Origin: Acidaminococcales bacterium
Lineage (GTDB): Bacteria; Bacillota; Negativicutes; Acidaminococcales; JAISLQ01
Assembly: GCA_031290885.1 (NCBI GenBank)
Contig: JAISLQ010000065.1
Coordinates: forward strand, 1 to 54,366
Length of the DNA stretch: 54,366 bases
Reading direction: 5' to 3'
The notes under the pieces were generated by a model, which worked only from the letters and a program-made list of their open reading frames with translations, did no database searches and was not told where the DNA came from. Position 1 is the first letter of the stretch; each line of letters begins with the position of its first letter. Positions 1 to 54,366 of this stretch are shown one piece after another. A program made the translations under genes and the position numbers.

Positions 1-75
1 AATAGTCATTTTTACAATTGCTTCTGCGCCGTGATTGTAAGAACCACCGTGACCATATAGCAAGAAATTCTTCAT
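1..75 (-). CDS. Polysaccharide pyruvyl transferase-like protein, N-terminal fragment
   Basis: An open frame starts at an ATG at 75 and runs off the left edge. A GGAG lies a few bases upstream. The 25 visible residues begin MKNFLLYGHGGSYNHGAEAI. The glycine-rich stretch with N-H-G-x-E-A-I resembles the N-terminal loop of the polysaccharide pyruvyl transferase family, which transfers pyruvate or related groups to surface sugars. It starts 16 bases after the stop of the radical SAM gene, so it continues the same glycan operon. Only the N terminus is visible, so the family call is tentative. Confidence 0.5.
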   Translation of the reverse strand, partial: MKNFLLYGHGGSYNHGAEAIVKMTI

Positions 76-91
76 CTTCTCCGCGCTATCC

Positions 92-964
92 TCAAATAAG
101 CTGTTCTGCCGGTTCGAATCGCTTAGACTTTCCCGAAAAACCATTGCAATACTCGCAAGCAGAAAGATACTCTGAAGATACCATTCTGATTATCTTATCC
201 TGGATTTCATTTATTGAGGACGATTCATCCATCGTATCTACAAAACTATCGGAATCTTTAGTAATGCGTCCAGCGAGCATTGTCGAATACGAACGGGCAC
301 AGCGATGCAGTAGCCCATTAGTCATCGCCAAGTACGGAATTAGCAACGCATTTTTAATGATTTTGTTTGGCATTGGTGTATACGTGCCGGTATGTTGTTT
401 TGGAGTTGTTGCTATTACACATTCGCGCAACAAAGCTTTAGTCTCGTTATGCGAATGTTTATGAGTATAATCACCTAAGTCTACCCAACCGCCCATATGG
501 GCGTTCGTTCCATGATAGATTCTGACCTTGTGATTTATCCCTTTTTCGTTTAATATTGCGTCAATTTTTTCAGCATTCGGAGAATGCTTTCCGTAGTTAT
601 CTATCATCACAAACATAGTGTCTTTATTTTTTTGCAGTATGTCAAGTACCGCATCTTTAGGAACTATTGTTCCATTTGTAATTATTTCCAATATATCAAA
701 CTGTTTCTTGTACTCCAATATAGCTTCGACTATTTCTGGCAAATCCGTCCTTAACATTGGTTCTCCGCCACCCAACGATAGTTTACGGATATATTTGACT
801 GTCTCGAAATATCGCTTTACACAGTGCTCAATGCTTTTGACGCTAAAATGCGGAGGTGGATTTTGATACGGCGATGCCGTACAACACAGTTTGCACTTTA
901 AATTACACCTTAAAGTCAGTATAATTGCGCTCGTGTCAATTACGATTCCAGAATATGTTCTCAT
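92..964 (-). CDS. Radical SAM/SPASM-type protein in glycan operon
   Basis: The protein has 290 residues. The start at 964 is chosen over the longer frame (to 1033) because AGGAGTG sits about nine bases upstream. The motif CNLKCKLC (CX3CX2C) binds the [4Fe-4S] cluster that cleaves S-adenosylmethionine, and GGGEPML fits the following GGE motif. Cysteines near the C terminus (RCARS and CEYC) suggest a SPASM or twitch-like auxiliary cluster domain. The substrate is unknown. The position among glycosyltransferase and nucleotide-sugar genes suggests modification of a sugar or a glycan-linked peptide. The gene is visibly more A+T-rich than the downstream block, which hints at separate acquisition. 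Confidence 0.85.
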   Translation of the reverse strand: MRTYSGIVIDTSAIILTLRCNLKCKLCCTASPYQNPPPHFSVKSIEHCVKRYFETVKYIRKLSLGGGEPMLRTDLPEIVEAILEYKKQFDILEIITNGTIVPKDAVLDILQKNKDTMFVMIDNYGKHSPNAEKIDAILNEKGINHKVRIYHGTNAHMGGWVDLGDYTHKHSHNETKALLRECVIATTPKQHTGTYTPMPNKIIKNALLIPYLAMTNGLLHRCARSYSTMLAGRITKDSDSFVDTMDESSSINEIQDKIIRMVSSEYLSACEYCNGFSGKSKRFEPAEQLI

Positions 965-1078
965 GTTATAATCACTCCTGCGTAAAGTATTAAGATATTG
1001 TGACATCAAAAAAAGCGTAATTTTACAGTACACGAGGACGAGTTGCTCGCACGACAGTACTTGGCCCGTACGGCTTTG

Positions 1079-1987
1079 TTACCCGGCATATTCCTTTAAC
1101 TGCTTTATTTCAAAATCCTGTATGTGCCCACATTCTAAAAAATCCCTGCGACATATCGCCAGTTCCCGCTGCAACCTCGCCGCAAACTGTTTGCAGTCCA
1201 CAAGCCCGAGCCGGTCAACCTTTTCCACCATGCTCAGCCAAAACGACCACTCAAAATATCTCCATGCGGACGCGCTGTCCGGGAACTTCCGGCACAGCCA
1301 ATCGGTGCGCTCGCGGTAGACCGCAAGATACTCGGAAAGCGTCGCGGCGTCAAGCAGGCTGTGATCGGTTGTCCACGCGGAGTTGTTGCCGGGATGTCGA
1401 TGAAAGGTATACTTAGGCAGGCCATGGAACGCGACCTTGTTGGCTTTGGCCAGCATTTTGGGCATGAGCTCAATATCGTCGTATTTGGCGCTATCCGAGA
1501 ACCGATTGCCATCAAACAGCTTGCGCCGCAACAGCTTTGTGGGGAACTGTACATTGAACCTCTTGCGCCAAAGAAGCTCAATAACGGCTTCTTCCGCAGA
1601 ATACACGCGCCTTTCGTCAAATTCTCTATCCACCGCCCCGCAAATAGCGATGTCCGCGTTGTTTTCCATCGCCAGATTGTGTAAAAACGCTAAGAAGTCC
1701 GGTTCACACCAGTCGTCATCATCGACGAAAGCGACCCATTCGCCAACTGCCGCGTCCAGCCCGGCGTTGCGGCCTATGCCGATGTTGCCGCGCTCGCGGT
1801 GAAGTACGCGGATGCGCGCGTCACGTTTGGCGTATTCGTCCGCAATAGCGCCGCTGCGGTCAGAGCTGCCGTTGTCCACGATGACAAACTCAAAGTCGCC
1901 AAACGTCTGCGCGAGGACGCTTTCGATGGCGCGGCTCACCAGCGTTTCGCGGTTGTAGGTCAGCATTATCACGGAAATGACAGTCAT
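1079..1987 (-). CDS. Family 2 glycosyltransferase
   Basis: The protein has 302 residues and a GT-A fold. It begins MTVISVIMLTYNRE, typical of family 2 enzymes, and has the nucleotide-binding loop VDNGSSD and the acidic metal-binding motif VDDDDW. The start at 1987 is preferred over 2056 because it places the family motif at the N terminus and lies 14 bases after the stop of the upstream gene. It should transfer a sugar from a nucleotide donor onto a growing surface polysaccharide at the cytoplasmic face of the membrane. Donor and acceptor cannot be read from sequence. Confidence 0.9.
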   Translation of the reverse strand: MTVISVIMLTYNRETLVSRAIESVLAQTFGDFEFVIVDNGSSDRSGAIADEYAKRDARIRVLHRERGNIGIGRNAGLDAAVGEWVAFVDDDDWCEPDFLAFLHNLAMENNADIAICGAVDREFDERRVYSAEEAVIELLWRKRFNVQFPTKLLRRKLFDGNRFSDSAKYDDIELMPKMLAKANKVAFHGLPKYTFHRHPGNNSAWTTDHSLLDAATLSEYLAVYRERTDWLCRKFPDSASAWRYFEWSFWLSMVEKVDRLGLVDCKQFAARLQRELAICRRDFLECGHIQDFEIKQLKEYAG

Positions 1988-2001
1988 AGCGCATATCACC
2001 A

Positions 2002-3108
2002 CTAAACTGCATACAGTATAGTATCCCAACAACCATATTTGTGCTGCCGCAGACAAAATTTATAATCGTCGCGTATCGAAAGTAGCGTTTGCGGAAGTTC
2101 GTAAACATCCTCAATTTTGTGATACGCGCAAATCGCGAGTTTCGGTTTCGCTTTTTTTATTATGTTCGCGGCGCCGATAAGCGCCTCTTTTTCCGCGCCC
2201 TCAATGTCCATTTTTATGAACGTCGGCAGCTGCGGCTTGTCCGCAAAAAAGGCATCAAGCGAGGTGACAGGTACGCGAACCTGGTCGGCGTCCGTAGCAA
2301 TCACGAATGACGAACCCGCCATATTTTCCGGATTTGGCGTGAACAAAAGCTCCGTTTCACGGCTCCACAATCCCTTTTGCGTGAGCGTAACGTGCTCGTA
2401 CTTGGCAAGATCTTGCGCCGCTTTGGCATAATTTTCCGGATCAGGTTCGAACGAGTATACGTGATACCCAGCAACATTGTTTCTTTTTATAAAATCTTCC
2501 GCTGTGTCCCCCGTATACGCGCCGCCATCGACAAACACCTCGTTAGTGCCGAGCGCAATAACTCCCTCTTCATAATAACAAGCTGATTTTGTGTTCGGCT
2601 TCAGCGGCCTATCTAACAAATACAAACGTATTTTGTCAAGCACAAGGGCTTTTGACGACTCGTCGGAGAAAAAGCTGTACGCCCAAGCATAGCCACTAAC
2701 GTACCGCACAAAACCTTTTACGGCCAAATAATTCCCAAACTCAATCGGGCAACCGATAATTCGTTCATCCGGGAAACCAAGCCCGGAGAGCGTATTCATG
2801 ATGTCATCTTTGTATGCCTGAGAGCACACCATAACCAGCGCATCGCTAAACTCGCGCCGAAGCCGGTCCGCGTCAATAACCGGAATGCCGTCTACGGCAT
2901 CGATAGCCCTTCGGTCACAAAACGCGGCTACGGCCAAGCCCAGTTCACGGCAAGCGTCCAAAAACGCAACGCCTAACTGACCAGCGCCGTACAACACTAA
3001 CGGGCGCAACCCGATGTTTGCCTTTATTTTCCTCAGCAACGAAGCGATCTTGCTGTTTGGTATTTCCGACTTTATTTCTTCAAACTTTTGCGCAAATATG
3101 TCCGACAT
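2002..3108 (-). CDS. FkbM family methyltransferase with N-terminal nucleotide-binding domain
   Basis: The protein has 368 residues from the ATG at 3108, four bases after the stop of the cytidylyltransferase gene. The N-terminal part has a Rossmann-like loop (VLYGAGQLG) followed by CDRR, as in sugar-associated nucleotide-binding domains. The C-terminal half has FkbM features: VFVDGGAYTGDT as SAM-binding motif I and KMDIEGAEKEAL. FkbM enzymes O-methylate sugars and polyketides, so a methylated glycan residue is likely here. The in-frame extension to 3228 overlaps the upstream gene and is not needed. Confidence 0.85.
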   Translation of the reverse strand: MSDIFAQKFEEIKSEIPNSKIASLLRKIKANIGLRPLVLYGAGQLGVAFLDACRELGLAVAAFCDRRAIDAVDGIPVIDADRLRREFSDALVMVCSQAYKDDIMNTLSGLGFPDERIIGCPIEFGNYLAVKGFVRYVSGYAWAYSFFSDESSKALVLDKIRLYLLDRPLKPNTKSACYYEEGVIALGTNEVFVDGGAYTGDTAEDFIKRNNVAGYHVYSFEPDPENYAKAAQDLAKYEHVTLTQKGLWSRETELLFTPNPENMAGSSFVIATDADQVRVPVTSLDAFFADKPQLPTFIKMDIEGAEKEALIGAANIIKKAKPKLAICAYHKIEDVYELPQTLLSIRDDYKFCLRQHKYGCWDTILYAV

Positions 3109-3112
3109 TGAT

Positions 3113-3895
3113 TTAATCCTCCCATACTTTCCATTGTGCCCGGCCATCCGCCCACATCGCTTCCAGCGCGCTTTTGTCCCTGGCCGTGTCCATGCAATGC
3201 CAGAAGCCGCCGTGCTTGTAGACGCCAAGCTTGCCGTCCGCCGAAAGCCGCTCCAGCGGGGCGCGTTCCAGAACCGCCGCGTCGCTGTCCAGATAATCGA
3301 AAATGCCCGGCTCCATTATCATAAAACCGGCGTTTATCCAGTTGCCGTTTTCTTTTGCTTTCTCGCGAAAGCCGGTAATCGTCCCATCGCGGTCGTTAAT
3401 GTCGAGTACGCCGAAGCGGCCGCCCGGTTGAATCGCCGAGAGCGTTACCGTCTTGCCGGACTTCTCGTGCGCGAAAATCAGCTTCGTCAGATCGACGTCG
3501 CTCACGCCGTCGCCATAGGTCACAAGGAACCGCCCGTCCCCGATGTATTTGCGGACGCGCCGTATGCGCCCGCCGGTTTGCGTTTTCAGGCCGGTATCCA
3601 CCACCGTCACGCGCCAAGGTTCGGCGACATTGTTATGCACTTTTATCGCCCCGCCGGCGGAAAAATCAAAAGTCACGTCGCTGCGATGAAGATAGTAGTC
3701 GGCAAAATATTCTTTTATAATATGCCCCTTGTAGCCGCAGCAAATTATAAAATCGTTCACGCCGAAGTGGGAGTAGTATTTTAAAATATGCCACAGAATC
3801 GGCGCGCCGCCAATCTCAATCATCGGCTTGGGGCGAAGGTGGGACTCTTCGCTTATGCGCGTACCGTACCCGCCGGCGAGGATAACAGCTTTCAT
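3113..3895 (-). CDS. rfbF: Glucose-1-phosphate cytidylyltransferase
   Basis: The protein has 260 residues, the usual length for RfbF. It makes CDP-glucose from CTP and glucose 1-phosphate, the entry point to CDP-linked 3,6-dideoxy and branched sugars. The N terminus MKAVILAGGYGTR is the nucleotidyltransferase signature, and RPKPMIEIGG matches the sugar-phosphate cytidylyltransferase pattern. AGGAATGG precedes the ATG. A CDP-glucose 4,6-dehydratase, the normal next enzyme, is not seen in the window and may lie left of base 1 or elsewhere. The gene sits between the LuxC-like and FkbM genes. Confidence 0.93.
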   Translation of the reverse strand: MKAVILAGGYGTRISEESHLRPKPMIEIGGAPILWHILKYYSHFGVNDFIICCGYKGHIIKEYFADYYLHRSDVTFDFSAGGAIKVHNNVAEPWRVTVVDTGLKTQTGGRIRRVRKYIGDGRFLVTYGDGVSDVDLTKLIFAHEKSGKTVTLSAIQPGGRFGVLDINDRDGTITGFREKAKENGNWINAGFMIMEPGIFDYLDSDAAVLERAPLERLSADGKLGVYKHGGFWHCMDTARDKSALEAMWADGRAQWKVWED

Positions 3896-3929
3896 TTTAT
3901 TACCATTCCTGTCCTGCGCAGATCAATAA

Positions 3930-5129
3930 TTAACATATCGCCACTACCCTTGAGAGTTCGCGTATCAAATCGCGGCCGTCCCAAACAAGCGAGAAATCCA
4001 TTGTCCTGCCGACCGGGACGATCCGGTCGACGCCGGGCGGCGCGTTTGCCAATATGAAATCGCGCAGCTTTGCCGCGTCAAGGCCTATATAGGAAAGCGT
4101 CTGGCATTTGCCGCCGCAGAGCGGGAGTATTTCGTCAAGCGCTTTCGCGTCGTATTCATAGAAATAGCCGCTGTTTTCCAAATTGTCCAATATGCTGCGG
4201 CCAAGCTTTTTCACAGCGACCCGCATAAGTTTGCAATCGTCCGCTTTGGCCAGTTTGCAAGCCGAATTGGCCGCAAACCGGTAAAACGTTGACAGTTTGT
4301 TTACCGTCTGCGCCGGCTTTAGTTCATAGCCTTCGAGTTGATCGGACAAAGACGCCCAAAATATTTCCCTGGCCTTTTCGATTTCCCCGCCGAGCCAGAT
4401 AACGGCGCGCGGCGAAGTGCAGGCGTTCTGGTCGGTCAAATAGGTGTCGTTGTAAAAATCCCGCGCTGCTTTTGCTTTGTCGTAATCGGCCAAGTACTTG
4501 TCAGAGTTTATGAGACAGATTGAGTAGCGGTCGGAGAAGGTTATCTCGTTCGCCCGCGGCGGCAGGGGCGACTGGCGGATTTGCGCCACGGTCGCATCGC
4601 CGCCCCAGATGATGCGGGAATTGCAAAGCGCGCTTAAAGCGTCCGTGGTTTTTTTGTCGCGGGCGTATTTGACAAGGCACAGACGGGCGGCGATGTCCGT
4701 GAATTCGCCGCTGTAGAGCAGCTTCGTTATCGCCTCGCACAGCGGCGCTATCTGTTCAAAGTCTTTGGACGGCAGCCGCACGACATTTGCGTTGCCGGCC
4801 AGCATGCCGACCGCCATCGAGTACGCGAAGTTCAGCGGCACATTGGACGGAGCGATGTGGAACGCAACGCCTCTGCCCAATCTGTCGCTGTCGTCATACT
4901 GTTTCCGCAGCAACAAAAGGTTGGCTTTGCGGCACCAGAACGCGAATGTTACCGCGTCGGGAAACCGCCTCGCTTTCGCGGACTTTAATATTTCGCCGGA
5001 CAGCGCGCGCAAAAACGCGGTAACCCTCCCGTCGAATATCCGCATTGCCGGTTGCTTTTGCATATTGGCAAGAACATCCTCGCTGCCGGCTATATAATCA
5101 ACCTGTTCAAAAACTTGCCGCATATGCAT
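3930..5129 (-). CDS. LuxC-like acyl-CoA/acyl-protein reductase
   Basis: The protein has 399 residues and resembles the LuxC fatty-acid reductase family, an aldehyde dehydrogenase-like fold that reduces an activated acyl group to an aldehyde with NADPH. DQNACTSPR carries the expected catalytic cysteine. HIAPSNVPLNFAYSMAVGML and the GNANVVRLPS region match the LuxC cofactor-binding core. The start overlaps the end of the luxE-like gene by 23 bases and has a GAGG Shine-Dalgarno sequence. No luciferase (luxAB) is present, so the aldehyde probably serves sugar or lipid modification in the glycan pathway, not light emission. The acyl substrate is unknown. Confidence 0.85.
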   Translation of the reverse strand: MHMRQVFEQVDYIAGSEDVLANMQKQPAMRIFDGRVTAFLRALSGEILKSAKARRFPDAVTFAFWCRKANLLLLRKQYDDSDRLGRGVAFHIAPSNVPLNFAYSMAVGMLAGNANVVRLPSKDFEQIAPLCEAITKLLYSGEFTDIAARLCLVKYARDKKTTDALSALCNSRIIWGGDATVAQIRQSPLPPRANEITFSDRYSICLINSDKYLADYDKAKAARDFYNDTYLTDQNACTSPRAVIWLGGEIEKAREIFWASLSDQLEGYELKPAQTVNKLSTFYRFAANSACKLAKADDCKLMRVAVKKLGRSILDNLENSGYFYEYDAKALDEILPLCGGKCQTLSYIGLDAAKLRDFILANAPPGVDRIVPVGRTMDFSLVWDGRDLIRELSRVVAIC

Positions 5130-6192
5130 CGCTGCATCCTCTTATCTCCGCGTCTTTCAGCCTGCCGAGCACTTTAAAATATTTGCCTTTGCGTCCGCAC
5201 GGGCAGTCGTCCTCGCCAAGGATTACGCCTTCGTCTTCCGTTAAGAGGACGTGTCCGCAATATGATTTCGGCAACGCCGACACTACCTCAATAATGCCCG
5301 CCTCGCCGTAATCGCAGACGGACAGATCCGCCCGGCGCGTAATTACGTCCGAGAATACGCTCGCATGCAAATGCCCCTTCTCACATTCCATATACACGCA
5401 GCCCGTCTGCTCCACCATGCCGTAATAATTGTGGACATGGTCTATGCCGCACACGGCTTTGAGTTCCGACTTGAATACGCCGGGGCTTACGCTCTGGCCG
5501 GCGAGTTTTTTCCACCCGCCGCCGTGAATAAGCACGCCGCCTGACAAGTCCGCCATGCCCGAAAGATTTTTCAGTTTTGCGCAGAAGTGTTGCCATACCA
5601 TAAAAGTAAAGCCAAACAGCAGGATGCGTTTTCCGCTGTGTTTTGCCAAAAAAGCGGCCAGGGCTTTTACGTCAAGGTTCATATCGTCGTCCAGCGCGTA
5701 TATCTTATCGTTCCCGAATATGGAAAAGCCCAATATTGCCGCGCCGCGGGCGGAAAACATCCGCCGGTCCCTAACGGACGACGGGCAGTCGATTATGATC
5801 ATCGGCAGCCTTGCCGTACCTAAAAACGACGCCACTATCCTGACGAGCGCCTTTTGCTGCTGTCCGGCCGTCGCGCGGTCGAGAAAAATCCTAGAAGTCG
5901 CCTGGCCTGTAGTGCCGGAGGACGTCATAGTTTTAAATATTTCCGCATCGCTGACGCTTTTCAGCGTCAGTTCCTTGAACAGACGGACGGGCAAGAACGG
6001 CAAATCGCGGCAGCCACCAGTAGCGCCGCGAGGGTCAAAGCCCAGCGCGTCAAGCATGGAGCGGTACTCGCGGCAGTTGTCGTAGTGAAACGCCGTCAGG
6101 TCCAAAAGCGCGCGCGCCAATATTCGCTCTTTGTCCGTTTTCAAAAGCGAAAACGGCTCTACATTCATCAGCTCGTCAATCATGTCAATCAT
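5107..6192 (-). CDS. LuxE-like acyl-protein synthetase
   Basis: The protein has 361 residues from the ATG at 6192 (a second in-frame ATG lies at 6183). It belongs to the LuxE/acyl-protein synthetase group of ANL-type adenylating enzymes. TSSGTTGQATS is the phosphate-binding loop, and YYGMVEQTG matches the adenylate-forming core. A cysteine-rich stretch (CPCGRKGKYF) near the C terminus is typical of the wider family. In bioluminescence LuxE activates a fatty acid and passes it to LuxC, and the neighbouring LuxC-like gene supports a matching pair. The start overlaps the AMP-ligase stop, so translational coupling is likely. Confidence 0.85.
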   Translation of the reverse strand: MIDMIDELMNVEPFSLLKTDKERILARALLDLTAFHYDNCREYRSMLDALGFDPRGATGGCRDLPFLPVRLFKELTLKSVSDAEIFKTMTSSGTTGQATSRIFLDRATAGQQQKALVRIVASFLGTARLPMIIIDCPSSVRDRRMFSARGAAILGFSIFGNDKIYALDDDMNLDVKALAAFLAKHSGKRILLFGFTFMVWQHFCAKLKNLSGMADLSGGVLIHGGGWKKLAGQSVSPGVFKSELKAVCGIDHVHNYYGMVEQTGCVYMECEKGHLHASVFSDVITRRADLSVCDYGEAGIIEVVSALPKSYCGHVLLTEDEGVILGEDDCPCGRKGKYFKVLGRLKDAEIRGCSDAYAASF

Positions 6193-7585
6193 CCAATGCC
6201 GAATACAAAGTTTTCCCCGAGTCGTTTTTCGGGATGGCACCAATAACCTTGACTTCAAACGCGGAAAAGTGCAGCCCGGTTTTCTCCGCTATGAATTTCC
6301 GTAAGTACCGGACAAGCGCGGCATCGGTCACATACACTTTCATTTTGTCGTCTACGCCGGCGCAGGCGCACTCGCAACCGCACGCCGTCTTGACGAGACG
6401 TTCAGCCTCGTCAAGGTTGATCCTGTTGCCGAATATTTTCAGAAACCTTTTTTTGCGTCCGACAATATAATAGTACCCGTCGCCGTCGCGTTTTGCCATG
6501 TCGCCGGTAACAAGGACGCCGCCGCGCTCGTCGCCTTTTTGTAAATCATCGCCGCGTTCCGCGTAGCCGAGCGTTACGTTGGCGCCTTTGTACACAAGTT
6601 CTCCGACAGTTTCGCTTGCGGCGATTTCCTTGCCGTCCGCGTCAATCAGGCTGAACTCGCCGCCCGGTATGGCTATTCCCATGCTGCCGTACTTTTCAAG
6701 CGATTTCTCGTAAGGCAGGTATGACATTCGCGCGGTCGCCTCGGCCGATCCGTACATAACGACAAACCGGCGCCCCGTGTCCTTCGCGTACTCCGCAAAC
6801 TTTTTGTGAAGTTCCGGCGAGAGCTTTCCGCCCGCCTGCGTCATTGTCCGCAAAGAGGGCAGCTCCATGCGGAAGAAACGCAATCTGTCAAGCATTTCAA
6901 AAGTATACGGCACCCCGCCGAACGAAGTCGCTTCGTAATCTTTGAACTGCTGCCAGAACTCTTTCCCGATAAGCGTCTTTTGCGTCAGGATTATGGACGC
7001 GCCGGCCCAAAGATGCGAATTGATTATTGACAGCCCGTATGTGTAACTCATCGGGAGCGTAGTAATCGGGCGCTCCGCTTCGTCAAGTTCCAAGTACCGC
7101 ACAATTGACGCAGTGTTCGCCCGGATGTTATTGTAGCTTTGCCGCACAAATTTCGGGCTGCCGGTTGAGCCGGAGGTCGTCAGCAGCAAGGCCAGATCGT
7201 CGTTTAACGCGAAAGCGCGGGCATGACGGGTTTTTAGCAGGGAGTAGCCCCAAGCCGCATAAACGTTCCCGCAATCGCCGAACCTATCCGCCATATCCGA
7301 AGGAAGCCACAAATAATCGGGCCTATAGTTTTCGAGCAAAGCGTCAAGCATTTCGCGGTCAATATCGGCGTTCAGCAGGAGCGGGACGATGCCGTGGTTT
7401 ATGAACGACGCGTAGCCAAGCGCCGAGCCTTTCTCGTTCCGGCACAGTACGAACGCGAGACAGCGGCCGCCGGCCGCCGCCGCCAGCTGCTCCCCCTCGC
7501 GCGCCAGCTCGGCATAATTAGTTTTGCCGCCGTCCTCGGCAATGAACGCGGTATTTTCCGCAAAGTCCTCAAATTTCCACATCAT
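6185..7585 (-). CDS. AMP-dependent acyl ligase (ANL superfamily)
   Basis: The protein has 466 residues. LLTTSGSTGSPKFVRQS is the ATP-binding P-loop, YGSAEATARM is the A5 motif, and VTGDMAKRDGDGYYYIVGRKKRFLK is the A7/A8 region. The C-terminal KNDSGKTLY carries the conserved lysine. Such enzymes adenylate a carboxylate and load it onto CoA or an acyl carrier protein. The acyl carrier gene directly upstream, which it overlaps by 17 bases, suggests it charges that carrier. With LuxE and LuxC downstream this forms an acid-activation and reduction module. Confidence 0.9.
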   Translation of the reverse strand: MMWKFEDFAENTAFIAEDGGKTNYAELAREGEQLAAAAGGRCLAFVLCRNEKGSALGYASFINHGIVPLLLNADIDREMLDALLENYRPDYLWLPSDMADRFGDCGNVYAAWGYSLLKTRHARAFALNDDLALLLTTSGSTGSPKFVRQSYNNIRANTASIVRYLELDEAERPITTLPMSYTYGLSIINSHLWAGASIILTQKTLIGKEFWQQFKDYEATSFGGVPYTFEMLDRLRFFRMELPSLRTMTQAGGKLSPELHKKFAEYAKDTGRRFVVMYGSAEATARMSYLPYEKSLEKYGSMGIAIPGGEFSLIDADGKEIAASETVGELVYKGANVTLGYAERGDDLQKGDERGGVLVTGDMAKRDGDGYYYIVGRKKRFLKIFGNRINLDEAERLVKTACGCECACAGVDDKMKVYVTDAALVRYLRKFIAEKTGLHFSAFEVKVIGAIPKNDSGKTLYSALDD

Positions 7586-7805
7586 ACTTTTTCAGGATCT
7601 CCTTGCCTTTTTCAAACGAACCGAAATCAATAATGTCCTCCGTGTCAAGCATTATATCGAACGCCGCTTCCAGCGCGGCCATAAGGGTCATGTGCCCCAC
7701 GCTGTCCCAGTTCGCGACTTCCTGGTACTTTGCCGTCTTTGCCTCGCCCTCGCTGATGCCGAAAGATTCGGCAAAGGCTCGGCTGTATTTTTCGAGATTT
7801 GTCAT
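7569..7805 (-). CDS. Acyl carrier protein
   Basis: The protein has 78 residues, standard carrier-protein size. WDSVGHM contains the serine that receives the 4'-phosphopantetheine arm, in the usual D-S-x-x-x-M context. An acidic helix (LDTEDIIDFGSF) follows, as expected for partner recognition. AGGGATC lies upstream of the ATG. It is a dedicated carrier for the glycan operon and not a lone housekeeping AcpP, because it is embedded between transketolase and AMP-ligase genes. The carried acyl group is unknown. Confidence 0.92.
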   Translation of the reverse strand: MTNLEKYSRAFAESFGISEGEAKTAKYQEVANWDSVGHMTLMAALEAAFDIMLDTEDIIDFGSFEKGKEILKKYDVEI

Positions 7806-7836
7806 TTTGATCCCTCTCCCTGAAGATTTCCGAATT

Positions 7837-8802
7837 TTATTGTTTGTATTCTTCTAATATGCTTTGCGCTAATTGAGCCGGCAACAGCCCGGCTTTATCC
7901 AGCATATAACTGTATCCGCCCGCGTGCGGGTAACCGTCGGCAATGCCGATTATCCGCTGCGGCGGCTTGCGCTTTACTCTTGCGAGGTATTCGGCGACCG
8001 CTCCGCCCAACCCGCCGGCTACGCGGTGTTCTTCAACCGTTACAATCAGCCCCGCGTCAAGGGAAGCGTCAATCGCGTCCGCATCAAGCGGCTTGATTGT
8101 GTGCATATTTATCACGGAGCAGGAAACATCATGGGTTTCGAGTATTTTAGCCGCCTCAAGCGCGTAATGGACCATGCTCCCTGCCGCCAGCAGCGCAATG
8201 TTTCGCCCTTCTTGCAACTTTACGGCCTTTCCTATCCTAAACTCATAGTCGCCTTTATAAACGATGGGATTATTGGCCGCGCCCGTAAGCCGCAAATAAA
8301 CAGGCTCGTCTAAAGTTGAAATTGTCTCGACTGCCTTGACTGTTTCGAGCGCGTCCGCCGGGGAAACTATGTTTATATTTGAAATCGGGCGCAATGCCCC
8401 GACATCTTCCAATCCGTAGTGCGTATATCCTAAAACACCCATGCCGAAGCCCGCGCCAAAACCGACAAGTTTTACCGGCGAACGCATATAGCCCATAAAG
8501 TGCTTGGCGAACTCATTTGCCCGCAGCGCGGCAAAGTTGGCAAAGGTCGCGGCAAAAACATTGTACCCGGCATCAGCTAACCCTGCGGCAATCCCGACCA
8601 TGTTTTGTTCGGCTATGCCGACGTTGGCAAACCTGCCGGGGTAATTTTTCGCGAACCGGCCAAGCCCCGCGCTATTTTGCACATCCGCCGCCAAAGCGAA
8701 TATTTTGTCATTGCCTGCCGCCAATTTATCAAGCGTCGCGCCGAATGCGCCACGCTGCCCGAGCATTGAAAGCGTCCGGATTTCGGATGGTTTATATTCC
8801 AA
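7837..8802 (-). CDS. Transketolase-like protein, C-terminal subunit
   Basis: The protein has 321 residues and covers the pyrimidine-binding and C-terminal domains of transketolase. ANVGIAEQNMVGIAAGLA holds the glutamate that activates thiamine diphosphate. The start is TTG at 8802 with AAGGAGG nine bases upstream; it overlaps the N-subunit gene by 11 bases, so both subunits should be made together. Split transketolases in polysaccharide clusters are thought to transfer two-carbon ketol units to unusual acceptors. The nearby LuxC aldehyde producer would offer such an acceptor, but that is inference. Confidence 0.92.
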   Translation of the reverse strand: MEYKPSEIRTLSMLGQRGAFGATLDKLAAGNDKIFALAADVQNSAGLGRFAKNYPGRFANVGIAEQNMVGIAAGLADAGYNVFAATFANFAALRANEFAKHFMGYMRSPVKLVGFGAGFGMGVLGYTHYGLEDVGALRPISNINIVSPADALETVKAVETISTLDEPVYLRLTGAANNPIVYKGDYEFRIGKAVKLQEGRNIALLAAGSMVHYALEAAKILETHDVSCSVINMHTIKPLDADAIDASLDAGLIVTVEEHRVAGGLGGAVAEYLARVKRKPPQRIIGIADGYPHAGGYSYMLDKAGLLPAQLAQSILEEYKQ

Positions 8803-9586
8803 CGCGCCCTACCTCCTTCGCGGCTTCTTCATATTGCTTGTCCGAAAGGCGGCTGTGATGCCACGCGCTATTGTTCTCCATAAACGATACGCCCTTGCCC
8901 TTGACCGTTTTCGCCAAAACCGCCTGCGGGGCAGCGGCGGGGGAAACATCAAGTTCCTCCCGCAACGCGCTTAGCGAATGTCCGTCACACGCCGCCGTCT
9001 GCCAGCCCGCCGCTTTCCACATGGCCGCCACGTCAACGGCCAGAATGTCGGCGGAAAACCCATCAAGCTGCATTCCGTTATAGTCCACGACGGCGACTAA
9101 ATTATCCAGTTTCTGATGGGCGGCAAACATTGCCGCTTCCCAGTTTGACCCCTCGTTTAATTCGCCGTCGCCCAGCAATACATATATATTTTTGTCCTTG
9201 CCCTGCTTTTTCGCCGCCAAGGCAAGCCCACAGGCGTAAGACAGCCCCATCCCCAAACTTCCGCTCGAACAAATAATTCCATTATGTATATTTTTAGACG
9301 GGTGCGCCAAAAAGCCGCTGCCATTGGTTTCAAAAGAGTCCAATTGTTCTTCCGTAAGCAGCCCGGCTTCTTTAAGGACGGCATAATAGGCCAAACCGGC
9401 ATGCCCCTTGCTTAAGATAAACGCATCCTGCGGCCGGAGAACGCCGAAAAACAGGGCGGTCAATACCTCAACCACGGAAAGCGAAGGGCCAATATGCGTC
9501 CCGTTTCCGCCTTTGTTTGCTTGATTGGCCAGTCGCAGTATATTCAGCCGCGCGTTTTTGGCGGCCGACTCGATTCTTTCATTCAT
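8792..9586 (-). CDS. Transketolase-like protein, N-terminal subunit
   Basis: The protein has 264 residues and forms the diphosphate-binding half of a split transketolase. LGDGELNEGSNWEAA followed by VVDYNGMQLDG is the thiamine diphosphate and Mg-binding motif (GDG...N). GTHIGPSLSVVEVLTALFFG is the conserved N-terminal segment. The ATG overlaps the SDR stop by four bases (ATGA). It works as a complex with the C-terminal subunit encoded next. Its place in a glycan operon suggests a role in making a branched or extended sugar, not in the pentose phosphate pathway. Confidence 0.92.
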   Translation of the reverse strand: MNERIESAAKNARLNILRLANQANKGGNGTHIGPSLSVVEVLTALFFGVLRPQDAFILSKGHAGLAYYAVLKEAGLLTEEQLDSFETNGSGFLAHPSKNIHNGIICSSGSLGMGLSYACGLALAAKKQGKDKNIYVLLGDGELNEGSNWEAAMFAAHQKLDNLVAVVDYNGMQLDGFSADILAVDVAAMWKAAGWQTAACDGHSLSALREELDVSPAAAPQAVLAKTVKGKGVSFMENNSAWHHSRLSDKQYEEAAKEVGRVGI

Positions 9587-10284
9587 TCGATATACCCCCC
9601 TCCCCCGTCAACTTTCAAAACTTGGCCGGTAATAAATGACGCTTCGTCAGAGGCCAGAAAGTATATCGCTTGCGCGATTTCGTTCGGTTTTCCCAATCTG
9701 CCGAAAACAGAATGGCGCAAGGTGCTTGCCCGTAATTTTTCTTCCATTTCCTGCGCCATGTCGGTTTCGGTAAGTCCCGGCGCAACGGCGTTGACCCGCA
9801 CTTTGCCCTGCAATTCCGCTTGCAGCACCTTTGTCCAGGCGATCAGCGCCGCCTTGGAGACGCCATAGGCGCAGTTGCCCGCCCGAAAATCAATCCCCGC
9901 TACGGACGCGACATTTGTAATGCTGGCGTTCTCCTTGGCCATAATCTTTAAGATAAGCTGCGTAAGTTCCATATGCGCAAACAAATTTACGGCAAACACT
10001 TCTTTTATCCGGGCGACGGGCGTCATTTGAAACAAGCCGCCGTGCGCGACGCCCGCGTTGTTCACCAGCGCGTCAATGGTTATCTTGTCTCTCCGGAGCT
10101 GCTTGACACATTCTTTCATCAAAGCGGCGTCAAGCATGTCGAAACAAACGGGAAGAACATTTTCTGTATCTATTTCCCGTGGTTTGCGGGAATGGGCAAC
10201 GACGCGCCAACCATTTTCCAGAAACTTTTCCGCCGCAGCTTTGCCTATTCCCCGGTTAGAACCGGTAATAAATACAGTTTTCAT
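9583..10284 (-). CDS. Short-chain dehydrogenase/reductase (FabG-like)
   Basis: The protein has 233 residues with a classical SDR layout. TGSNRGIG is the NAD(P)-binding loop, NNAG follows, and YGVSKAA carries the catalytic Tyr and Lys, with the serine expected in the preceding VASVAG strand. It ends with the C-terminal ITGQVLKVDGG typical of 3-oxoacyl-ACP reductase-like members. It could reduce a keto sugar or a beta-keto acyl-ACP, and the acyl carrier gene in the same operon makes the second idea possible. Its start directly follows the stop of an SDR fragment, which suggests two tandem SDR genes existed before. Confidence 0.9.
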   Translation of the reverse strand: MKTVFITGSNRGIGKAAAEKFLENGWRVVAHSRKPREIDTENVLPVCFDMLDAALMKECVKQLRRDKITIDALVNNAGVAHGGLFQMTPVARIKEVFAVNLFAHMELTQLILKIMAKENASITNVASVAGIDFRAGNCAYGVSKAALIAWTKVLQAELQGKVRVNAVAPGLTETDMAQEMEEKLRASTLRHSVFGRLGKPNEIAQAIYFLASDEASFITGQVLKVDGGGGYIE

Positions 10285-10449
10285 TTATAGGATATAGCCC
10301 CCGTCCACGCCCAGCACCTGAGCGGTAATATAGTTGGAGCTGTCTGACGCAAAGAACAAGACGGCGTTCGCGATATCTTCGGCGGTTCCGACGCGGTGCA
10401 TTCCGACGTTGTTGTCCACGTAGCCTTTCAATATTTTATCATCCGTGCT
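10285..10449 (-). pseudogene. Remnant of a second SDR gene (C-terminal ~54 residues)
   Basis: Between the GNAT stop and the intact SDR start lies a frame that translates to the end of an SDR protein. It includes VGTAEDIANAVLFFASDSS and YITAQVLGVDGG, the typical FabG C terminus. It opens only after a stop at 10450-10452 and lacks the cofactor and catalytic segments. No proper start codon with a ribosome binding site is visible. It resembles, but is not identical to, the C terminus of the neighbouring intact SDR, so it is best read as the tail of a partly deleted tandem gene. Confidence 0.8.
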
Positions 10450-11161
10450 TTACGTATACATAACGCGCTGACGTTATTTGACCTCCAAGATACAAATTCA
10501 TTCTCAATGACGACATATTGTTGGAGGAAACTGCGCCGCATAAGGTCTTGGCACCAGCTTCCGCCGCGTGCCTAAGCTGCGCAGCGAGAACGCTTGTCCC
10601 GAAGCCGGCGGCCTCGAACTCCTTATACACTCCTATAAACAGGCCATGGTTGCCATCCTTTTTCAACCGCGAAACAAAAAAACCAACGGCTTTGCCTTTA
10701 AACATGCATTTGTATGGTTCGTAGCCGTTTTCAAGCGCGTCTGCAATCCAGCCCATATAGCGCTGCGCCGACTGCTCCTTTGTAAAGTGCGGGTCGACAT
10801 ACACCCGGTCAGTATGAAAAACGCCCAGCTTTAACTGACGCTTCAGCTCGGCCAAGTCCGCATCGGCCATCCGCCGGTAACTGATGCTGTCCGCAAACCT
10901 TTTTGTTATGCGATCGAGCGTTGCGCCGATATTTTTAAGGTCGTGCCGAACGGCAAACATCGTTTCTATATAACGATAGCCCATATCCTCCAGCTGGAAC
11001 ATCAATTCAATGGCTCCCGCCGGTACCCTCGCGACGGCATACTCGCAGTCAAGCCCGCGAAGCTGCTCTAAATCGGAAAGCGTGTCGTTTGCGGCAAGGT
11101 TGATTTCTTTGGCGACAACCCCGAGGTTTCTTTTTTCCCAAACGGCGTCAATAATTTCCAT
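10439..11161 (-). CDS. GNAT family acetyltransferase
   Basis: The protein has 240 residues and is the first gene after a good promoter. The C-terminal half carries GNAT features: a strand with GLFIGVYKEFEAAGFGTSVL as the acetyl-CoA binding region, then LCGAVSSNNMSSLRMNLYLG. The layout resembles dTDP-fucosamine acetyltransferase-type (WecD-like) proteins, with a long N-terminal part before the GNAT core. It probably acylates an amino sugar of the surface glycan; the substrate is not certain. GGGGATAGGGTG lies before the ATG. The last bases overlap the frame of the SDR remnant, so a deletion may have shaped this end. Confidence 0.8.
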   Translation of the reverse strand: MEIIDAVWEKRNLGVVAKEINLAANDTLSDLEQLRGLDCEYAVARVPAGAIELMFQLEDMGYRYIETMFAVRHDLKNIGATLDRITKRFADSISYRRMADADLAELKRQLKLGVFHTDRVYVDPHFTKEQSAQRYMGWIADALENGYEPYKCMFKGKAVGFFVSRLKKDGNHGLFIGVYKEFEAAGFGTSVLAAQLRHAAEAGAKTLCGAVSSNNMSSLRMNLYLGGQITSARYVYVKHG

Positions 11162-11203
11162 TTCACCCTATCCCCTAAGTTTTGCACACCCTGCCAATTT
11201 ATT

Positions 11204-11232
11204 GTTATATAAGGCACAGCCTTTGATAGCAA
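11204..11232 (-). promoter_or_regulatory. Sigma70-type promoter of the glycan operon
   Basis: On the minus strand TTGCTA (11227-11232) and TATAAC (11204-11209) are separated by 17 bases. Transcription would start near 11198, about 37 bases before the GNAT start. A perfect small palindrome, CGGCAAT-aaa-ATTGCCG at 11261-11277, lies about 30 bases upstream of the -35 box and could be an operator. Both are read by eye. Confidence 0.55.
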
Positions 11233-11483
11233 GCTGTTTTGCCGCAGCAAAAGCCCTATCCGGCAATAAAATTGCCGAACTGACTGAGGGCAACTTTGCC
11301 ATATTGCACCGCGCCAGTAAATATATTGCCATATATAAAGCAATTCCGCCGAGCTGCCAAACAAAAACAGCAAGGCAGATTGTTGAGCGATAGTAAAGAA
11401 ATTTTTAAGGACAATGGGTTGCGGTACGTTAGGGCGTAACAGGAGGGCAAACAAAACAGAAGCAAAAGAAAAGCAAAACCCGC

Positions 11484-11514
11484 CGCCGCACGGCAAAAAA
11501 CAAAGCCTGCGGCG
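11484..11514 (-). terminator. Possible terminator after the flavodiiron gene
   Basis: A stem CGCCGCA/TGCGGCG with an inner GGC/GCC pair lies 17 bases after the flavodiiron stop. On the minus strand it is followed by a moderately T-rich stretch (GGGTTTTGCTTTT). The rest of 11162-11530 holds the glycan promoter and no supportable gene. Confidence 0.45.
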
Positions 11515-11530
11515 TTGGAGCGGACATGCG

Positions 11531-12721
11531 TCAGCTATCTTTTTTGCAGGCTTTGCGCGCGAAAGCAAACCCGAAATTTTCGCAATCCGACAGTTCCGCG
11601 GCGTTGGGCGCCCAATTAAGCGTAAGCGCCGGCTCCAGCGACATGCCGGCTTTTTGCAAAAGCTCGTCCATTTCTTTTTGCGCGCCGCCGCTCCAGCCGT
11701 AGACGCCGAAAGAAGCCGCCAGTTTGCCCACCGGCTTCAAGCCTTTCAGATAAAGGAGCAAGGCGCCGACAGAGGGCATCATGCCGTAATTGAGCGTAGG
11801 CGACCCAAAAAGCGCGCCGGCCGCATCCAGCAGTTCGGCGACTATACGGCTGTTTTCCGCATGCCCGGGTTTATACAGCCGGGCGTCAACGCCCGTTTTG
11901 GCCGCGCCTTCCCAAATGGCTTTCGCCATGCGTTCGGTCGCGCCCCACATGCTGTCGTAAACAACCAGCACTTTGTCTTTGACTTTGCCCTGTCCCCAAA
12001 AGGCGTATTTATCCAAGATTTCTTTTATATGGGAACGCCAGATGACGCCGTGGCTGGGCGCAACCATGTCGATCGCCAGCCCCTGCGCCTTGTTGAGCGC
12101 GCCGCCGATCAGCTTGCTGTACGGCATGAGAATGTTGGCGTAATAGTTTTGCGCTTCTTCCATGATGGCGGATAGCTCGCTCCCGCTGTCGAAAGGGTCG
12201 CTGGCGCAAATGTGCTGCCCAAAAGCGTCGTTGGAAAAAAGTATTTTTTTCTCGGGCAGATAGGCCGCCATGCTGTCAGGCCAATGCAACATGGGCAAGG
12301 CAACAAAATGCAGGCTGTTTTCGCCAAGCGCAAGTTTGTCGCCCTCTTTTACGATATTATAATCGTACTGTCCGTAAAGCCGCGCCGCTTCTTTTGCCCC
12401 GGCCGCGGTAATGACGATTTTCGCGCCGGCGGCTTTGCCTATGACCTGCGGCAAAGCGCTGGCGTGATCGTTCTCCACATGGTTAACCACTATATAGTCG
12501 ATTTTTTCCGGCGGCACGATTGAGGAAATCCGCGCCAGCAACTCATCGGCAAAAGTATTTTTCACTAAATCGACCAAGCAGATTTTCTCGTCAACGATCA
12601 AATAAGCGTTGTAGGTTACGCCGCGCCCCGTGGTAAACCCGTGAAAGTCCCTCAGTTTCCAGTCTTTGCAGCCGACATAATATATGCCTTTAGCCAATTC
12701 TATTTGCTTGATAAAAATCAC
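11531..12721 (-). CDS. fprA: Flavodiiron protein (A-type flavoprotein)
   Basis: The protein has 396 residues. The N-terminal metallo-beta-lactamase domain has the diiron ligand motif HVENDH and later LHWPDS and PSHGVIWR. The C-terminal flavodoxin domain starts near VLVVYDSMWGATERMA (FMN phosphate loop) and contains FGSPTLNYG and FGVYGWSGGA. Such enzymes reduce oxygen to water or nitric oxide to nitrous oxide in anaerobes and need rubredoxin or a flavin reductase as donor. The frame opens with a GTG at 12721; the nearest AGGA is very close to it, so the start is uncertain by a few residues. Confidence 0.93.
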   Translation of the reverse strand: MIFIKQIELAKGIYYVGCKDWKLRDFHGFTTGRGVTYNAYLIVDEKICLVDLVKNTFADELLARISSIVPPEKIDYIVVNHVENDHASALPQVIGKAAGAKIVITAAGAKEAARLYGQYDYNIVKEGDKLALGENSLHFVALPMLHWPDSMAAYLPEKKILFSNDAFGQHICASDPFDSGSELSAIMEEAQNYYANILMPYSKLIGGALNKAQGLAIDMVAPSHGVIWRSHIKEILDKYAFWGQGKVKDKVLVVYDSMWGATERMAKAIWEGAAKTGVDARLYKPGHAENSRIVAELLDAAGALFGSPTLNYGMMPSVGALLLYLKGLKPVGKLAASFGVYGWSGGAQKEMDELLQKAGMSLEPALTLNWAPNAAELSDCENFGFAFARKACKKDS

Positions 12722-12723
12722 TT

Positions 12724-12781
12724 CCTAACTGAAAATAAAGACGCCGCTCATATACGTCGTCTTTATTTTAATCAAGTTAGG
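12724..12781 (-). terminator. Long hairpin between the YjfB-like and flavodiiron genes
   Basis: Outer arms CCTAACT (12724-12730) and AGTTAGG (12775-12781) enclose an inner 12-base stem built from AAAATAAAGACG and CGTCTTTATTTT. The inner stem ends in a T-rich arm in either direction, so it can act as an intrinsic terminator. It overlaps the stop codon of the upstream small gene, so it may also limit readthrough into fprA. Confidence 0.6.
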
Positions 12782-12980
12782 CTAAAATGTCAATAATATT
12801 GCCGGGGAAATTGCCAAGCGGCGCGGGAGCTGGTTCGACGGATTCGGTCATTTTCAATATGTCCTGCCCGGACTGTTCGGCCAGATCGAGCGCCATTTTC
12901 ATTATGCTGAAGCTGGCCTGTTCTTTTACGGATTGATACTTCATTTTGACAGCCATGTCAACGATTGGATCCAAGCCCAA
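12777..12980 (-). CDS. YjfB-like small protein (putative motility protein family)
   Basis: The protein has 67 residues if it starts at the TTG at 12980. The longer frame begins at a GTG at 12989, but that codon lies inside the Shine-Dalgarno sequence GGGAGGTGAT, so the TTG five bases further on is the better start. The sequence has a helix with QASFSIMKMALDLAEQSGQDI, close to the YjfB-type pattern (x-Q-A-S-x-S-I-M-K). YjfB members are short and of unknown biochemical function. It is followed by a strong hairpin, so it may be a short transcript of its own. Confidence 0.75.
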   Translation of the reverse strand: MGLDPIVDMAVKMKYQSVKEQASFSIMKMALDLAEQSGQDILKMTESVEPAPAPLGNFPGNIIDILA

Positions 12981-13050
12981 AGTTATCACCTCCCTATCTA
13001 TATATCGTATGAAAAGGATTTTTTATTAAGGGGATCTTGAATCAACGAAA

Positions 13051-14925
13051 TCAACGGTTTTCCCATTCTGTAAGCAATGTTTCCCATTCCGCCGTAAGGG
13101 AATCGATGCCGGCTTTTTGCCGGGCATATTCCGTGGAGAGGGCGCGGCTGGCGGCGAAATCGGCGTGTTCCGCCGGATCGGACAGGCGCTTTTCCAAGAC
13201 CAAAAGCAAACCCTCTTGTTCGCGCAGGGACAATTCCACCGCCGCCAACCGCCTTTCCACGCTGCGCGTTTTGGGGCTTTCCTTGACGGTTTTTGCCGCC
13301 GCCCGCGCCAGCGCGGGCGGCGGCATATCTTTGGGGCGCGCGTTTTTTTGCTCGCGGCAATAGCTGTAGTTGCCGGGATAATCGAAAAGCCTGCCGCCTT
13401 CAATTTCCCATACCCGCCCGGCTATCCGGTCAATGAAATAGCGGTCATGGCTGACCAGCAACATGCCGCCGCCCCATTGCCGGAGGGCTTCCTCTACCGC
13501 CGCGCGGGCGGCGGCGTCCAAATGGTTCGTCGGCTCGTCCAGCAAAAGAAAATTCGCCCCGCCGAGCAAAAGGCGCAAAAGAGCCAGCCGCGCCCTTTCG
13601 CCGCCGGAGAGGTCTTCGAGTTTTTTAAATACATCGCCGCCGCGAAACAGCATGCCGCCCAAAAATGTTCGGGCCTGCTCCTCGGATAGGCCGAAACCGG
13701 CGAGTATGTTTTCCAGAATGTTTTCCCCGCCGGACAAGCCCTCATGTCCTTGCGAGAAATAGCCGACCTTTACCCGCCCGCCCGCCGTTACGCGCCCGGA
13801 CAGGGCGGGCAGGATGCCGGCTATGGTTCTTAAAAGAGTGGTCTTGCCGGCGCCGTTACGTCCGATGACCGCTATCTTCTCGCCTTTTTGGATGGTAAAA
13901 TCAATGTCTTTTAAAAGCGGGCAGCCGTACCCTACCGTTAATTTTTCCAGCGTCAATAGCCGGTCGGAACATTCGGGCGGAACCGGCAGTTTAAGTTTTA
14001 AGCCGTCCGAAGGCGATGCGGGGGCGACCCTTTCCAGCCGGTCAAGCTGCGCTTGCCGCCCGCGAGCCTGCCGGCTTTTGATGCCGGCTTTGTTGCGCCT
14101 TATATATTCTTCGGTTTTTTTTATATGCGCGGCTTGTTTTTCCCAAGCCGCCGCTTGTGTTTTGTCTTCCGTTTCTTTTTGTTTTTCATACAGGCTGTAA
14201 TTGCCTTTGTAGATTTTTACCCGTCCCGCTTCCAGGAGCGCGATCTTGTCCACCGTCCGGTCAAGAAAATAACGGTCATGCGAAACCAGGAGCAGCCCGC
14301 CTTTAAATTCGCGCAGATATCCTTCCAGCCATTCGGCCATGGCTATGTCCAAATGGTTGGTGGGCTCGTCCAAAAACAAAAAATCCGGTTCGCCGAGAAG
14401 CGCCGCCGCCAAAAGCATCCGCGTTTTCTGCCCGCCGGAAAAATCTTTTGCCCGCCGGCGCAGGTCTTCGTCGGAAAACCCTAGGACGAAAGCCGCCTTG
14501 CGCGCCTTCAGTTCGTGATCGTAACCGCCTTGCCGTTCATAGTCCTGCCTGAGATCGGAATATCGGGCAAGAAGTTTCCCCCGGGCGCGCTCGTCGGGCT
14601 GCCCGCCGATTTGTCCTTCCAAGTCGCGTATTTGCCGCGAAAGGGCAAACAGTTCCTGCCGGGAAGCCGTCAACTCCTCCCACAACGAACCGTCGGCCGG
14701 CCGGGCGTCTTGCGCGGCATAGCCTATTTTAGCGGCCGGGTCGGAAAAGACGCGCCCGCCGTCGTATTCGTCAAGCCCCAGGATGCAGCGCATGAGGGTG
14801 GTTTTGCCCGCGCCGTTGTTGCCGATCAGTCCAATTTTGGCGCCTTTTTCCAAGCGAAGGTTCACTTGGCGGAAAATTTCCTTCCCGCCAAAACATTTAG
14901 TAAGATTTTCGGCCAATATCGACAT
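13051..14925 (-). CDS. ABC-F family ATPase (translation factor type)
   Basis: The protein has 624 residues and two ABC domains in one chain without membrane segments. Walker A motifs are GNNGAGKTT and GRNGAGKTT; signature motifs are FSGGQKTR and LSGGERARLALL; both copies end with a FLFLDEPTNHLD-type Walker B. A charged linker between domains and a C-terminal coiled-coil tail fit the ABC-F family, which acts on the ribosome E site or gives antibiotic protection. The start at 14925 has GGGAG seven bases upstream and begins MSILAENLTK; the extension to 14988 is not supported. The subgroup (Uup- or YdiF-like) cannot be fixed by eye. Confidence 0.93.
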   Translation of the reverse strand: MSILAENLTKCFGGKEIFRQVNLRLEKGAKIGLIGNNGAGKTTLMRCILGLDEYDGGRVFSDPAAKIGYAAQDARPADGSLWEELTASRQELFALSRQIRDLEGQIGGQPDERARGKLLARYSDLRQDYERQGGYDHELKARKAAFVLGFSDEDLRRRAKDFSGGQKTRMLLAAALLGEPDFLFLDEPTNHLDIAMAEWLEGYLREFKGGLLLVSHDRYFLDRTVDKIALLEAGRVKIYKGNYSLYEKQKETEDKTQAAAWEKQAAHIKKTEEYIRRNKAGIKSRQARGRQAQLDRLERVAPASPSDGLKLKLPVPPECSDRLLTLEKLTVGYGCPLLKDIDFTIQKGEKIAVIGRNGAGKTTLLRTIAGILPALSGRVTAGGRVKVGYFSQGHEGLSGGENILENILAGFGLSEEQARTFLGGMLFRGGDVFKKLEDLSGGERARLALLRLLLGGANFLLLDEPTNHLDAAARAAVEEALRQWGGGMLLVSHDRYFIDRIAGRVWEIEGGRLFDYPGNYSYCREQKNARPKDMPPPALARAAAKTVKESPKTRSVERRLAAVELSLREQEGLLLVLEKRLSDPAEHADFAASRALSTEYARQKAGIDSLTAEWETLLTEWENR

Positions 14926-15063
14926 GTTTTGCTCCCGCGCACGCGCCACCGACAGCGCCCGCCGCCGGGCACTGAAAGCAAGCGACAATTTTCAAGCTTT
15001 ATCGCCGCAATCGGCCGGCGCCGGACGGGGGACGATCCTGTCGCGCAGAGAAGGCCCGGGCGG

Positions 15064-16785
15064 CTAAAGGCGCGGCTTGAATGCCTTTCCGTCTGTCCGC
15101 AGCATGGAAAAGAAAATTTCCCCGCTGACTATTATCGACAAAACTAACAGAACAACAGAAACAACCGGGATGAACGAATGCCCTTCGCCAAAGAACCAGC
15201 CCGAATAAATGGCGTTAAACAAAGTCCAGTTGGACATCATCAGCATAATGACGGACGGCACGAAGGAAACCAGCCATACTGCAGACTGCGGACGGCTTTT
15301 CATCAGCCAGAAAGATACGCTGGCAAGCACAAGCGCCGCCAGCAATTGGTTGGAAGCGCCAAAGGTATTCCAAAATACCCGCCACACCGGGACGATCCGG
15401 CCATCGCCGTCCACGATGGTCTGGAAAATCAAAAAGCCCGGCGCGCACATGGTCAAGGCCGCGCCCAGGAAGCCGCCCGCGCGCCCCCTCCAGCCGGTTA
15501 TTTCTTCCACGACGTAGCGCCCGAGGCGCGTGCATACGTCAAGCGTATCGTAAACAAAGGTAGTGAAAGCCAAAAGGCCAAAGGTTATGCCAAATACTAT
15601 CGGCACGCCGATAAATTCCATGAAACTGCCGATGCCGGTCGCGTAAACGAAATTGGGCGCCTTGCCCAAGATGGGCGAATCTTTGGCCATTATCATTACG
15701 CAGACGATAGATATAACCGCGACCATGCCTTCCAGCAGCATGCCGCCGTAGCCTACCGCCCTGGCGTCCGTTTCGTATTCTAACTGCTTGCTGGTGGTTC
15801 CCGAGGACACAAGCGAGTGAAAGCCGGAACAAGCTCCGCAGGCAACGGTAACGAAAAGCAGCGGGAACATCGGGAGCCAAAAGCCGCCGCCGAAAAACCC
15901 TCCGGCGCCAAGCATGGTAAAAGCCGGATATTCTATTGAATAGTCGCCGAAAATAATGCCGATGCCGGAAACAAACAAAGAAACATACAAAAGGTATCCT
16001 CCCAGCAAGCCGCGCGGCTGCACCAGCAGCCATATCGGCAGCATGGAAGCGGCAAAGCAATAAATCAAAATGATGGCGCCCCAAATTTTCTGCTGCGAAG
16101 AAACATCGGAGAAAGGCAAAGAAACCGGGAAAACCTGTCCGGCCCAGATGCATAGCACCGTAAGTGACAGGATGGCGATGTTGGCAATATACGCGTTTAT
16201 TTTAAAATAACGGGTCATAAGGCCTATAATGGCCGGAAAAACAAGATACATAAGCGACGAGCTGGCAATATGCGCGCCCATTACCGTATCGCCTGCCCTT
16301 ATCTCAATGTTGCTGACAAAAGAACTGGCGGTAATGTCGGCGAACACTACGATCAGGTAAACGAGGGTCAGCCAGATAAAAATCATAAAAAGCAGCCAGG
16401 CCCTTTGCGAAATGTTCACCCGCACTATTTCGGTTATGGACTTGGCGTTGTAGCGGACGGAGGCTATAAGGCTTCCCATATCTTGGACGCCGCCGACGAA
16501 GACGCTGCCGACCAGTACCCAAATCAGCGCCGGCGCCCAGCCGAAAAGCATGGCGGCCAAAATAGGGCCGTTGATCGGGCCGGCGGCAGTAATCGTCGAA
16601 AAATGCTGTCCCAGGAGCGCGTATTTCGTGGCAGGAACGAAGTCAAGGCCGTCATTTAACAAAACCGCCGGCGTAGCCGCGGCGTCGTCAAGCTGAAAAA
16701 CACGCTCGCCCAGAAACCGGCCGTAGATATAATAAGCCGCCGCAAATAAGGCCGCCGCGCCTATTACCACCGGAAGAACATTCAT
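15064..16785 (-). CDS. cstA: Carbon starvation protein CstA family transporter
   Basis: The protein has 573 residues with many hydrophobic membrane segments. It has CstA landmarks: FVPATKYALLGQHFSTITAAGPINGP near the N terminus, SVFVGGVQDMGSLIASVR, and later CSGFHSLVSSGTTSKQL. CstA proteins import pyruvate or small peptides under carbon limitation. The length matches the shorter CstA group; E. coli CstA is about 700 residues. GAAGGAGC lies before the ATG. A perfect -10 element is found 45 bases upstream, so it has its own promoter. No LytS/LytT-type regulator is adjacent. Confidence 0.95.
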   Translation of the reverse strand: MNVLPVVIGAAALFAAAYYIYGRFLGERVFQLDDAAATPAVLLNDGLDFVPATKYALLGQHFSTITAAGPINGPILAAMLFGWAPALIWVLVGSVFVGGVQDMGSLIASVRYNAKSITEIVRVNISQRAWLLFMIFIWLTLVYLIVVFADITASSFVSNIEIRAGDTVMGAHIASSSLMYLVFPAIIGLMTRYFKINAYIANIAILSLTVLCIWAGQVFPVSLPFSDVSSQQKIWGAIILIYCFAASMLPIWLLVQPRGLLGGYLLYVSLFVSGIGIIFGDYSIEYPAFTMLGAGGFFGGGFWLPMFPLLFVTVACGACSGFHSLVSSGTTSKQLEYETDARAVGYGGMLLEGMVAVISIVCVMIMAKDSPILGKAPNFVYATGIGSFMEFIGVPIVFGITFGLLAFTTFVYDTLDVCTRLGRYVVEEITGWRGRAGGFLGAALTMCAPGFLIFQTIVDGDGRIVPVWRVFWNTFGASNQLLAALVLASVSFWLMKSRPQSAVWLVSFVPSVIMLMMSNWTLFNAIYSGWFFGEGHSFIPVVSVVLLVLSIIVSGEIFFSMLRTDGKAFKPRL

Positions 16786-16826
16786 CTGTTTTCCTGCTCC
16801 TTCACAAAGCGTATTGACACACGGCC

Positions 16827-16854
16827 ATTATAGCACAATCGATACAATACGCAA
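16827..16854 (-). promoter_or_regulatory. Promoter of cstA
   Basis: On the minus strand TTGCGT (16849-16854) and TATAAT (16827-16832) are spaced by 16 bases. The start site would be near 16820, giving a leader of about 35 bases before the cstA ATG at 16785. Confidence 0.6.
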
Positions 16855-16881
16855 AATGTATTTTAATGCTGCCACCATCGG

Positions 16882-17607
<726 letters not shown>

Positions 17608-18020
17608 TCGTCCGCGCCAGGCAAGGCCGCAAAAGAAAAGCGCCCTGAATATTTATCGGAAACATCCAGCAGCGCCGTTGCGCCGGATGTTTTCCCGCCC
17701 TTTGCGGGCCGCCGCCCGAACAAAGGGCGGCCTGCGGTACATTTTCGCGCGCCTGCGGACACAAAGCCGCTGCCGTCACGCCATGCGAAAAGGCATCCCG
17801 CCTTGCACTGCCCCCGGATTAAAACACCCCTTTAAGATTTGCGCGATAATTTGCCGCCTTGCGCGGCGCAAAACTCAGACGAACCTATAAGTCCGGCGAG
17901 TATTTAAGGCAAGGCAGTAAATTGGCTGCGGCGGCAGTATGATTCCAATCTGGGAACAGCAAGAATCCGCAAGCGTTTATTTGGATGTCCCCTGTACATT
18001 TGTCGGCACATAAACCACTA
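17608..18020. other. Intergenic region without a supportable gene
   Basis: No frame here has a ribosome binding site and a recognisable product. Two adjoining inverted repeats are visible: AACATCC...GGATGTT (17661-17691) and CCGCCCTTTG...CAAAGGGCGG (about 17696-17730). The right part, from about 17880, leads into a strong terminator pointing in the plus direction, which suggests a short plus-strand transcript may end there. No known RNA family was recognised. Confidence 0.4.
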
Positions 18021-18059
18021 AACCCCGCAAGGCGCAAAAATGATCCTTGCGGGGTTTTT
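18021..18059 (+). terminator. Strong intrinsic terminator, best in the plus direction
   Basis: AACCCCGCAAGG (18021-18032) pairs with CCTTGCGGGGTT (18045-18056), a 12-base perfect stem. On plus it is followed directly by a T run through 18059. On minus the tail is only TTTAG, but the same hairpin lies 83 bases after cysK and may also end the cysK operon. Confidence 0.75.
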
Positions 18060-18141
18060 GGCCTTGCCGGAAAAGCTGCCCTTGCCAAACGCGTTGTAAG
18101 GCATCGCGGATGCCCATTATCCAAGTTTCAACCGAAAAACA

Positions 18142-19113
18142 TCATGGTTGCCAATACTTGCTGCCTTCGTCGGTCAAATCCTTAAAAAGCACGGTGGACA
18201 AGTAACGTTCCCCGGTATCGGGCAGAAGCGCCACGATGGTTTTGCCCTCGTTTTCCGGGCGCAGGGCAACTCTGGCCGCGGCAAAGGCCGCCGCCCCCGA
18301 CGATATGCCGACCAGCAGCCCTTCGGTTCTGGCGAGCACGCGCGCGGTGTCGATCGCTTCTTCATTTTTTACTTTGTAGATTTCATCAACTACTTTAAAG
18401 TCAAACACTTTAGGCACAAACCCGGCGCCGATACCTTGTATTTGATGCACCCCCGGCGCCCCGCCCGACAGGACGGGGGAGTCCGCCGGCTCGACGGCGA
18501 CGATCTTGACGGCGCTTTTTCTGCTTTTCAGCGCCTCGCCCACGCCGGTAACGGTGCCGCCCGTACCTACGCCGCCAACGAAAACATCCACTTTGCCGTC
18601 CGTGTCCCGCCAGATTTCCTCGGCGGTAGTCGCCCGGTGTATGGCGGGATTGGCCGGATTGTTGAATTGCTGCAATATAATGGCGGACGGTACGGAAACG
18701 GAAAGTTCTTCCGCTTTCCTTATGGCGCCTTTCATGCCGTCCGCGCCGGGCGTCAGCACCAGTTCCGCGCCCAGCGCCTTGAGCAGGGATCGCCTTTCCA
18801 GGCTCATGGTGTCGGGCATGGTCAGGATGATCCTGTAGCCGCGAGCCGCCGCCACAAAGGACAGCCCGATCCCGGTGTTGCCGCTGGTCGGCTCAATAAT
18901 AACCGAATCGGCGCGCAGCAGCCCTTTTTCTTCCGCATCCAGAATCATCGACAAAGCTATTCTGTCCTTCACGCTGCCGGCGGGGTTGAAATATTCCAGC
19001 TTCAGCAGAAGGTCCGCTTTTATCCTGGCTAATTTCAAAAATGATTTCGGCCGCAAAAGCGGGGTATTGCCGATCAGGTCAGTTAAAGAATCCACAGCGG
19101 TGGCCATTTGCAT
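18142..19113 (-). CDS. cysK: Cysteine synthase (O-acetylserine sulfhydrylase)
   Basis: The protein has 323 residues. [11 protein letters not shown] carries the pyridoxal phosphate lysine, TSGNTGIG binds the substrate carboxylate, GTGGTVTG holds the cofactor phosphate, and [11 protein letters not shown] is the C-terminal signature. It makes cysteine from O-acetylserine and sulfide. AAGGAAG precedes the ATG (a second ATG two codons on is possible). It starts 22 bases after the nitrogenase-like alpha gene, as the last gene of that operon. This placement suggests that sulfide is a product of the upstream reductive system. Confidence 0.95.
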
Positions 19114-19135
19114 ACTTCCTTTCTTTGTTGAATTA

Positions 19136-20683
19136 TCACAGTTGCGCTTCTTTTATATTATCAAAAGGATTGCTTTCGTACCACTCCTTTCGGAAAGGCA
19201 AGGCTACGTTGGCCGCTATTTTTTTCGCCAGATTGGTATTTTGGAAAGCCCTCGCCGCTTTTCTGGCCAGCTCAAAGGCGCCCGAATAGCCCATGTAGTT
19301 AAAGGACTGCCCATAAAGCGGCGTAGTCGTCAGCCCCAGTTTCGTCGCCCAGCCGTTGGCGCCGCCGTGCCCGACATATAAATCGGGCTTAAGTTTTTTC
19401 AAAATGACCATCTCTTCCGCCGGTTGGCCTGGCGCAACGTCAATAACGGCGTCCTGGTCGTTTATTTCCTCAATCATCGGCACGGCGAAATGATCGAAGT
19501 TGTGCGGTTTTAAGCCCAGCACCCTCATTCCCAGCGACTGATAAAATTCGGCGGTGGTAAATATGCGCGTTTCCCCGCCGCCGACAAATACAGTCTTGTT
19601 CTTGAGCGCCGCTTTCAGCGGCTCCAGCGCCTCCGTCAGTTGGCTTGTCTCCAATTGGATGAGGTTCTCGGTTTCTTTTTCCAGGCGCATGGCTTTGCCA
19701 ATGGCGCGCAGCCATTTGTTGGTATTTTTGATCCCGATTGGCAGAGTGTCTATTATATACTCCGTGCCGAACCGTTCTTTTAAGTGCCCTACCAGATAAT
19801 CGTCGTGCGTGGCGCAAATGCTTATATTAAGCGCCGCTTCGCCCATGCGGGCGATTTCGTCAATATGCCCGAAAAGCGGCAGCACGTTAACTTTGAGGCC
19901 CAGCGCCGTAAGCAGCCTGGAAAGCTCCACCTCGTCGCCATAGCTGGTAGATCCGACGTTTAAAAGGTTGACCGTTCTGTTTCTTACATACTCTTCCCCG
20001 GCGTCCAGAAGCGCCGCCCCAACATCGTTCGGCACGGCGCGCCTGTAACGGGCGGGCGGGTCGGCCAGTTTTTTCAGCAGGCCGTGGTAAGCGGCGTCAT
20101 AGCCGCTGGCGACAAACTTGCTCCGAAACCCTTCGCAGTGTACCGGAACCACGCGGGCGGACAATTGCGCGTCCAATTCGTCAAGCAGCGGGTCTATGTC
20201 GTCGCCGATAATGCCCGGGACGCAGCTGTTGCCTACTACGATGACGTCAGGCCGGTACTCTTTTTCGGCGTAAAGCACCGCGTCGCGCAGTTTCTGCTGG
20301 CCGCCGTCAATAACGTCGCGCTCGTCAAGATTGGTATGCATCCATACTACATCCTGGACCGGCTTCCCTTTCAGCGCGCGCGCCGTCTTATTAAACCCCG
20401 CCAGCCCGATGTTGTTGGAAGCGCAGCCAAGCGGGCCGTGTATGATGACCACGACATTTTGAAAAGTCCGCACTATGCCGAGCGCCAAAGTGAGCTGGCA
20501 ACCGTTGCCCTGCGCGAATTTCCTGCTGTTGAACTTGAGGCATCCTTGCCCCATGCCCGTCTTCAAGCCGCAGCAAGAACCGCCGAAAGCGGTCGTCGCC
20601 TGTATGCGCTCCTCGCGCGTCGGAGCGGCGTCCGCTCCAAGATAATTATAGGTCAAGCCTTTGGTCAATTCGTTTTCCGCCAT
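19136..20683 (-). CDS. Nitrogenase component 1-like protein, alpha-type subunit
   Basis: The protein has 515 residues and aligns by eye with NifD-type subunits. Three cysteines match the P-cluster ligands: Cys62 (GNGCQL), Cys87 (GPLGC) and Cys154 ([11 protein letters not shown]). VHCEGFRS matches the NifD segment VRCEGFRG. Cys290 in [11 protein letters not shown] lies where NifD has its cofactor ligand Cys275. The NifD His442 position appears to be Gln459 ([11 protein letters not shown]). Extra cysteines (37, 38, 48) sit in an N-terminal stretch. No nifH, nifB, nifE or nifN gene is seen nearby, so classical nitrogen fixation is unlikely. GGGAGGGGAAG precedes the ATG. Function is unknown, but a reductase is likely. 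Confidence 0.85.
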
Positions 20684-20732
20684 TTACTTCCCCTCCCCGC
20701 GCCGTTCATTTTGCCGAATGTGCGCTTTTCGG

Positions 20733-22073
20733 CTACCGGTTGGCCACCAGCGCGGAAAAAATGTCCTCCGCCAGCGTCAAGGCGCCCCGATAACCTGTAT
20801 ATCCTTTATTTAAAACCGCCCTGTTGGTAACCGGAAAAACTACCGGCAAAAAGCCCGCGCCCACCTTTTGCGCCGTGCCGGCTTCCAAACTGCTGCCGAT
20901 GAGAAACGCGGGGCTTAAAGCGTTGTAATATTTATCGTTGCGATTTTGCGGCCAGCTCTCTTTGATATGTTTGAGCAGCTGCCCGGTGTTTTGTTCAAAA
21001 ACCAGCTTGGGCTTTGCCAAAGAAGTGATGTTTTTATACTTTTTTTCGTATTTTTTCCGGCTGAAGTCGTCCAGTTCCTCGTTTATCACCACCAAGTGCG
21101 GTATCCAGCCGAGATCCTCGCTCAAAAAACTGACGAGGGGATAAGCGTAATTAATATCGGCGGAAACTATGGCGTAACGCTGCAGATCAATGTCGCCGTA
21201 GATTTCCAGGAAACGCTGGAAATAACTGTAATAATATTTTCTTTCTTCGTTTATGACCGTTTCCAGGTCAACATCTTTAATTTCCAGGGGATCGGCTATT
21301 TTGCGCAGGAAGTTTTCCGTTCCCGTGTCGCCGATCGGCAGATCGGTCGTTATATAGGGCATGCCGTGTTTTTCTTCAAAGGTTTGCGCGGCCTGCAAAC
21401 CGTGTTTTTCCGAAAACACTATATTAAGGCCCGCGCCGCCGTATTCGCGTATTTTGGCGATGGTCTCCCCGTCGCCGAAAAAGCTGTTGGCCTTTATGCC
21501 CAATTTGCCGAGCAACTGGACTATATTGCTTATATTGCCCCGGCAAAAAACATCTTGCCCCGGCATGATGCCCAGAATATTTACGGTTTTCTTGTCCTTT
21601 TTTGCCTTGGGGCTGATAAAATCGGCGGCGAGCGTACTGAGCACCAGATCGTAGCCCTTGAAGCCATTGCCGGCGAAACCGGGCGTACTCGCGCAAAGCA
21701 CCGGATATTTCCCGCCTTTGAACCGCCCGGCTACGCTCTGCGCGTCGTCGCCGATAATTTCCACCTGGCAGCCTGTAACGACAAAATACAAATCGCCGTC
21801 CATTACCTTGATCGTATGCTCAATTTGCTCTTCTAACCGGTCTTCGCCGCCAAAAACAATATTCTTTTCAATGATGTTGGAAGTCGGGGTCATGGTGCCG
21901 CTGCAATAATCCGCCCCCTTGTAAGCGCCGCCAAGATTGTAGGCGGCGGAAAGCGTCTGCGCGCAGCCGCCGGAAGCGTGGACGACGGGGATCGCCCTGG
22001 GCAGGGACGAAATAGTTACAAGGGCGCCGCCCAAAGCGCAGGTGGTTTTGGCTCGTTCAATAAAACCTGACAC
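20733..22073 (-). CDS. Nitrogenase component 1-like protein, beta-type subunit
   Basis: The protein has 446 residues from a GTG start with AAGGAGAT eight bases upstream. Cys12 (AKTTCALGGAL), Cys37 (ASGGCAQ) and Cys102 (VTGCQVEIIGDD) match the three P-cluster cysteines of NifK. Together with the alpha partner, all six cluster cysteines are kept, so a P-cluster-like [8Fe] centre is expected at the interface. The protein is shorter than NifK and lacks its long N-terminal extension. It lies 49 bases before the alpha gene in transcription order (beta first, then alpha), opposite to nifDK order. Confidence 0.85.
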   Translation of the reverse strand: MSGFIERAKTTCALGGALVTISSLPRAIPVVHASGGCAQTLSAAYNLGGAYKGADYCSGTMTPTSNIIEKNIVFGGEDRLEEQIEHTIKVMDGDLYFVVTGCQVEIIGDDAQSVAGRFKGGKYPVLCASTPGFAGNGFKGYDLVLSTLAADFISPKAKKDKKTVNILGIMPGQDVFCRGNISNIVQLLGKLGIKANSFFGDGETIAKIREYGGAGLNIVFSEKHGLQAAQTFEEKHGMPYITTDLPIGDTGTENFLRKIADPLEIKDVDLETVINEERKYYYSYFQRFLEIYGDIDLQRYAIVSADINYAYPLVSFLSEDLGWIPHLVVINEELDDFSRKKYEKKYKNITSLAKPKLVFEQNTGQLLKHIKESWPQNRNDKYYNALSPAFLIGSSLEAGTAQKVGAGFLPVVFPVTNRAVLNKGYTGYRGALTLAEDIFSALVANR

Positions 22074-22092
22074 AAAAACATCTCCTTGCTTT

Positions 22093-22290
22093 TTACTGTT
22101 CTATGGCCGCGTTAAGATCGCGCACAAGCCGTACGATGTCTATCCCATGCGCCGCCGCCCCTTGCTCTATGCTCTCAAAATGCGCTATGGCGCAGCCTAT
22201 GCAGCCCATGCCGTGCCGGGAGAACACTTCTGCGGTCTCCGGATGCCGGCCCACTACTTCGCCGATGCCGTTTTCTTTGGAAATGGACAT
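22093..22290 (-). CDS. DUF1858 domain protein with CxxC motif
   Basis: The protein has 65 residues. The pattern IGEVVGRHPETAEVFSRHGM, then CIGC, then HGIDIVRLVRDLN, matches the DUF1858 family, which also forms the N terminus of ScdA/RIC-type iron-repair proteins. GAGGTGGG lies before the ATG. It sits 19 bases before the nitrogenase-like beta gene, so it is probably part of the same system. It may help in metal-cluster handling or electron transfer, but no function is proven for such stand-alone proteins. Confidence 0.85.
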   Translation of the reverse strand: MSISKENGIGEVVGRHPETAEVFSRHGMGCIGCAIAHFESIEQGAAAHGIDIVRLVRDLNAAIEQ

Positions 22291-22314
22291 GTTCCCACCT
22301 CATTTTATTTTTGC

Positions 22315-22590
22315 TCATATGTTTATGGCCAAAGCTTGTTGTTCCTTTTCATGCGCCGCTACGCTCTGCTGGGCGATAATGGCCGCGCCCAGCGCTCCGG
22401 CGTAGATGGTGTCAAGGTTGACTTTGCTGAAAGGATATTTTAGAATGTCTTCCAACGCTTTTTTCATGCCGGCGTTATTAGAAACTCCGCCGGTGAAAAT
22501 GATATCAGGCGCAAGCCCCATCCTATTCAGCAGATTTTTCACGCGGCGCGCTGTGGCTAAATGTATGCCGGCCGCGATATCGGCGCGTTT
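22315..22590 (-). pseudogene. Truncated BadF/HgdC-type activator (C-terminal 91 residues)
   Basis: The frame opens right after a TGA at 22591-22593, eleven bases downstream of the binding-protein stop, and reads KRADIAAGIHLATARRV..., then TGGVSNNAGMKKA and the ending ALAINI. This matches the last third of the full activator at 25106-25987, which has the same ending. The ATP-binding N terminus and both cluster cysteines are missing. It is a remnant of a third activator gene, left after deletion. A short product from an internal ATG (75 residues) cannot be excluded but would lack activity. Confidence 0.85.
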
Positions 22591-22600
22591 TCACAGGTTC

Positions 22601-23611
22601 TTACTTTTTGTAATAAGGATTAAACTCGTTAGTATAAATATCCGATGCTTTTACATCGCCTTTTATCTCATCGAATTCCCGTAACAAATCGATCCACACT
22701 GTAATAGTTTCTTCTTTGATTATGCCGTCCGGCGCGTAGTAGCCTTCCGTCATGTCCTGGCCTTTCAAGCCGCCGCCGGCCGCTTTGGCGGATATTTCCA
22801 TCGCCTTTTCCGGGTTGGCGTTGGCCCAATTGAGCGTCTCAGCTGTAGCTGCGACAAAATTTCTTACTGTCTCGGGATTGCTTTTAATAAACTTGTCGGA
22901 GAAAAAGAGCGGGGTAGCGCCGCCAATCGTCCCCCAAATGTCATAATCGGAAAAAAGCACTTTAAACTCGCCGTCTTTGTCTATCTCCGCAGGTATCTTG
23001 TGCAACATGATCAAATCAAGGTCGTTCTGCCTGAGTGCCTGTTGCAGTTGTTTTTCCGGCAATATAATGATTTCCACTTTGCTTTTGGGGTTTTCCACGC
23101 CGTTTTTTTGCAAATAGGCGTAAGGAGTATATTCATGGCATCCACCTGTTTGGGTTATGCCAATTTTTTTGCCCAAAAGATCCTTTGCGCCTTTGATAGG
23201 GCTGTCTTTCCTGATAACGCCAACCATGTGCGGAACGCGTTTGGATGTTTCCTGTCCGCCTACGACCGCCTTGACTTTGGCACCAGCAGAAATGCCGGCT
23301 ATTGTCCTGTTTATGTGGGAAGGATGCGTAACGTCGACTTTGTCTGCCACTACTGCGGCAATGGCCTGCGATGAAGGGACAGAGCCCACGATCTCTAATT
23401 TGATGCCATGTTTGACAAAGAAGCCCTGACTGTTTCCCACCTCGAAAATATCGGGCGTAAGCGAACCGGACTTTTTCGGCACCCTGACGACGGAAAGTTT
23501 CCTGCCGCCTGCGTCTGCCGCTTCTTTGCCCGCTTGTTTCCCGGTGGAGCAGCCGGCACATAAAATTAAAACAAAGAATAAGGCAAACCAAAATCGTGTA
23601 TTCTTCTTCAT
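22601..23611 (-). CDS. ABC transporter substrate-binding lipoprotein (sulfonate/nitrate/taurine type)
   Basis: The protein has 336 residues. It starts with a lipoprotein signal: basic MKKN, a hydrophobic run, and the lipobox LCAGC with Cys21 as the lipid anchor. The mature part has the SsuA/TauA/NMT1-like pattern, with repeated AIAAVVADKVDV and GKKIGITQTGG segments and QALRQNDLDLIMLHKIPAEI. It would capture the substrate outside the membrane for the permeases at 28224-29845. In this operon it is separated from its transporter partners by the dehydratase-type genes. The ligand is not predictable by eye. Confidence 0.88.
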   Translation of the reverse strand: MKKNTRFWFALFFVLILCAGCSTGKQAGKEAADAGGRKLSVVRVPKKSGSLTPDIFEVGNSQGFFVKHGIKLEIVGSVPSSQAIAAVVADKVDVTHPSHINRTIAGISAGAKVKAVVGGQETSKRVPHMVGVIRKDSPIKGAKDLLGKKIGITQTGGCHEYTPYAYLQKNGVENPKSKVEIIILPEKQLQQALRQNDLDLIMLHKIPAEIDKDGEFKVLFSDYDIWGTIGGATPLFFSDKFIKSNPETVRNFVAATAETLNWANANPEKAMEISAKAAGGGLKGQDMTEGYYAPDGIIKEETITVWIDLLREFDEIKGDVKASDIYTNEFNPYYKK

Positions 23612-23669
23612 ACTGATATCCCCTTTCCTCTACCGTTTTCCCGCCAACGACCTGTTGCGGCAAAAGCCG

Positions 23670-24884
23670 TCAGGCCAGCATTTCCACAAAAGCCTTTATC
23701 CTTGTCAGCACTTGCCCGCTGGGATTGCCTACTTGGAAAGACCCTTCCAAACTGATGCTTGGTATGCCTTTTTCATGAAAATATTTCCGCCAAAGCTCCC
23801 TGTCCACGCTGGCGAAAGAGCAGCCCAAATAGCCATAGAAAATGATTCCCTTGGCTTTTAGCCGCTCCACTTCCGCTTCGATAAAATCGCGGGCATACAC
23901 GCTGGCACCAGCTCTTTGGCTGTTGTACACATAATTGATTAAAGATTGTATAGGCGGCAGGGTTTCGTCATATAGTTTAGGTATGCTGCGAAAGCCCAAA
24001 AGTGCACCGTTGGACTGGTCAATGGCTTCATAAAGGCCAAATTCCTGGCCTGTGCCACCTCCCCAAACCAAAGGAATCACTCGCTTAAGCTCCGATTCAT
24101 TAACAGGCTGGTTTTCCAATTCAGCCAGCAGAAGATCCACCGCATCCTCAAATTCATCCGGTTTGCCAAAATAATTGCTGACGCCGACATTCAGCATAAG
24201 AATAGTGGGCAGGCTACGGATATAAAACGGGTGTTGAACGCGTAAGTCCAATATTTTTTTGACTTTTTTGATCAAACGGTTGCTGCGCAGAATTTCGCCG
24301 CGCAATTTTTCTTCGTCAATTTCTCTTTTGCCTGTCAGCCATTCGGCGACATCATAAAGCTGTTCGGCGAAAAAATTGGCAAGCTCCTGCAGCCGGATGC
24401 CGGTGACGGAAGGCGCACGATACAGCACATCGTAGTTAAAAACGTCATAACCCTCCCGGCGCATGATTTCCCAAGACAGATTGTAAGGTTCGCAATTGGA
24501 ACTTCCGCCGAGTATCTTTTTAATTCCGCCGCCCTGTCGGAGATGCCATTGTCCCACCGTACATTTGACCATAGAACAGGTTTCGGCAGGAAACTGGTAG
24601 TAATCCTCGGCGATGAGCATTTCATCCATAGTGCTGTAACGGCCCATTTCCGTGTACCCCGCTGGAATGGCGTCAAGGCTGTAGAGAAAAAGCGGCTCCC
24701 AATTATAAGTATGGCACCAGACGGCTTGCCTGCCGTTCGCATGGGCTTTCTCCGCATCGGGGATATAAGAGGCCACAAGATTGAGTATCTTTTTCACCGC
24801 CGGAGAGTAGTCGTGCAATTTTTTGTTGTAAGAAAGATAATCTTTCTGAAACCCATCCGTTTTCGCGCTGTCCATGCCTTGCAC
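23670..24884 (-). CDS. 2-hydroxyacyl-CoA dehydratase D-component family protein (double-cubane type candidate)
   Basis: The protein has 404 residues from a GTG at 24884 with AAGGGAT upstream; an ATG three codons later is the alternative. It belongs to the HgdB/BcrC/double-cubane cluster superfamily. Cysteines at 57, 103, 108, 131 and 354 are candidates for iron-sulfur ligands; Cys103 and Cys108 sit in ETCSMVKC. Family members bind [4Fe-4S] or [8Fe-9S] clusters and receive electrons from an ATP-driven activator, which is encoded directly upstream. No CoA-transferase or acyl-CoA gene is present, so a role as a small-molecule reductase is more likely than a classic dehydratase. Confidence 0.85.
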   Translation of the reverse strand: MQGMDSAKTDGFQKDYLSYNKKLHDYSPAVKKILNLVASYIPDAEKAHANGRQAVWCHTYNWEPLFLYSLDAIPAGYTEMGRYSTMDEMLIAEDYYQFPAETCSMVKCTVGQWHLRQGGGIKKILGGSSNCEPYNLSWEIMRREGYDVFNYDVLYRAPSVTGIRLQELANFFAEQLYDVAEWLTGKREIDEEKLRGEILRSNRLIKKVKKILDLRVQHPFYIRSLPTILMLNVGVSNYFGKPDEFEDAVDLLLAELENQPVNESELKRVIPLVWGGGTGQEFGLYEAIDQSNGALLGFRSIPKLYDETLPPIQSLINYVYNSQRAGASVYARDFIEAEVERLKAKGIIFYGYLGCSFASVDRELWRKYFHEKGIPSISLEGSFQVGNPSGQVLTRIKAFVEMLA

Positions 24885-25105
24885 CCATCATCCCTTCTCT
24901 CATCTTCTTAAATAATGTGGATTAAATTTATTGGCTCATAAAAACATAAACTCTACAAACTGCCTTTTTCTTGGCGCCCGCTTGTTATCTGACCGCTGCC
25001 GCAGATAGGGCTGAATAAGCGCAATCTGCACGGCCAATGAAAACAAAGATTCAAATTGCCAGCCTGCATTTTCTTCCCCTTATCGTTTAATTTTGCCGAG
25101 TGCTT

Positions 25106-25987
25106 TTAGATGTTTATGGCCAAAGCTTCCTGCTCGTTTTCATAATTTTTGATGCTTTGCTGCGCTATGGCAGCCGCCCCCAAAGCACCGGCATAAATGG
25201 CGTTCAGCCTAACAGCGATGAATTTTTGCCCGAGCACTTCTTCTACTGCCTGTTTCATGCCTACATTATTGGAAACCCCGCCGCTGAAAAGAAGTTCCGG
25301 CACAAGGCCGATGCGGTTAAACAGGTTCTTGACGCGCCGGGCGTTGGCCAGATGTATTCCGGCCGCTATGTCGGAACGTTTTTCATTTTTGGCCCGCAAC
25401 GAAATTACTTCCGATTCAGCGAAAACCACGCACTGGCTGCTGATATCGGAAGGCTTGGTGGCTTTTAAAGCTTCTGCGCCCAGTTCTTCCGTAGTGAGAC
25501 CCAGCAGTTCGGCCGCTTTTTCCAAAAAACGGCCTGTTCCCGCCGCGCATTTGTCATTCATGATAAATTCCACGACTTTTCCGTTTTTTTTGTCCACCCG
25601 GATCGCTTTAGCGTCCTGGCCGCCGATGTCAACGATGGACTGCACGTCGGCGTTCAGATAGTGAGCGCCCATGGCGTGGCAGGAAATTTCCGTGATTATT
25701 TTCTTTCTGATGCCGCCGGCATCGAAGGCTATGCGCCCATATCCTGTGCCGACCACGTACTCTATATCGCCGGCTTCTATTTGGGCTTCGGCGCTGATTT
25801 TTCCCAAAAGCCTGTCTACCGTCTGTTGGGTGAAAACCGCCGTGGGTGTTATGGCTGTGTATATTTTTCCCTGGCGCAGCAGCACCGCTTTGCCTGTGCG
25901 GGAGCCTATATCAATGCCCAAAGCCGTTGATTCGTCCAGTTCGCCTGCCACGCGCCCGTCCAGCGCGTCCTCAAATTTTACGCCCAT
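25106..25987 (-). CDS. ATP-dependent activator, BadF/BadG/HgdC type
   Basis: The protein has 293 residues from the ATG at 25987, preceded by GGGGGAAG; the longer frame to 26077 lacks such a site. It has the ASKHA fold: GIDIGSRTGKAVLL as phosphate-1 loop, IVDIGGQDAKAIRV, and SGGVSNNVGM as adenosine motif. The cysteines of NDKCAAGTG and SSQCVVFAES are the two per monomer that hold the [4Fe-4S] cluster bridging the homodimer. It hydrolyses ATP to push electrons into the dehydratase-type partner at 23670-24884. The 221-base gap to that gene has no clear promoter. Confidence 0.92.
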   Translation of the reverse strand: MGVKFEDALDGRVAGELDESTALGIDIGSRTGKAVLLRQGKIYTAITPTAVFTQQTVDRLLGKISAEAQIEAGDIEYVVGTGYGRIAFDAGGIRKKIITEISCHAMGAHYLNADVQSIVDIGGQDAKAIRVDKKNGKVVEFIMNDKCAAGTGRFLEKAAELLGLTTEELGAEALKATKPSDISSQCVVFAESEVISLRAKNEKRSDIAAGIHLANARRVKNLFNRIGLVPELLFSGGVSNNVGMKQAVEEVLGQKFIAVRLNAIYAGALGAAAIAQQSIKNYENEQEALAINI

Positions 25988-26108
25988 GATCTTCCCCCTT
26001 GTCCATATTCTGCGCTTTTCTGCTATATTTAAGTATTCGGCCTGTGTACGCATATTGTCTATTGCGCCAAATTCCATAAAAATCCCGATTCCGAATGCCG
26101 TTGGCCGC

Positions 26109-28142
26109 TTAAGCCGATTTTACCTCGCCTTTTTTTCCCCTTTCCCCTAAAACCTCAATAAAAGCCTCCAGCCTGGTTTTCAATTGGCCCTGATCGCTGG
26201 CTGAATAATCAAGAGCGATTTCCAGCACGGGAATGCCAAGTTCTTGGTAATGTTTAAAGAATTGATGCTTGATCTGCCCGTAACAGGGACAAAATTTCAG
26301 ATAAACATATAGTATGCCATCCACTTGGTATTCCTTGGCCAATTGGCCGGATATCTCTATGCGCTCCTGCAAAGGCTTCATTCTGGTGCAGGGCGATTGG
26401 TCAAGGTAACCTTCCGCTATCGCCCTATAAGGGTCGATGGTTTCGTCTATCTGATAGCTGACATTCCTCGCCCCCGTACAATGATCCTCTATTACCACGC
26501 GGGCGCCCGCGATGTCCTCCACCAATTCCAAAAGCCGCCTGTCTCCATCGGCCACGATGCCGCCCGCCATCATCAGCCTGATAGGCTTTCGGCCATCATC
26601 TGCTTTGCTCAGGATTTGGCGGTAAATTTCTTCGTAAAGCGCAAGCAATTCATGGGGAGGCAGATAATAATAGGCCTTGACCAAATCGAGGAAATCCTTG
26701 CCCGTGATCGGTGGGTTTTCCCTTTTGCGCAGGTCGGAAATGGTTTTCAAAGATCGCCTGACTTGGTTATAAAGTTTTATTTGCTCTTTCACGGCTTCTG
26801 CGGCAATGTTATTGCCGGAGAGTTTTTCCAAGTCTTCTTTAAAATTAAGTATTTCCCTATGATAATAATCGCGGGAAGACGCTTTGTGCCTAAGCCGTGG
26901 CAAGGTGAAAATTTCCGAGGAGGTGAAGAAGTCCCCTATGGCCTCCCCCACTTTCTTGATGCAGTCGCAGGTATAGAATGTATAAACTTTGTCCAAGGCT
27001 TTGTAGAGCGCTACGCCTTCCTTGAAGGCGCCCAGAATGCTCTTGGTAAAGTCGCAGAAAACGCTTTGCGTGATCAATTCGCCGCTGGCCACTATCTCCG
27101 TGTTGCCCATCTTAAAAAGGCGCATTTGATTCACGCCGGCGGCGTTTATCAGCTCCAGCGGCGTATAAGTGCAAAGATAGCCAATGCTTTTTTTTCCGGT
27201 TTTTCCCTCAATAATGCTATTTTGGTAAGCGATCAGGCGTTCTTCCAGTTTGCCAAGATTTAGGCTTGCCCTTTCTTTTTCTTTCCGGCCTGCGGACGCG
27301 CCTCCTGCCGCCAGAAATTGCCGGGCGTGGATAGCAGCGCCCAGCGCCCCTGCGTATACGGCGTTAAGCTTAAACTCGCTTATAGGATAGCCAACTAAGT
27401 CCTCAATGGCTTTTTTCATGCCGACATTGTTGGAAACGCCGCCGGAGAAGGCAATACCCGGTTCTATGCCTACCCTGCTCAGCAGATTGCGCACGCGCCG
27501 CGCCGTTGCAAGGTGTATTCCGGCCGCCACGTCTTCGCGGCTGGCACCTTTTGCCCTTAACGAAACCACCTCCGATTCGGCGAAAACTACGCATTGGCTA
27601 CTGATTTCCGCAGGCGCTTGCGACTCTAGGGCAATCGGCCCGAGCTCTGTCAGGCCAATATCCAACAGTTGGGCTACCTTTTCCAGAAACCTGCCTGTAC
27701 CTGCCGCGCATTTGTCATTCATGACAAACGACACCACCTTGCCTGTTTCCGGGTCTACCCTGATTGCCTTGGAGTCTTGCCCGCCTATGTCGATAATAGT
27801 TTTGATGCTGGCATTCAAATAATGCGCGCCCATGGCGTGGCAAGATATTTCCGTAACTATCTGGCTCGGCAGACGATCGAAGCTCATGGCCACGCGGCCA
27901 TAGCCTGTGCCGACAATATATTTGATATCGCCGTAGCGCTTCCCGGAAACTTTTAAAAGTTCCGCCAACAATGTATTGGCCGTATCTTGCATGTTCACAT
28001 CGGTAGGCAACTGCGCGGCGTATAATTCGCCGCCGTCCAAAAGCACAGCTTTGGCTTCCCGCGAGCCTATATCTATGCCCACAACCGTATCGCCACTTAT
28101 TTCCCGATATAGCCTTGCGTCAATAACCTCGTTTATTTTCAT
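26109..28142 (-). CDS. Fusion of BadF-type activator and 2-hydroxyacyl-CoA dehydratase-type protein
   Basis: The protein has 677 residues. Residues 1-275 form a complete activator: GIDIGSREAKAVLL, IIDIGGQDSKAIRV, cluster Cys145 (DKCAAGTG) and Cys184 (SSQCVVFAES), and SGGVSNNVGM. A charged linker (about 280-315) leads to a dehydratase D-component domain. This has GYLCTYTPLELINAAG (Cys324), Cys363, Cys392 and Cys394, DHCTGARN (Cys555), Cys585, and LKFCPCYGQIKHQF (Cys618, Cys620). A single chain thus carries both the ATP-driven electron pump and the acceptor. It lies between the permease and the second activator gene. Its substrate is unknown. Confidence 0.9.
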   Translation of the reverse strand: MKINEVIDARLYREISGDTVVGIDIGSREAKAVLLDGGELYAAQLPTDVNMQDTANTLLAELLKVSGKRYGDIKYIVGTGYGRVAMSFDRLPSQIVTEISCHAMGAHYLNASIKTIIDIGGQDSKAIRVDPETGKVVSFVMNDKCAAGTGRFLEKVAQLLDIGLTELGPIALESQAPAEISSQCVVFAESEVVSLRAKGASREDVAAGIHLATARRVRNLLSRVGIEPGIAFSGGVSNNVGMKKAIEDLVGYPISEFKLNAVYAGALGAAIHARQFLAAGGASAGRKEKERASLNLGKLEERLIAYQNSIIEGKTGKKSIGYLCTYTPLELINAAGVNQMRLFKMGNTEIVASGELITQSVFCDFTKSILGAFKEGVALYKALDKVYTFYTCDCIKKVGEAIGDFFTSSEIFTLPRLRHKASSRDYYHREILNFKEDLEKLSGNNIAAEAVKEQIKLYNQVRRSLKTISDLRKRENPPITGKDFLDLVKAYYYLPPHELLALYEEIYRQILSKADDGRKPIRLMMAGGIVADGDRRLLELVEDIAGARVVIEDHCTGARNVSYQIDETIDPYRAIAEGYLDQSPCTRMKPLQERIEISGQLAKEYQVDGILYVYLKFCPCYGQIKHQFFKHYQELGIPVLEIALDYSASDQGQLKTRLEAFIEVLGERGKKGEVKSA

Positions 28143-28201
28143 AACATGTTTCCCTTCTTTTCCTCGCGTTTTGCGATATTATCTTTGCTCGTCCGCCGAT
28201 C

Positions 28202-28233
28202 TTGCCCTTGAATGAGATCTCATTCAAGGGCAA
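28202..28233. repeat. Perfect 32-base palindrome
   Basis: TTGCCCTTGAATGAGA is followed directly by its exact reverse complement. The palindrome covers the last codons of the permease gene and its downstream flank. Neither strand shows a T run after it, so it is not a normal intrinsic terminator. An operator, an RNA processing site or a transcript-stabilising hairpin are possible. Confidence 0.85.
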
Positions 28234-28991
28234 TCTTTCCAGACAGTCAGCTTGCGCTCAAGTTTTACCAAAAGTAAATTAACGATCATGCCAAGGCTAA
28301 TAAGAGTAATTATGGCACTGTACATTTTTTCTATTTCTTCCTTGTGCTGTGCGTCAAATATCAGATATCCCAGGCCGGAGGACGCGCCAAGCATCTCCGC
28401 CGCCACCAGCACCACTATGGAGCGGGTCGCGCTTATTCTAAGGCCTGTCAGGATAAAAGGGATCGACGCAGGCAGCACCACCTTCACAAACAATTGAAAA
28501 GTGGAAACGTTCATCGTCCTAGCGGCTTTTATATAGATAGGGCTGACTGCGTTAACTCCTTCTATTGTATTGATAAGGAGAGGCCAAAGCGCCCCCCAGA
28601 AAATAATGCCGATCTTGGCTGTTTCGCCCAGCCCGAAAATCAAAAGCACCACCGGATAAAGGGCCAAGGATGCTGTATTTCTGAAAAGCTGAACTATAGG
28701 ATTGAAAATACGGTTGACACGATTGAACCAGCCCATGGCTACGCCCAATGGAATAGCCGTCGCGACCGCTAAAAAAAATCCTGCCAAAGATCTTTGTAAA
28801 CTTATATAAATGTGTTCAGGCAATTCCCCAGAGAACATTATTTTAAGCCACTCCGACAGTACGCGCAGGAAAGACGGCAAAGTCCTTTCGTCTATAATGC
28901 CAAGCGAAGGGCCAACTTGCCACAAAAACAGCACGAAGCAAATGACGGCGCTTTTTTTCAGCCAGCGGCCAATTCTTGAAGTCCTGAACAT
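28224..28991 (-). CDS. ABC transporter permease (SsuC/TauC type), second copy
   Basis: The protein has 255 residues from the ATG at 28991, with GAGGAT upstream; the longer frame to 29030 would overlap the preceding gene. It has about six membrane segments and the binding-protein-dependent permease loop: AARTMNVSTFQLFVKVVLPASIPFILTGLR, which contacts the ATPase. LGASSGLGYLIFDA is typical of sulfonate/nitrate/taurine permeases. It likely pairs with the neighbouring permease as a heterodimer, because both have the same family features. Confidence 0.9.
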   Translation of the reverse strand: MFRTSRIGRWLKKSAVICFVLFLWQVGPSLGIIDERTLPSFLRVLSEWLKIMFSGELPEHIYISLQRSLAGFFLAVATAIPLGVAMGWFNRVNRIFNPIVQLFRNTASLALYPVVLLIFGLGETAKIGIIFWGALWPLLINTIEGVNAVSPIYIKAARTMNVSTFQLFVKVVLPASIPFILTGLRISATRSIVVLVAAEMLGASSGLGYLIFDAQHKEEIEKMYSAIITLISLGMIVNLLLVKLERKLTVWKDCP

Positions 28992-29002
28992 GCGGCATCC
29001 TC

Positions 29003-29845
29003 TCATCCTTTGCTGATATCTTCCCGCCATACGGTGAATTTTTTTTCGAGATGGAACAAAAGAGTATTTAACGACACGCCGATGACAGAAAGGATGATGA
29101 TGCCGCCGTACATTTCCGGCACGGCGTATCTGGCTTCATAATAGAAAATCATGAACCCCAAGCCAGCATTGGCGCCTACCATTTCCGCCGCTATCAGCAC
29201 TAGGATGGAACTGGCCGCCCCCAATCTGACGCCGGTAATTATATAAGGCAAGGCCGCTGGCAAAAGAACCTTGAAAAGCAGTTCAAAATCGTCAATGCCC
29301 ATTGATTTGGCCGCTTTGACCAAAATACGGTCGACATTCTTGACTCCGACAATGGTATTAAGCAAAACCACCCAAACAGTTCCCCACATGATAATGGAAA
29401 TTTTGGCTTTTTCTCCTATTCCAAATAGCAAGATAAAGATCGGATAAAGAGCCAATACCGAACAATTGCGGCAAGCCTGCACTAACGGATCCGCTATCTC
29501 TTCGAACTTTCGGAACCAGCCCATAACGATGCCCAAGGGAATTGCCACCAAAAGCGCCGCAAAAAAGCCTATCCCCCAACGAAAAAGGCTGATATTAAAA
29601 TGCTTGAAAAATTCGCCGGTGTAGATCAACTTGGCGGTATGGCTCACTACTTCGCTGAAAGGGCAAAGGAGGAAAGGGTCTACCAACCCCATCCTTGGGG
29701 ATATTTCCCAAAAAATAATAAGCACAAATATGATAAAAGACCTTTCCAAGAAAGAAGCTATCGTCTTGGCCGCTCTGCAGTCAGAGCGGACGCTTTCGTC
29801 CTTAGCAACTCTGTCGGCTATGTCGGTATTTATATTAACTGGCAA
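29003..29845 (-). CDS. ABC transporter permease (SsuC/TauC type), first copy
   Basis: The protein has 280 residues with a short cytoplasmic N terminus and about six membrane segments. AAKSMGIDDFELLFKVLLPAALPYIITGVRLG is the coupling loop, and VGANAGLGFMIFYYE matches the family. It ends 12 bases before the start of the second permease gene. The two permeases differ in sequence but share the fold, so they form the membrane part of one importer. A perfect hairpin separates this gene from the ATPase gene upstream. Confidence 0.9.
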   Translation of the reverse strand: MPVNINTDIADRVAKDESVRSDCRAAKTIASFLERSFIIFVLIIFWEISPRMGLVDPFLLCPFSEVVSHTAKLIYTGEFFKHFNISLFRWGIGFFAALLVAIPLGIVMGWFRKFEEIADPLVQACRNCSVLALYPIFILLFGIGEKAKISIIMWGTVWVVLLNTIVGVKNVDRILVKAAKSMGIDDFELLFKVLLPAALPYIITGVRLGAASSILVLIAAEMVGANAGLGFMIFYYEARYAVPEMYGGIIILSVIGVSLNTLLFHLEKKFTVWREDISKG

Positions 29846-29872
29846 CTCATTGCCACCCTTCCCATAAAATTA

Positions 29873-29908
29873 AAAAGCCAAAAATAATTCTGCTTATTTT
29901 TGGCTTTT
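29873..29908 (-). terminator. Terminator-like hairpin between ATPase and permease genes
   Basis: AAAAGCCAAAAATAA (29873-29887) pairs exactly with TTATTTTTGGCTTTT (29894-29908), a 15-base stem with a six-base loop and T-rich arm on both strands. It lies between the ABC ATPase gene and the rest of the operon. Partial readthrough would lower expression of the downstream genes relative to the ATPase gene. Confidence 0.75.
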
Positions 29909-29955
29909 AGTCATTCTAATCGGCCCGGGCGCTTATTTATTTATTTATTGCATCG

Positions 29956-30837
29956 TTACAGCACGGCCCTGGCGTCTATTACCTTGGCGATGTCCTGTTC
30001 GGGATTGGTTTCCTGTTTTTCCTCCAATTCGCCTTTTTGTAAAAGCTGCCATACCTTGTGCCTGATCCAGCCAAATTCCGCCGAGCCCCTTACTCCCTGG
30101 CGCGGCCTGCTAAGTTCCACGTTGAGCGTTGCCTTTATCCTGCCCGGGGCAGTATCCATAACCGCTATGCGATCGGCCAGGAAAACCGCCTCGTCTATGC
30201 CGTGCGTAACAAAAACAATGGTCTTTTTGGTTTCTTCCCAAATCCGCAGCAACTCCTCCTGCATGATCTCGCGCGTCTGCGCGTCCAGCGCGGCAAACGG
30301 CTCGTCCATCAAGAGCACTTCCGGGTCAAAAGCCAAGGCGCGGGCAATCGCCACCCGCTGTTTCATGCCGCCGGATATCTCATGCGGGTATCTGTTGGCA
30401 AAATCCTTAAGCCCCACCAGTTCTATATAATGTCCGCTTATTTCCGCGCGCTTGCTTTTAGGGATTTTCTTTATTTCCAAACCAAACTCCACGTTCGCTT
30501 TCACCGTAAGCCAAGGAAAAAGCGCGTAACCTTGCATGACAAAGCCCCTGTCCATTGCCGGGCCTTTTATTACCCGGTCGTCTATGGTTATCTCGCCGGA
30601 AGTTGGGTGGTCAAGCCCGGCCATCAGGTCAAGAAAAGTCGATTTGCCGCAGCCGGACGGCCCGACTATCGTCAAAAACTCGCCGGGATACACATCGATA
30701 TCGACGTCCTTGAGCGCGACAAACTCCTCATAGCCCGGGCCGTCTTCGCGCCTTGTCCGAAAAACCTTGTTGATGCCGCGCGCCTTTATCTTCGCGGCAA
30801 GTCCGCCTGTATATTCATCTTGCCGTTTTGTCTGCAT
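29956..30837 (-). CDS. ABC transporter ATP-binding protein (SsuB/TauB type)
   Basis: The protein has 293 residues. GPSGCGKST is Walker A, QGYALFPW the Q-loop, SGGMKQRVAIARAL the signature, and VLLMDEPFAALD Walker B, followed by FVTHGIDEA with the switch histidine. The family resemblance is to sulfonate, nitrate and taurine importers, with a C-terminal tail of about 50 residues beyond the ATPase core. AAGGAGC lies before the ATG. It is the first full gene behind the promoter at 31086-31114 and energises the two permeases encoded downstream. Confidence 0.92.
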   Translation of the reverse strand: MQTKRQDEYTGGLAAKIKARGINKVFRTRREDGPGYEEFVALKDVDIDVYPGEFLTIVGPSGCGKSTFLDLMAGLDHPTSGEITIDDRVIKGPAMDRGFVMQGYALFPWLTVKANVEFGLEIKKIPKSKRAEISGHYIELVGLKDFANRYPHEISGGMKQRVAIARALAFDPEVLLMDEPFAALDAQTREIMQEELLRIWEETKKTIVFVTHGIDEAVFLADRIAVMDTAPGRIKATLNVELSRPRQGVRGSAEFGWIRHKVWQLLQKGELEEKQETNPEQDIAKVIDARAVL

Positions 30838-30859
30838 ATGCTTTTGCTCCTTGCGAAAA

Positions 30860-30919
30860 TTAATATTTCCCCGCGCCGGGCACGTACCCTTGGCGCAAGC
30901 TCCGTTCCCTTGCCAACAT
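30860..30919 (-). CDS. Possible small upstream ORF (19 codons) in the operon leader
   Basis: An ATG at 30919 overlaps the stop of the preceding 9-codon ORF (TAATG) and the frame ends 22 bases before the ATPase start. It has no recognisable product. Such tandem short frames may couple translation into the ATPase gene or sense translation. Its reality is unproven. Confidence 0.25.
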   Translation of the reverse strand: MLARERSLRQGYVPGAGKY

Positions 30920-30948
30920 TAAACCCTACATCGCTGCCACTTTATCAT
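30919..30948 (-). CDS. Possible leader peptide MIKWQRCRV
   Basis: A nine-codon frame begins at an ATG that has GGAGG eight bases upstream, better than chance in a leader. It contains one cysteine codon and a tryptophan codon. It lies in the 240-base leader of the importer operon, so it could take part in attenuation. There is no direct evidence of translation. Confidence 0.3.
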   Translation of the reverse strand: MIKWQRCRV

Positions 30949-30979
30949 GCCAAACGCCTCCATGACGGCAAAACGCGAA

Positions 30980-31009
30980 GCCGGACATGCGCGTTGGCGC
31001 ACATCCGGC
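30980..31009 (-). promoter_or_regulatory. Hairpin in the importer operon leader
   Basis: GCCGGA/TCCGGC and GCGC/GCGC arms form an imperfect stem with a short loop. On the minus strand it is followed by TTCGCGTTTTG, a weak T tract. It could be an attenuator or part of an unknown riboswitch. No known riboswitch consensus was recognised. Confidence 0.4.
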
Positions 31010-31085
31010 CTTTAGTTTGTTCCTAATCAGCCATGAACAACTGCGGGAGAAGCGGCGCTTCAGCGCCTACATGCAATATAGCGTC

Positions 31086-31114
31086 ATTTTACCTCTTTTC
31101 GTTTCGCGTGTCAA
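31086..31114 (-). promoter_or_regulatory. Strong sigma70-type promoter of the importer/reductase operon
   Basis: On the minus strand a perfect TTGACA (31109-31114) is followed after 17 bases by TAAAAT (31086-31091). The start would be near 31078, giving a leader of about 240 bases before the ATPase gene. The 31115-31376 stretch upstream holds no supportable gene. Confidence 0.8.
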
Positions 31115-31376
31115 CCTTTTTATTTAAATGTTTGCGCGTTTCTTCGGCGGTTCATTGTAAAATGAAATGCAACAGAAAAAGAAAACAGACAACCATTGGA
31201 TAATCGGAACGGTCACAAGCAGATCCAGCAGACGAACCCGCAGGCGCAGCGAGGCTTCAGGGCAAAGCATGGCGGAAAATTCGCCCGAAGATGGGCGTTG
31301 AACGGCAGCATTAACAGGCTCTGCCATTGTACATCGGATTTGCCATGGATCTTTGTCCGTTCCTTGGAAACGACAC

Positions 31377-33212
31377 TTAATTATGCAACGCGCCCTGTTT
31401 AAAACCCTGTTCGCTGCGCGCGAAGTATGTTTTTACGGCTTCCGCCGCTTTTTTGGTCATGCCCGGCACTTTGGCCAATTCTTCTGCCGAGGCTTCCCGG
31501 ATGGCACGGATGGAGCCGAAGCGCCGCCGGAGCGCGTCGCGCCGCGCCGCGCCTATTTCCGGTATGTTGTCGAGTATTGACGTCAGGTTTCTCCGGGCGC
31601 GCAGTTTCCGGTGATAGGAGATGGCAAAGCGGTGCGCTTCGTCGCGGATCCGTCGGAGAAGGAGCAGGGCGGGCGAATCCGGCGGCAGGCAAAGCGGCTC
31701 GCTTGCCCCTTCAAGCCATATTTCTTCAAACCTTTTGGCCAAACCGATGGCCGGCGTATCAAGGCCCAGGCCGCGGATGACCTCCAGCGCGGCGCCGAGC
31801 TGCCCTTTGCCGCCGTCGATTATGATCAGCTGCGGCAGGTTTTCGTATTTTCGGTAACGCCGCAGCACGACTTCGGCCATCGCCTGGAAGTCATCCGGCT
31901 TGCCTTCGGTGGAGCGTATTTTGTAGCGGCGGTAATCGCCGCCGCTGGCCGCGCCGCCTTTAAACACTGCCATGGAGGCGACAGTTTCCGCCCCTTGTAT
32001 GTGCGATATGTCGAAACAGTCTATCCGTTCGGGCGGCAGAGGAAGGCCAAGCGCGAGCGCCAACGGGTCAAGGGATGCCGTTTGCCGGTTTTCTGCGGCC
32101 TTTTTGCGCGCTTTTTCTTCTTGCAGCAAGGCGGAGGCGTTTTCCGCCGCCAGGGCCAGAAGGTCCTTTTTCAGCCCGCGCCGGGGATGGATCAGTTTTA
32201 CTTTCTTTTTTTTGATTTCGGACAGCCAATAGGAAAGAATCCCGGCTTCCTCCGGCAAAAGGGCGACCGGGCAGATTATTTGCGCGGGAGCGGATACGGC
32301 CTTGCTGTAATATTGTTGTATAAAAGCCGCCAAGGCGGCCCGTTCGCTGTTTGCGTCGCCGCCGGTCATCAGGAAATAGTCGCGCCCGCTTATTTTGCCG
32401 GCGCGGACAAAAAATACCTGTACGCAAATGTCGCCGCCGTCTTGCGCCAGGCCGACGACATCCGCGTCGCCGGCGATGGTGGCGGCGGTCTGCTGCTGGC
32501 GGACGGCTTCTATGGCGTTTATTTGGTCGCGCAGGAGGGCGGCTTGTTCGTAGCGCAGTTCAAGGGCGGCGGTTCGCATGTTTTTTTTAAGCTGGTTCAA
32601 GAGGGACTCGCTTTTCCCTTCCAGAAAAAAGCCGACATTTTCGGCCATTTTGGCGTATTCCGCTTTGTCTACCCCGCCGCCGCACGGCGCCAGGCAACGT
32701 TTTATGTGAAATTCCAGGCAAGGCCTTTTGCCCATTTTGCGGCAGGTGCGCAAGGGGAACACCTTGCGCAGAAAGTCCAGCGTCCGGCGCATGGCGCCAA
32801 CGTCGGCGTACGGGCCGAAATAGCGCGAACCGTCCTCAACCAGCCGCCGGGTGGCAAATGCCCTGGGATATTCTTCGCGCAGGGTAAGCTTGATATAAGG
32901 GTAGCTTTTGTCGTCTTTCAAAAGGACGTTGTATTTGGGGCGGTATTTCTTGATCAGGTTACATTCGAGGATGAGCGCTTCCAGTTCGTTGGCGGTAACT
33001 ATGTATTCAAAATCAGCGATCCGGGAGGACAGCGCCTGCGTCTTGCCGCCGGAGGCGCCGCCCGCGCGAAAGTAAGAGCGTACCCGGTTGCGCAATACCG
33101 ACGCTTTGCCGACGTATATCACGTCCGCATCTTTGTCCCTCATGATGTACACGCCCGGCTGAGCCGGCAAAAGGGAAAGTTTTTCTTCTATCCGGTTTTT
33201 GTTATCTTCCAT
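31377..33212 (-). CDS. uvrC: Excinuclease ABC subunit C
   Basis: The protein has 611 residues, the normal UvrC length. The N-terminal GIY-YIG nuclease domain (PGVYIMRDKDADVIYVGKA) makes the 3' incision. A UVR motif near residues 200-235 contacts UvrB. The C-terminal endonuclease domain begins with the family segment CFDISHIQG, and a helix-hairpin-helix pair lies at the end. It starts 13 bases after uvrA, so uvrB-uvrA-uvrC form one operon for nucleotide excision repair. Unlike in many bacteria all three subunits are together here. Confidence 0.97.
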   Translation of the reverse strand: MEDNKNRIEEKLSLLPAQPGVYIMRDKDADVIYVGKASVLRNRVRSYFRAGGASGGKTQALSSRIADFEYIVTANELEALILECNLIKKYRPKYNVLLKDDKSYPYIKLTLREEYPRAFATRRLVEDGSRYFGPYADVGAMRRTLDFLRKVFPLRTCRKMGKRPCLEFHIKRCLAPCGGGVDKAEYAKMAENVGFFLEGKSESLLNQLKKNMRTAALELRYEQAALLRDQINAIEAVRQQQTAATIAGDADVVGLAQDGGDICVQVFFVRAGKISGRDYFLMTGGDANSERAALAAFIQQYYSKAVSAPAQIICPVALLPEEAGILSYWLSEIKKKKVKLIHPRRGLKKDLLALAAENASALLQEEKARKKAAENRQTASLDPLALALGLPLPPERIDCFDISHIQGAETVASMAVFKGGAASGGDYRRYKIRSTEGKPDDFQAMAEVVLRRYRKYENLPQLIIIDGGKGQLGAALEVIRGLGLDTPAIGLAKRFEEIWLEGASEPLCLPPDSPALLLLRRIRDEAHRFAISYHRKLRARRNLTSILDNIPEIGAARRDALRRRFGSIRAIREASAEELAKVPGMTKKAAEAVKTYFARSEQGFKQGALHN

Positions 33213-33225
33213 CTTTGCTACTTTA

Positions 33226-36051
33226 CTATCCTTTTTTCAGCATGTTTTTCAGATAAGCGCCGGTATAAGAGCCCTTTGCCTTGGCGATCTGTTCGGGCGG
33301 CCCGGCCGCCAGCACTTCGCCGCCCCGGTCGCCGCCTTCCGGACCCAGGTCGATGATCCAGTCGGCAGTTTTGATAACGTCCAGGTTGTGTTCTATGACC
33401 AATACGGTGTCGCCGGCGTCCACCAGCCTTTGCAGCACTTCCAGCAGCTTGTGGGTGTCCGCCATGTGCAGGCCCGTGGTTGGCTCGTCCAAGAGATAGA
33501 GTGTCTTGCCCGTGCCGCGCCGGGAGAGTTCGGCCGCCAGTTTCACTCTTTGCGCTTCGCCGCCGGATAAGGTGGTCGCCGCCTGCCCGAGCTTGATGTA
33601 GCCGAGGCCGACGTCTTTGAGCGTCGCGAGTTTTTTGTGGATGCGCGGCAGGTTTTGGAAAAATTCCACCGCTTCGTCCACCACCATGTCCAATACTTGG
33701 GCGATGTTTTTCCCCCGGTAGCGCACTTCCAGCGTTTCATGGTTATAGCGCGCGCCTTTGCAGACGTCGCAGGGGATGTAGACATCGGGCAGAAAGTGCA
33801 TTTCTATTTTGTTCACGCCGTCGCCCCGGCAGGATTCGCAGCGGCCGCCGCGCACGTTGAAGCTGAAGCGCCCCGGTTTGTAGCCGCGCATCCTGGCGTC
33901 CGGGGTCTGGCTGAACAGTTCCCGAATAAAGTCGAAAACGCCGGTGTAGGTCGCCGGGTTGGAGCGCGGCGTGCGACCGATCGGCGATTGGTCTATGTTT
34001 ATCGCTTTGTCGATGTTTTCAAGGCCTTCCATGCTTTTAAAACCGGCCGGGCGCTGGCGCGCTCCGTGCAGCCTGGCGGCCAGCGCCTTGTAAAGTATGT
34101 CGTTGATCAGGGTGCTTTTGCCGGAGCCGGACACGCCGCTGACTACGACGAAAAGCCCGAGCGGTATTTTTGCGTCGATATTTTTGAGGTTATTGCCGCT
34201 GGCGCCGCGGATGGTCAGGAACTTGTCCGTGGGGGGGCGCCTTTTCGCCGGAATGGGGATGCGCAATTTGCCGCTTAGGTATTGGCCTGTTACGGAATTT
34301 GGCGTTTTCATGATGGCGTCCGCGTTGCCGGCGGCCACGATGTAGCCGCCGTTCTCTCCCGCGCCCGGGCCGATGTCAATAATGTGGTCGGCGGCCAGCA
34401 TGGTTTCTTCGTCGTGTTCCACTACCAAAAGAGTATTGCCGATGTCCCGCAAATGTCTCAAAGTTGCCAGCAGGCGTTGGTTGTCGCGTTGATGCAGGCC
34501 GATGCTCGGCTCGTCGAGGATATAGAGCACTCCCACCAGGCCGGAGCCGATCTGGGTAGCCAGCCTTATGCGCTGGGCCTCGCCGCCGGAAAGGGTACCG
34601 GCCGCCCGGTCAAGGGTCAGGTATTCCAGCCCCACATTGTTCATAAAATCCAGGCGCGCCGTTATTTCTTTCAAAATCTGCCCGGCGATCAAGCGTTCGC
34701 GGTCGCCAAGCGCCACTTCCCGGAAAAAATTTTTAGCTTCCCGCACGGTAAGTTCCGTAAGCTGCCGGATGTTTTTCCCGCCCACGGTTACGGCCAGCGC
34801 TTCCGGTTTGAGGCGCGCCCCCCGGCATTGCGGGCAGGGGCGGACAGTCATGAAAGTTTCCATCTCCGCCCTTATGCTTTCGGACATGGACTCCCGGCGC
34901 CGGCGTTCCATCAGCGGGAAAAGTCCTTCAAATCCCGTTTGGTGCCGGCGCGTTTCTCCCATGAGGTTTTCATAGTCGAAGGAAAAAACCCGTTCTGCTT
35001 TTCCGTAAAGCGCTATGTTTTTTACTTTTTGGGGCAGGTCTTGCCAAGAGTTTTCCAAATTGTAGCCGTAGTGTTTCAGTACCGCCTCAAACTGGCACAT
35101 GAAATAGGAGTTGGGGTTTTTGCTCATGGCGGCGATGCCGCCGTCAATAAAGGGTTTTTGGGGGTCGGGGATCGCCAGTTCCAAGTCAAATTCCATGTCC
35201 ACGCCCAAACCCGTGCAGGCCGGGCAAGCGCCGTAAGGGTTGTTGAAGGAGAACAGGCGGGGCTGTATGTCCGGCAGGCTGACGCCGCAAACGGCGCAGG
35301 CGAATTGTTCGCTGTAGAGATGGCTTTCGTCCGCATCCGGGTCGTATACTTCCACAATGCCGTTGCCCAGAGAAAGCGCCGTTTCCAGAGAGTCGCCCAG
35401 GCGCTGGTTTATGTCGCCGCGCCTGACCAGACGGTCCACGATGACGTCTATGTCGTGTTTTTTGGTTTTCGCCAGGGTTATTTGTTCCGACAGCTCGCGT
35501 ATTTGCCCATCTACCCGCACCCGTGCGTAGCCGCCCCGGCGCAGCCCTTCCAGGAGTTTTTGCTGTTCGCCCTTTTTTCCTTTGACGACAGGGGCGAGCA
35601 GCATGAATTTCGCGCCTTCGGGTTTGGCCATTATCAGTTCGGCGATCTGATCGACGCTCTGGCGCTCCACCGCCCTGCCGCATACCGGGCAATGGGGGGC
35701 GCCGGCGCGGGCGTACAAAAGGCGCAGATAGTCGTATATTTCCGTTACTGTGCCGACGGTGGAGCGCGGGTTGCGGCTGGTAGTTTTCTGGTCAATGGAG
35801 ATGGCGGGCGACAGCCCCTCTATTGACTCGACGTCCGGTTTGTCCATCTGGCCGAGGAACTGCCGGGCGTAAGAGGAGAGCGATTCGACGTAGCGCCTTT
35901 GCCCTTCGGCGTATATTGTGTCAAAGGCCAGGGATGATTTGCCGGAGCCGGACAAACCGGTTATGACTACCAATTTATCGCGCGGCAGTTCTACGGTTAT
36001 ATTTTTAAGGTTGTGCTGTTTCGCGCCTTTTACGACTATTTTGTCTTGCAT
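33226..36051 (-). CDS. uvrA: Excinuclease ABC subunit A
   Basis: The protein has 941 residues. It has two ABC modules: Walker A motifs GLSGSGKSS and GVSGSGKST, and signatures [12 protein letters not shown] and [12 protein letters not shown]. Zinc-binding cysteine pairs are seen in [21 protein letters not shown] and in the C-terminal module [18 protein letters not shown]. UvrA finds DNA damage and loads UvrB. The start overlaps the end of uvrB by 47 bases, and GGAG lies seven bases before the ATG. No unusual residue was noticed. Confidence 0.98.
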
Positions 36052-38056
36052 GTTTTTTCTCCTGCTTGCCGGCCGGCGGCCGGCCGAGCTTGCCCCTGAC
36101 CATTATCAGCTGGTCGCGCAGCACGGCGGCGCTTTCAAAGTCCATTTCGCTTGCGGCCGCCCGCATTTCTTTTTCCAGCCGGACGGCCAATTTTTCCGTT
36201 TCGGCTCGCGACAGGGCGGTCAGATCTTTTTGGCGGTTGTATATGTTTGCGTCTTCGGCAATTCTGGTAATTTTGATCAGTTCGCGGACTTTTTTTTCGA
36301 TTGTCCTGGGTATGATTTTATGTTCTTTGTTGTAGGCGTCCTGTTGTTCTCGCCGCCGCGCGGTTTCTTCGATGGCGGCGCGCATGGAGCCGGTAACGGA
36401 GTCGGCGTACATGATCACCAAGCCGTTGCTGTTGCGCGCGGCTCGGCCGATCGTCTGGATGAGCGATATCTCGGAGCGCAAAAAACCTTCTTTGTCCGCG
36501 TCCAGTATGGCCACCAGCGACACTTCCGGCAAGTCAAGCCCTTCGCGCAACAAGTTGATGCCAACCAGCGCGTCAAATGCCCCGGCCCTTAGATCGTGGA
36601 TGATCTCGGCTCGTTCTATGGTCGCTATGTCCGAATGCAGGTACCGCACCCTTATGCCGGCGGCGCTCAAGTATTCGGTCAGCCCTTCGGCCATTTTCTT
36701 GGTGAGGGTGGTAATTAGCGCCCTCTCGCCGCGCCCGGCCGCAGCCTTTATCTCGTCGCACAGGTCGTCTATCTGTCCTTTGAGCGGACGGACTTTTATC
36801 TTTGGGTCCAGAAGGCCGGTCGGCCTGATTACCTGCCGCGCCACTGTTTCCGCCCGGCCGAGCTCATAGGCGGCGGGCGTCGCGGAAACATAAATGGTCT
36901 GCCCTATGCGTTTTTCAAACTCCGCGAAGGTCAGCGGGCGGTTGTCATAAGCCGACGGCAGGCGAAACCCGTATTCTACCAGCATATCTTTGCGCGAGCG
37001 GTCGCCGGCGTACATGGCGCGCACCTGCGGCATGGTTACGTGCGATTCGTCAATTACCATAAGAAAGTCTGCCGGAAAGTAGTCCAGCAGGGTAAACGGC
37101 GGCTCGCCCGGCGAACGGCCGGTCAGGTGCCGCGAATAGTTCTCTATGCCGGAACAGTAGCCCATCTCGCCCATCATTTCCATATCGTAGCGCACACGCT
37201 GCTCCAGCCGCTGGGCATCCGCCAGCTTGCCGGCGGTTTGAAGTTCGGCCAGCCGCTCCGCCAGTTCTTTTTCTATATCGGCCAGCGCCCGCCCCATGTT
37301 TTCCGGCGAAGTAACATAGTGGGACGCCGGATAGATGGCGATGTGGCTGCGCGCCGCCAGGATGTTGCCGGTAAGCATGTCGAATTCGTATATTTTATCG
37401 ACTTCGTCGCCGAAAAGTTCTATGCGCACGGCCCGGTCATGGAAAGAGGCGGGGCACACCTCAATCACGTCGCCGCGCGCGCGGAAAGCGCCGCGGGCAA
37501 GGCTAAGGTCGTTGCGCCCGTATTGTATGTCGGCAAGTTTGCGCAGGATCGCCTCCCGCCGTACTTGTTGCCCGGGCCTTAGCGAGAGCACAAGCTTATA
37601 ATAGTCGTCCGGCGCGCCCAGGCCGTAAATGCAAGACACGCTCGCCACCACTATGACGTCCCGGCGCTCAAAAAGGGAACTGGTGGCCGAATGGCGCAGC
37701 TTGTCGATTTCATCGTTGATGGAGGCGTCTTTTTCTATATAGGTGTCGCTTTGCGGCAAATAGGCTTCCGGCTGGTAATAGTCGTAATAGGAAACAAAAT
37801 ATTCTACGGCGTTGCCAGGAAAAAATTCCTTGAATTCGCTGGCCAACTGCGCGGCCAGCGTTTTGTTGTGCGCCAGCACAAGGGTGGGGCGGTTGGCTTT
37901 TTCTATGACCGACGCGACGGTGAAGGTTTTTCCCGTGCCGGTAGCGCCTAAAAGCACTTGGTTCTTTTTGCCCGCCGACAGTCCGCGGACGAGCATATCG
38001 ACCGCTTGCGGCTGATCGCCCGTAGGCGCGAAAGGGGCTTGTAATTTAAAGTCCAT
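36005..38056 (-). CDS. uvrB: Excinuclease ABC subunit B
   Basis: The protein has 683 residues from the ATG at 38056, with AAAGGAAAA upstream; the frame extends to 38119 but without support. [10 protein letters not shown] is Walker [12 protein letters not shown] the helicase motif II, and [12 protein letters not shown] belongs to the damage-checking beta-hairpin region. A UVR motif ([24 protein letters not shown]) lies near the C terminus and binds UvrC. UvrB verifies the lesion and guides both incisions. The long basic tail after the UVR motif overlaps the start of uvrA. Confidence 0.97.
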
Positions 38057-38133
38057 GCCGTTTTCCTTTGTAACTTTGAATAGAGATTGCCGGCAAAGAG
38101 CGGACGGCCAAAAAGCCAAGGGGAGCCGCCCGG

Positions 38134-39393
38134 TCAGCGCTTTTTGAAACGGCTGCCTATGTATTTTTTGCAGAACTTTCGCAACAGCGAATGATCCGCG
38201 CTGATTTGCGCCAGACAGTCGCGCCCCAGCACCGGCATCCGAATGACGCCCAGCACGCCTTTTCCCCCTTGCGCTTTTGTAACCGGCAGGATTGTCTCGC
38301 GGCCGGACCGCGATACTGCCATGTCAAAAGACTGCGGCAAAAAATCCGCCGCCAGCAAAAAGTCATGCTCGCAGCACACCTTGACGCCGTTGAGCCGCAG
38401 GATCACATCGTTGGCTTTGAGCCCGGCCTTTTGCGCCGGCGAGCCGTAAACGGCCGCCAGCGCCGCGAATTGCCCCGGTTTGTTTTGATAGATCGGCGTC
38501 CGGCGGCTTTCCAGTTTGCGGTCAAGCCTAATGACCGCTTCGTGCCCCAAAAAGGAGAACAGCGCGGCGGCGGCGGCATATAGGGGGCGGCCTATGCTAA
38601 GGTAGGACGCCGCAAATAAAATCGCGCTGTAGCAGAAAAGCAAAACGCCGGATTCCAGCCGTTTTCGGGCGGGCGTTGACGTAACGGCCACGCTGCTGTA
38701 GCCTAAAGCGGCGACAACGGTAATTGGCGCGAATATGCTTTCGCGGCCGCCGGATGAATCTTGCGGCGGGAAAAGCGGCCACCAAGCCGGCATGTCGAGC
38801 ATGTCCGGTATGTTTTCCGTCGCAACGCCGGCGCAAACAAGCAATACGAGCGGCACCGGCCAAAAATTTGTCAGCAGGAACCCGCCCACCGCCCTGCCTT
38901 TAAAAAACAGATAAACAGGCAGGTCGGCATGGCTGCCGCCGCACAGGACCAATATTCCTTCGGTAACGTGCAGTATCGCGACCAACGCGAGCATGTGCGA
39001 AGGCGCAACGTCCGGCCAGCCGAAAAAGACGCTGCTTAGGGCGACAAGGCCGCCGGCGTAAGCGAAACAGACAAAGCGGATGTTCAGCAAAAAGAGCAAA
39101 ACAGCCAGCGGCCAGATATATTGCAGGCCCATGCCGTTGATGGAAAGGCCGGACAAAAGCGCGAGCATACTGGCGGCAAGGCCGCCCAGCATGCCGAGAG
39201 CGGTCGCTTCCAGCGCCGCCCGTCCAACCGGCAGGATTTCATGCCCAAACATTATGCGCTGCCGCGCGGCCAATTTTCGGTACTGCCAGTAAATCATAAA
39301 AACAACAAAATAAAAAAGCGGCTGCGCAACAACCGAGATTAAATTGCCTACTGACAGCATAAACAACTGCCGGAGCGGAAAATCAAAAATCAC
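38134..39393 (-). CDS. Membrane protein with C-terminal PDZ domain (MinJ-like)
   Basis: The protein has 419 residues from a GTG that overlaps the ctpB stop (GTGA). The first 300 residues hold several hydrophobic segments. A PDZ-like domain follows, with [21 protein letters not shown]. In Bacillus the same position between ctpB and uvrB is held by MinJ, a six-pass PDZ protein that links the division inhibitor MinCD to DivIVA. Synteny and topology suggest a similar role in division-site control. Sequence similarity beyond the PDZ part cannot be judged by eye. Confidence 0.7.
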
Positions 39394-40562
39394 GGTTGAA
39401 AATCCCCTTTGCGGGCGCCTTCCCCCGCCAATTGGAGACGCAGCATTTCGACCGCTTTGTCCAATTGGTTGTCGCCATTTTCCGCGCGCGGCAGGTCAAC
39501 GTCCGGCTTGATGCCAACGCCGTTTATCCCGCGCCCGGCCGGGGTGTAGTAATGGGCGACGGTCAGTTTGATCGCCGAGTCGCCGTCCAAGCTAAAGATG
39601 CTCTGCACGGAGGCCTTGCCGTAAGTGGCCGTGCCCACGATAAGCCCCGCTTTGCTGTCCTGGACGGCGCCGGCCACTATTTCGGAGGCGCTGGCGCTGC
39701 CTCCGTTGACCAGCACCGCGACTTTGTATTTAGGGTTTGCATTGGCCGACTCCAGAATTTTTTTGTTGCCGCTGCGGTCGACTATGGACACGATCGGCCC
39801 ACGCGGCACAAAGTGTTCCGCCAGCCGCACGCTGGCGTCCAGCAAGCCGCCGGGGTTGTTGCGCAAGTCAAGCACTATGCCGTTTACGCCTTCCTTTTCC
39901 AATTTGCCGAGCTGAGCCAAAAATTCTTCATAGGTACGTTCGGTGAACATGGCCACGCGGATGTAGCCGATCTTGTCCTCGATTTTTTTGCCGCTGACCG
40001 TCGGCACTTTTATGAGCGCGCGCATAATTTTCATGGTGCGTTCTTCGTTGTTTGCCGTCAACAGTTCCAGTTCCACAAAAGTGTCCTTGAAGCCCCGTAT
40101 TTTGCCGACAGCGATATCCAAAGGCATATTGCGCGTTTCTTCCCCGTCTATTTTGACAATGCGGTCGCCGCTCTTTATGCCGGCGGCTTCGCCCGGCGTG
40201 CCTTCGATCGGGGCCACGACCGTAAGTGCCCCGTCCTTCCCGCCGACAATCACGCCGATGCCGCCGAACTGCCCTTCCGTCGCCATCATGAATTGATTGA
40301 AAACTTCGCCGCTCATGTACATGGAATGAGGATCGTCCAGCGAGCGCACCAAGCCGCCGATGGCGCCGTCAAACAATTTCGCCGATGGCGCGTCGCCGAT
40401 ATAGCCTTTTTGGATCAAGCGCAGGGCGCGGAAAAATTTGACCGTGGATGGCGCGTCGCCTGAAACAAGGTGAAAGAAATACATAAAGGCGCCGGCGGTC
40501 AGCAAAAAAGTCGTCAGCGTGAGCGCTATGGCCCCGAAAAAAACTTGCCTTTTGTTAAACAA
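39390..40562 (-). CDS. ctpB: C-terminal processing peptidase (S41 family)
   Basis: The protein has 390 residues from a TTG start with AAAGGA eight bases upstream. One membrane anchor at residues 8-32 is followed by a PDZ domain (GTPGEAAGIKSGDRIVKIDGEET) and the S41 protease core. GGSASASEI holds the catalytic serine and TYGKASVQ the lysine of the Ser-Lys dyad. Such proteases cut envelope or regulatory proteins outside the membrane. The position next to ftsEX and the M23 peptidase matches Bacillus ctpB and suggests control of wall hydrolysis. Confidence 0.93.
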   Translation of the reverse strand: MFNKRQVFFGAIALTLTTFLLTAGAFMYFFHLVSGDAPSTVKFFRALRLIQKGYIGDAPSAKLFDGAIGGLVRSLDDPHSMYMSGEVFNQFMMATEGQFGGIGVIVGGKDGALTVVAPIEGTPGEAAGIKSGDRIVKIDGEETRNMPLDIAVGKIRGFKDTFVELELLTANNEERTMKIMRALIKVPTVSGKKIEDKIGYIRVAMFTERTYEEFLAQLGKLEKEGVNGIVLDLRNNPGGLLDASVRLAEHFVPRGPIVSIVDRSGNKKILESANANPKYKVAVLVNGGSASASEIVAGAVQDSKAGLIVGTATYGKASVQSIFSLDGDSAIKLTVAHYYTPAGRGINGVGIKPDVDLPRAENGDNQLDKAVEMLRLQLAGEGARKGDFQP

Positions 40563-40620
40563 TCTTTTATCCTTTCAGAGCGCGCGGGCAGGATCTGCGT
40601 TTTATTGCCGCGGCGGTTTT

Positions 40621-41778
40621 TTACGGAAGATACTCGAGCGGATTGGCGGTCTTTCCGTGTACGCGCACTTCAAAATGGCAGTGCGGCCCGGTGGCGTAGC
40701 CGGTTGAGCCGGCCAGCGCGACCGTTTGGCCTTTCAGCACCGTTTCGCCCACGCTGACGGTAAGTTCGGAGTTGTGCGCGTAAAGGGTAATAATCCCCCC
40801 GCCGTGATCGATCATGACCGTATAGCCGTATCCGCCCAGCCAACCGGCGCTGATGACCACCCCTTCATCGGCCGCCTTGATCAGGTCGCCGTAATTGGCC
40901 GATATATCAAGGCCGGCGTGGAATTTCTGCGAACCGAAGATCGGGTGTATGCGCCAGCCGTAAGGGGATGTTATAGAGCCGCGGATCGGCCAGTTCATGG
41001 AACCGGTGCCTTTGCCGATCGGCTGACCGTCCGCTTCCAGCCGCCGGATCATATCGGTTATGCGTTCGGATATGGCCATTAATTCGTTGTATTCCCGTTC
41101 GGCCTGGTTGCGCTCGGCGGCGGCGTCGTCAAAGGCTACGCGCCGCTGCCGGCGGCGGCCGGCTATTTCCTGTTGTTTGGCGGCCGCCCTGTCGCGCAGT
41201 TTGGCTATCTCTTCCTGGCCGGCCAGCAAACCCTCCTGTTGTTTTTTCACCAGTTGCCGGTCGCTTTTTATGGCGTCGATAAGGTTTATGTCATTTTTTA
41301 TTATACGGGTGAGCAATTGAAAGCGCGTGGTAAAATCAGTGAAATCATGGGCGCCCAGCAAAACGTCAAGATAATTTACCTGCCCGTGCATGTAAATGTT
41401 GCGGATGCGCTTGTTATAGGCCTCCGTTCTGTCCGACAGCCGTTTTACGGAATCTTGCAGGAATTTTTCGTTGTCCCGCATCTGCGCCTGTACTTTGTTC
41501 AGGCTGCTTTGCAATTCCAGCAGCTCCCCTTCCGCCTGGGCCAGCTCCCTTTCCGCCACGCGCAGCTCGTCATAGGCGGTGCGGGCCTTTTCCCGGGTGG
41601 AATCAACCGCCTGCTTTTTATCGCCAATCTGGTTTCGGATGCCTTCCAATTCTTCCTGCTTCGCCCGTATCTTCTCCTGGTCTTCAGGCGACACCTGCGC
41701 CAGGGCAGATATTTGCAAAAAGCTGAAAACAAGGGCGGCAATGACAGCGGACGCGTAAAATTTTTTCTCAACAAACAT
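40621..41778 (-). CDS. M23 family murein hydrolase with coiled coil (EnvC/PcsB-like)
   Basis: The protein has 385 residues. An N-terminal signal peptide (FYASAVIAALVFSFLQISALAQ) is followed by a long coiled coil to about residue 250 and a LytM/M23 peptidase domain. The zinc ligands are in FHAGLD and HCHFEV. AGGT lies before the ATG at 41778; the frame begins two codons earlier at TTG. FtsEX-linked hydrolases of this layout cut peptidoglycan when FtsEX pulls on the coiled coil. The gene follows ftsX by 11 bases, so this is its likely partner. Confidence 0.92.
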   Translation of the reverse strand: MFVEKKFYASAVIAALVFSFLQISALAQVSPEDQEKIRAKQEELEGIRNQIGDKKQAVDSTREKARTAYDELRVAERELAQAEGELLELQSSLNKVQAQMRDNEKFLQDSVKRLSDRTEAYNKRIRNIYMHGQVNYLDVLLGAHDFTDFTTRFQLLTRIIKNDINLIDAIKSDRQLVKKQQEGLLAGQEEIAKLRDRAAAKQQEIAGRRRQRRVAFDDAAAERNQAEREYNELMAISERITDMIRRLEADGQPIGKGTGSMNWPIRGSITSPYGWRIHPIFGSQKFHAGLDISANYGDLIKAADEGVVISAGWLGGYGYTVMIDHGGGIITLYAHNSELTVSVGETVLKGQTVALAGSTGYATGPHCHFEVRVHGKTANPLEYLP

Positions 41779-41789
41779 AAGCAATTACC

Positions 41790-42677
41790 TCAAACCTGCA
41801 AAAATTTGCGCAATGAGATGCTGCTGCCCAAAGCGCCGATGCCCATGCCGGCAATGACCAGAAAGAACGATGCATAGTATAGGAGGGGCGTCTTCGGCAC
41901 CAGCGGCAGAAAAGGCAGCGATGCGTGTATTTGATCAGTGATCATGCCATAGAGCCAAGCCAGCAAAACGACGGCGAGCAGCGACCCGGCCAGGCCCAGC
42001 AACATGCCTTCCAGCAAAAACGGCCAGCGGATGAACCAATCGGTGGCGCCGACATATTTCATAATGTTGACTTCTTTGCGCCGGGAAAATACCGTTATCC
42101 TTATGGTGTTGGAGATGATGAAAAGCGTCGCGAGCGCCAGGAAAACAATTAACACAACTCCGCCGACCCGCAGGATGCGGGTCAGGCTGAACAACTGCTC
42201 GATGACTTCCTGCCCGAACACCGTTTCCTCGACATTTTCAAGCTGGCTGATCCGGCTTACCGCCGACTTTACCTGCTCGGGACTGTCCATGCGCACTTCA
42301 TAGGCATTCGGCAAGGGGTTGTTGCTGCCGAGGCTGTCCAGCAATTCTTTCCGCTCGCCCAACTGTTCGGCAAAACGCCTGAGGGCTTCGTCCTTGCCGA
42401 CAAAGTCGACCTGCGCGACGCCCGGCAATTTTTTGATTTCTTCCCCCAGCCCGGCCATTTTTTCTTTGTCCGTGCCGTCCTTGATGTAGACGGTAACCTG
42501 TACTTGCGATTCCAATATGTTGGCCATGTTGTTCATGTTTATGATCATGAGCGCGAAAATGCCCAGGATAAGCAAAGATATGGCAACGGTGGAAATGGAG
42601 GCGACGCTCATCAGGCGGTTGCGCTTGATTGAAAGAATTGCCTCGCGAATAAAATATTCCTTGGTCCTAAGACTCAT
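41790..42677 (-). CDS. ftsX: Cell division protein FtsX
   Basis: The protein has 295 residues from the ATG at 42677, which overlaps the ftsE stop by 11 bases. It has four membrane segments: one after residues 20-45, an extracytoplasmic domain, then three at the C terminus. The MacB-like pattern KYVGATDWFIRWPFLLEGMLLG is seen near residue 225. FtsX with FtsE activates wall hydrolases at the division site or during elongation. The extracytoplasmic loop should contact the M23 peptidase encoded next. Confidence 0.95.
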   Translation of the reverse strand: MSLRTKEYFIREAILSIKRNRLMSVASISTVAISLLILGIFALMIINMNNMANILESQVQVTVYIKDGTDKEKMAGLGEEIKKLPGVAQVDFVGKDEALRRFAEQLGERKELLDSLGSNNPLPNAYEVRMDSPEQVKSAVSRISQLENVEETVFGQEVIEQLFSLTRILRVGGVVLIVFLALATLFIISNTIRITVFSRRKEVNIMKYVGATDWFIRWPFLLEGMLLGLAGSLLAVVLLAWLYGMITDQIHASLPFLPLVPKTPLLYYASFFLVIAGMGIGALGSSISLRKFLQV

Positions 42678-43353
42678 AGCCGTATGCCCCTTGTACCTCG
42701 TCTCTCGCAATCATGCCGTCCTCGATGGCGACGACCCTTTTGTTCATGGTATTCACTATGTCTTTGTCGTGGGTCGCCATGACGATGGTCGTCCCATCGC
42801 CGTTTATTTCTTGGAAGATGCGCATTATCTCGCGGCTGTTCTCCGGGTCGAGATTGCCTGTCGGCTCGTCGGCGATGACTAAGTAAGGCTCATTGACAAT
42901 CGCCCGGGCAATCGCCACCCGCTGCTGTTCGCCGCCGGCCATTTCGCGCGGGTAGGCGCGCGATTTATGCCTTAGCCCCACCATGTCAAGCACAGCGTTC
43001 ACCCGTTTTTGTATTGTCCGGTAAGGCGCCTCTATCACCTGCATGGCAAACGATATATTGTCGTGTACCGTCCTGTCCGGCAACAGGCGGTAATCCTGAA
43101 AAACAATCCCGAGGGAGCGGCGCAGCAAAGGGACTTCTCCCTCCGGCATGCTGGCGACGTTAAGACCGTTGACAAACAGGTTGCCGCTGGTCGGCAGCAC
43201 TTCCCTGAACAGCATTTTTATAAAAGTTGATTTGCCGGCTCCGCTGGGGCCTACGATAAAAACGAAATCCCCCTTTTTTATATGTATATTTATATCGCGC
43301 AAGGCGTAAAGGCCGCTATTGTAACGTTTGCTGACGCCGCTCATGATTATCAT
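42667..43353 (-). CDS. ftsE: Cell division ATP-binding protein FtsE
   Basis: The protein has 228 residues. GPSGAGKST is Walker A, MAGGEQQRVAIARAI the signature and VIADEPTGNLD Walker B. It drives FtsX. The ATG directly follows the csaB stop (TAAATG), and GGAGG is about 12 bases upstream. Together with ftsX and the peptidase gene it forms a tight operon. Confidence 0.97.
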   Translation of the reverse strand: MIIMSGVSKRYNSGLYALRDINIHIKKGDFVFIVGPSGAGKSTFIKMLFREVLPTSGNLFVNGLNVASMPEGEVPLLRRSLGIVFQDYRLLPDRTVHDNISFAMQVIEAPYRTIQKRVNAVLDMVGLRHKSRAYPREMAGGEQQRVAIARAIVNEPYLVIADEPTGNLDPENSREIMRIFQEINGDGTTIVMATHDKDIVNTMNKRVVAIEDGMIARDEVQGAYGYES

Positions 43354-44472
43354 TTACATCAATTGCCTCCCGCCGTTTAACAGTTCCACCGCCAGATGCG
43401 CGTTCTTCATCGCTCCTGCCCGCAGATCGCCTAACAATTCATGGCGGCGGGCGGCAAGGCTTTTGTCCGCAATGGCCCGCCGCGCCTCGTCCATGATCTT
43501 TTCCGCAGTTACCCGCGCCAAATCTCCCGCCGGCTGGCCGCCTATGCTTTCGAGAAAAGCGTCGATTTTAGGGTCGTAAGAGAGCCCTATGACCGGAACC
43601 TGCATGAGCGCGCCGAAGATCAGCGCGTGCAGTCGTATGCCCAAAAGCAGATCCATATTGCCGACAAGCGAAAGAAAGTCGTTTACGCCGCATCTTTTTT
43701 CAATCACCGTTGCGCTGTCTTTTTCGGCCATCAGGGAAGCGATTTCTTTTGATATCATCAAATCGCCGGGATATTGCAAAGGCAAAAATATAATTTTGGC
43801 GCCGTATTCCCGGACAAGCGCATCGGCCGCCCCTGCCAGTTCTTTCTTAAAGCGCGCCGCCCCTTGCCATTCCCTGGCCGATATGCCGGCCAAAAAGCCG
43901 CCTTCCACGCCGTGTTCATGCAATATCGAGCGTCCGCTCCCTTTGTCGGCTGGATGCATGGCCATGACCGGATCGGCGGTCAGAAATGTTTTCTTTTCGT
44001 CAACGCCGAGCAGCGCCAGTTCTTTCAGCGACTGTTTGTCGCGCACGGCTATGACGTCGGCCTGGCGACAGACAAACCCGGCCAGCCTGCGCGCCATAGC
44101 CGCGCGCAAAGGGCCGATTCCCTGCCCGTAGAGCATGACCGGCTTGTTGAGAAGTTTGGCCAATTGCAGGACGCCGAGATAGTAATACAGGCTGCGTTTG
44201 CTCGTAACATCCTGCAAAAGGCTGCCGCCGCCCGAGAGGACGATATCGGCTTTTCTCGCCGCCCAAAACAAGGAAACCGGATCGAACCGATGTATCGCCT
44301 TGACGCCGTGGCGCGCGGCCGTTTCCGCAGGATTGCCGGAAAGAACGGAAATGGCGGGGCTGTCCGTCAAGCCGCGCAAGGCATCGATAACCGCCGTGAG
44401 CATGGCCTCATCGCCCGCGTTGGCGAAGCCGTAATAGCCGGAAATGAGAATGTTCTTATGTTTCACCGGCAT
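43354..44472 (-). CDS. csaB: Polysaccharide pyruvyl transferase CsaB
   Basis: The protein has 372 residues from the ATG at 44472, with GGGAG just upstream and a 17-base overlap with the DUF5693 gene. It begins with ILISGYYGFANAGDEAMLTAV, the family signature. LSGGGSLLQDVTS and LYGQGIGPL follow. CsaB adds pyruvate to cell-wall polysaccharide, creating the ligand for S-layer homology (SLH) domains. In Negativicutes this links outer-membrane SLH proteins to peptidoglycan. The product thus points to SLH-anchored surface proteins in this organism. Confidence 0.93.
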   Translation of the reverse strand: MPVKHKNILISGYYGFANAGDEAMLTAVIDALRGLTDSPAISVLSGNPAETAARHGVKAIHRFDPVSLFWAARKADIVLSGGGSLLQDVTSKRSLYYYLGVLQLAKLLNKPVMLYGQGIGPLRAAMARRLAGFVCRQADVIAVRDKQSLKELALLGVDEKKTFLTADPVMAMHPADKGSGRSILHEHGVEGGFLAGISAREWQGAARFKKELAGAADALVREYGAKIIFLPLQYPGDLMISKEIASLMAEKDSATVIEKRCGVNDFLSLVGNMDLLLGIRLHALIFGALMQVPVIGLSYDPKIDAFLESIGGQPAGDLARVTAEKIMDEARRAIADKSLAARRHELLGDLRAGAMKNAHLAVELLNGGRQLM

Positions 44473-46516
44473 ATCTCCCGAGCAGCAGCCGCCCCAGAAA
44501 GAACAAAGCGGCGGCGGCCAGCAGCGCGGCAATGCCCACCGCGCCGCCCAGCAAAAGGCCGTCAAAGGCGCGTATTACGGACATGGCAATCGGAGTGCGC
44601 ATGTGGGCGAAGGTTTCAACAAGGCACCCTTGCCCTATGGTTGCGCCGACAATCAGGCAGTAGTATATAATATGCGGCAATCCGCGCCAGGCGGCGAAAG
44701 CCGCCAGGAAAAAGGCCGGATGCCCGACCAGAAATTCTTTTTCGCGCGGACGTGCGTACATTATTTCTTCCAGCAGCAACCGAATCTTTACCTCAACCGC
44801 CGGTACGCCAATGCCGGAGGTATGGCCGGTGCGGGCGATGAAAATGTAAGCAACGAGCAGGCCCAAGCCGAGAAGCGCCAAAGTTTTTATTTGCACGGGA
44901 TAGTCAAGCAATTGTTTTAGCTGGCTGACAAGCCCGGTTTTATTCTCAATTTCCTCGCCCAATACCGTATATCTTTTTAAGTAAACAAGGGTTATGAGAA
45001 AAAGCGGCAGCAAAAAAGTGAGTTTGACGCCCCTGTAGATGTCCATTTCGAGAAAGAACCGTATGTCGCCCAGTATGCCGCTTATATAAAGGCCGCCGAT
45101 CAGCGACAGCAGCACGGTCGCCGTCAGTTGGGCAAAGGTAACGGCCAGCAGCGCGGGGAGAGAATGATTTTTCAGCGCGGCCCCCTTTCCCCAATTGCCC
45201 ATTTGCCAGGCCATCGCCAGAACCGGGAAGATAACGGCGGAGAAAAACGCCGTCGCTTGGCGCGCCGCGAGCGGCGCGGCGAAAAAGAGCAGGGAAAGCA
45301 GCCCGCCCGCCAGCAAGGAAAAAATTATCTGCCGGCGTTTGCTGAGAAGTTCCGTAAGCATGGACAGATACAGTACGCCCGCCGCTGCCGCGCCGAAGAT
45401 AATCGGGATAAAGAGCGGTCGGTCAGGAAAGCGAGGCTCGAAAATGCCGGCCGGTCCCAAGGAAAAGCCGCGCGCCAATACTTGGTCGCGGATAAGCGCG
45501 ACATATTCAAGGTTGGTGTCAAGTATGCTTTTGCCCGGAGACGGCACCCAAAAGAACCGTATAAGGTTCATGCGCACATTGCGTTCTTCGTCGGTCAGCG
45601 CCCAGCGCCTGACGGCCCGCGGCACATCAAGGGCTTTTTCCTGTTCCTTCTTTTCAATCACATAAAGGCGCGCCGCCTGATAGCCGACCAGTTCCGCCAG
45701 TTCCGTCAAACCCGCCTGCTTGTCGAATTGCAGCTGCAAAGGATGCTCGGTCATGCCCAGCGTCCAGCCGCGGCGCTTAATTTCTTGGGCCGTTGCCGGG
45801 AGCAGATCCGGGTAGCCCAGCGTTTCCTGCCCGCCGAAAAGTACCCCGGCGACCCGGACGCCGGATTTGTCTATCCGGGAAAATGTGTGCGTTATGCCGC
45901 GCAGGGAAGGCGGTTGGTAGTTGCTGGGGCGGACGACTGCCGAAAATCCGTTTTCCCTTATTTTTTTCAGGTCGCTGCTCAACATGCTAAGGCTTTGTTC
46001 TTTTACCGCTTCGTAATCGGCTTTGAGCGCCAAAACCCGAGGGCCGTCTTTCTTCAGCACGCGCAGCCTGTCCGGCCCGAACCGCTCCTTTAAGTCTTCC
46101 TCTATTTCCTGAAAGTCTTGCCCGGCGGGAGCGTAAAAATATAGCTCGTCAGGTTTTATGCCGCCGCCGGGAACAAGCCTCTCCCAATAGGCTTCGCCGC
46201 CCGCCTGGCCGTTTTGCCGCGCCAACGCTTCCGGGCCGGCGACCGTGGCAAAAAAACCTCTCTTTTCCAGCGTTTCCAAGGTGCTTTCGTATATGGAAAG
46301 CGAAGTCGCGCCGCTTTCCCGAAAAAGTCGCATAACTTCCTCGACCGGTTTGCCGGACATGCCTGCCAGCAGAAGTATTTCTTCATACTCGCAAATCATG
46401 TCCACGCTCTTGTTGGCCCGTTCGATTTTGTGCCGGTTAAAGCTGATGAACAGGCTGGACAAAAGCCCGGCCGCGATCAGTATAAAGATAAGGACGCTAT
46501 ATCCATGCTTTTTCAA
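44456..46516 (-). CDS. DUF5693 family membrane protein
   Basis: The protein has 686 residues from a TTG start. An N-terminal anchor (YSVLIFILIAAGLLSSLFISF) is followed by an extracytoplasmic region of about 320 residues, then seven or more membrane segments. In Firmicutes this family is often next to csaB, as here, where the genes overlap. A role in SLH-linked cell-wall polysaccharide export or assembly is plausible but unproven. It lies 15 bases after prfB in the transcription direction. Confidence 0.8.
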   Translation of the reverse strand: MKKHGYSVLIFILIAAGLLSSLFISFNRHKIERANKSVDMICEYEEILLLAGMSGKPVEEVMRLFRESGATSLSIYESTLETLEKRGFFATVAGPEALARQNGQAGGEAYWERLVPGGGIKPDELYFYAPAGQDFQEIEEDLKERFGPDRLRVLKKDGPRVLALKADYEAVKEQSLSMLSSDLKKIRENGFSAVVRPSNYQPPSLRGITHTFSRIDKSGVRVAGVLFGGQETLGYPDLLPATAQEIKRRGWTLGMTEHPLQLQFDKQAGLTELAELVGYQAARLYVIEKKEQEKALDVPRAVRRWALTDEERNVRMNLIRFFWVPSPGKSILDTNLEYVALIRDQVLARGFSLGPAGIFEPRFPDRPLFIPIIFGAAAAGVLYLSMLTELLSKRRQIIFSLLAGGLLSLLFFAAPLAARQATAFFSAVIFPVLAMAWQMGNWGKGAALKNHSLPALLAVTFAQLTATVLLSLIGGLYISGILGDIRFFLEMDIYRGVKLTFLLPLFLITLVYLKRYTVLGEEIENKTGLVSQLKQLLDYPVQIKTLALLGLGLLVAYIFIARTGHTSGIGVPAVEVKIRLLLEEIMYARPREKEFLVGHPAFFLAAFAAWRGLPHIIYYCLIVGATIGQGCLVETFAHMRTPIAMSVIRAFDGLLLGGAVGIAALLAAAALFFLGRLLLGRYAGET

Positions 46517-46531
46517 AACGTCGACCGTCCG

Positions 46532-47639
46532 CTATTTTTCATTTTTTCTCCCGCGCAGATACCCTTCAACGAAGCTGTCGATGGCGCCGTCCATGACCGC
46601 TTGCACGTTGCCTGTTTCCACTCCCGTGCGGTGATCTTTTACCAAGGAATAAGGGTGAAAAACGTACGATCTTATTTGGCTTCCCCATTCTATCGCCTGG
46701 TATTCGCCGGATATTTCATTTTTCAGATCGGCTTGTTTCTGCCTTTCCAGTTCAAAAAGTTTAGCGCGCAAAAGCTGCCGGCAACGTTCGCGGTTTTGTA
46801 TCTGTGAGCGCTCGCTTTGGCACTGCACCACTATCCCGGTCGGAACGTGCGTCATGCGCACGGCGGAATCCGTCTTGTTGATATGCTGCCCGCCCGCGCC
46901 GCTTGCCCTGTAGGTGTCCACCCTGACGTCGGCCGGATTTATGTCCAGATCTACATTGTCGGGAATCTCCGGCATGACGTCAAGCGCGGCAAAGGAAGTA
47001 TGCCGCCTGGCGTTGGCATCGAAAGGCGATATGCGCACAAGCCTGTGCACGCCTTTTTCCGCTTTCAGGTAGCCGTAGGCGTTATGCCCGCTGACAAACA
47101 AAGTAGCGCTTTTAATGCCTGCCTCGTCGCCGTCAAGCATGTCCAGAAGCTCCGTCTTGAAACGCGCCCGCTCGCTGTAACGGGTATACATGCGCAAAAG
47201 CATCTCGGCCCAGTCCTGCGCTTCCGTACCGCCGGCACCGGCGTGTATTGTCAAAATGGCGTTATTGGCGTCATATTCGCCGCCCAGCAAAAGATCCAGC
47301 TCCAGGCGGTCAATTTCGCCGCCGATAGCCAAAAGGCCGTCTTTTATTTCTCCTTCGAGGCTGGCGTCGTTTTCTTCCATCGCCAATTCCCAAAGAGTTT
47401 GAGCATCGTCAAGCTGGCGTTGCAGCGAACGCCATGTTTCCACTTCGCTTTTCAACTGGTCGGCCGCTTGCGTGATTTTTTGCGCTTCCCCGACATTGTC
47501 CCAGAAATCCGGCGCGCTCATTTTGTGTTCAAATTCCGCCACGCGCTCGGTTTTGCCGGCAACGTCAAAGGGAATCCCCCATTTCCTTTAGTTTGCGCGC
47601 CAGCGCCCGTATTTCCTGTTTGTATTCCTCAAGCAGCAC
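46532..47639 (-). CDS. prfB: Peptide chain release factor 2 with programmed +1 frameshift
   Basis: The full protein has about 368 residues. It starts at a GTG at 47639 (AGGAG upstream), reads 24 codons to CTT TGA C (TGA at 47565-47567), and continues in the +1 frame as GAC. The site is preceded by GGGGG at the internal Shine-Dalgarno position, as in the classical prfB autoregulation site: when RF2 is low, ribosomes shift and make more RF2. GAGGQHIN carries the catalytic GGQ and RISPFDAN the SPF codon-recognition motif. The gene lies 23 bases after secA. Confidence 0.96.
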
Positions 47640-47662
47640 TTTTTTTCAACTCCTAAATTTAT

Positions 47663-50179
47663 TCATTCCCCGCGCCCGCAGCATTGTTTGTATTTTTTTC
47701 CGCTGCCGCAGGGACAAAGCTGGTTGCGGCCTATGTTTTCCGTTTTGCGCGACGGCTGTTTTTTGGGCGGTTCGCCTTCGCCCACGTAAACGGCTTGGGC
47801 GTTTTTCAGGTGATCCGAAACTTTCGGTTGGGCAATTACGCTCACTCTGAACACATAGCGCACTATGTCGTCCTGAATGGCGCCGGTCATGGCCTGGAAC
47901 ATATCGTAGGCCTCGACTTTATATTCAACAAGCGGATCTTTTTGCCCGTAAGCCCTGAGGCCAATGCCTTCGCGCAACATATCCATGGCGTCAAGGTGAT
48001 CCATCCATTTGTCGTCGACGACCCTCAGCATGATGATTTTTTCAAGTTCGCGCATGGCGGGCAAACCTATTTCCCGCTCCCGCTCGGCGTAATGCAAAAG
48101 CGCGAACTCTTCCAGATGTTCCGCCAGTTCGTCGCGGCTGAACTTAGCCAGTTCCTCTTCCTTGAGCGTCCCCGGCGGGGCATAAAAATCTTCGGCGTTG
48201 GCGATAAGGGCGGAAAGGTTCCAATCTTCGGGGTGCACTTCTTTGGGCGCGTAAATTTCCATGGTGTTTTTTACCGCGCGCGCAATCATGTCCACGACGT
48301 TCTGCCGAAGATCTTCATCCAGCAAAATCTTGCGGCGCTGGGCGTAAATGACTTCGCGCTGCTGGTTCATGACATCGTCGTAATCCAAGACTTGCTTTCT
48401 TATTTCAAAATTGCGGTTTTCCACTTTTTTCTGCGCCGACTCAATGGATCTGGTAACAAGCGCGTGTTCGATCGGCTCGTCTTCCGACATGCCCAATTTA
48501 TCCATGATCCCGGCAATGCTGTCTGAGCCGAAAAGTCGCATCAAATCATCCTCCAGCGACAGATAGAAGCGGCTGGAACCTTTGTCGCCCTGCCGCCCTG
48601 ACCGGCCGCGCAGCTGGTTGTCGATGCGGCGGCTTTCGTGCCGTTCGGTGCCTATGATATGCAGCCCGCCCAAATCGGCCACGCCCGTTCCCAATACTAT
48701 GTCCGTGCCGCGGCCGGCCATGTTGGTGGCAATGGTAACGGCGTCCCTTTGTCCGGCAAGGGCGATGATCTCGGCCTCTTTTTCATGATATTTGGCGTTC
48801 AGCACGTTGTGCGGCACGCCCGCGCGCTTTATTGCCCGGGAAAGTTCCTCGGACTGGGCGATTGAAGTAGTGCCGACCAATATGGGCTGCCCGGCGGCGT
48901 GCCGTTCGATGATCTCGGCCACAACCGCCCGGTATTTTGCCTGTTTGGTCTTGTAGACGACGTCAGGCAGATCCTCCCGGCGGTTTTCTTTGTTTGTCGG
49001 AATCACCAGCACGTCCAGTTTATATATTTTCCGAAACTCGTTTTCCTCCGTTTTGGCGGTACCGGTCATGCCCGACAGTTTGTCGTACATGCGGAAATAG
49101 TTCTGGAAAGTGATGGCCGCCAAGGTCTGGCTCTCCCTCTCCACTTTGACGCCTTCTTTCGCTTCGATGGCCTGGTGCAGCCCATCGGAAAAACGCCGCC
49201 CAAACATCAGCCGCCCGGTAAATTCATCGACGATGATGACTTCGCCGTTCTTGACCACATAATCGCGGTCAGCTTTCATCAGCGCCTGGGCTTTCAGCGC
49301 CTGGGCAAAGTGGTGCGAAAGCTCGACGTTTTCCCCTTCGTAAAGGTTCTTGACGCCCAGCAGTTTCTCCGCTTTGGTTATGCCCTTTTCGGTCGGGGCG
49401 ACGGTATGCGCCTTCTCGTCGACCGTATAGTCCTCTTCCGGCGCCAATTGCGGCACAATGCGCGCCAGCGTCTTGTACATATCGGTGGATTTCTCGCCCG
49501 GCCCGGAAATGATCAAAGGCGTGCGCGCCTCGTCGATCAATATGCTGTCCACCTCGTCGACGATCGCGTAACTCAAGTGCCTTTGCACCATCTGCTCCGG
49601 CCTGACGACCATGTTGTCGCGCAAATAATCAAAGCCAAATTCATTGTTGGTGCCATAGGTGATGTCTGCGGCGTAAGCCGCCTTGCGCTGCGGAAAATCC
49701 AGCCCGTGGACGATAAGGCCGACCGACAGGCCGAGAAAGCGGTAAACCTCGCCCATCCACTCGCTGTCGCGCTTGGCTAAATAGTCGTTGACCGTTATGA
49801 CGTGGACGCCTTTGCCGGACAAAGCGTTTAAATAAACCGGCAAGGTCGCGACCAGCGTTTTCCCCTCGCCTGTCCGCATTTCGGCGATCCGTCCCTGGTG
49901 CAGCGCCACGCCGCCGACGACCTGCACGTCGAAGTGCCTCATGCCGAGCGCGCGCCTGGCGGCCTCCCGCACGGTTGCAAACGCCTCCGGCAAAAGGCTG
50001 TCCAAGGTTTCCCCTTTGCCTAAACGCTGTTTGAATTCCACCGTGCGGCCTAAAAGTGCCGCGTCGCTCATTTTCGCTGTTTCATCTTCCAGGCGGTTTA
50101 CCGCGTCCAAACAAGGCTGGATTTTTTTTAGTTCTTTCCCGTTGCTGTCGCCGAAAATTTTACCCAAAAATCCAAACAT
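47663..50179 (-). CDS. secA: Preprotein translocase ATPase SecA
   Basis: The protein has 838 residues. [14 protein letters not shown] is Walker [17 protein letters not shown] the motif II region, and [24 protein letters not shown] the helicase C part. The C-terminal zinc-binding tail [17 protein letters not shown] binds SecB or the ribosome. It drives secretion through SecYEG. GGGAGTGA precedes the ATG. An extended -10 promoter lies upstream, and prfB follows, the common Firmicute pairing. Confidence 0.98.
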
Positions 50180-50243
50180 TTTATAAAATCACTCCCAAAG
50201 GGCCGAAACATTCGCAAGATAGCCAAATTAATACCATTGTGAA

Positions 50244-50252
50244 ATTATACCA
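50244..50252 (-). promoter_or_regulatory. Extended -10 promoter of secA
   Basis: On the minus strand TGGTATAAT is a TG-N-TATAAT extended -10 element at 50244-50252. A weak -35 (TGGACT) lies 18 bases upstream. The start would be near 50237, giving a leader of about 58 bases before secA. Confidence 0.6.
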
Positions 50253-50348
50253 GAATTTACCCCAAAAGTCCATGACCCGCGATTATTCGTTGCGGATTTG
50301 GCAAGAGGGACCAAAGGGCCCTTTTGCGGCGGCGACAGATGGGAACTC

Positions 50349-50386
50349 TTTTTGTTTCCCGCCGTTTTCTCGGCGGGAAACAAAAA
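50349..50386. repeat. Strong hairpin after the tRNA genes
   Basis: TTTTTGTTTCCCGCCG and CGGCGGGAAACAAAAA form a 16-base stem with a six-base loop. The T tract lies on the wrong side for an intrinsic terminator on both strands. It follows the tRNA operon by about 37 bases and may still mark the 3' end or protect it. Confidence 0.6.
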
Positions 50387-50422
50387 ACGAATCGCGGCGC
50401 CAGCCGAAATCCGCTTGTGTAT

Positions 50423-50498
<76 letters not shown>

Positions 50499-50544
50499 CA
50501 ACCTGTCCGGCCATGAAACGCCGACCAGCACAATATTTGAATTT

Positions 50545-50619
50545 TGGTGACCCGTGGGGGAATCGAACCCCCGATACCGCCGTGAAAGGGCGGTGTCTTA
50601 ACCTCTTGACCAACGGGCC
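50545..50619 (-). tRNA. tRNA-Glu (anticodon TTC)
   Basis: The 75-base cloverleaf includes CCA. The acceptor stem begins GGCCCGT, the anticodon loop reads CTTTCAC and the T loop is GTTCGATTC. It is the second gene of the operon. Confidence 0.96.
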
Positions 50620-50622
50620 GCT

Positions 50623-50697
50623 TGGCTCCCCGAGCAGGACTCGAACCTGCAACAACTCGGTTAACAGCCGAGTGCTCTACCATTGAGCTATCGAGGA
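50623..50697 (-). tRNA. tRNA-Asn (anticodon GTT)
   Basis: The 75-base cloverleaf includes CCA. The acceptor stem is TCCTCGA paired with the CGGGGA side, the anticodon loop is CTGTTAA and the T loop GTTCGAGTC. It is the first gene of the tRNA operon, close behind the promoter. Confidence 0.96.
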
Positions 50698-50717
50698 ATA
50701 TCACTGCAATGCAATTC

Positions 50718-50746
50718 ATTATAACTGCAAGATTAAAAAAAATCAA
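50718..50746 (-). promoter_or_regulatory. Promoter of the tRNA operon
   Basis: On the minus strand TTGATT (50741-50746) and a perfect TATAAT (50718-50723) are spaced by 17 bases. The start would lie near 50710, a dozen bases before tRNA-Asn. Confidence 0.75.
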
Positions 50747-50779
50747 GGATTTTATCTTTGGCCAATTGAAAACCGTAAA

Positions 50780-51575
50780 TCGCAAGTTTAATTGCCTGCC
50801 CTTGCCCCGCTCCGCCAATATTTCGTTCGCGTTTTTGTGCCCCGGGATTTTGCGTGGGTAATTGTTCGCCCGGTCCTCTATCCATTGTAATTCTTTGTCG
50901 GCCAGTTTTCCAATGTCTGTGCCTTTTGGCGCGAACCGCCGGAGGATTCGGTTGCCGTTCGCGTTGCTGCCGCGCTCCCAACTGCTATAGGAGTGGGCAT
51001 AATGGACTTCCCGGCGTCCCGCATCCTTCTCAATTGCCTCGCTGCCGTTGTCCGCCGTGATTGTTTTAAACACTTCGGAAAAGTCGCTGCCTGCGCGCAT
51101 CCTCGTCCTACTCCCCCCGGACCACTTCCTGCTGCGTCTTGTTCTTCACCGGGGAGCACAACGATTTCCGCGTTTTGCGTTCCGCAAGCGTCAGAATCGC
51201 CGGCTTTGTGCCTTGCTTGCCCACGACCGGGTCACTCTCCCGGTGTCCTTGCGCGCTGCGCCCATCGACTTTTTGGGGCGTTCCGTTAGGTTCCTGCCGT
51301 TTTTGTTGTTCAGCGCCGCCTTGCGGTTGTCTTGGTAGTCCCGTTTCTTGCCGCCATCCTTTTTGCCCATAAATCTTTGTTGGATACCCCACGGAAGATC
51401 CCTCGGCCGCTGTAATTGCAGACCGTCTTTGTGCAACTGGCGGTTTTGAACTGCATCCTGTTCGCTTTATATACTGTTTTGATGACGTACAGCGTCTCGC
51501 CTTGGCATTTGCGCGAACTTTGAAAATTGATTTCCGTGGTTTCTTGCTCTATCAGCTTGACAAAACTTTGCAAGT
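50780..51575 (-). pseudogene. Decayed IS30-family transposase
   Basis: Pieces of an IS30-type transposase are spread over several minus-strand frames. GYPT-like and RKAALNNKNGR stretches lie near 51320-51400, GTPQKVDGRSA and DPVVGKQGTKPAILTLAERKTRKSL at about 51150-51290, and FKTITADNGSE, AHSYSSWERGSN, RRFAPKGTDIG and PRKIPGHKNANEILAE at about 50800-51070. These follow the family order with the catalytic DDE core, but at least two frameshifts break the frame. No intact ends were identified. It lies just upstream of the tRNA promoter. Confidence 0.8.
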
Positions 51576-51655
51576 TGTATTAGTATAATACGAAGGTGTA
51601 AATTGTTTTGGACATTTTGTATTTTGCATGATATTTATTGCGATAACAAACTGCG

Positions 51656-51831
51656 GGTAACATAATATAAAGAATGTTACCTTGCGCTTTTCTGTTTTCC
51701 CGATAAACAGGGCGATTTATATGCCTGCCGTTTTTTTGAATCGAGGGAAACATCTTGCCGTAAACCCGACAAACCGCTTAGCAGGCGGTTATTTTTATTT
51801 ATTTTAGGTAACATTCTTTATATTGTGTTAC
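51656..51831. mobile_element. Small element with inverted terminal repeats (MITE-like)
   Basis: The 26-base sequence at 51656-51681 returns in inverted form at 51807-51831 with 24 of 26 positions matching. Each end is itself partly palindromic (GGTAACAT...ATGTTACC). The asymmetric centre TCTTTATATT is also kept, which favours a transposon end over a protein-binding site. The 125-base interior has no gene. A clear target-site duplication was not found. Confidence 0.6.
51772..51806 (+). terminator. Terminator-like hairpin inside the small element
   Basis: AACCGC and GCGGTT form a short stem (51772-51790) followed on plus by ATTTTTATTTATTTT. It could end a plus-strand transcript that enters the element. 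The region 51832-52262 to its right holds no supportable gene and serves as the upstream region of the regulator. Confidence 0.45.
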
Positions 51832-52262
51832 ATGTTATGAGCAATATCGTGGCAATTGCCGGAAAATCACGGAATATTCTATCTACAGCGTTTATGTTTT
51901 AAAAACAAAATTGCGGCTGAACGAAAACATTCGCAATCGGCGGTTGATTCGGTGCGTATCCGCATTATTGCCCGGCGTCTGCCCTTAGGCGGATTTTCCG
52001 GCACATTTTGTTGAAAAATATTTTTCTGGACAAAGCTTCATTTAGCGGGAGGCCTAAAAAGCGCTGAATGTCCGTCCGTAAATTTCAACGGCCCGGGTAC
52101 TTGGCGAGACGGTTTAGCGGCAAGCCAATTATGTCTTTTGTTTTTCGCTGCGCCTGATAAGCAATCCGTCCCCGAAATGGGTATTTTCGTTAGCGTGAAT
52201 GCGCCCTTTTATTGCCGAGGCCTGACATTGTATCAGAACATTATTTCCAGGAGGGGCATCTG

Positions 52263-52862
52263 ATGGACTGCACGAATCCTTTTTGCGCCGCTTTGGACGC
52301 CGCGACCCGTGAAATCCTTTGCGCGGCCAAAGTAAGATTTAAATTTGGCCCTAAACAGGACGGTTTTTTCTACATCGGCGAAGGCCAATTGATTTTAATC
52401 GATCACGGACACATACTAACTGTGCGTCAGCGCAGCGACGGGAAACAAAAAGGCATTGAAGTTTTACGGGGCGGGGATATACTGGGGCTGTCTCAACTTT
52501 GCGATACTATACCGGACAACACCATCCTGATCATGGCCAGGGAAAGGACGGAGGGCTGTTTATTTACAAAAGAGTTCTTCCGCTCGCTATGTTTAAAAAA
52601 TGGCACTTTTGCAAATTTCGTCCTGGCCAATATCTGCCGCCGCTTTTCTGACGCTGTCGCGCAAATAGAGCATCTGTCCTTAGACAACAATATGGGGAAA
52701 TTGTTATTTGCCATTGAGCGCGTTCAACCGGAAATAAAACTTACGCATGAGGAATTAAGCGTATTGGCCGGCATGAATAGGGTTACCGCAACTAAAATCA
52801 TGCAGATAATCAAGAAAAAATCCTTGTCATCGAATAAACCTGTTGCCCCGAAAAAAGAGTAA
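52263..52862 (+). CDS. Crp/Fnr family transcriptional regulator
   Basis: The protein has 199 residues from the ATG at 52263, with AGGAGG upstream; the longer frame to 52212 is not supported. The N-terminal half is a cyclic-nucleotide-binding-like beta roll (GGDILGLSQLCDTIP). The C-terminal half has a helix-turn-helix: LTHEELSVLAGMNRVTATKIMQIIKKK. Cysteines at the N terminus (DCTNPFC) might bind a metal cluster, but the Fnr spacing is not matched. The next gene on the same strand is ubiD, a plausible target. Confidence 0.85.
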   Translation: MDCTNPFCAALDAATREILCAAKVRFKFGPKQDGFFYIGEGQLILIDHGHILTVRQRSDGKQKGIEVLRGGDILGLSQLCDTIPDNTILIMARERTEGCLFTKEFFRSLCLKNGTFANFVLANICRRFSDAVAQIEHLSLDNNMGKLLFAIERVQPEIKLTHEELSVLAGMNRVTATKIMQIIKKKSLSSNKPVAPKKE

Positions 52863-53310
52863 CTTATACTGTTTCGCAAATTAAAATCATACTGTCTTTG
52901 CGGCCAATTTACCGCCCTCTTTGCCCTAAAGCCGCGCCGAACCTACGGGCTCGCCTGCGTTTTGCTCCGCGCAGGGCGGCAAATTGATTGGCAGGGCCGA
53001 TAGGCAGGCGCCCTGCAAAATCACGGAAGGGATGTCGCCTTAACAAGGCCATTTTGACATGGCACGCAAAAATTTTCAGCAAAAATTTCGCGCGGGCCAC
53101 TCCCAAAGACTATAGCGGCTGTGTGGTTTAGCACAGGCCATTCTGACAATTTGTAGCCAGTGCTACAAATTTTTTATATATTTAGCAAAATTTTCAGTTT
53201 ATTGGCTACATAGATTTTGCCTGCGGCTACTGCCAAAAATCACCGCCTATAGGATGATTTAAGCATCAGGGCGCTGATGCGCAAACCAAATATGGGAGGG
53301 TTGATTGTTT
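52863..53310 (+). other. Intergenic region between regulator and ubiD
   Basis: No gene is supportable here. It contains an AATTTGTAGC-CAGT-GCTACAAATT palindrome (53148-53171) with a T run after it, listed separately, and a GGGAGGG ribosome binding site just before ubiD. A second half-site-like GGCTACA lies near 53202. Confidence 0.5.
53148..53175 (+). promoter_or_regulatory. Palindrome upstream of ubiD (terminator or operator)
   Basis: AATTTGTAGC and GCTACAAATT form a ten-base stem with the loop CAGT, followed on plus by TTTT. It lies 290 bases after the regulator stop and 136 bases before ubiD. The hairpin with T run fits a terminator; the perfect symmetry also fits a dimeric regulator binding site. 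Confidence 0.5.
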
Positions 53311-54348
53311 ATGGGAGACGTGAAAATCAATAACTTGCGGGACTGGTTGGGCGAAGTGGAAAAAATCGGTGAACTGGCGAGAATCAAAAAAGAAGTTGAC
53401 CCGGTGCTGGAGATGAGTTCTTTGGCTTATCTGAACGGCAGGAATCCGGGACATTCCACGTTACTGTTTGAAAAACCCAAAGGCTTTAATACGGGCTCGG
53501 TCCTCTTTAACCCCATTGGCGGCAGCTACAACCGCCTGGCCCTGTCTTTCCGGGAGAAACCGGGCCGGCGGCCGCTGGAGTTGGTACAGCAAATAAAAAA
53601 TAGCTTCAAAAAGGTTTTGCCCGAATATGTAACCGAAAAAGACGCCCCTGTTTTTGAAAATTGTTTGGCCGGAGACCAGATTGACTTGTTTAAATTCCCC
53701 ATTCCGCAGCATTGGCCGCGCGATGGCGGCAAATACATCGGTACCGGCGACATCGTGATAACGCAAGACCCGGAAAGCGGGCGTTTTAATGTCGGCACCT
53801 ACCGCCAGATGGCTATGGAAAAAGACAAGGTCGGCTTTTTTACCTCGCCGGGCAAAGGCGGCGGCTTGGATCGGGAGAAATGGTGGGCGCAAGGCAAACC
53901 CCTGCCGGTCGTCAGCGTCTACGGCGTAGATCCCTTGCTGATGGTCTTAGGGTCCACCGGTTTTGCCAACCACGAGTCGGAATTTGATTATGCGGGCGGC
54001 TTCGCGGGCGGCCCGATCAAACTGGTCAAAGGCAAAGTTACAGGCATCCCTTTCCCGGCCGAGTGCGAATTTGCCATCGAAGGCTATGTCTATCCTGATC
54101 GGACTTTGTCGGAAGGGCCGTTTGGCGAATTTACCGGCTACTATGGCAAACCGGGCGACAAATGCCCCTACATACAGATTGAAGCCGTCTATCACCGAAA
54201 CAATCCTATTTTTACCGCCGCCATGATGGCCGATAAACCGGGCGCCAACGAACAGAGCGTCTTTTTGGGCGCCATGCGTTCCGCCAAGATTTGGCGCGAC
54301 ATGGAAGCGGCCGGAGTCGCCGGCATCAAAGGCGTATGGTCGCCGCCG
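53311..54348 (+). CDS. ubiD: UbiD family prenylated-FMN decarboxylase, partial (3' end missing)
   Basis: The visible 346 residues start at an ATG with GGGAGGG ten bases upstream. TGDIVITQDPESG, NVGTYRQM and GPFGEFTGYYG are UbiD landmarks, with the acidic E-F-T-G segment and the conserved Arg used for catalysis. These enzymes use prenylated FMN for reversible decarboxylation of aromatic or unsaturated acids. UbiX is not in the window. The frame ends in the typical GVWSPP just where adapter sequence begins; the missing C terminus is about 100-150 residues. The substrate cannot be told from sequence. Confidence 0.93.
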
Positions 54349-54366
54349 AGATCGGAAGAGCACACG
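54349..54366 (+). other. Illumina adapter sequence at contig end
   Basis: The last 18 bases, AGATCGGAAGAGCACACG, equal the start of the standard TruSeq read-1 adapter. They are an assembly or trimming artefact, not genomic. They would add RSEEHT to the UbiD reading frame. Confidence 0.97.

Follow-up and report, generated by a model that had tools for sequence, protein, structure and literature searches.

The locus described here, found in a window of 54,366 nucleotides (the whole stretch of DNA that was analyzed) from a bacterium of the order Acidaminococcales, could be a dedicated cassette for building a side chain or sugar precursor, in which LuxE and LuxC would make an aldehyde, a split transketolase would lengthen it by two carbons and an SDR would reduce the product; we put the probability of this reading at roughly one half. 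As a gene set, the cassette is not new (PMC7874193, PMC4875605, PMC4522980, PMC6206727). What is new here, as the alignments have it, is a clade of LuxE-linked transketolases with a changed acceptor site, and this clade gives a specific and testable prediction.

How might such genes turn a plain acid into part of a sugar? In the route that we infer, in each of its reactions, substrates and destination, the AMP ligase would load a small carboxylic acid onto the acyl carrier protein (ACP), where it could be modified, and the acid would then be released, in many relatives by a thioesterase. LuxE would activate the freed acid and take it onto its own cysteine, and reduction by LuxC would yield a free aldehyde. 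The split transketolase, its recognition of phosphate and 2-hydroxyl lost, would add a two-carbon ketol unit to this non-phosphorylated aldehyde, and the SDR would reduce the resulting hydroxyketone to a polyol-like chain. The product would go to a surface or flagellar glycan, perhaps with the WecD-like acyltransferase joining it to a 4-amino-4,6-dideoxy sugar. What we observe directly is which genes are present and in what conserved order, that their catalytic residues are intact, that the acceptor site has changed and that the genes occur together.

If this is true, the cassette links fatty-acid-like with sugar chemistry in one route, it offers candidate assignments for moieties of flagellin and of surface glycans that have yet to be identified, and it contains transketolases that take non-phosphorylated aldehydes by nature, an ability so far gained through laboratory evolution. 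Rather more tentatively, we suggest that the route is widespread; that is, many bacteria may start from a plain carboxylic acid and arrive at a sugar or a glycan side chain by way of a LuxE/LuxC aldehyde and a distinct transketolase clade that adds two carbons, and a sister version may use an AHAS-like enzyme and a NeuB-type synthase in place of the transketolase. The original prediction named no defined product, and in this it stands: our literature search found neither a defined product of the cassette nor an assay of any of its enzymes.

Genes and Extent of the Cassette

The original prediction described an acid reduction module of four genes in a row with overlapping ends, at positions 3930 to 7805, and no luciferase. 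The four genes are there, on the minus strand and in the order ACP, AMP ligase, LuxE and LuxC, each with a Pfam match except the ACP; the ACP and ligase genes overlap by 17 bp and the LuxE and LuxC genes by 23 bp, with ligase and LuxE nearly abutting. The extent was drawn too narrowly, since SDR, split transketolase and WecD-like genes share the operon elsewhere: the unit begins upstream of those four, with the WecD-like acyltransferase, the SDR and the split transketolase (Table 1). Seen this way, the minus strand from 10284 to 3930 holds an acp-SDR-ligase-luxE-luxC set with the transketolase pair inserted among its members. For LuxE, a longer reading frame runs from an in-frame TTG at 6258; the ATG at 6183 agrees with relatives.

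Table 1. Features of the locus, with their positions in the window and the basis of each assignment
Feature	Position	Strand	Basis
WecD-like GNAT N-acyltransferase, cassette gene 1	10439..11161	-	Homologues in LuxE loci and predicted fold
SDR gene remnant, C-terminal ~50 codons only	10285..10440	-	Resembles SDR C termini
SDR (FabG-like) reductase	9583..10284	-	Conserved S-Y-K
Transketolase N-terminal subunit (TKN, thiamine diphosphate domain)	8792..9586	-	PF00456
Transketolase C-terminal subunit (TKC), altered acceptor site	7837..8802	-	PF02779 and PF02780
Acyl carrier protein (ACP)	7569..7805	-	Invariant WDSVG serine
AMP-forming acid ligase, presumed ACP loader	6185..7585	-	PF00501 (AMP-binding), 133.8 bits (cut-off 29.9)
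LuxE-type acyl-protein synthetase	5107..6183	-	PF04443, 202.5 bits (cut-off 24.9)
LuxC-type acyl reductase	3930..5129	-	PF05893, 90.7 bits (cut-off 21)
Glucose-1-phosphate cytidylyltransferase (RfbF), cassette link uncertain	3113..3895	-	TIGR02623, 384 bits (cut-off 300)
FkbM-type methyltransferase	2002..3108	-	PF05050, TIGR01444
Family 2 glycosyltransferase	1079..2056	-	PF00535
Radical SAM protein, last gene before contig end	92..967	-	PF04055

The window starts at base 1 of its contig, so that the locus is cut on the side of the radical SAM gene, and the glycan and its polymerase lie outside our view. In base composition the cassette is not set apart from its flank, and scans for promoters and terminators gave about as many matches as in shuffled sequence.

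Core Enzymes and Their Active Sites

The catalytic residues of the core are intact, and they are the ones that its relatives keep. The nucleophile C237 of LuxC is invariant (83 of 83 relatives), as are the nucleophile C350 of LuxE (86 of 86) and the catalytic K458 of the AMP ligase (82 of 82), and the S, Y and K of the SDR are kept in 78 to 79 of 79. Neither Pfam nor NCBIfam has a model that matches the ACP; the serine of its DSVG is the same in all 68 relatives, and relatives on plasmids carry the annotation acyl carrier protein. Among solved structures, the AMP ligase is matched by CoA ligases down to E 1e-25.

Both reductase components resemble the LuxC–LuxE complex of Photobacterium (7xc6). 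The LuxE profile matches 7xc6_E at E 3e-30, the alignment placing C350 on the GC(S) cysteine of that chain; the LuxC profile matches the LuxC chain at E 3e-11, with C237 aligned to the cysteine there; and among solved structures the predicted LuxC model (pLDDT 89.9) comes closest to 7xc6_A (E 5e-17, TM 0.71 over the query). Fold, active-site cysteines and, presumably, acid-to-aldehyde chemistry are thus shared, whereas the Photobacterium enzymes serve a luciferase with a long-chain aldehyde and the window LuxC is ~80 residues shorter. The conversion of an acid to an aldehyde, as originally proposed, fits these matches and the invariant cysteines, and we consider it likely.

At the other end of the cassette, the GNAT has a predicted fold (pLDDT 92.6) whose best match is WecD, the TDP-fucosamine acetyltransferase (2fs5, E 2.3e-14), and its match to the NCBIfam WecD model is weak (44 bits against a cut-off of 219). 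It has 18 homologues in the surveyed LuxE loci, at 28–38% identity and often directly before the SDR gene. The remnant between GNAT and SDR reads DKILKGYV...VDGGYIL* and is 44–69% identical to the SDR C termini of related loci, several of which have two SDR genes at this same place.

A Recurrent Cassette

A scan of genomes with the LuxE alignment returned at least 586 LuxE relatives, of which the best 80 were read; together with plasmid loci and loci from a search of the phylum, the survey covers 90 loci including the window. Around these best 80 of at least 586 relatives, the same partners are kept in many phyla, the sources being Lachnospiraceae, Oscillospiraceae, Gastranaerophilales, Spirochaetes, Synergistales, Bacteroidales, Smithella, Selenomonadaceae and others; the cassette is frequent in gut bacteria and occurs also in Rhizobium, Deinococcus, Dickeya and Aeromonas. 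Counted over the 90 loci, an AMP ligase is present in 88, an ACP in 71, an SDR in 65 and a transketolase C-subunit in 40, and the complete core of ACP, ligase, LuxE and LuxC stands together in 62, across many phyla, which excludes a chance grouping. The exact order SDR-TKN-TKC-ACP-ligase-(thioesterase)-LuxE recurs in 16 surveyed loci, 7 of which open with a GNAT like that of the window. The nearest cassette overall among the loci read lies in a Brevinematales MAG (L103), where the SDR is 68% identical to ours.

Frequent added partners are WecE, NeuD, NeuB, a thioesterase, FabZ, an LDH-like dehydrogenase and an AHAS-like thiamine enzyme, and FkbM homologues occur in 12 of the 90 loci. About 30 of the 90 have a thioesterase or a metallo-beta-lactamase-fold hydrolase next to the core; the idea that these two strictly exclude each other was dropped, the trend having the same direction without significance (p 0.28). 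Relatives often adjoin NeuB, WecE, glycosyltransferase or sugar-transferase genes, so that the glycan setting first proposed was right in general. The locus adds one more copy to a recurrent, widespread cassette that mostly stands beside surface-sugar genes.

Does the cassette travel as one piece? The locus-to-locus distances of LuxE, LuxC and ligase correlate (Spearman 0.61–0.75), consistent with one co-inherited unit. The distances of TKN and TKC correlate with each other (0.61) and barely with those of the LuxE/ligase core (0.09–0.16), and more than half of the loci have no transketolase; the transketolase is therefore an exchangeable add-on, and a fixed unit that includes it is ruled out.

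A Transketolase Tied to LuxE

Exchangeable as it is, the transketolase is chosen selectively. For this comparison, 51 complete LuxE loci with 10 kb upstream were set against 20 glycan loci of the window's phylum that have WecE and no LuxE, read in the same way. The pairing of luxC/luxE-like genes with transketolase pairs, looked for in these neighborhoods, is real and selective: the pair is present in 24 of 51 LuxE loci and in 0 of 20 controls (Fisher p 5e-5, a value that, like the other p-values given here, is optimistic, because the loci derive from the best 80 of at least 586 relatives and are mutually related and the control was selected differently). ACP (49 of 51), AMP ligase (51 of 51) and the AHAS-like enzyme (11 of 51) are likewise each absent from all 20 controls. 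One or the other thiamine enzyme, transketolase or AHAS-like, is present in 34 of the 51 loci, and the two are nearly exclusive, with one overlap (p 0.006). For 31 of 44 TKC copies, the next gene is that of the ACP, the ligase or LuxE.

Both subunits are recognizably those of split transketolases, with 6yak as the best solved match of TKN (E 8e-54) and a match of TKC to 6yaj at E 1.6e-57. In E. coli TktA numbering, the window enzyme keeps the thiamine diphosphate and catalytic residues H26, H66, H100, D155, E160, N185, H261, E411 and H473. In TKC, H461, which we take to be a phosphate ligand, has become G, and D469, which presumably faces the 2-hydroxyl of the acceptor, has become L; the catalytic Glu is kept. 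Both residues are lost in all 41 LuxE-linked C-subunits. Generic split transketolases of the same phylum retain the two in 16 of 17 cases, and the sole exception comes from a genome that itself carries a LuxE cassette. The housekeeping transketolase of the window's own genome keeps both. The cassette enzymes fall into a single clade (support 0.92), which takes in no further generic enzyme. Two more positions vary within it: S385 differs in 24 of the 41 enzymes and R358 in 17, and the window keeps both. R520 was dropped as a telling residue: generic split transketolases, too, have G there.

These are positions with a history. In the E. coli enzyme, S385 contacts the substrate phosphate, and an evolved S385Y/D469T/R520Q variant accepts aromatic aldehydes, with earlier steps having led toward aliphatic ones (PMC5073344); R358, S385, D469 and R520 have all been engineered (PMC7661550). 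The split transketolase of Carboxydothermus hydrogenoformans (6yak, PMC7661550) shares with the window its two subunits and its thiamine diphosphate site but keeps the H461 and D469 that all cassette enzymes have lost. Judged from these replacements, the loss of H461 and D469 points to a non-phosphorylated acceptor that has no 2-hydroxyl, such as LuxE and LuxC would supply. It leaves the donor unexplained, since the phosphate pocket serves the donor too. Direct incorporation of the aldehyde into the sugar, as originally proposed, is not supported; it may be extended by the transketolase or reduced to a hydroxy acid.

Comparison with Known Systems and Other Readings

One of the closest described systems is in Dickeya zeae, which has a version of the cassette with two transketolase genes and no assigned function (PMC4522980, PMC6206727). 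Its enzyme set is that of the window, transketolase pair included, but it has two SDRs and a maltose-type O-acetyltransferase and sits between the flagellar genes fliA and fliC, whereas the window has the GNAT, one intact SDR with a remnant, and RfbF downstream. Flagellin islands of Aeromonas group II and of enterobacteria carry an ACP-SDR-ligase-LuxE-LuxC set for which a "liposugar" has been suggested (PMC7874193, PMC4875605). They share with the window the ACP, 3-oxoacyl-ACP reductase, AMP synthetase, LuxE and LuxC near glycosyltransferases; they differ in that no transketolase is reported. Their set lies within a flagellin/pse island; in our genome the flagellin, Maf and Pse-type genes seen are on contigs C84 and C37, and the cassette contig breaks off at base 1 of the window.

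Vibrio cholerae O1 is the only case we found with a proposed small-acid product, and it supplies the main rival to our reading. There, a carrier protein, an AMP ligase and a LuxE-domain protein (RfbN), as in the window, stand within the O-antigen cluster. The pathway presumably also has an alcohol dehydrogenase (RfbM), with RfbN being a LuxC/LuxE fusion, and we know of no transketolase in it; in the window, by contrast, LuxC and LuxE are two overlapping genes, not fused, and the cassette has the SDR instead of RfbM. The tetronate pathway encoded by rfbKLMNO goes back to Morona 1995 (as cited in PMC4772473 and PMC12208996); in it, RfbL reportedly activates 2,4-dihydroxybutanoic acid, either for CoA or for the carrier RfbK (PMC12208996). 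By analogy, the window's enzymes would take a carboxylate to an aldehyde, which a reductase would turn into an alcohol, and the resulting hydroxy acid, for example 2,4-dihydroxybutanoate, would be activated by ligase and ACP and attached as an amide to a 4-amino sugar, with the transketolase doing something else.

We think this unlikely, at perhaps one chance in a few, and yet it has more in its favor than any other competitor. An N-acyltransferase like WecD is what it needs, and in relatives the GNAT goes with WecE (p 0.01); a search at E 1e-100, however, found no WecE in this genome. It would also suit the flagellin of Aeromonas AH-3, whose strain group has acp-SDR-ligase-luxE-luxC and which bears a 102 Da moiety of unknown nature and a 376.14 Da pseudaminic acid derivative: we compute 102.03 for C4H6O3, the acyl residue of 2,4-dihydroxybutanoate, and 376.148 for Pse5Ac7Ac plus C2H4O2. 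As long as the moiety has no identity, this agreement of masses is numerology, for mono-O-methylglyceryl would weigh the same, and we treat it as a lead and not as evidence of identity. Nor does a hydroxy-acid product account for why the cassette is selectively linked to an altered transketolase or to an AHAS-like enzyme.

Less probable by about half is a branched-chain sugar, in which the thiamine enzyme would branch an NDP-4-keto sugar with a two-carbon unit, of the kind seen in yersiniose, and the aldehyde would be used separately. A nucleotide-sugar acceptor would also suit the loss of phosphate recognition, RfbF directly follows LuxC in the window, and in one further locus (L107) LuxC is likewise followed directly by RfbF and then by CDP-glucose 4,6-dehydratase and RfbH, with an AHAS-like enzyme nearby. 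Against this, RfbF occurs in only 3 of the 90 loci. The CDP-3,6-dideoxyhexose pathway pairs RfbF with a CDP-glucose 4,6-dehydratase, and of the two this genome (~95% complete) has RfbF but no dehydratase that scores above the cut-off.

A conventional fatty-aldehyde pathway of the luminescence type, serving lipids or wax-like products, seems very improbable to us. The LuxC and LuxE families and their fold are the same, and the thioesterase of relatives is reminiscent of LuxD, but the scores fall far below the NCBIfam luminescence equivalogs (NF052251, NF052244; 45.2 against 750 and 66.9 against 550), the neighbors are glycan genes and the genome has no PF00296 match, that is, no luciferase. The same scores and the missing luciferase rule out bioluminescence.

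Host Genome and Origin

LuxC and LuxE are each single-copy in this genome, and no LuxE was found in the other 62 genomes of the order, so that the cassette was probably acquired. Viral contigs and phages yielded no relatives, and an origin from either was rejected. The probable acquisition, together with the truncated SDR between the GNAT and the intact SDR, might suggest a decaying, non-functional island, the most remote of the readings considered here, but the remaining frames are all open, their catalytic residues are intact and a second SDR is present. As to where the product of a working cassette might go, the genome holds flagellin, Maf and pseudaminic-type (Pse) genes on contigs other than that of the cassette, which makes flagellin one possible glycan target.

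Variation in the cassette

The transketolase N-terminal subunits encoded in these cassettes carry an asparagine in place of the Mg-binding D155 (E. coli TktA numbering) in 10 of 38 cases, unlike their generic counterparts, where the same replacement was found in none of 27. A sister version of the cassette combines an AHAS-like thiamine enzyme with NeuB (L043, L046, L049, L061, L085, L088, L094, L116 and L117); most of these surveyed loci include FabZ and have neither SDR nor transketolase, and the association of the AHAS-like enzyme with FabZ has a p-value of 1e-5, which is optimistic because the loci are related to each other. Five surveyed loci (L063, L065, L084, L099 and L107) hold two LuxE copies, and in some of them, the second pair adjoins transketolase and SDR genes but has no ligase of its own. 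It is as if two acids were reduced within one pathway.

In the window itself, the cassette retains an SDR remnant, the trace of a deletion within it.

Features of the window
Feature	Position	Strand	Remark
SDR gene remnant, C-terminal part	10285-10440		immediately past the GNAT stop codon
Putative nitrogenase-like reductase gene cluster	18142-30837	minus	
Two nitrogenase-component-1-like proteins	19136-22073	minus	

Other loci in the genome

Apart from the cassette, the genome has a flagellin glycosylation locus, formed by the genes of L134 and L135 (contigs C84 and C37): the end of a flagellin gene, a Maf-like protein, PseB/PseC-like genes and a PseF/G/I-like set with FliD.

In the window, the two nitrogenase-component-1-like proteins and the genes around them may form a nitrogenase-like reductase cluster that acts on sulphur compounds. 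Their companions there are cysteine synthase, an NMT1-type ABC transporter, an HGD-D protein and an acyl-CoA dehydratase activase, along with a 677-aa activase/double-cubane reductase fusion.

Follow-up and report, generated by a model that had tools for sequence, protein, structure and literature searches.

To our knowledge, only a few nitrogenase-like enzymes have a known function, and little is known of the substrates that double-cubane proteins act on in the cell. An operon in the window analysed here, a 54,366-nucleotide stretch of DNA from an Acidaminococcales bacterium, ties these two orphan groups to one importer and to CysK, and thereby to a testable function. Which chemistry could such a gene set serve, and do its two reductases act together? 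We put at about one half the probability that the operon is devoted to organosulfur scavenging, with uptake, ATP-driven reductive desulfurization and capture of sulfide by CysK.

Organization of the operon

The operon runs on the − strand from position 30837 to 18142 and contains 12 co-oriented features, flanked by uvrC (31377–33212) on one side and pyrR (16882–17487) on the other. The intergenic gaps range from −28 to 110 nt; only the activase and the 404-aa HGD-D gene stand farther apart, at 221 nt. Every gene named in the original prediction, which had placed them in one co-oriented block, is found on this strand at the coordinates below; its list had overlooked the 75 aa that remain of a second activase.

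29956–30837, − strand: ABC importer ATPase, SsuB/TauB/SaoA-like, first gene of the operon; best NCBIfam model NF040729 (SaoA), 260.8 bits, below the cut-off of 360; next NtrCD and TauB
29003–29845, − strand: ABC importer permease 1; SaoP, TauC and SsuC models, each below cut-off
28224–29030, − strand: ABC importer permease 2 (PF00528), overlapping permease 1 by 28 nt
26109–28142, − strand: ActHGD, 677 aa, an activase domain (Cys145/184) fused to a double-cubane (BzdN/DCCP-like) domain
25106–26077, − strand: Act, separate activase, BzdP/Q-like, 323 aa, Cys177/216; TIGR00241, 234.7 bits, above cut-off
23670–24884, − strand: HGD, an HGD-D subunit of 404 aa
22601–23611, − strand: SBP, NMT1/SsuA-type lipoprotein, the importer's binding protein by family-model matches
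22315–22542, − strand: second-activase remnant, C-terminal 75 aa, with a same-frame stop codon upstream; PF01869, 36.7 bits
22093–22290, − strand: DUF1858 redox-disulfide domain, CxxC motif (Cys30/33); TIGR03980, 84.1 bits, above cut-off
20733–22073, − strand: D1, nitrogenase component 1, K-like (beta)
19136–20683, − strand: D2, nitrogenase component 1, D-like (alpha)
18142–19113, − strand: cysK (O-acetylserine sulfhydrylase), separated from the preceding D2 by 22 nt; TIGR01139, 451.7 bits, cut-off 350.95
31086–31114, − strand: promoter-like site TTGACA-17-TAAAAT, some 250 nt ahead of the operon's first gene; a consensus match alone, 11/12

The activase remnant is identical to the activase C-terminus at 48 of its 75 residues. 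The leader of about 250 nt yielded no riboswitch or T-box in Rfam at E values up to 1. According to the family models the importer is of the SsuABC/TauABC type and complete, with ATPase, permeases and an NMT1/SsuA-type binding protein; its substrate was left unassigned because the substrate-specific models stay below their curated cut-offs.

A nitrogenase-like pair related to methylthio-alkane reductase

The parallel with methylthio-alkane reductase (Mar) that had been drawn from the gene content holds at the level of the proteins, as the pair is nearest to Mar by both sequence and fold. Mar is the nearest solved structure for D2 and for D1; the best Foldseek match of D2 is 9fmg_A (TM 0.82/0.90), and D2 is 27% identical to MarD. 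All P-cluster cysteines are kept, three per subunit (Cys62/87/154 in D2 and Cys12/37/102 in D1), and the cluster ligands Cys290 and His439 of D2, both invariant in A3, are equivalent to Cys270 and the loop-I His429 of Mar. The pocket is different: positions 73/74/194/195/199/375 of Mar are C Q H W F H, and those of D2 are G I F V Y N. Arg428 of Mar, which lies beside the His ligand and has been proposed as a hallmark of this enzyme (PMC12552129), is absent in the D2 clade and in all other xH clades, and present in the Mar-like clade. Judged by these residues, D2 is a member of an undescribed clade related to Mar with a different pocket. The active-site signature of this clade offers a natural variant in which to ask how the surrounding protein redirects a nitrogenase-type cluster from N2 toward C-S bonds.

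A canonical nitrogenase was ruled out, as the curated models score far below cut-off (nifD, 121.6 bits versus 653.55 for D2; nifK, 77.8 versus 427.3 for D1) and the conserved His of D2 occupies the Mar loop and not that of the NifD ligand His442. Neither NifEN nor canonical NifDK was found in the search made here. No NifH is encoded in the locus; the genome has one NifH (C72) and one NifB (C35), both outside it. NifH lies within 6 kb of D2 in none of nine clade members, and all 12 other genomes examined that contain the D2 clade carry it.

The pair resembles MarBHDK (PMC12552129; PDB 9fmg, 9d9u) in its P-cluster cysteines, in the Cys270/His429 equivalents and in having NifH- and NifB-type partners in the genome. 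It differs from it in the missing Arg428, the other pocket and the lack of marB and marH in the operon, and in that D2 is followed by cysK and joined to a benzoyl-CoA-reductase-like module. With IsrBHDK and SsuCAB (PMC11423573) the operon shares the combination of a nitrogenase-like reductase and an SsuABC-type importer for sulfur assimilation. Membership of D2 in the Isr group was rejected: IsrD has one of the three P-cluster cysteines (the Cys88 equivalent) and no Cys275 equivalent, whereas D2 has all four. Moreover, IsrB and IsrH are encoded inside the Isr operon and neither is found in this one, and the product of Isr is sulfite.

A probable single benzoyl-CoA-reductase-like module

The activase and dehydratase-type genes had been taken for two activator/dehydratase systems with double-cubane-type proteins. 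The double-cubane assignment stands for the 677-aa ActHGD, whose six cysteines (324/363/392/555/585/618) are invariant and align with those of the DCCP structures 7yyl and 6eno. It does not stand for the 404-aa HGD, since this protein has only three of the cysteines, the invariant Cys103/131/355, which pair in the alignment with Cys363/392/618 of ActHGD. With a three-Cys HGD that pairs with ActHGD, two separate dehydratase systems gave way to a single one: the genes are best read as encoding one class I benzoyl-CoA-reductase-like enzyme, in which two activases are combined with a double-cubane domain that has six cysteines and a subunit that has three, and HGD is proposed to be the substrate-binding [4Fe-4S] subunit.

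The DCCP model NF040772 gives 245.1 bits for ActHGD and 48.9 bits for HGD, neither reaching the cut-off of 350, and all Bzd/Bcr subunit models remain below theirs (bzdQ, 206.7 versus 380.2 bits; bzdN, 105.4 versus 453.8 bits). The solved structure nearest to the activase domain is MbdQ. HGD is closer by sequence to DCCP and HadC than to BzdO, and by fold the three match about equally, with an ambiguous N-terminal alignment; an equivalence of HGD Trp56 with BzdO Trp46 was considered and dropped owing to the ambiguity at that end.

Class I benzoyl-CoA reductases (BzdNOPQ/MbdONPQ; PMC11971306; PDB 8s02, 9gai) likewise have two activase parts, a six-Cys double-cubane subunit and a three-Cys [4Fe-4S] subunit, and the double-cubane protein family performs reductions at very low potential (PMC11971306). 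Unlike in those enzymes, the activase and the double-cubane domain are fused here, and HGD has no known CoA-ester use. The six cysteine ligands of DCCP and DCCP-R (PDB 6eno, 7yyl, 7yzm) align in ActHGD; DCCP itself forms homodimers and its activase is a separate protein, whereas ActHGD is an activase fusion paired with the three-Cys HGD.

Recurrence of the gene set

The lack of a conserved neighbourhood in related genomes had been named as a refutation of the original prediction; on inspection of other genomes the gene set does recur. A MAG labelled 'Deltaproteobacteria' (L149) contains the operon gene for gene at 48–80% identity per gene, in the order ABC-perm-perm-ActHGD-HGD-HGD-Act-SBP-SBP-D1-D2-cysK, which argues that the set did not arise by chance. 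L144 and L146 show the same conservation as far as the locus end, L143, L155–L159, L161, L162, L169 and L179 have related arrangements, and rearranged versions occur in Sporomusa, Pelosinus, Pelotomaculum and Paenibacillus. Sporomusa sp. KB1 and Paenibacillus rhizophilus have their HGD/ActHGD cassettes close to nitrogenase-like genes. In a class sample of 251 genomes, 10 of them with the D2 clade, this clade is found in all 7 other genomes with HGD (hypergeometric 1e-11, kinship uncorrected).

The modules are also found apart. D2-cysK occurs without HGD in three genomes (G112, G067 and G037). Act-ActHGD-HGD is found without a nearby nitrogenase-like gene on an Azoarcus plasmid and in Chlorobi loci, so the module has functions of its own; in UBA5318, HGD accompanies SBP and DUF1858 in a genome without NifH. 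The two reductases are thus separable and need not work in series. In G084, G148 and UBA5324 a different nitrogenase-like pair lies between permease 1 and permease 2 of the same cassette, and so the cassette and a nitrogenase-like enzyme were joined more than once. Some relatives have islands of several nitrogenase-like pairs and importers adjoining.

The suspected connection of the terminal cysK with a reductase is borne out, cysK being locked to D2 at a distance of 6–53 nt in 11 of 13 D2-clade members. A third cysK is located elsewhere in the genome, so the operon copy is not the sole route to cysteine. No siroheme sulfite reductase domain was detected in this genome, which makes reduced sulfur the useful product.

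A proposed pathway and its alternatives

In the scavenging pathway, the importer would take up at least one organosulfur compound (sulfonates, thiols, thioethers or S-heterocycles). D2D1, as a Mar-like enzyme, would carry a P-cluster as well as an [Fe8S9C]-type cluster made by NifB, would receive its electrons via NifH and would cut the remaining C-S bond; NifB and NifH are both encoded elsewhere in the genome. CysK would convert the freed sulfide to cysteine. Here we infer the substrate class, the cluster types, sulfide as the product and the order of the two reductases. The operon would then point to an anaerobic route to sulfur from organic compounds without reduction of sulfate or sulfite.

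The copy number of HGD rises and falls with that of SBP (rho 0.83, n=16, kinship uncorrected), and ActHGD and Act remain single-copy where HGD and SBP multiply. On these grounds a funnel can be proposed, in which several substrates are imported, each is served by a dedicated HGD, and all lead to a single desulfurizing nitrogenase-like enzyme. We suggest tentatively, as one possibility, that the per-substrate HGDs share a single ATP-driven double-cubane donor and feed the new Mar-related enzyme, whose sulfide passes to the dedicated CysK. If true, this would be the first pathway with two unrelated ATP-driven low-potential reductase classes in series.

The two reductases may instead be independent, acting on different substrates and sharing a type of importer in a cluster of convenience, an island made up of low-potential reductases, with only D1D2-cysK concerned with sulfur. 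The occurrence of each module alone and the islands in relatives agree with this; however, the compact full operon is conserved across distant genomes and the pairing of the cassette with nitrogenase-like genes arose repeatedly, which leaves independence rather unlikely. A tighter coupling, with the activase/double-cubane module replacing NifH as the ATP-driven electron donor to D1D2, would suit the absence of NifH near D2 and the very low-potential electrons that activases and double-cubane proteins supply. It is rendered very improbable by the retention of NifH in this and the other examined clade genomes, by the D2-clade members without HGD, by the intact P-cluster cysteines of D1 and D2 and by the multiplication of HGD with SBP, not with D.

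Alternatively, the benzoyl-CoA-reductase-like module could free sulfite from sulfonates, and D1D2 could be an ATP-driven reductase of sulfite, a sulfur oxyanion, that feeds CysK. The missing siroheme domain in this genome, the SsuA/TauA-type importer and the release of sulfite from isethionate by Isr (PMC11423573) favour such a scheme. We regard it as unlikely, as Mar, the nearest characterised relative, cleaves C-S bonds (PMC12552129), and siroheme reductases are present in 11 of the 12 other genomes with the D2 clade, where a replacement would be needless; D1D2 as a general substitute for sulfite reductase is accordingly unsupported. Still less probable is a role outside sulfur metabolism, in which the system would reduce N2 or another nitrogen compound, or handle organoselenium or organometal compounds, with cysK supplying cysteine for cluster assembly. 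The importer does resemble the Sao (selenocysteine-assisted organometallic) models, though it scores under their cut-offs; PMC10418091 connects a double-cubane protein with selenium clusters; and NflDK1 of Heliophilum may fix N2 (PMC9147875). Against this stand the His ligand in the Mar loop, the failure to find NifEN and canonical NifDK, and a cysK that is tied to D2 and not to cluster-assembly genes.

Relation to described loci

Our literature search found no paper on this combination, whose parts are of known kinds. The claim that the locus is an undescribed combination holds in part: since the Isr (PMC11423573) and Mar (PMC12552129) studies had already linked nitrogenase-like enzymes and a sulfonate-type importer to sulfur assimilation, only the inclusion of the benzoyl-CoA-reductase-like module is new. 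A plasmid of Candidatus Chlorohelix carries nitrogenase-like DK near MetY or CysK, and importers as well, without this module. In the available parts of PMC10418091 and PMC13067680 the module is not mentioned with the DK genes of the non-selenium mlp clusters and of the P. corrugata spirochete, respectively, which likewise lie near MetY or CysK.

Organization of the operon

A single run of genes on the minus strand, flanked in the window by uvrC and pyrR, contains all the components that the original prediction had placed in one co-oriented block: importer, activator/dehydratase genes, DUF1858 gene, nitrogenase-like pair and cysK. The gene families, assigned with Pfam and NCBIfam, are arranged as follows:

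30837 to 18142, minus strand: ABC ATPase, two permeases, ActHGD (677-residue fusion of activase and double-cubane domain), Act (separate activase), HGD (404-residue HGD-D subunit), SBP (NMT1/SsuA-type binding lipoprotein), activase remnant, DUF1858, D1, D2, cysK

The intergenic gaps range from -28 to 110 nt, with the exception of 221 nt ahead of HGD, and a promoter-like site lies ~250 nt upstream of the first gene. About 75 nt past this site, the leader contains a long perfect hairpin (31009-30980, minus strand), with a T-containing stretch after it; it may be an attenuator. An Rfam search of the operon region returned no element. The segment at 22315-22542, between SBP and DUF1858, is what is left of another activase gene (its C-terminal part) and points to a past duplication within the operon.

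The nitrogenase-like pair

D1 (K-like) and D2 (D-like) match PF00148 and score far under the cut-offs of all curated nitrogenase models. Among solved structures, methylthio-alkane reductase (Mar) comes closest, with its K subunit for D1 (E 2.7e-65) and its D subunit for D2 (E 1.6e-57), and the AlphaFold model of D2 (pLDDT 82.6) has 9fmg_A as its top structural match (TM 0.82 by query, 0.90 by target). D1 carries three K-type P-cluster cysteines. In an alignment of 81 sequences, using MarD numbering, D2 is Mar-like in its three P-cluster cysteines and in the equivalents of Cys270 and loop-I His429, but it lacks Arg428, proposed as a Mar hallmark (PMC12552129). The pocket also differs, positions 73, 74, 194, 195, 199 and 375 being G, I, F, V, Y and N in D2 and C, Q, H, W, F and H in MarD; the former set is common to 13/13 members of the D2 clade (F or Y at 194). 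In a quick-search tree with SH-aLRT support, this clade is fully supported and nested in a 49-row group without Arg428, the sister of the MarD-containing group. The D2 clade, marked by this distinct signature in the active site, is new.

The own genome assembly (2.1 Mb, 85 contigs) encodes one true NifH (contig C72) and one NifB-like protein (C35), and none of its six PF00148 matches is a canonical NifDK or NifEN. It holds two further nitrogenase-like pairs, on C72 and C79. The former belongs to a cysK-NifH-D1-D2-importer cluster (C72, 4522-13183), which contributes a second cysK and the genome's only NifH. The latter (C79, 2271-5096), near permeases and a binding protein, has all of the residues typical of Mar (R-H, W, F, H); it lies with these importer genes, adjacent to thrS. 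NifH is never found within 6 kb of D2 in the window clade (0/9), yet it is encoded in 12/12 other genomes examined with a window-clade D2, and a shared NifH is therefore the likely arrangement for these D1D2 pairs, as likewise proposed for Heliophilum (PMC9147875).

The Act/ActHGD/HGD module

ActHGD contains two activase cysteines and six invariant ones (324, 363, 392, 555, 585 and 618), which align with those of the double-cubane cluster protein (DCCP), whereas HGD has only three (103, 131 and 355), matched to ActHGD 363, 392 and 618 in a joint alignment. This layout is that of class I benzoyl-CoA reductase, in which six cysteines of one subunit hold an [8Fe-9S] cluster, three of the other hold an open-site [4Fe-4S] cluster, and a separate activase dimer is ATP-driven (PMC11971306). 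Since the HGD fold also resembles DCCP, HadC and BzdO (AlphaFold pLDDT 84.0; Foldseek), we read the module as one ATP-driven reductase. The two activator/dehydratase systems predicted originally are thus present as genes, though better read as a single enzyme, and the double-cubane assignment holds for ActHGD but not for HGD. Because the proteins fall short of the cut-offs of the curated Bzd and DCCP models, the module is described as working like these enzymes rather than as a member of either family.

In a comparison of 16 cassettes, the number of HGD genes rises and falls with that of SBP genes (rho 0.83, without correction for kinship); ActHGD and Act occur once or not at all. We infer that HGD is the substrate-specific subunit, matched to SBP. 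Tandem arrays, with HGD reaching four copies or more and SBP five, are seen in cassettes of Deltaproteobacteria MAGs (L144, L146 and L150).

Recurrence in other genomes

Searching the contigs of GTDB with an alignment of HGD yielded 39 loci. The gene set recurs, which the original prediction had named as the sign of a real system: the whole operon is found in L149 (per-gene identity 48-80%), L144 and L146 match its form as far as the locus end, and rearranged forms exist in Sporomusa, Pelosinus, Pelotomaculum, Syntrophomonadaceae and Paenibacillus. The D2 clade is also present in 7/7 other HGD genomes of the class sample. The locus is therefore real and conserved. L144, L146 and L149 are MAGs labelled Deltaproteobacteria, and because the window D2 and its L149 counterpart are sisters (99%), horizontal transfer is suggested, mis-binning being less likely. 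The same cassette has a nitrogenase-like pair other than D1D2 between its two permeases in G084, G148 and UBA5324; the pairing of cassette and nitrogenase-like enzyme thus arose more than once. Most of the remoter relatives of HGD (32-44%) have no nitrogenase-like genes in their vicinity, and in Azoarcus Act-ActHGD-HGD stand by themselves.

Nitrogenase-like pairs of several kinds are gathered in islands, together with SsuABC-type importers, at G148:C1:2888153-2958389, G050:C1:184501-330000 and G605:C1:2760001-2830000; these islands represent a large family expansion. At another locus (L142, 801-7821 and 9890-12598), in a genome without NifH, HGD-SBP-DUF1858 lies beside QRPTase/ModD-like, DUF364 and FeMo-co-domain genes.

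Link to sulfur

In 11/13 members of the window clade, cysK follows D2 within 53 nt, and a third cysK is located elsewhere in the own genome. Two reports contain precedents for CysK near nitrogenase-like genes (PMC13067680, PMC10418091). Isethionate reductase is a precedent for a nitrogenase-like enzyme scavenging sulfur with an SsuABC importer (PMC11423573), and Mar for C-S cleavage by such an enzyme (PMC12552129). Sulfite would have no evident use in the own genome, as no NIR_SIR domain was found there; such domains are present in 11/12 relatives. The operon most likely serves organosulfur scavenging, with substrate, product and step order inferred. It is new in bringing together, at one locus, ATP-driven low-potential reductases of two unrelated classes, a combination not recognised as described in the original prediction and of which open-licence papers gave no account.

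In a Geobacter MAG (L168, 16685-21155), tandem radical SAM proteins are encoded after Act-ActHGD-HGD genes and an importer of the NMT1 type; two cysK genes lie upstream.
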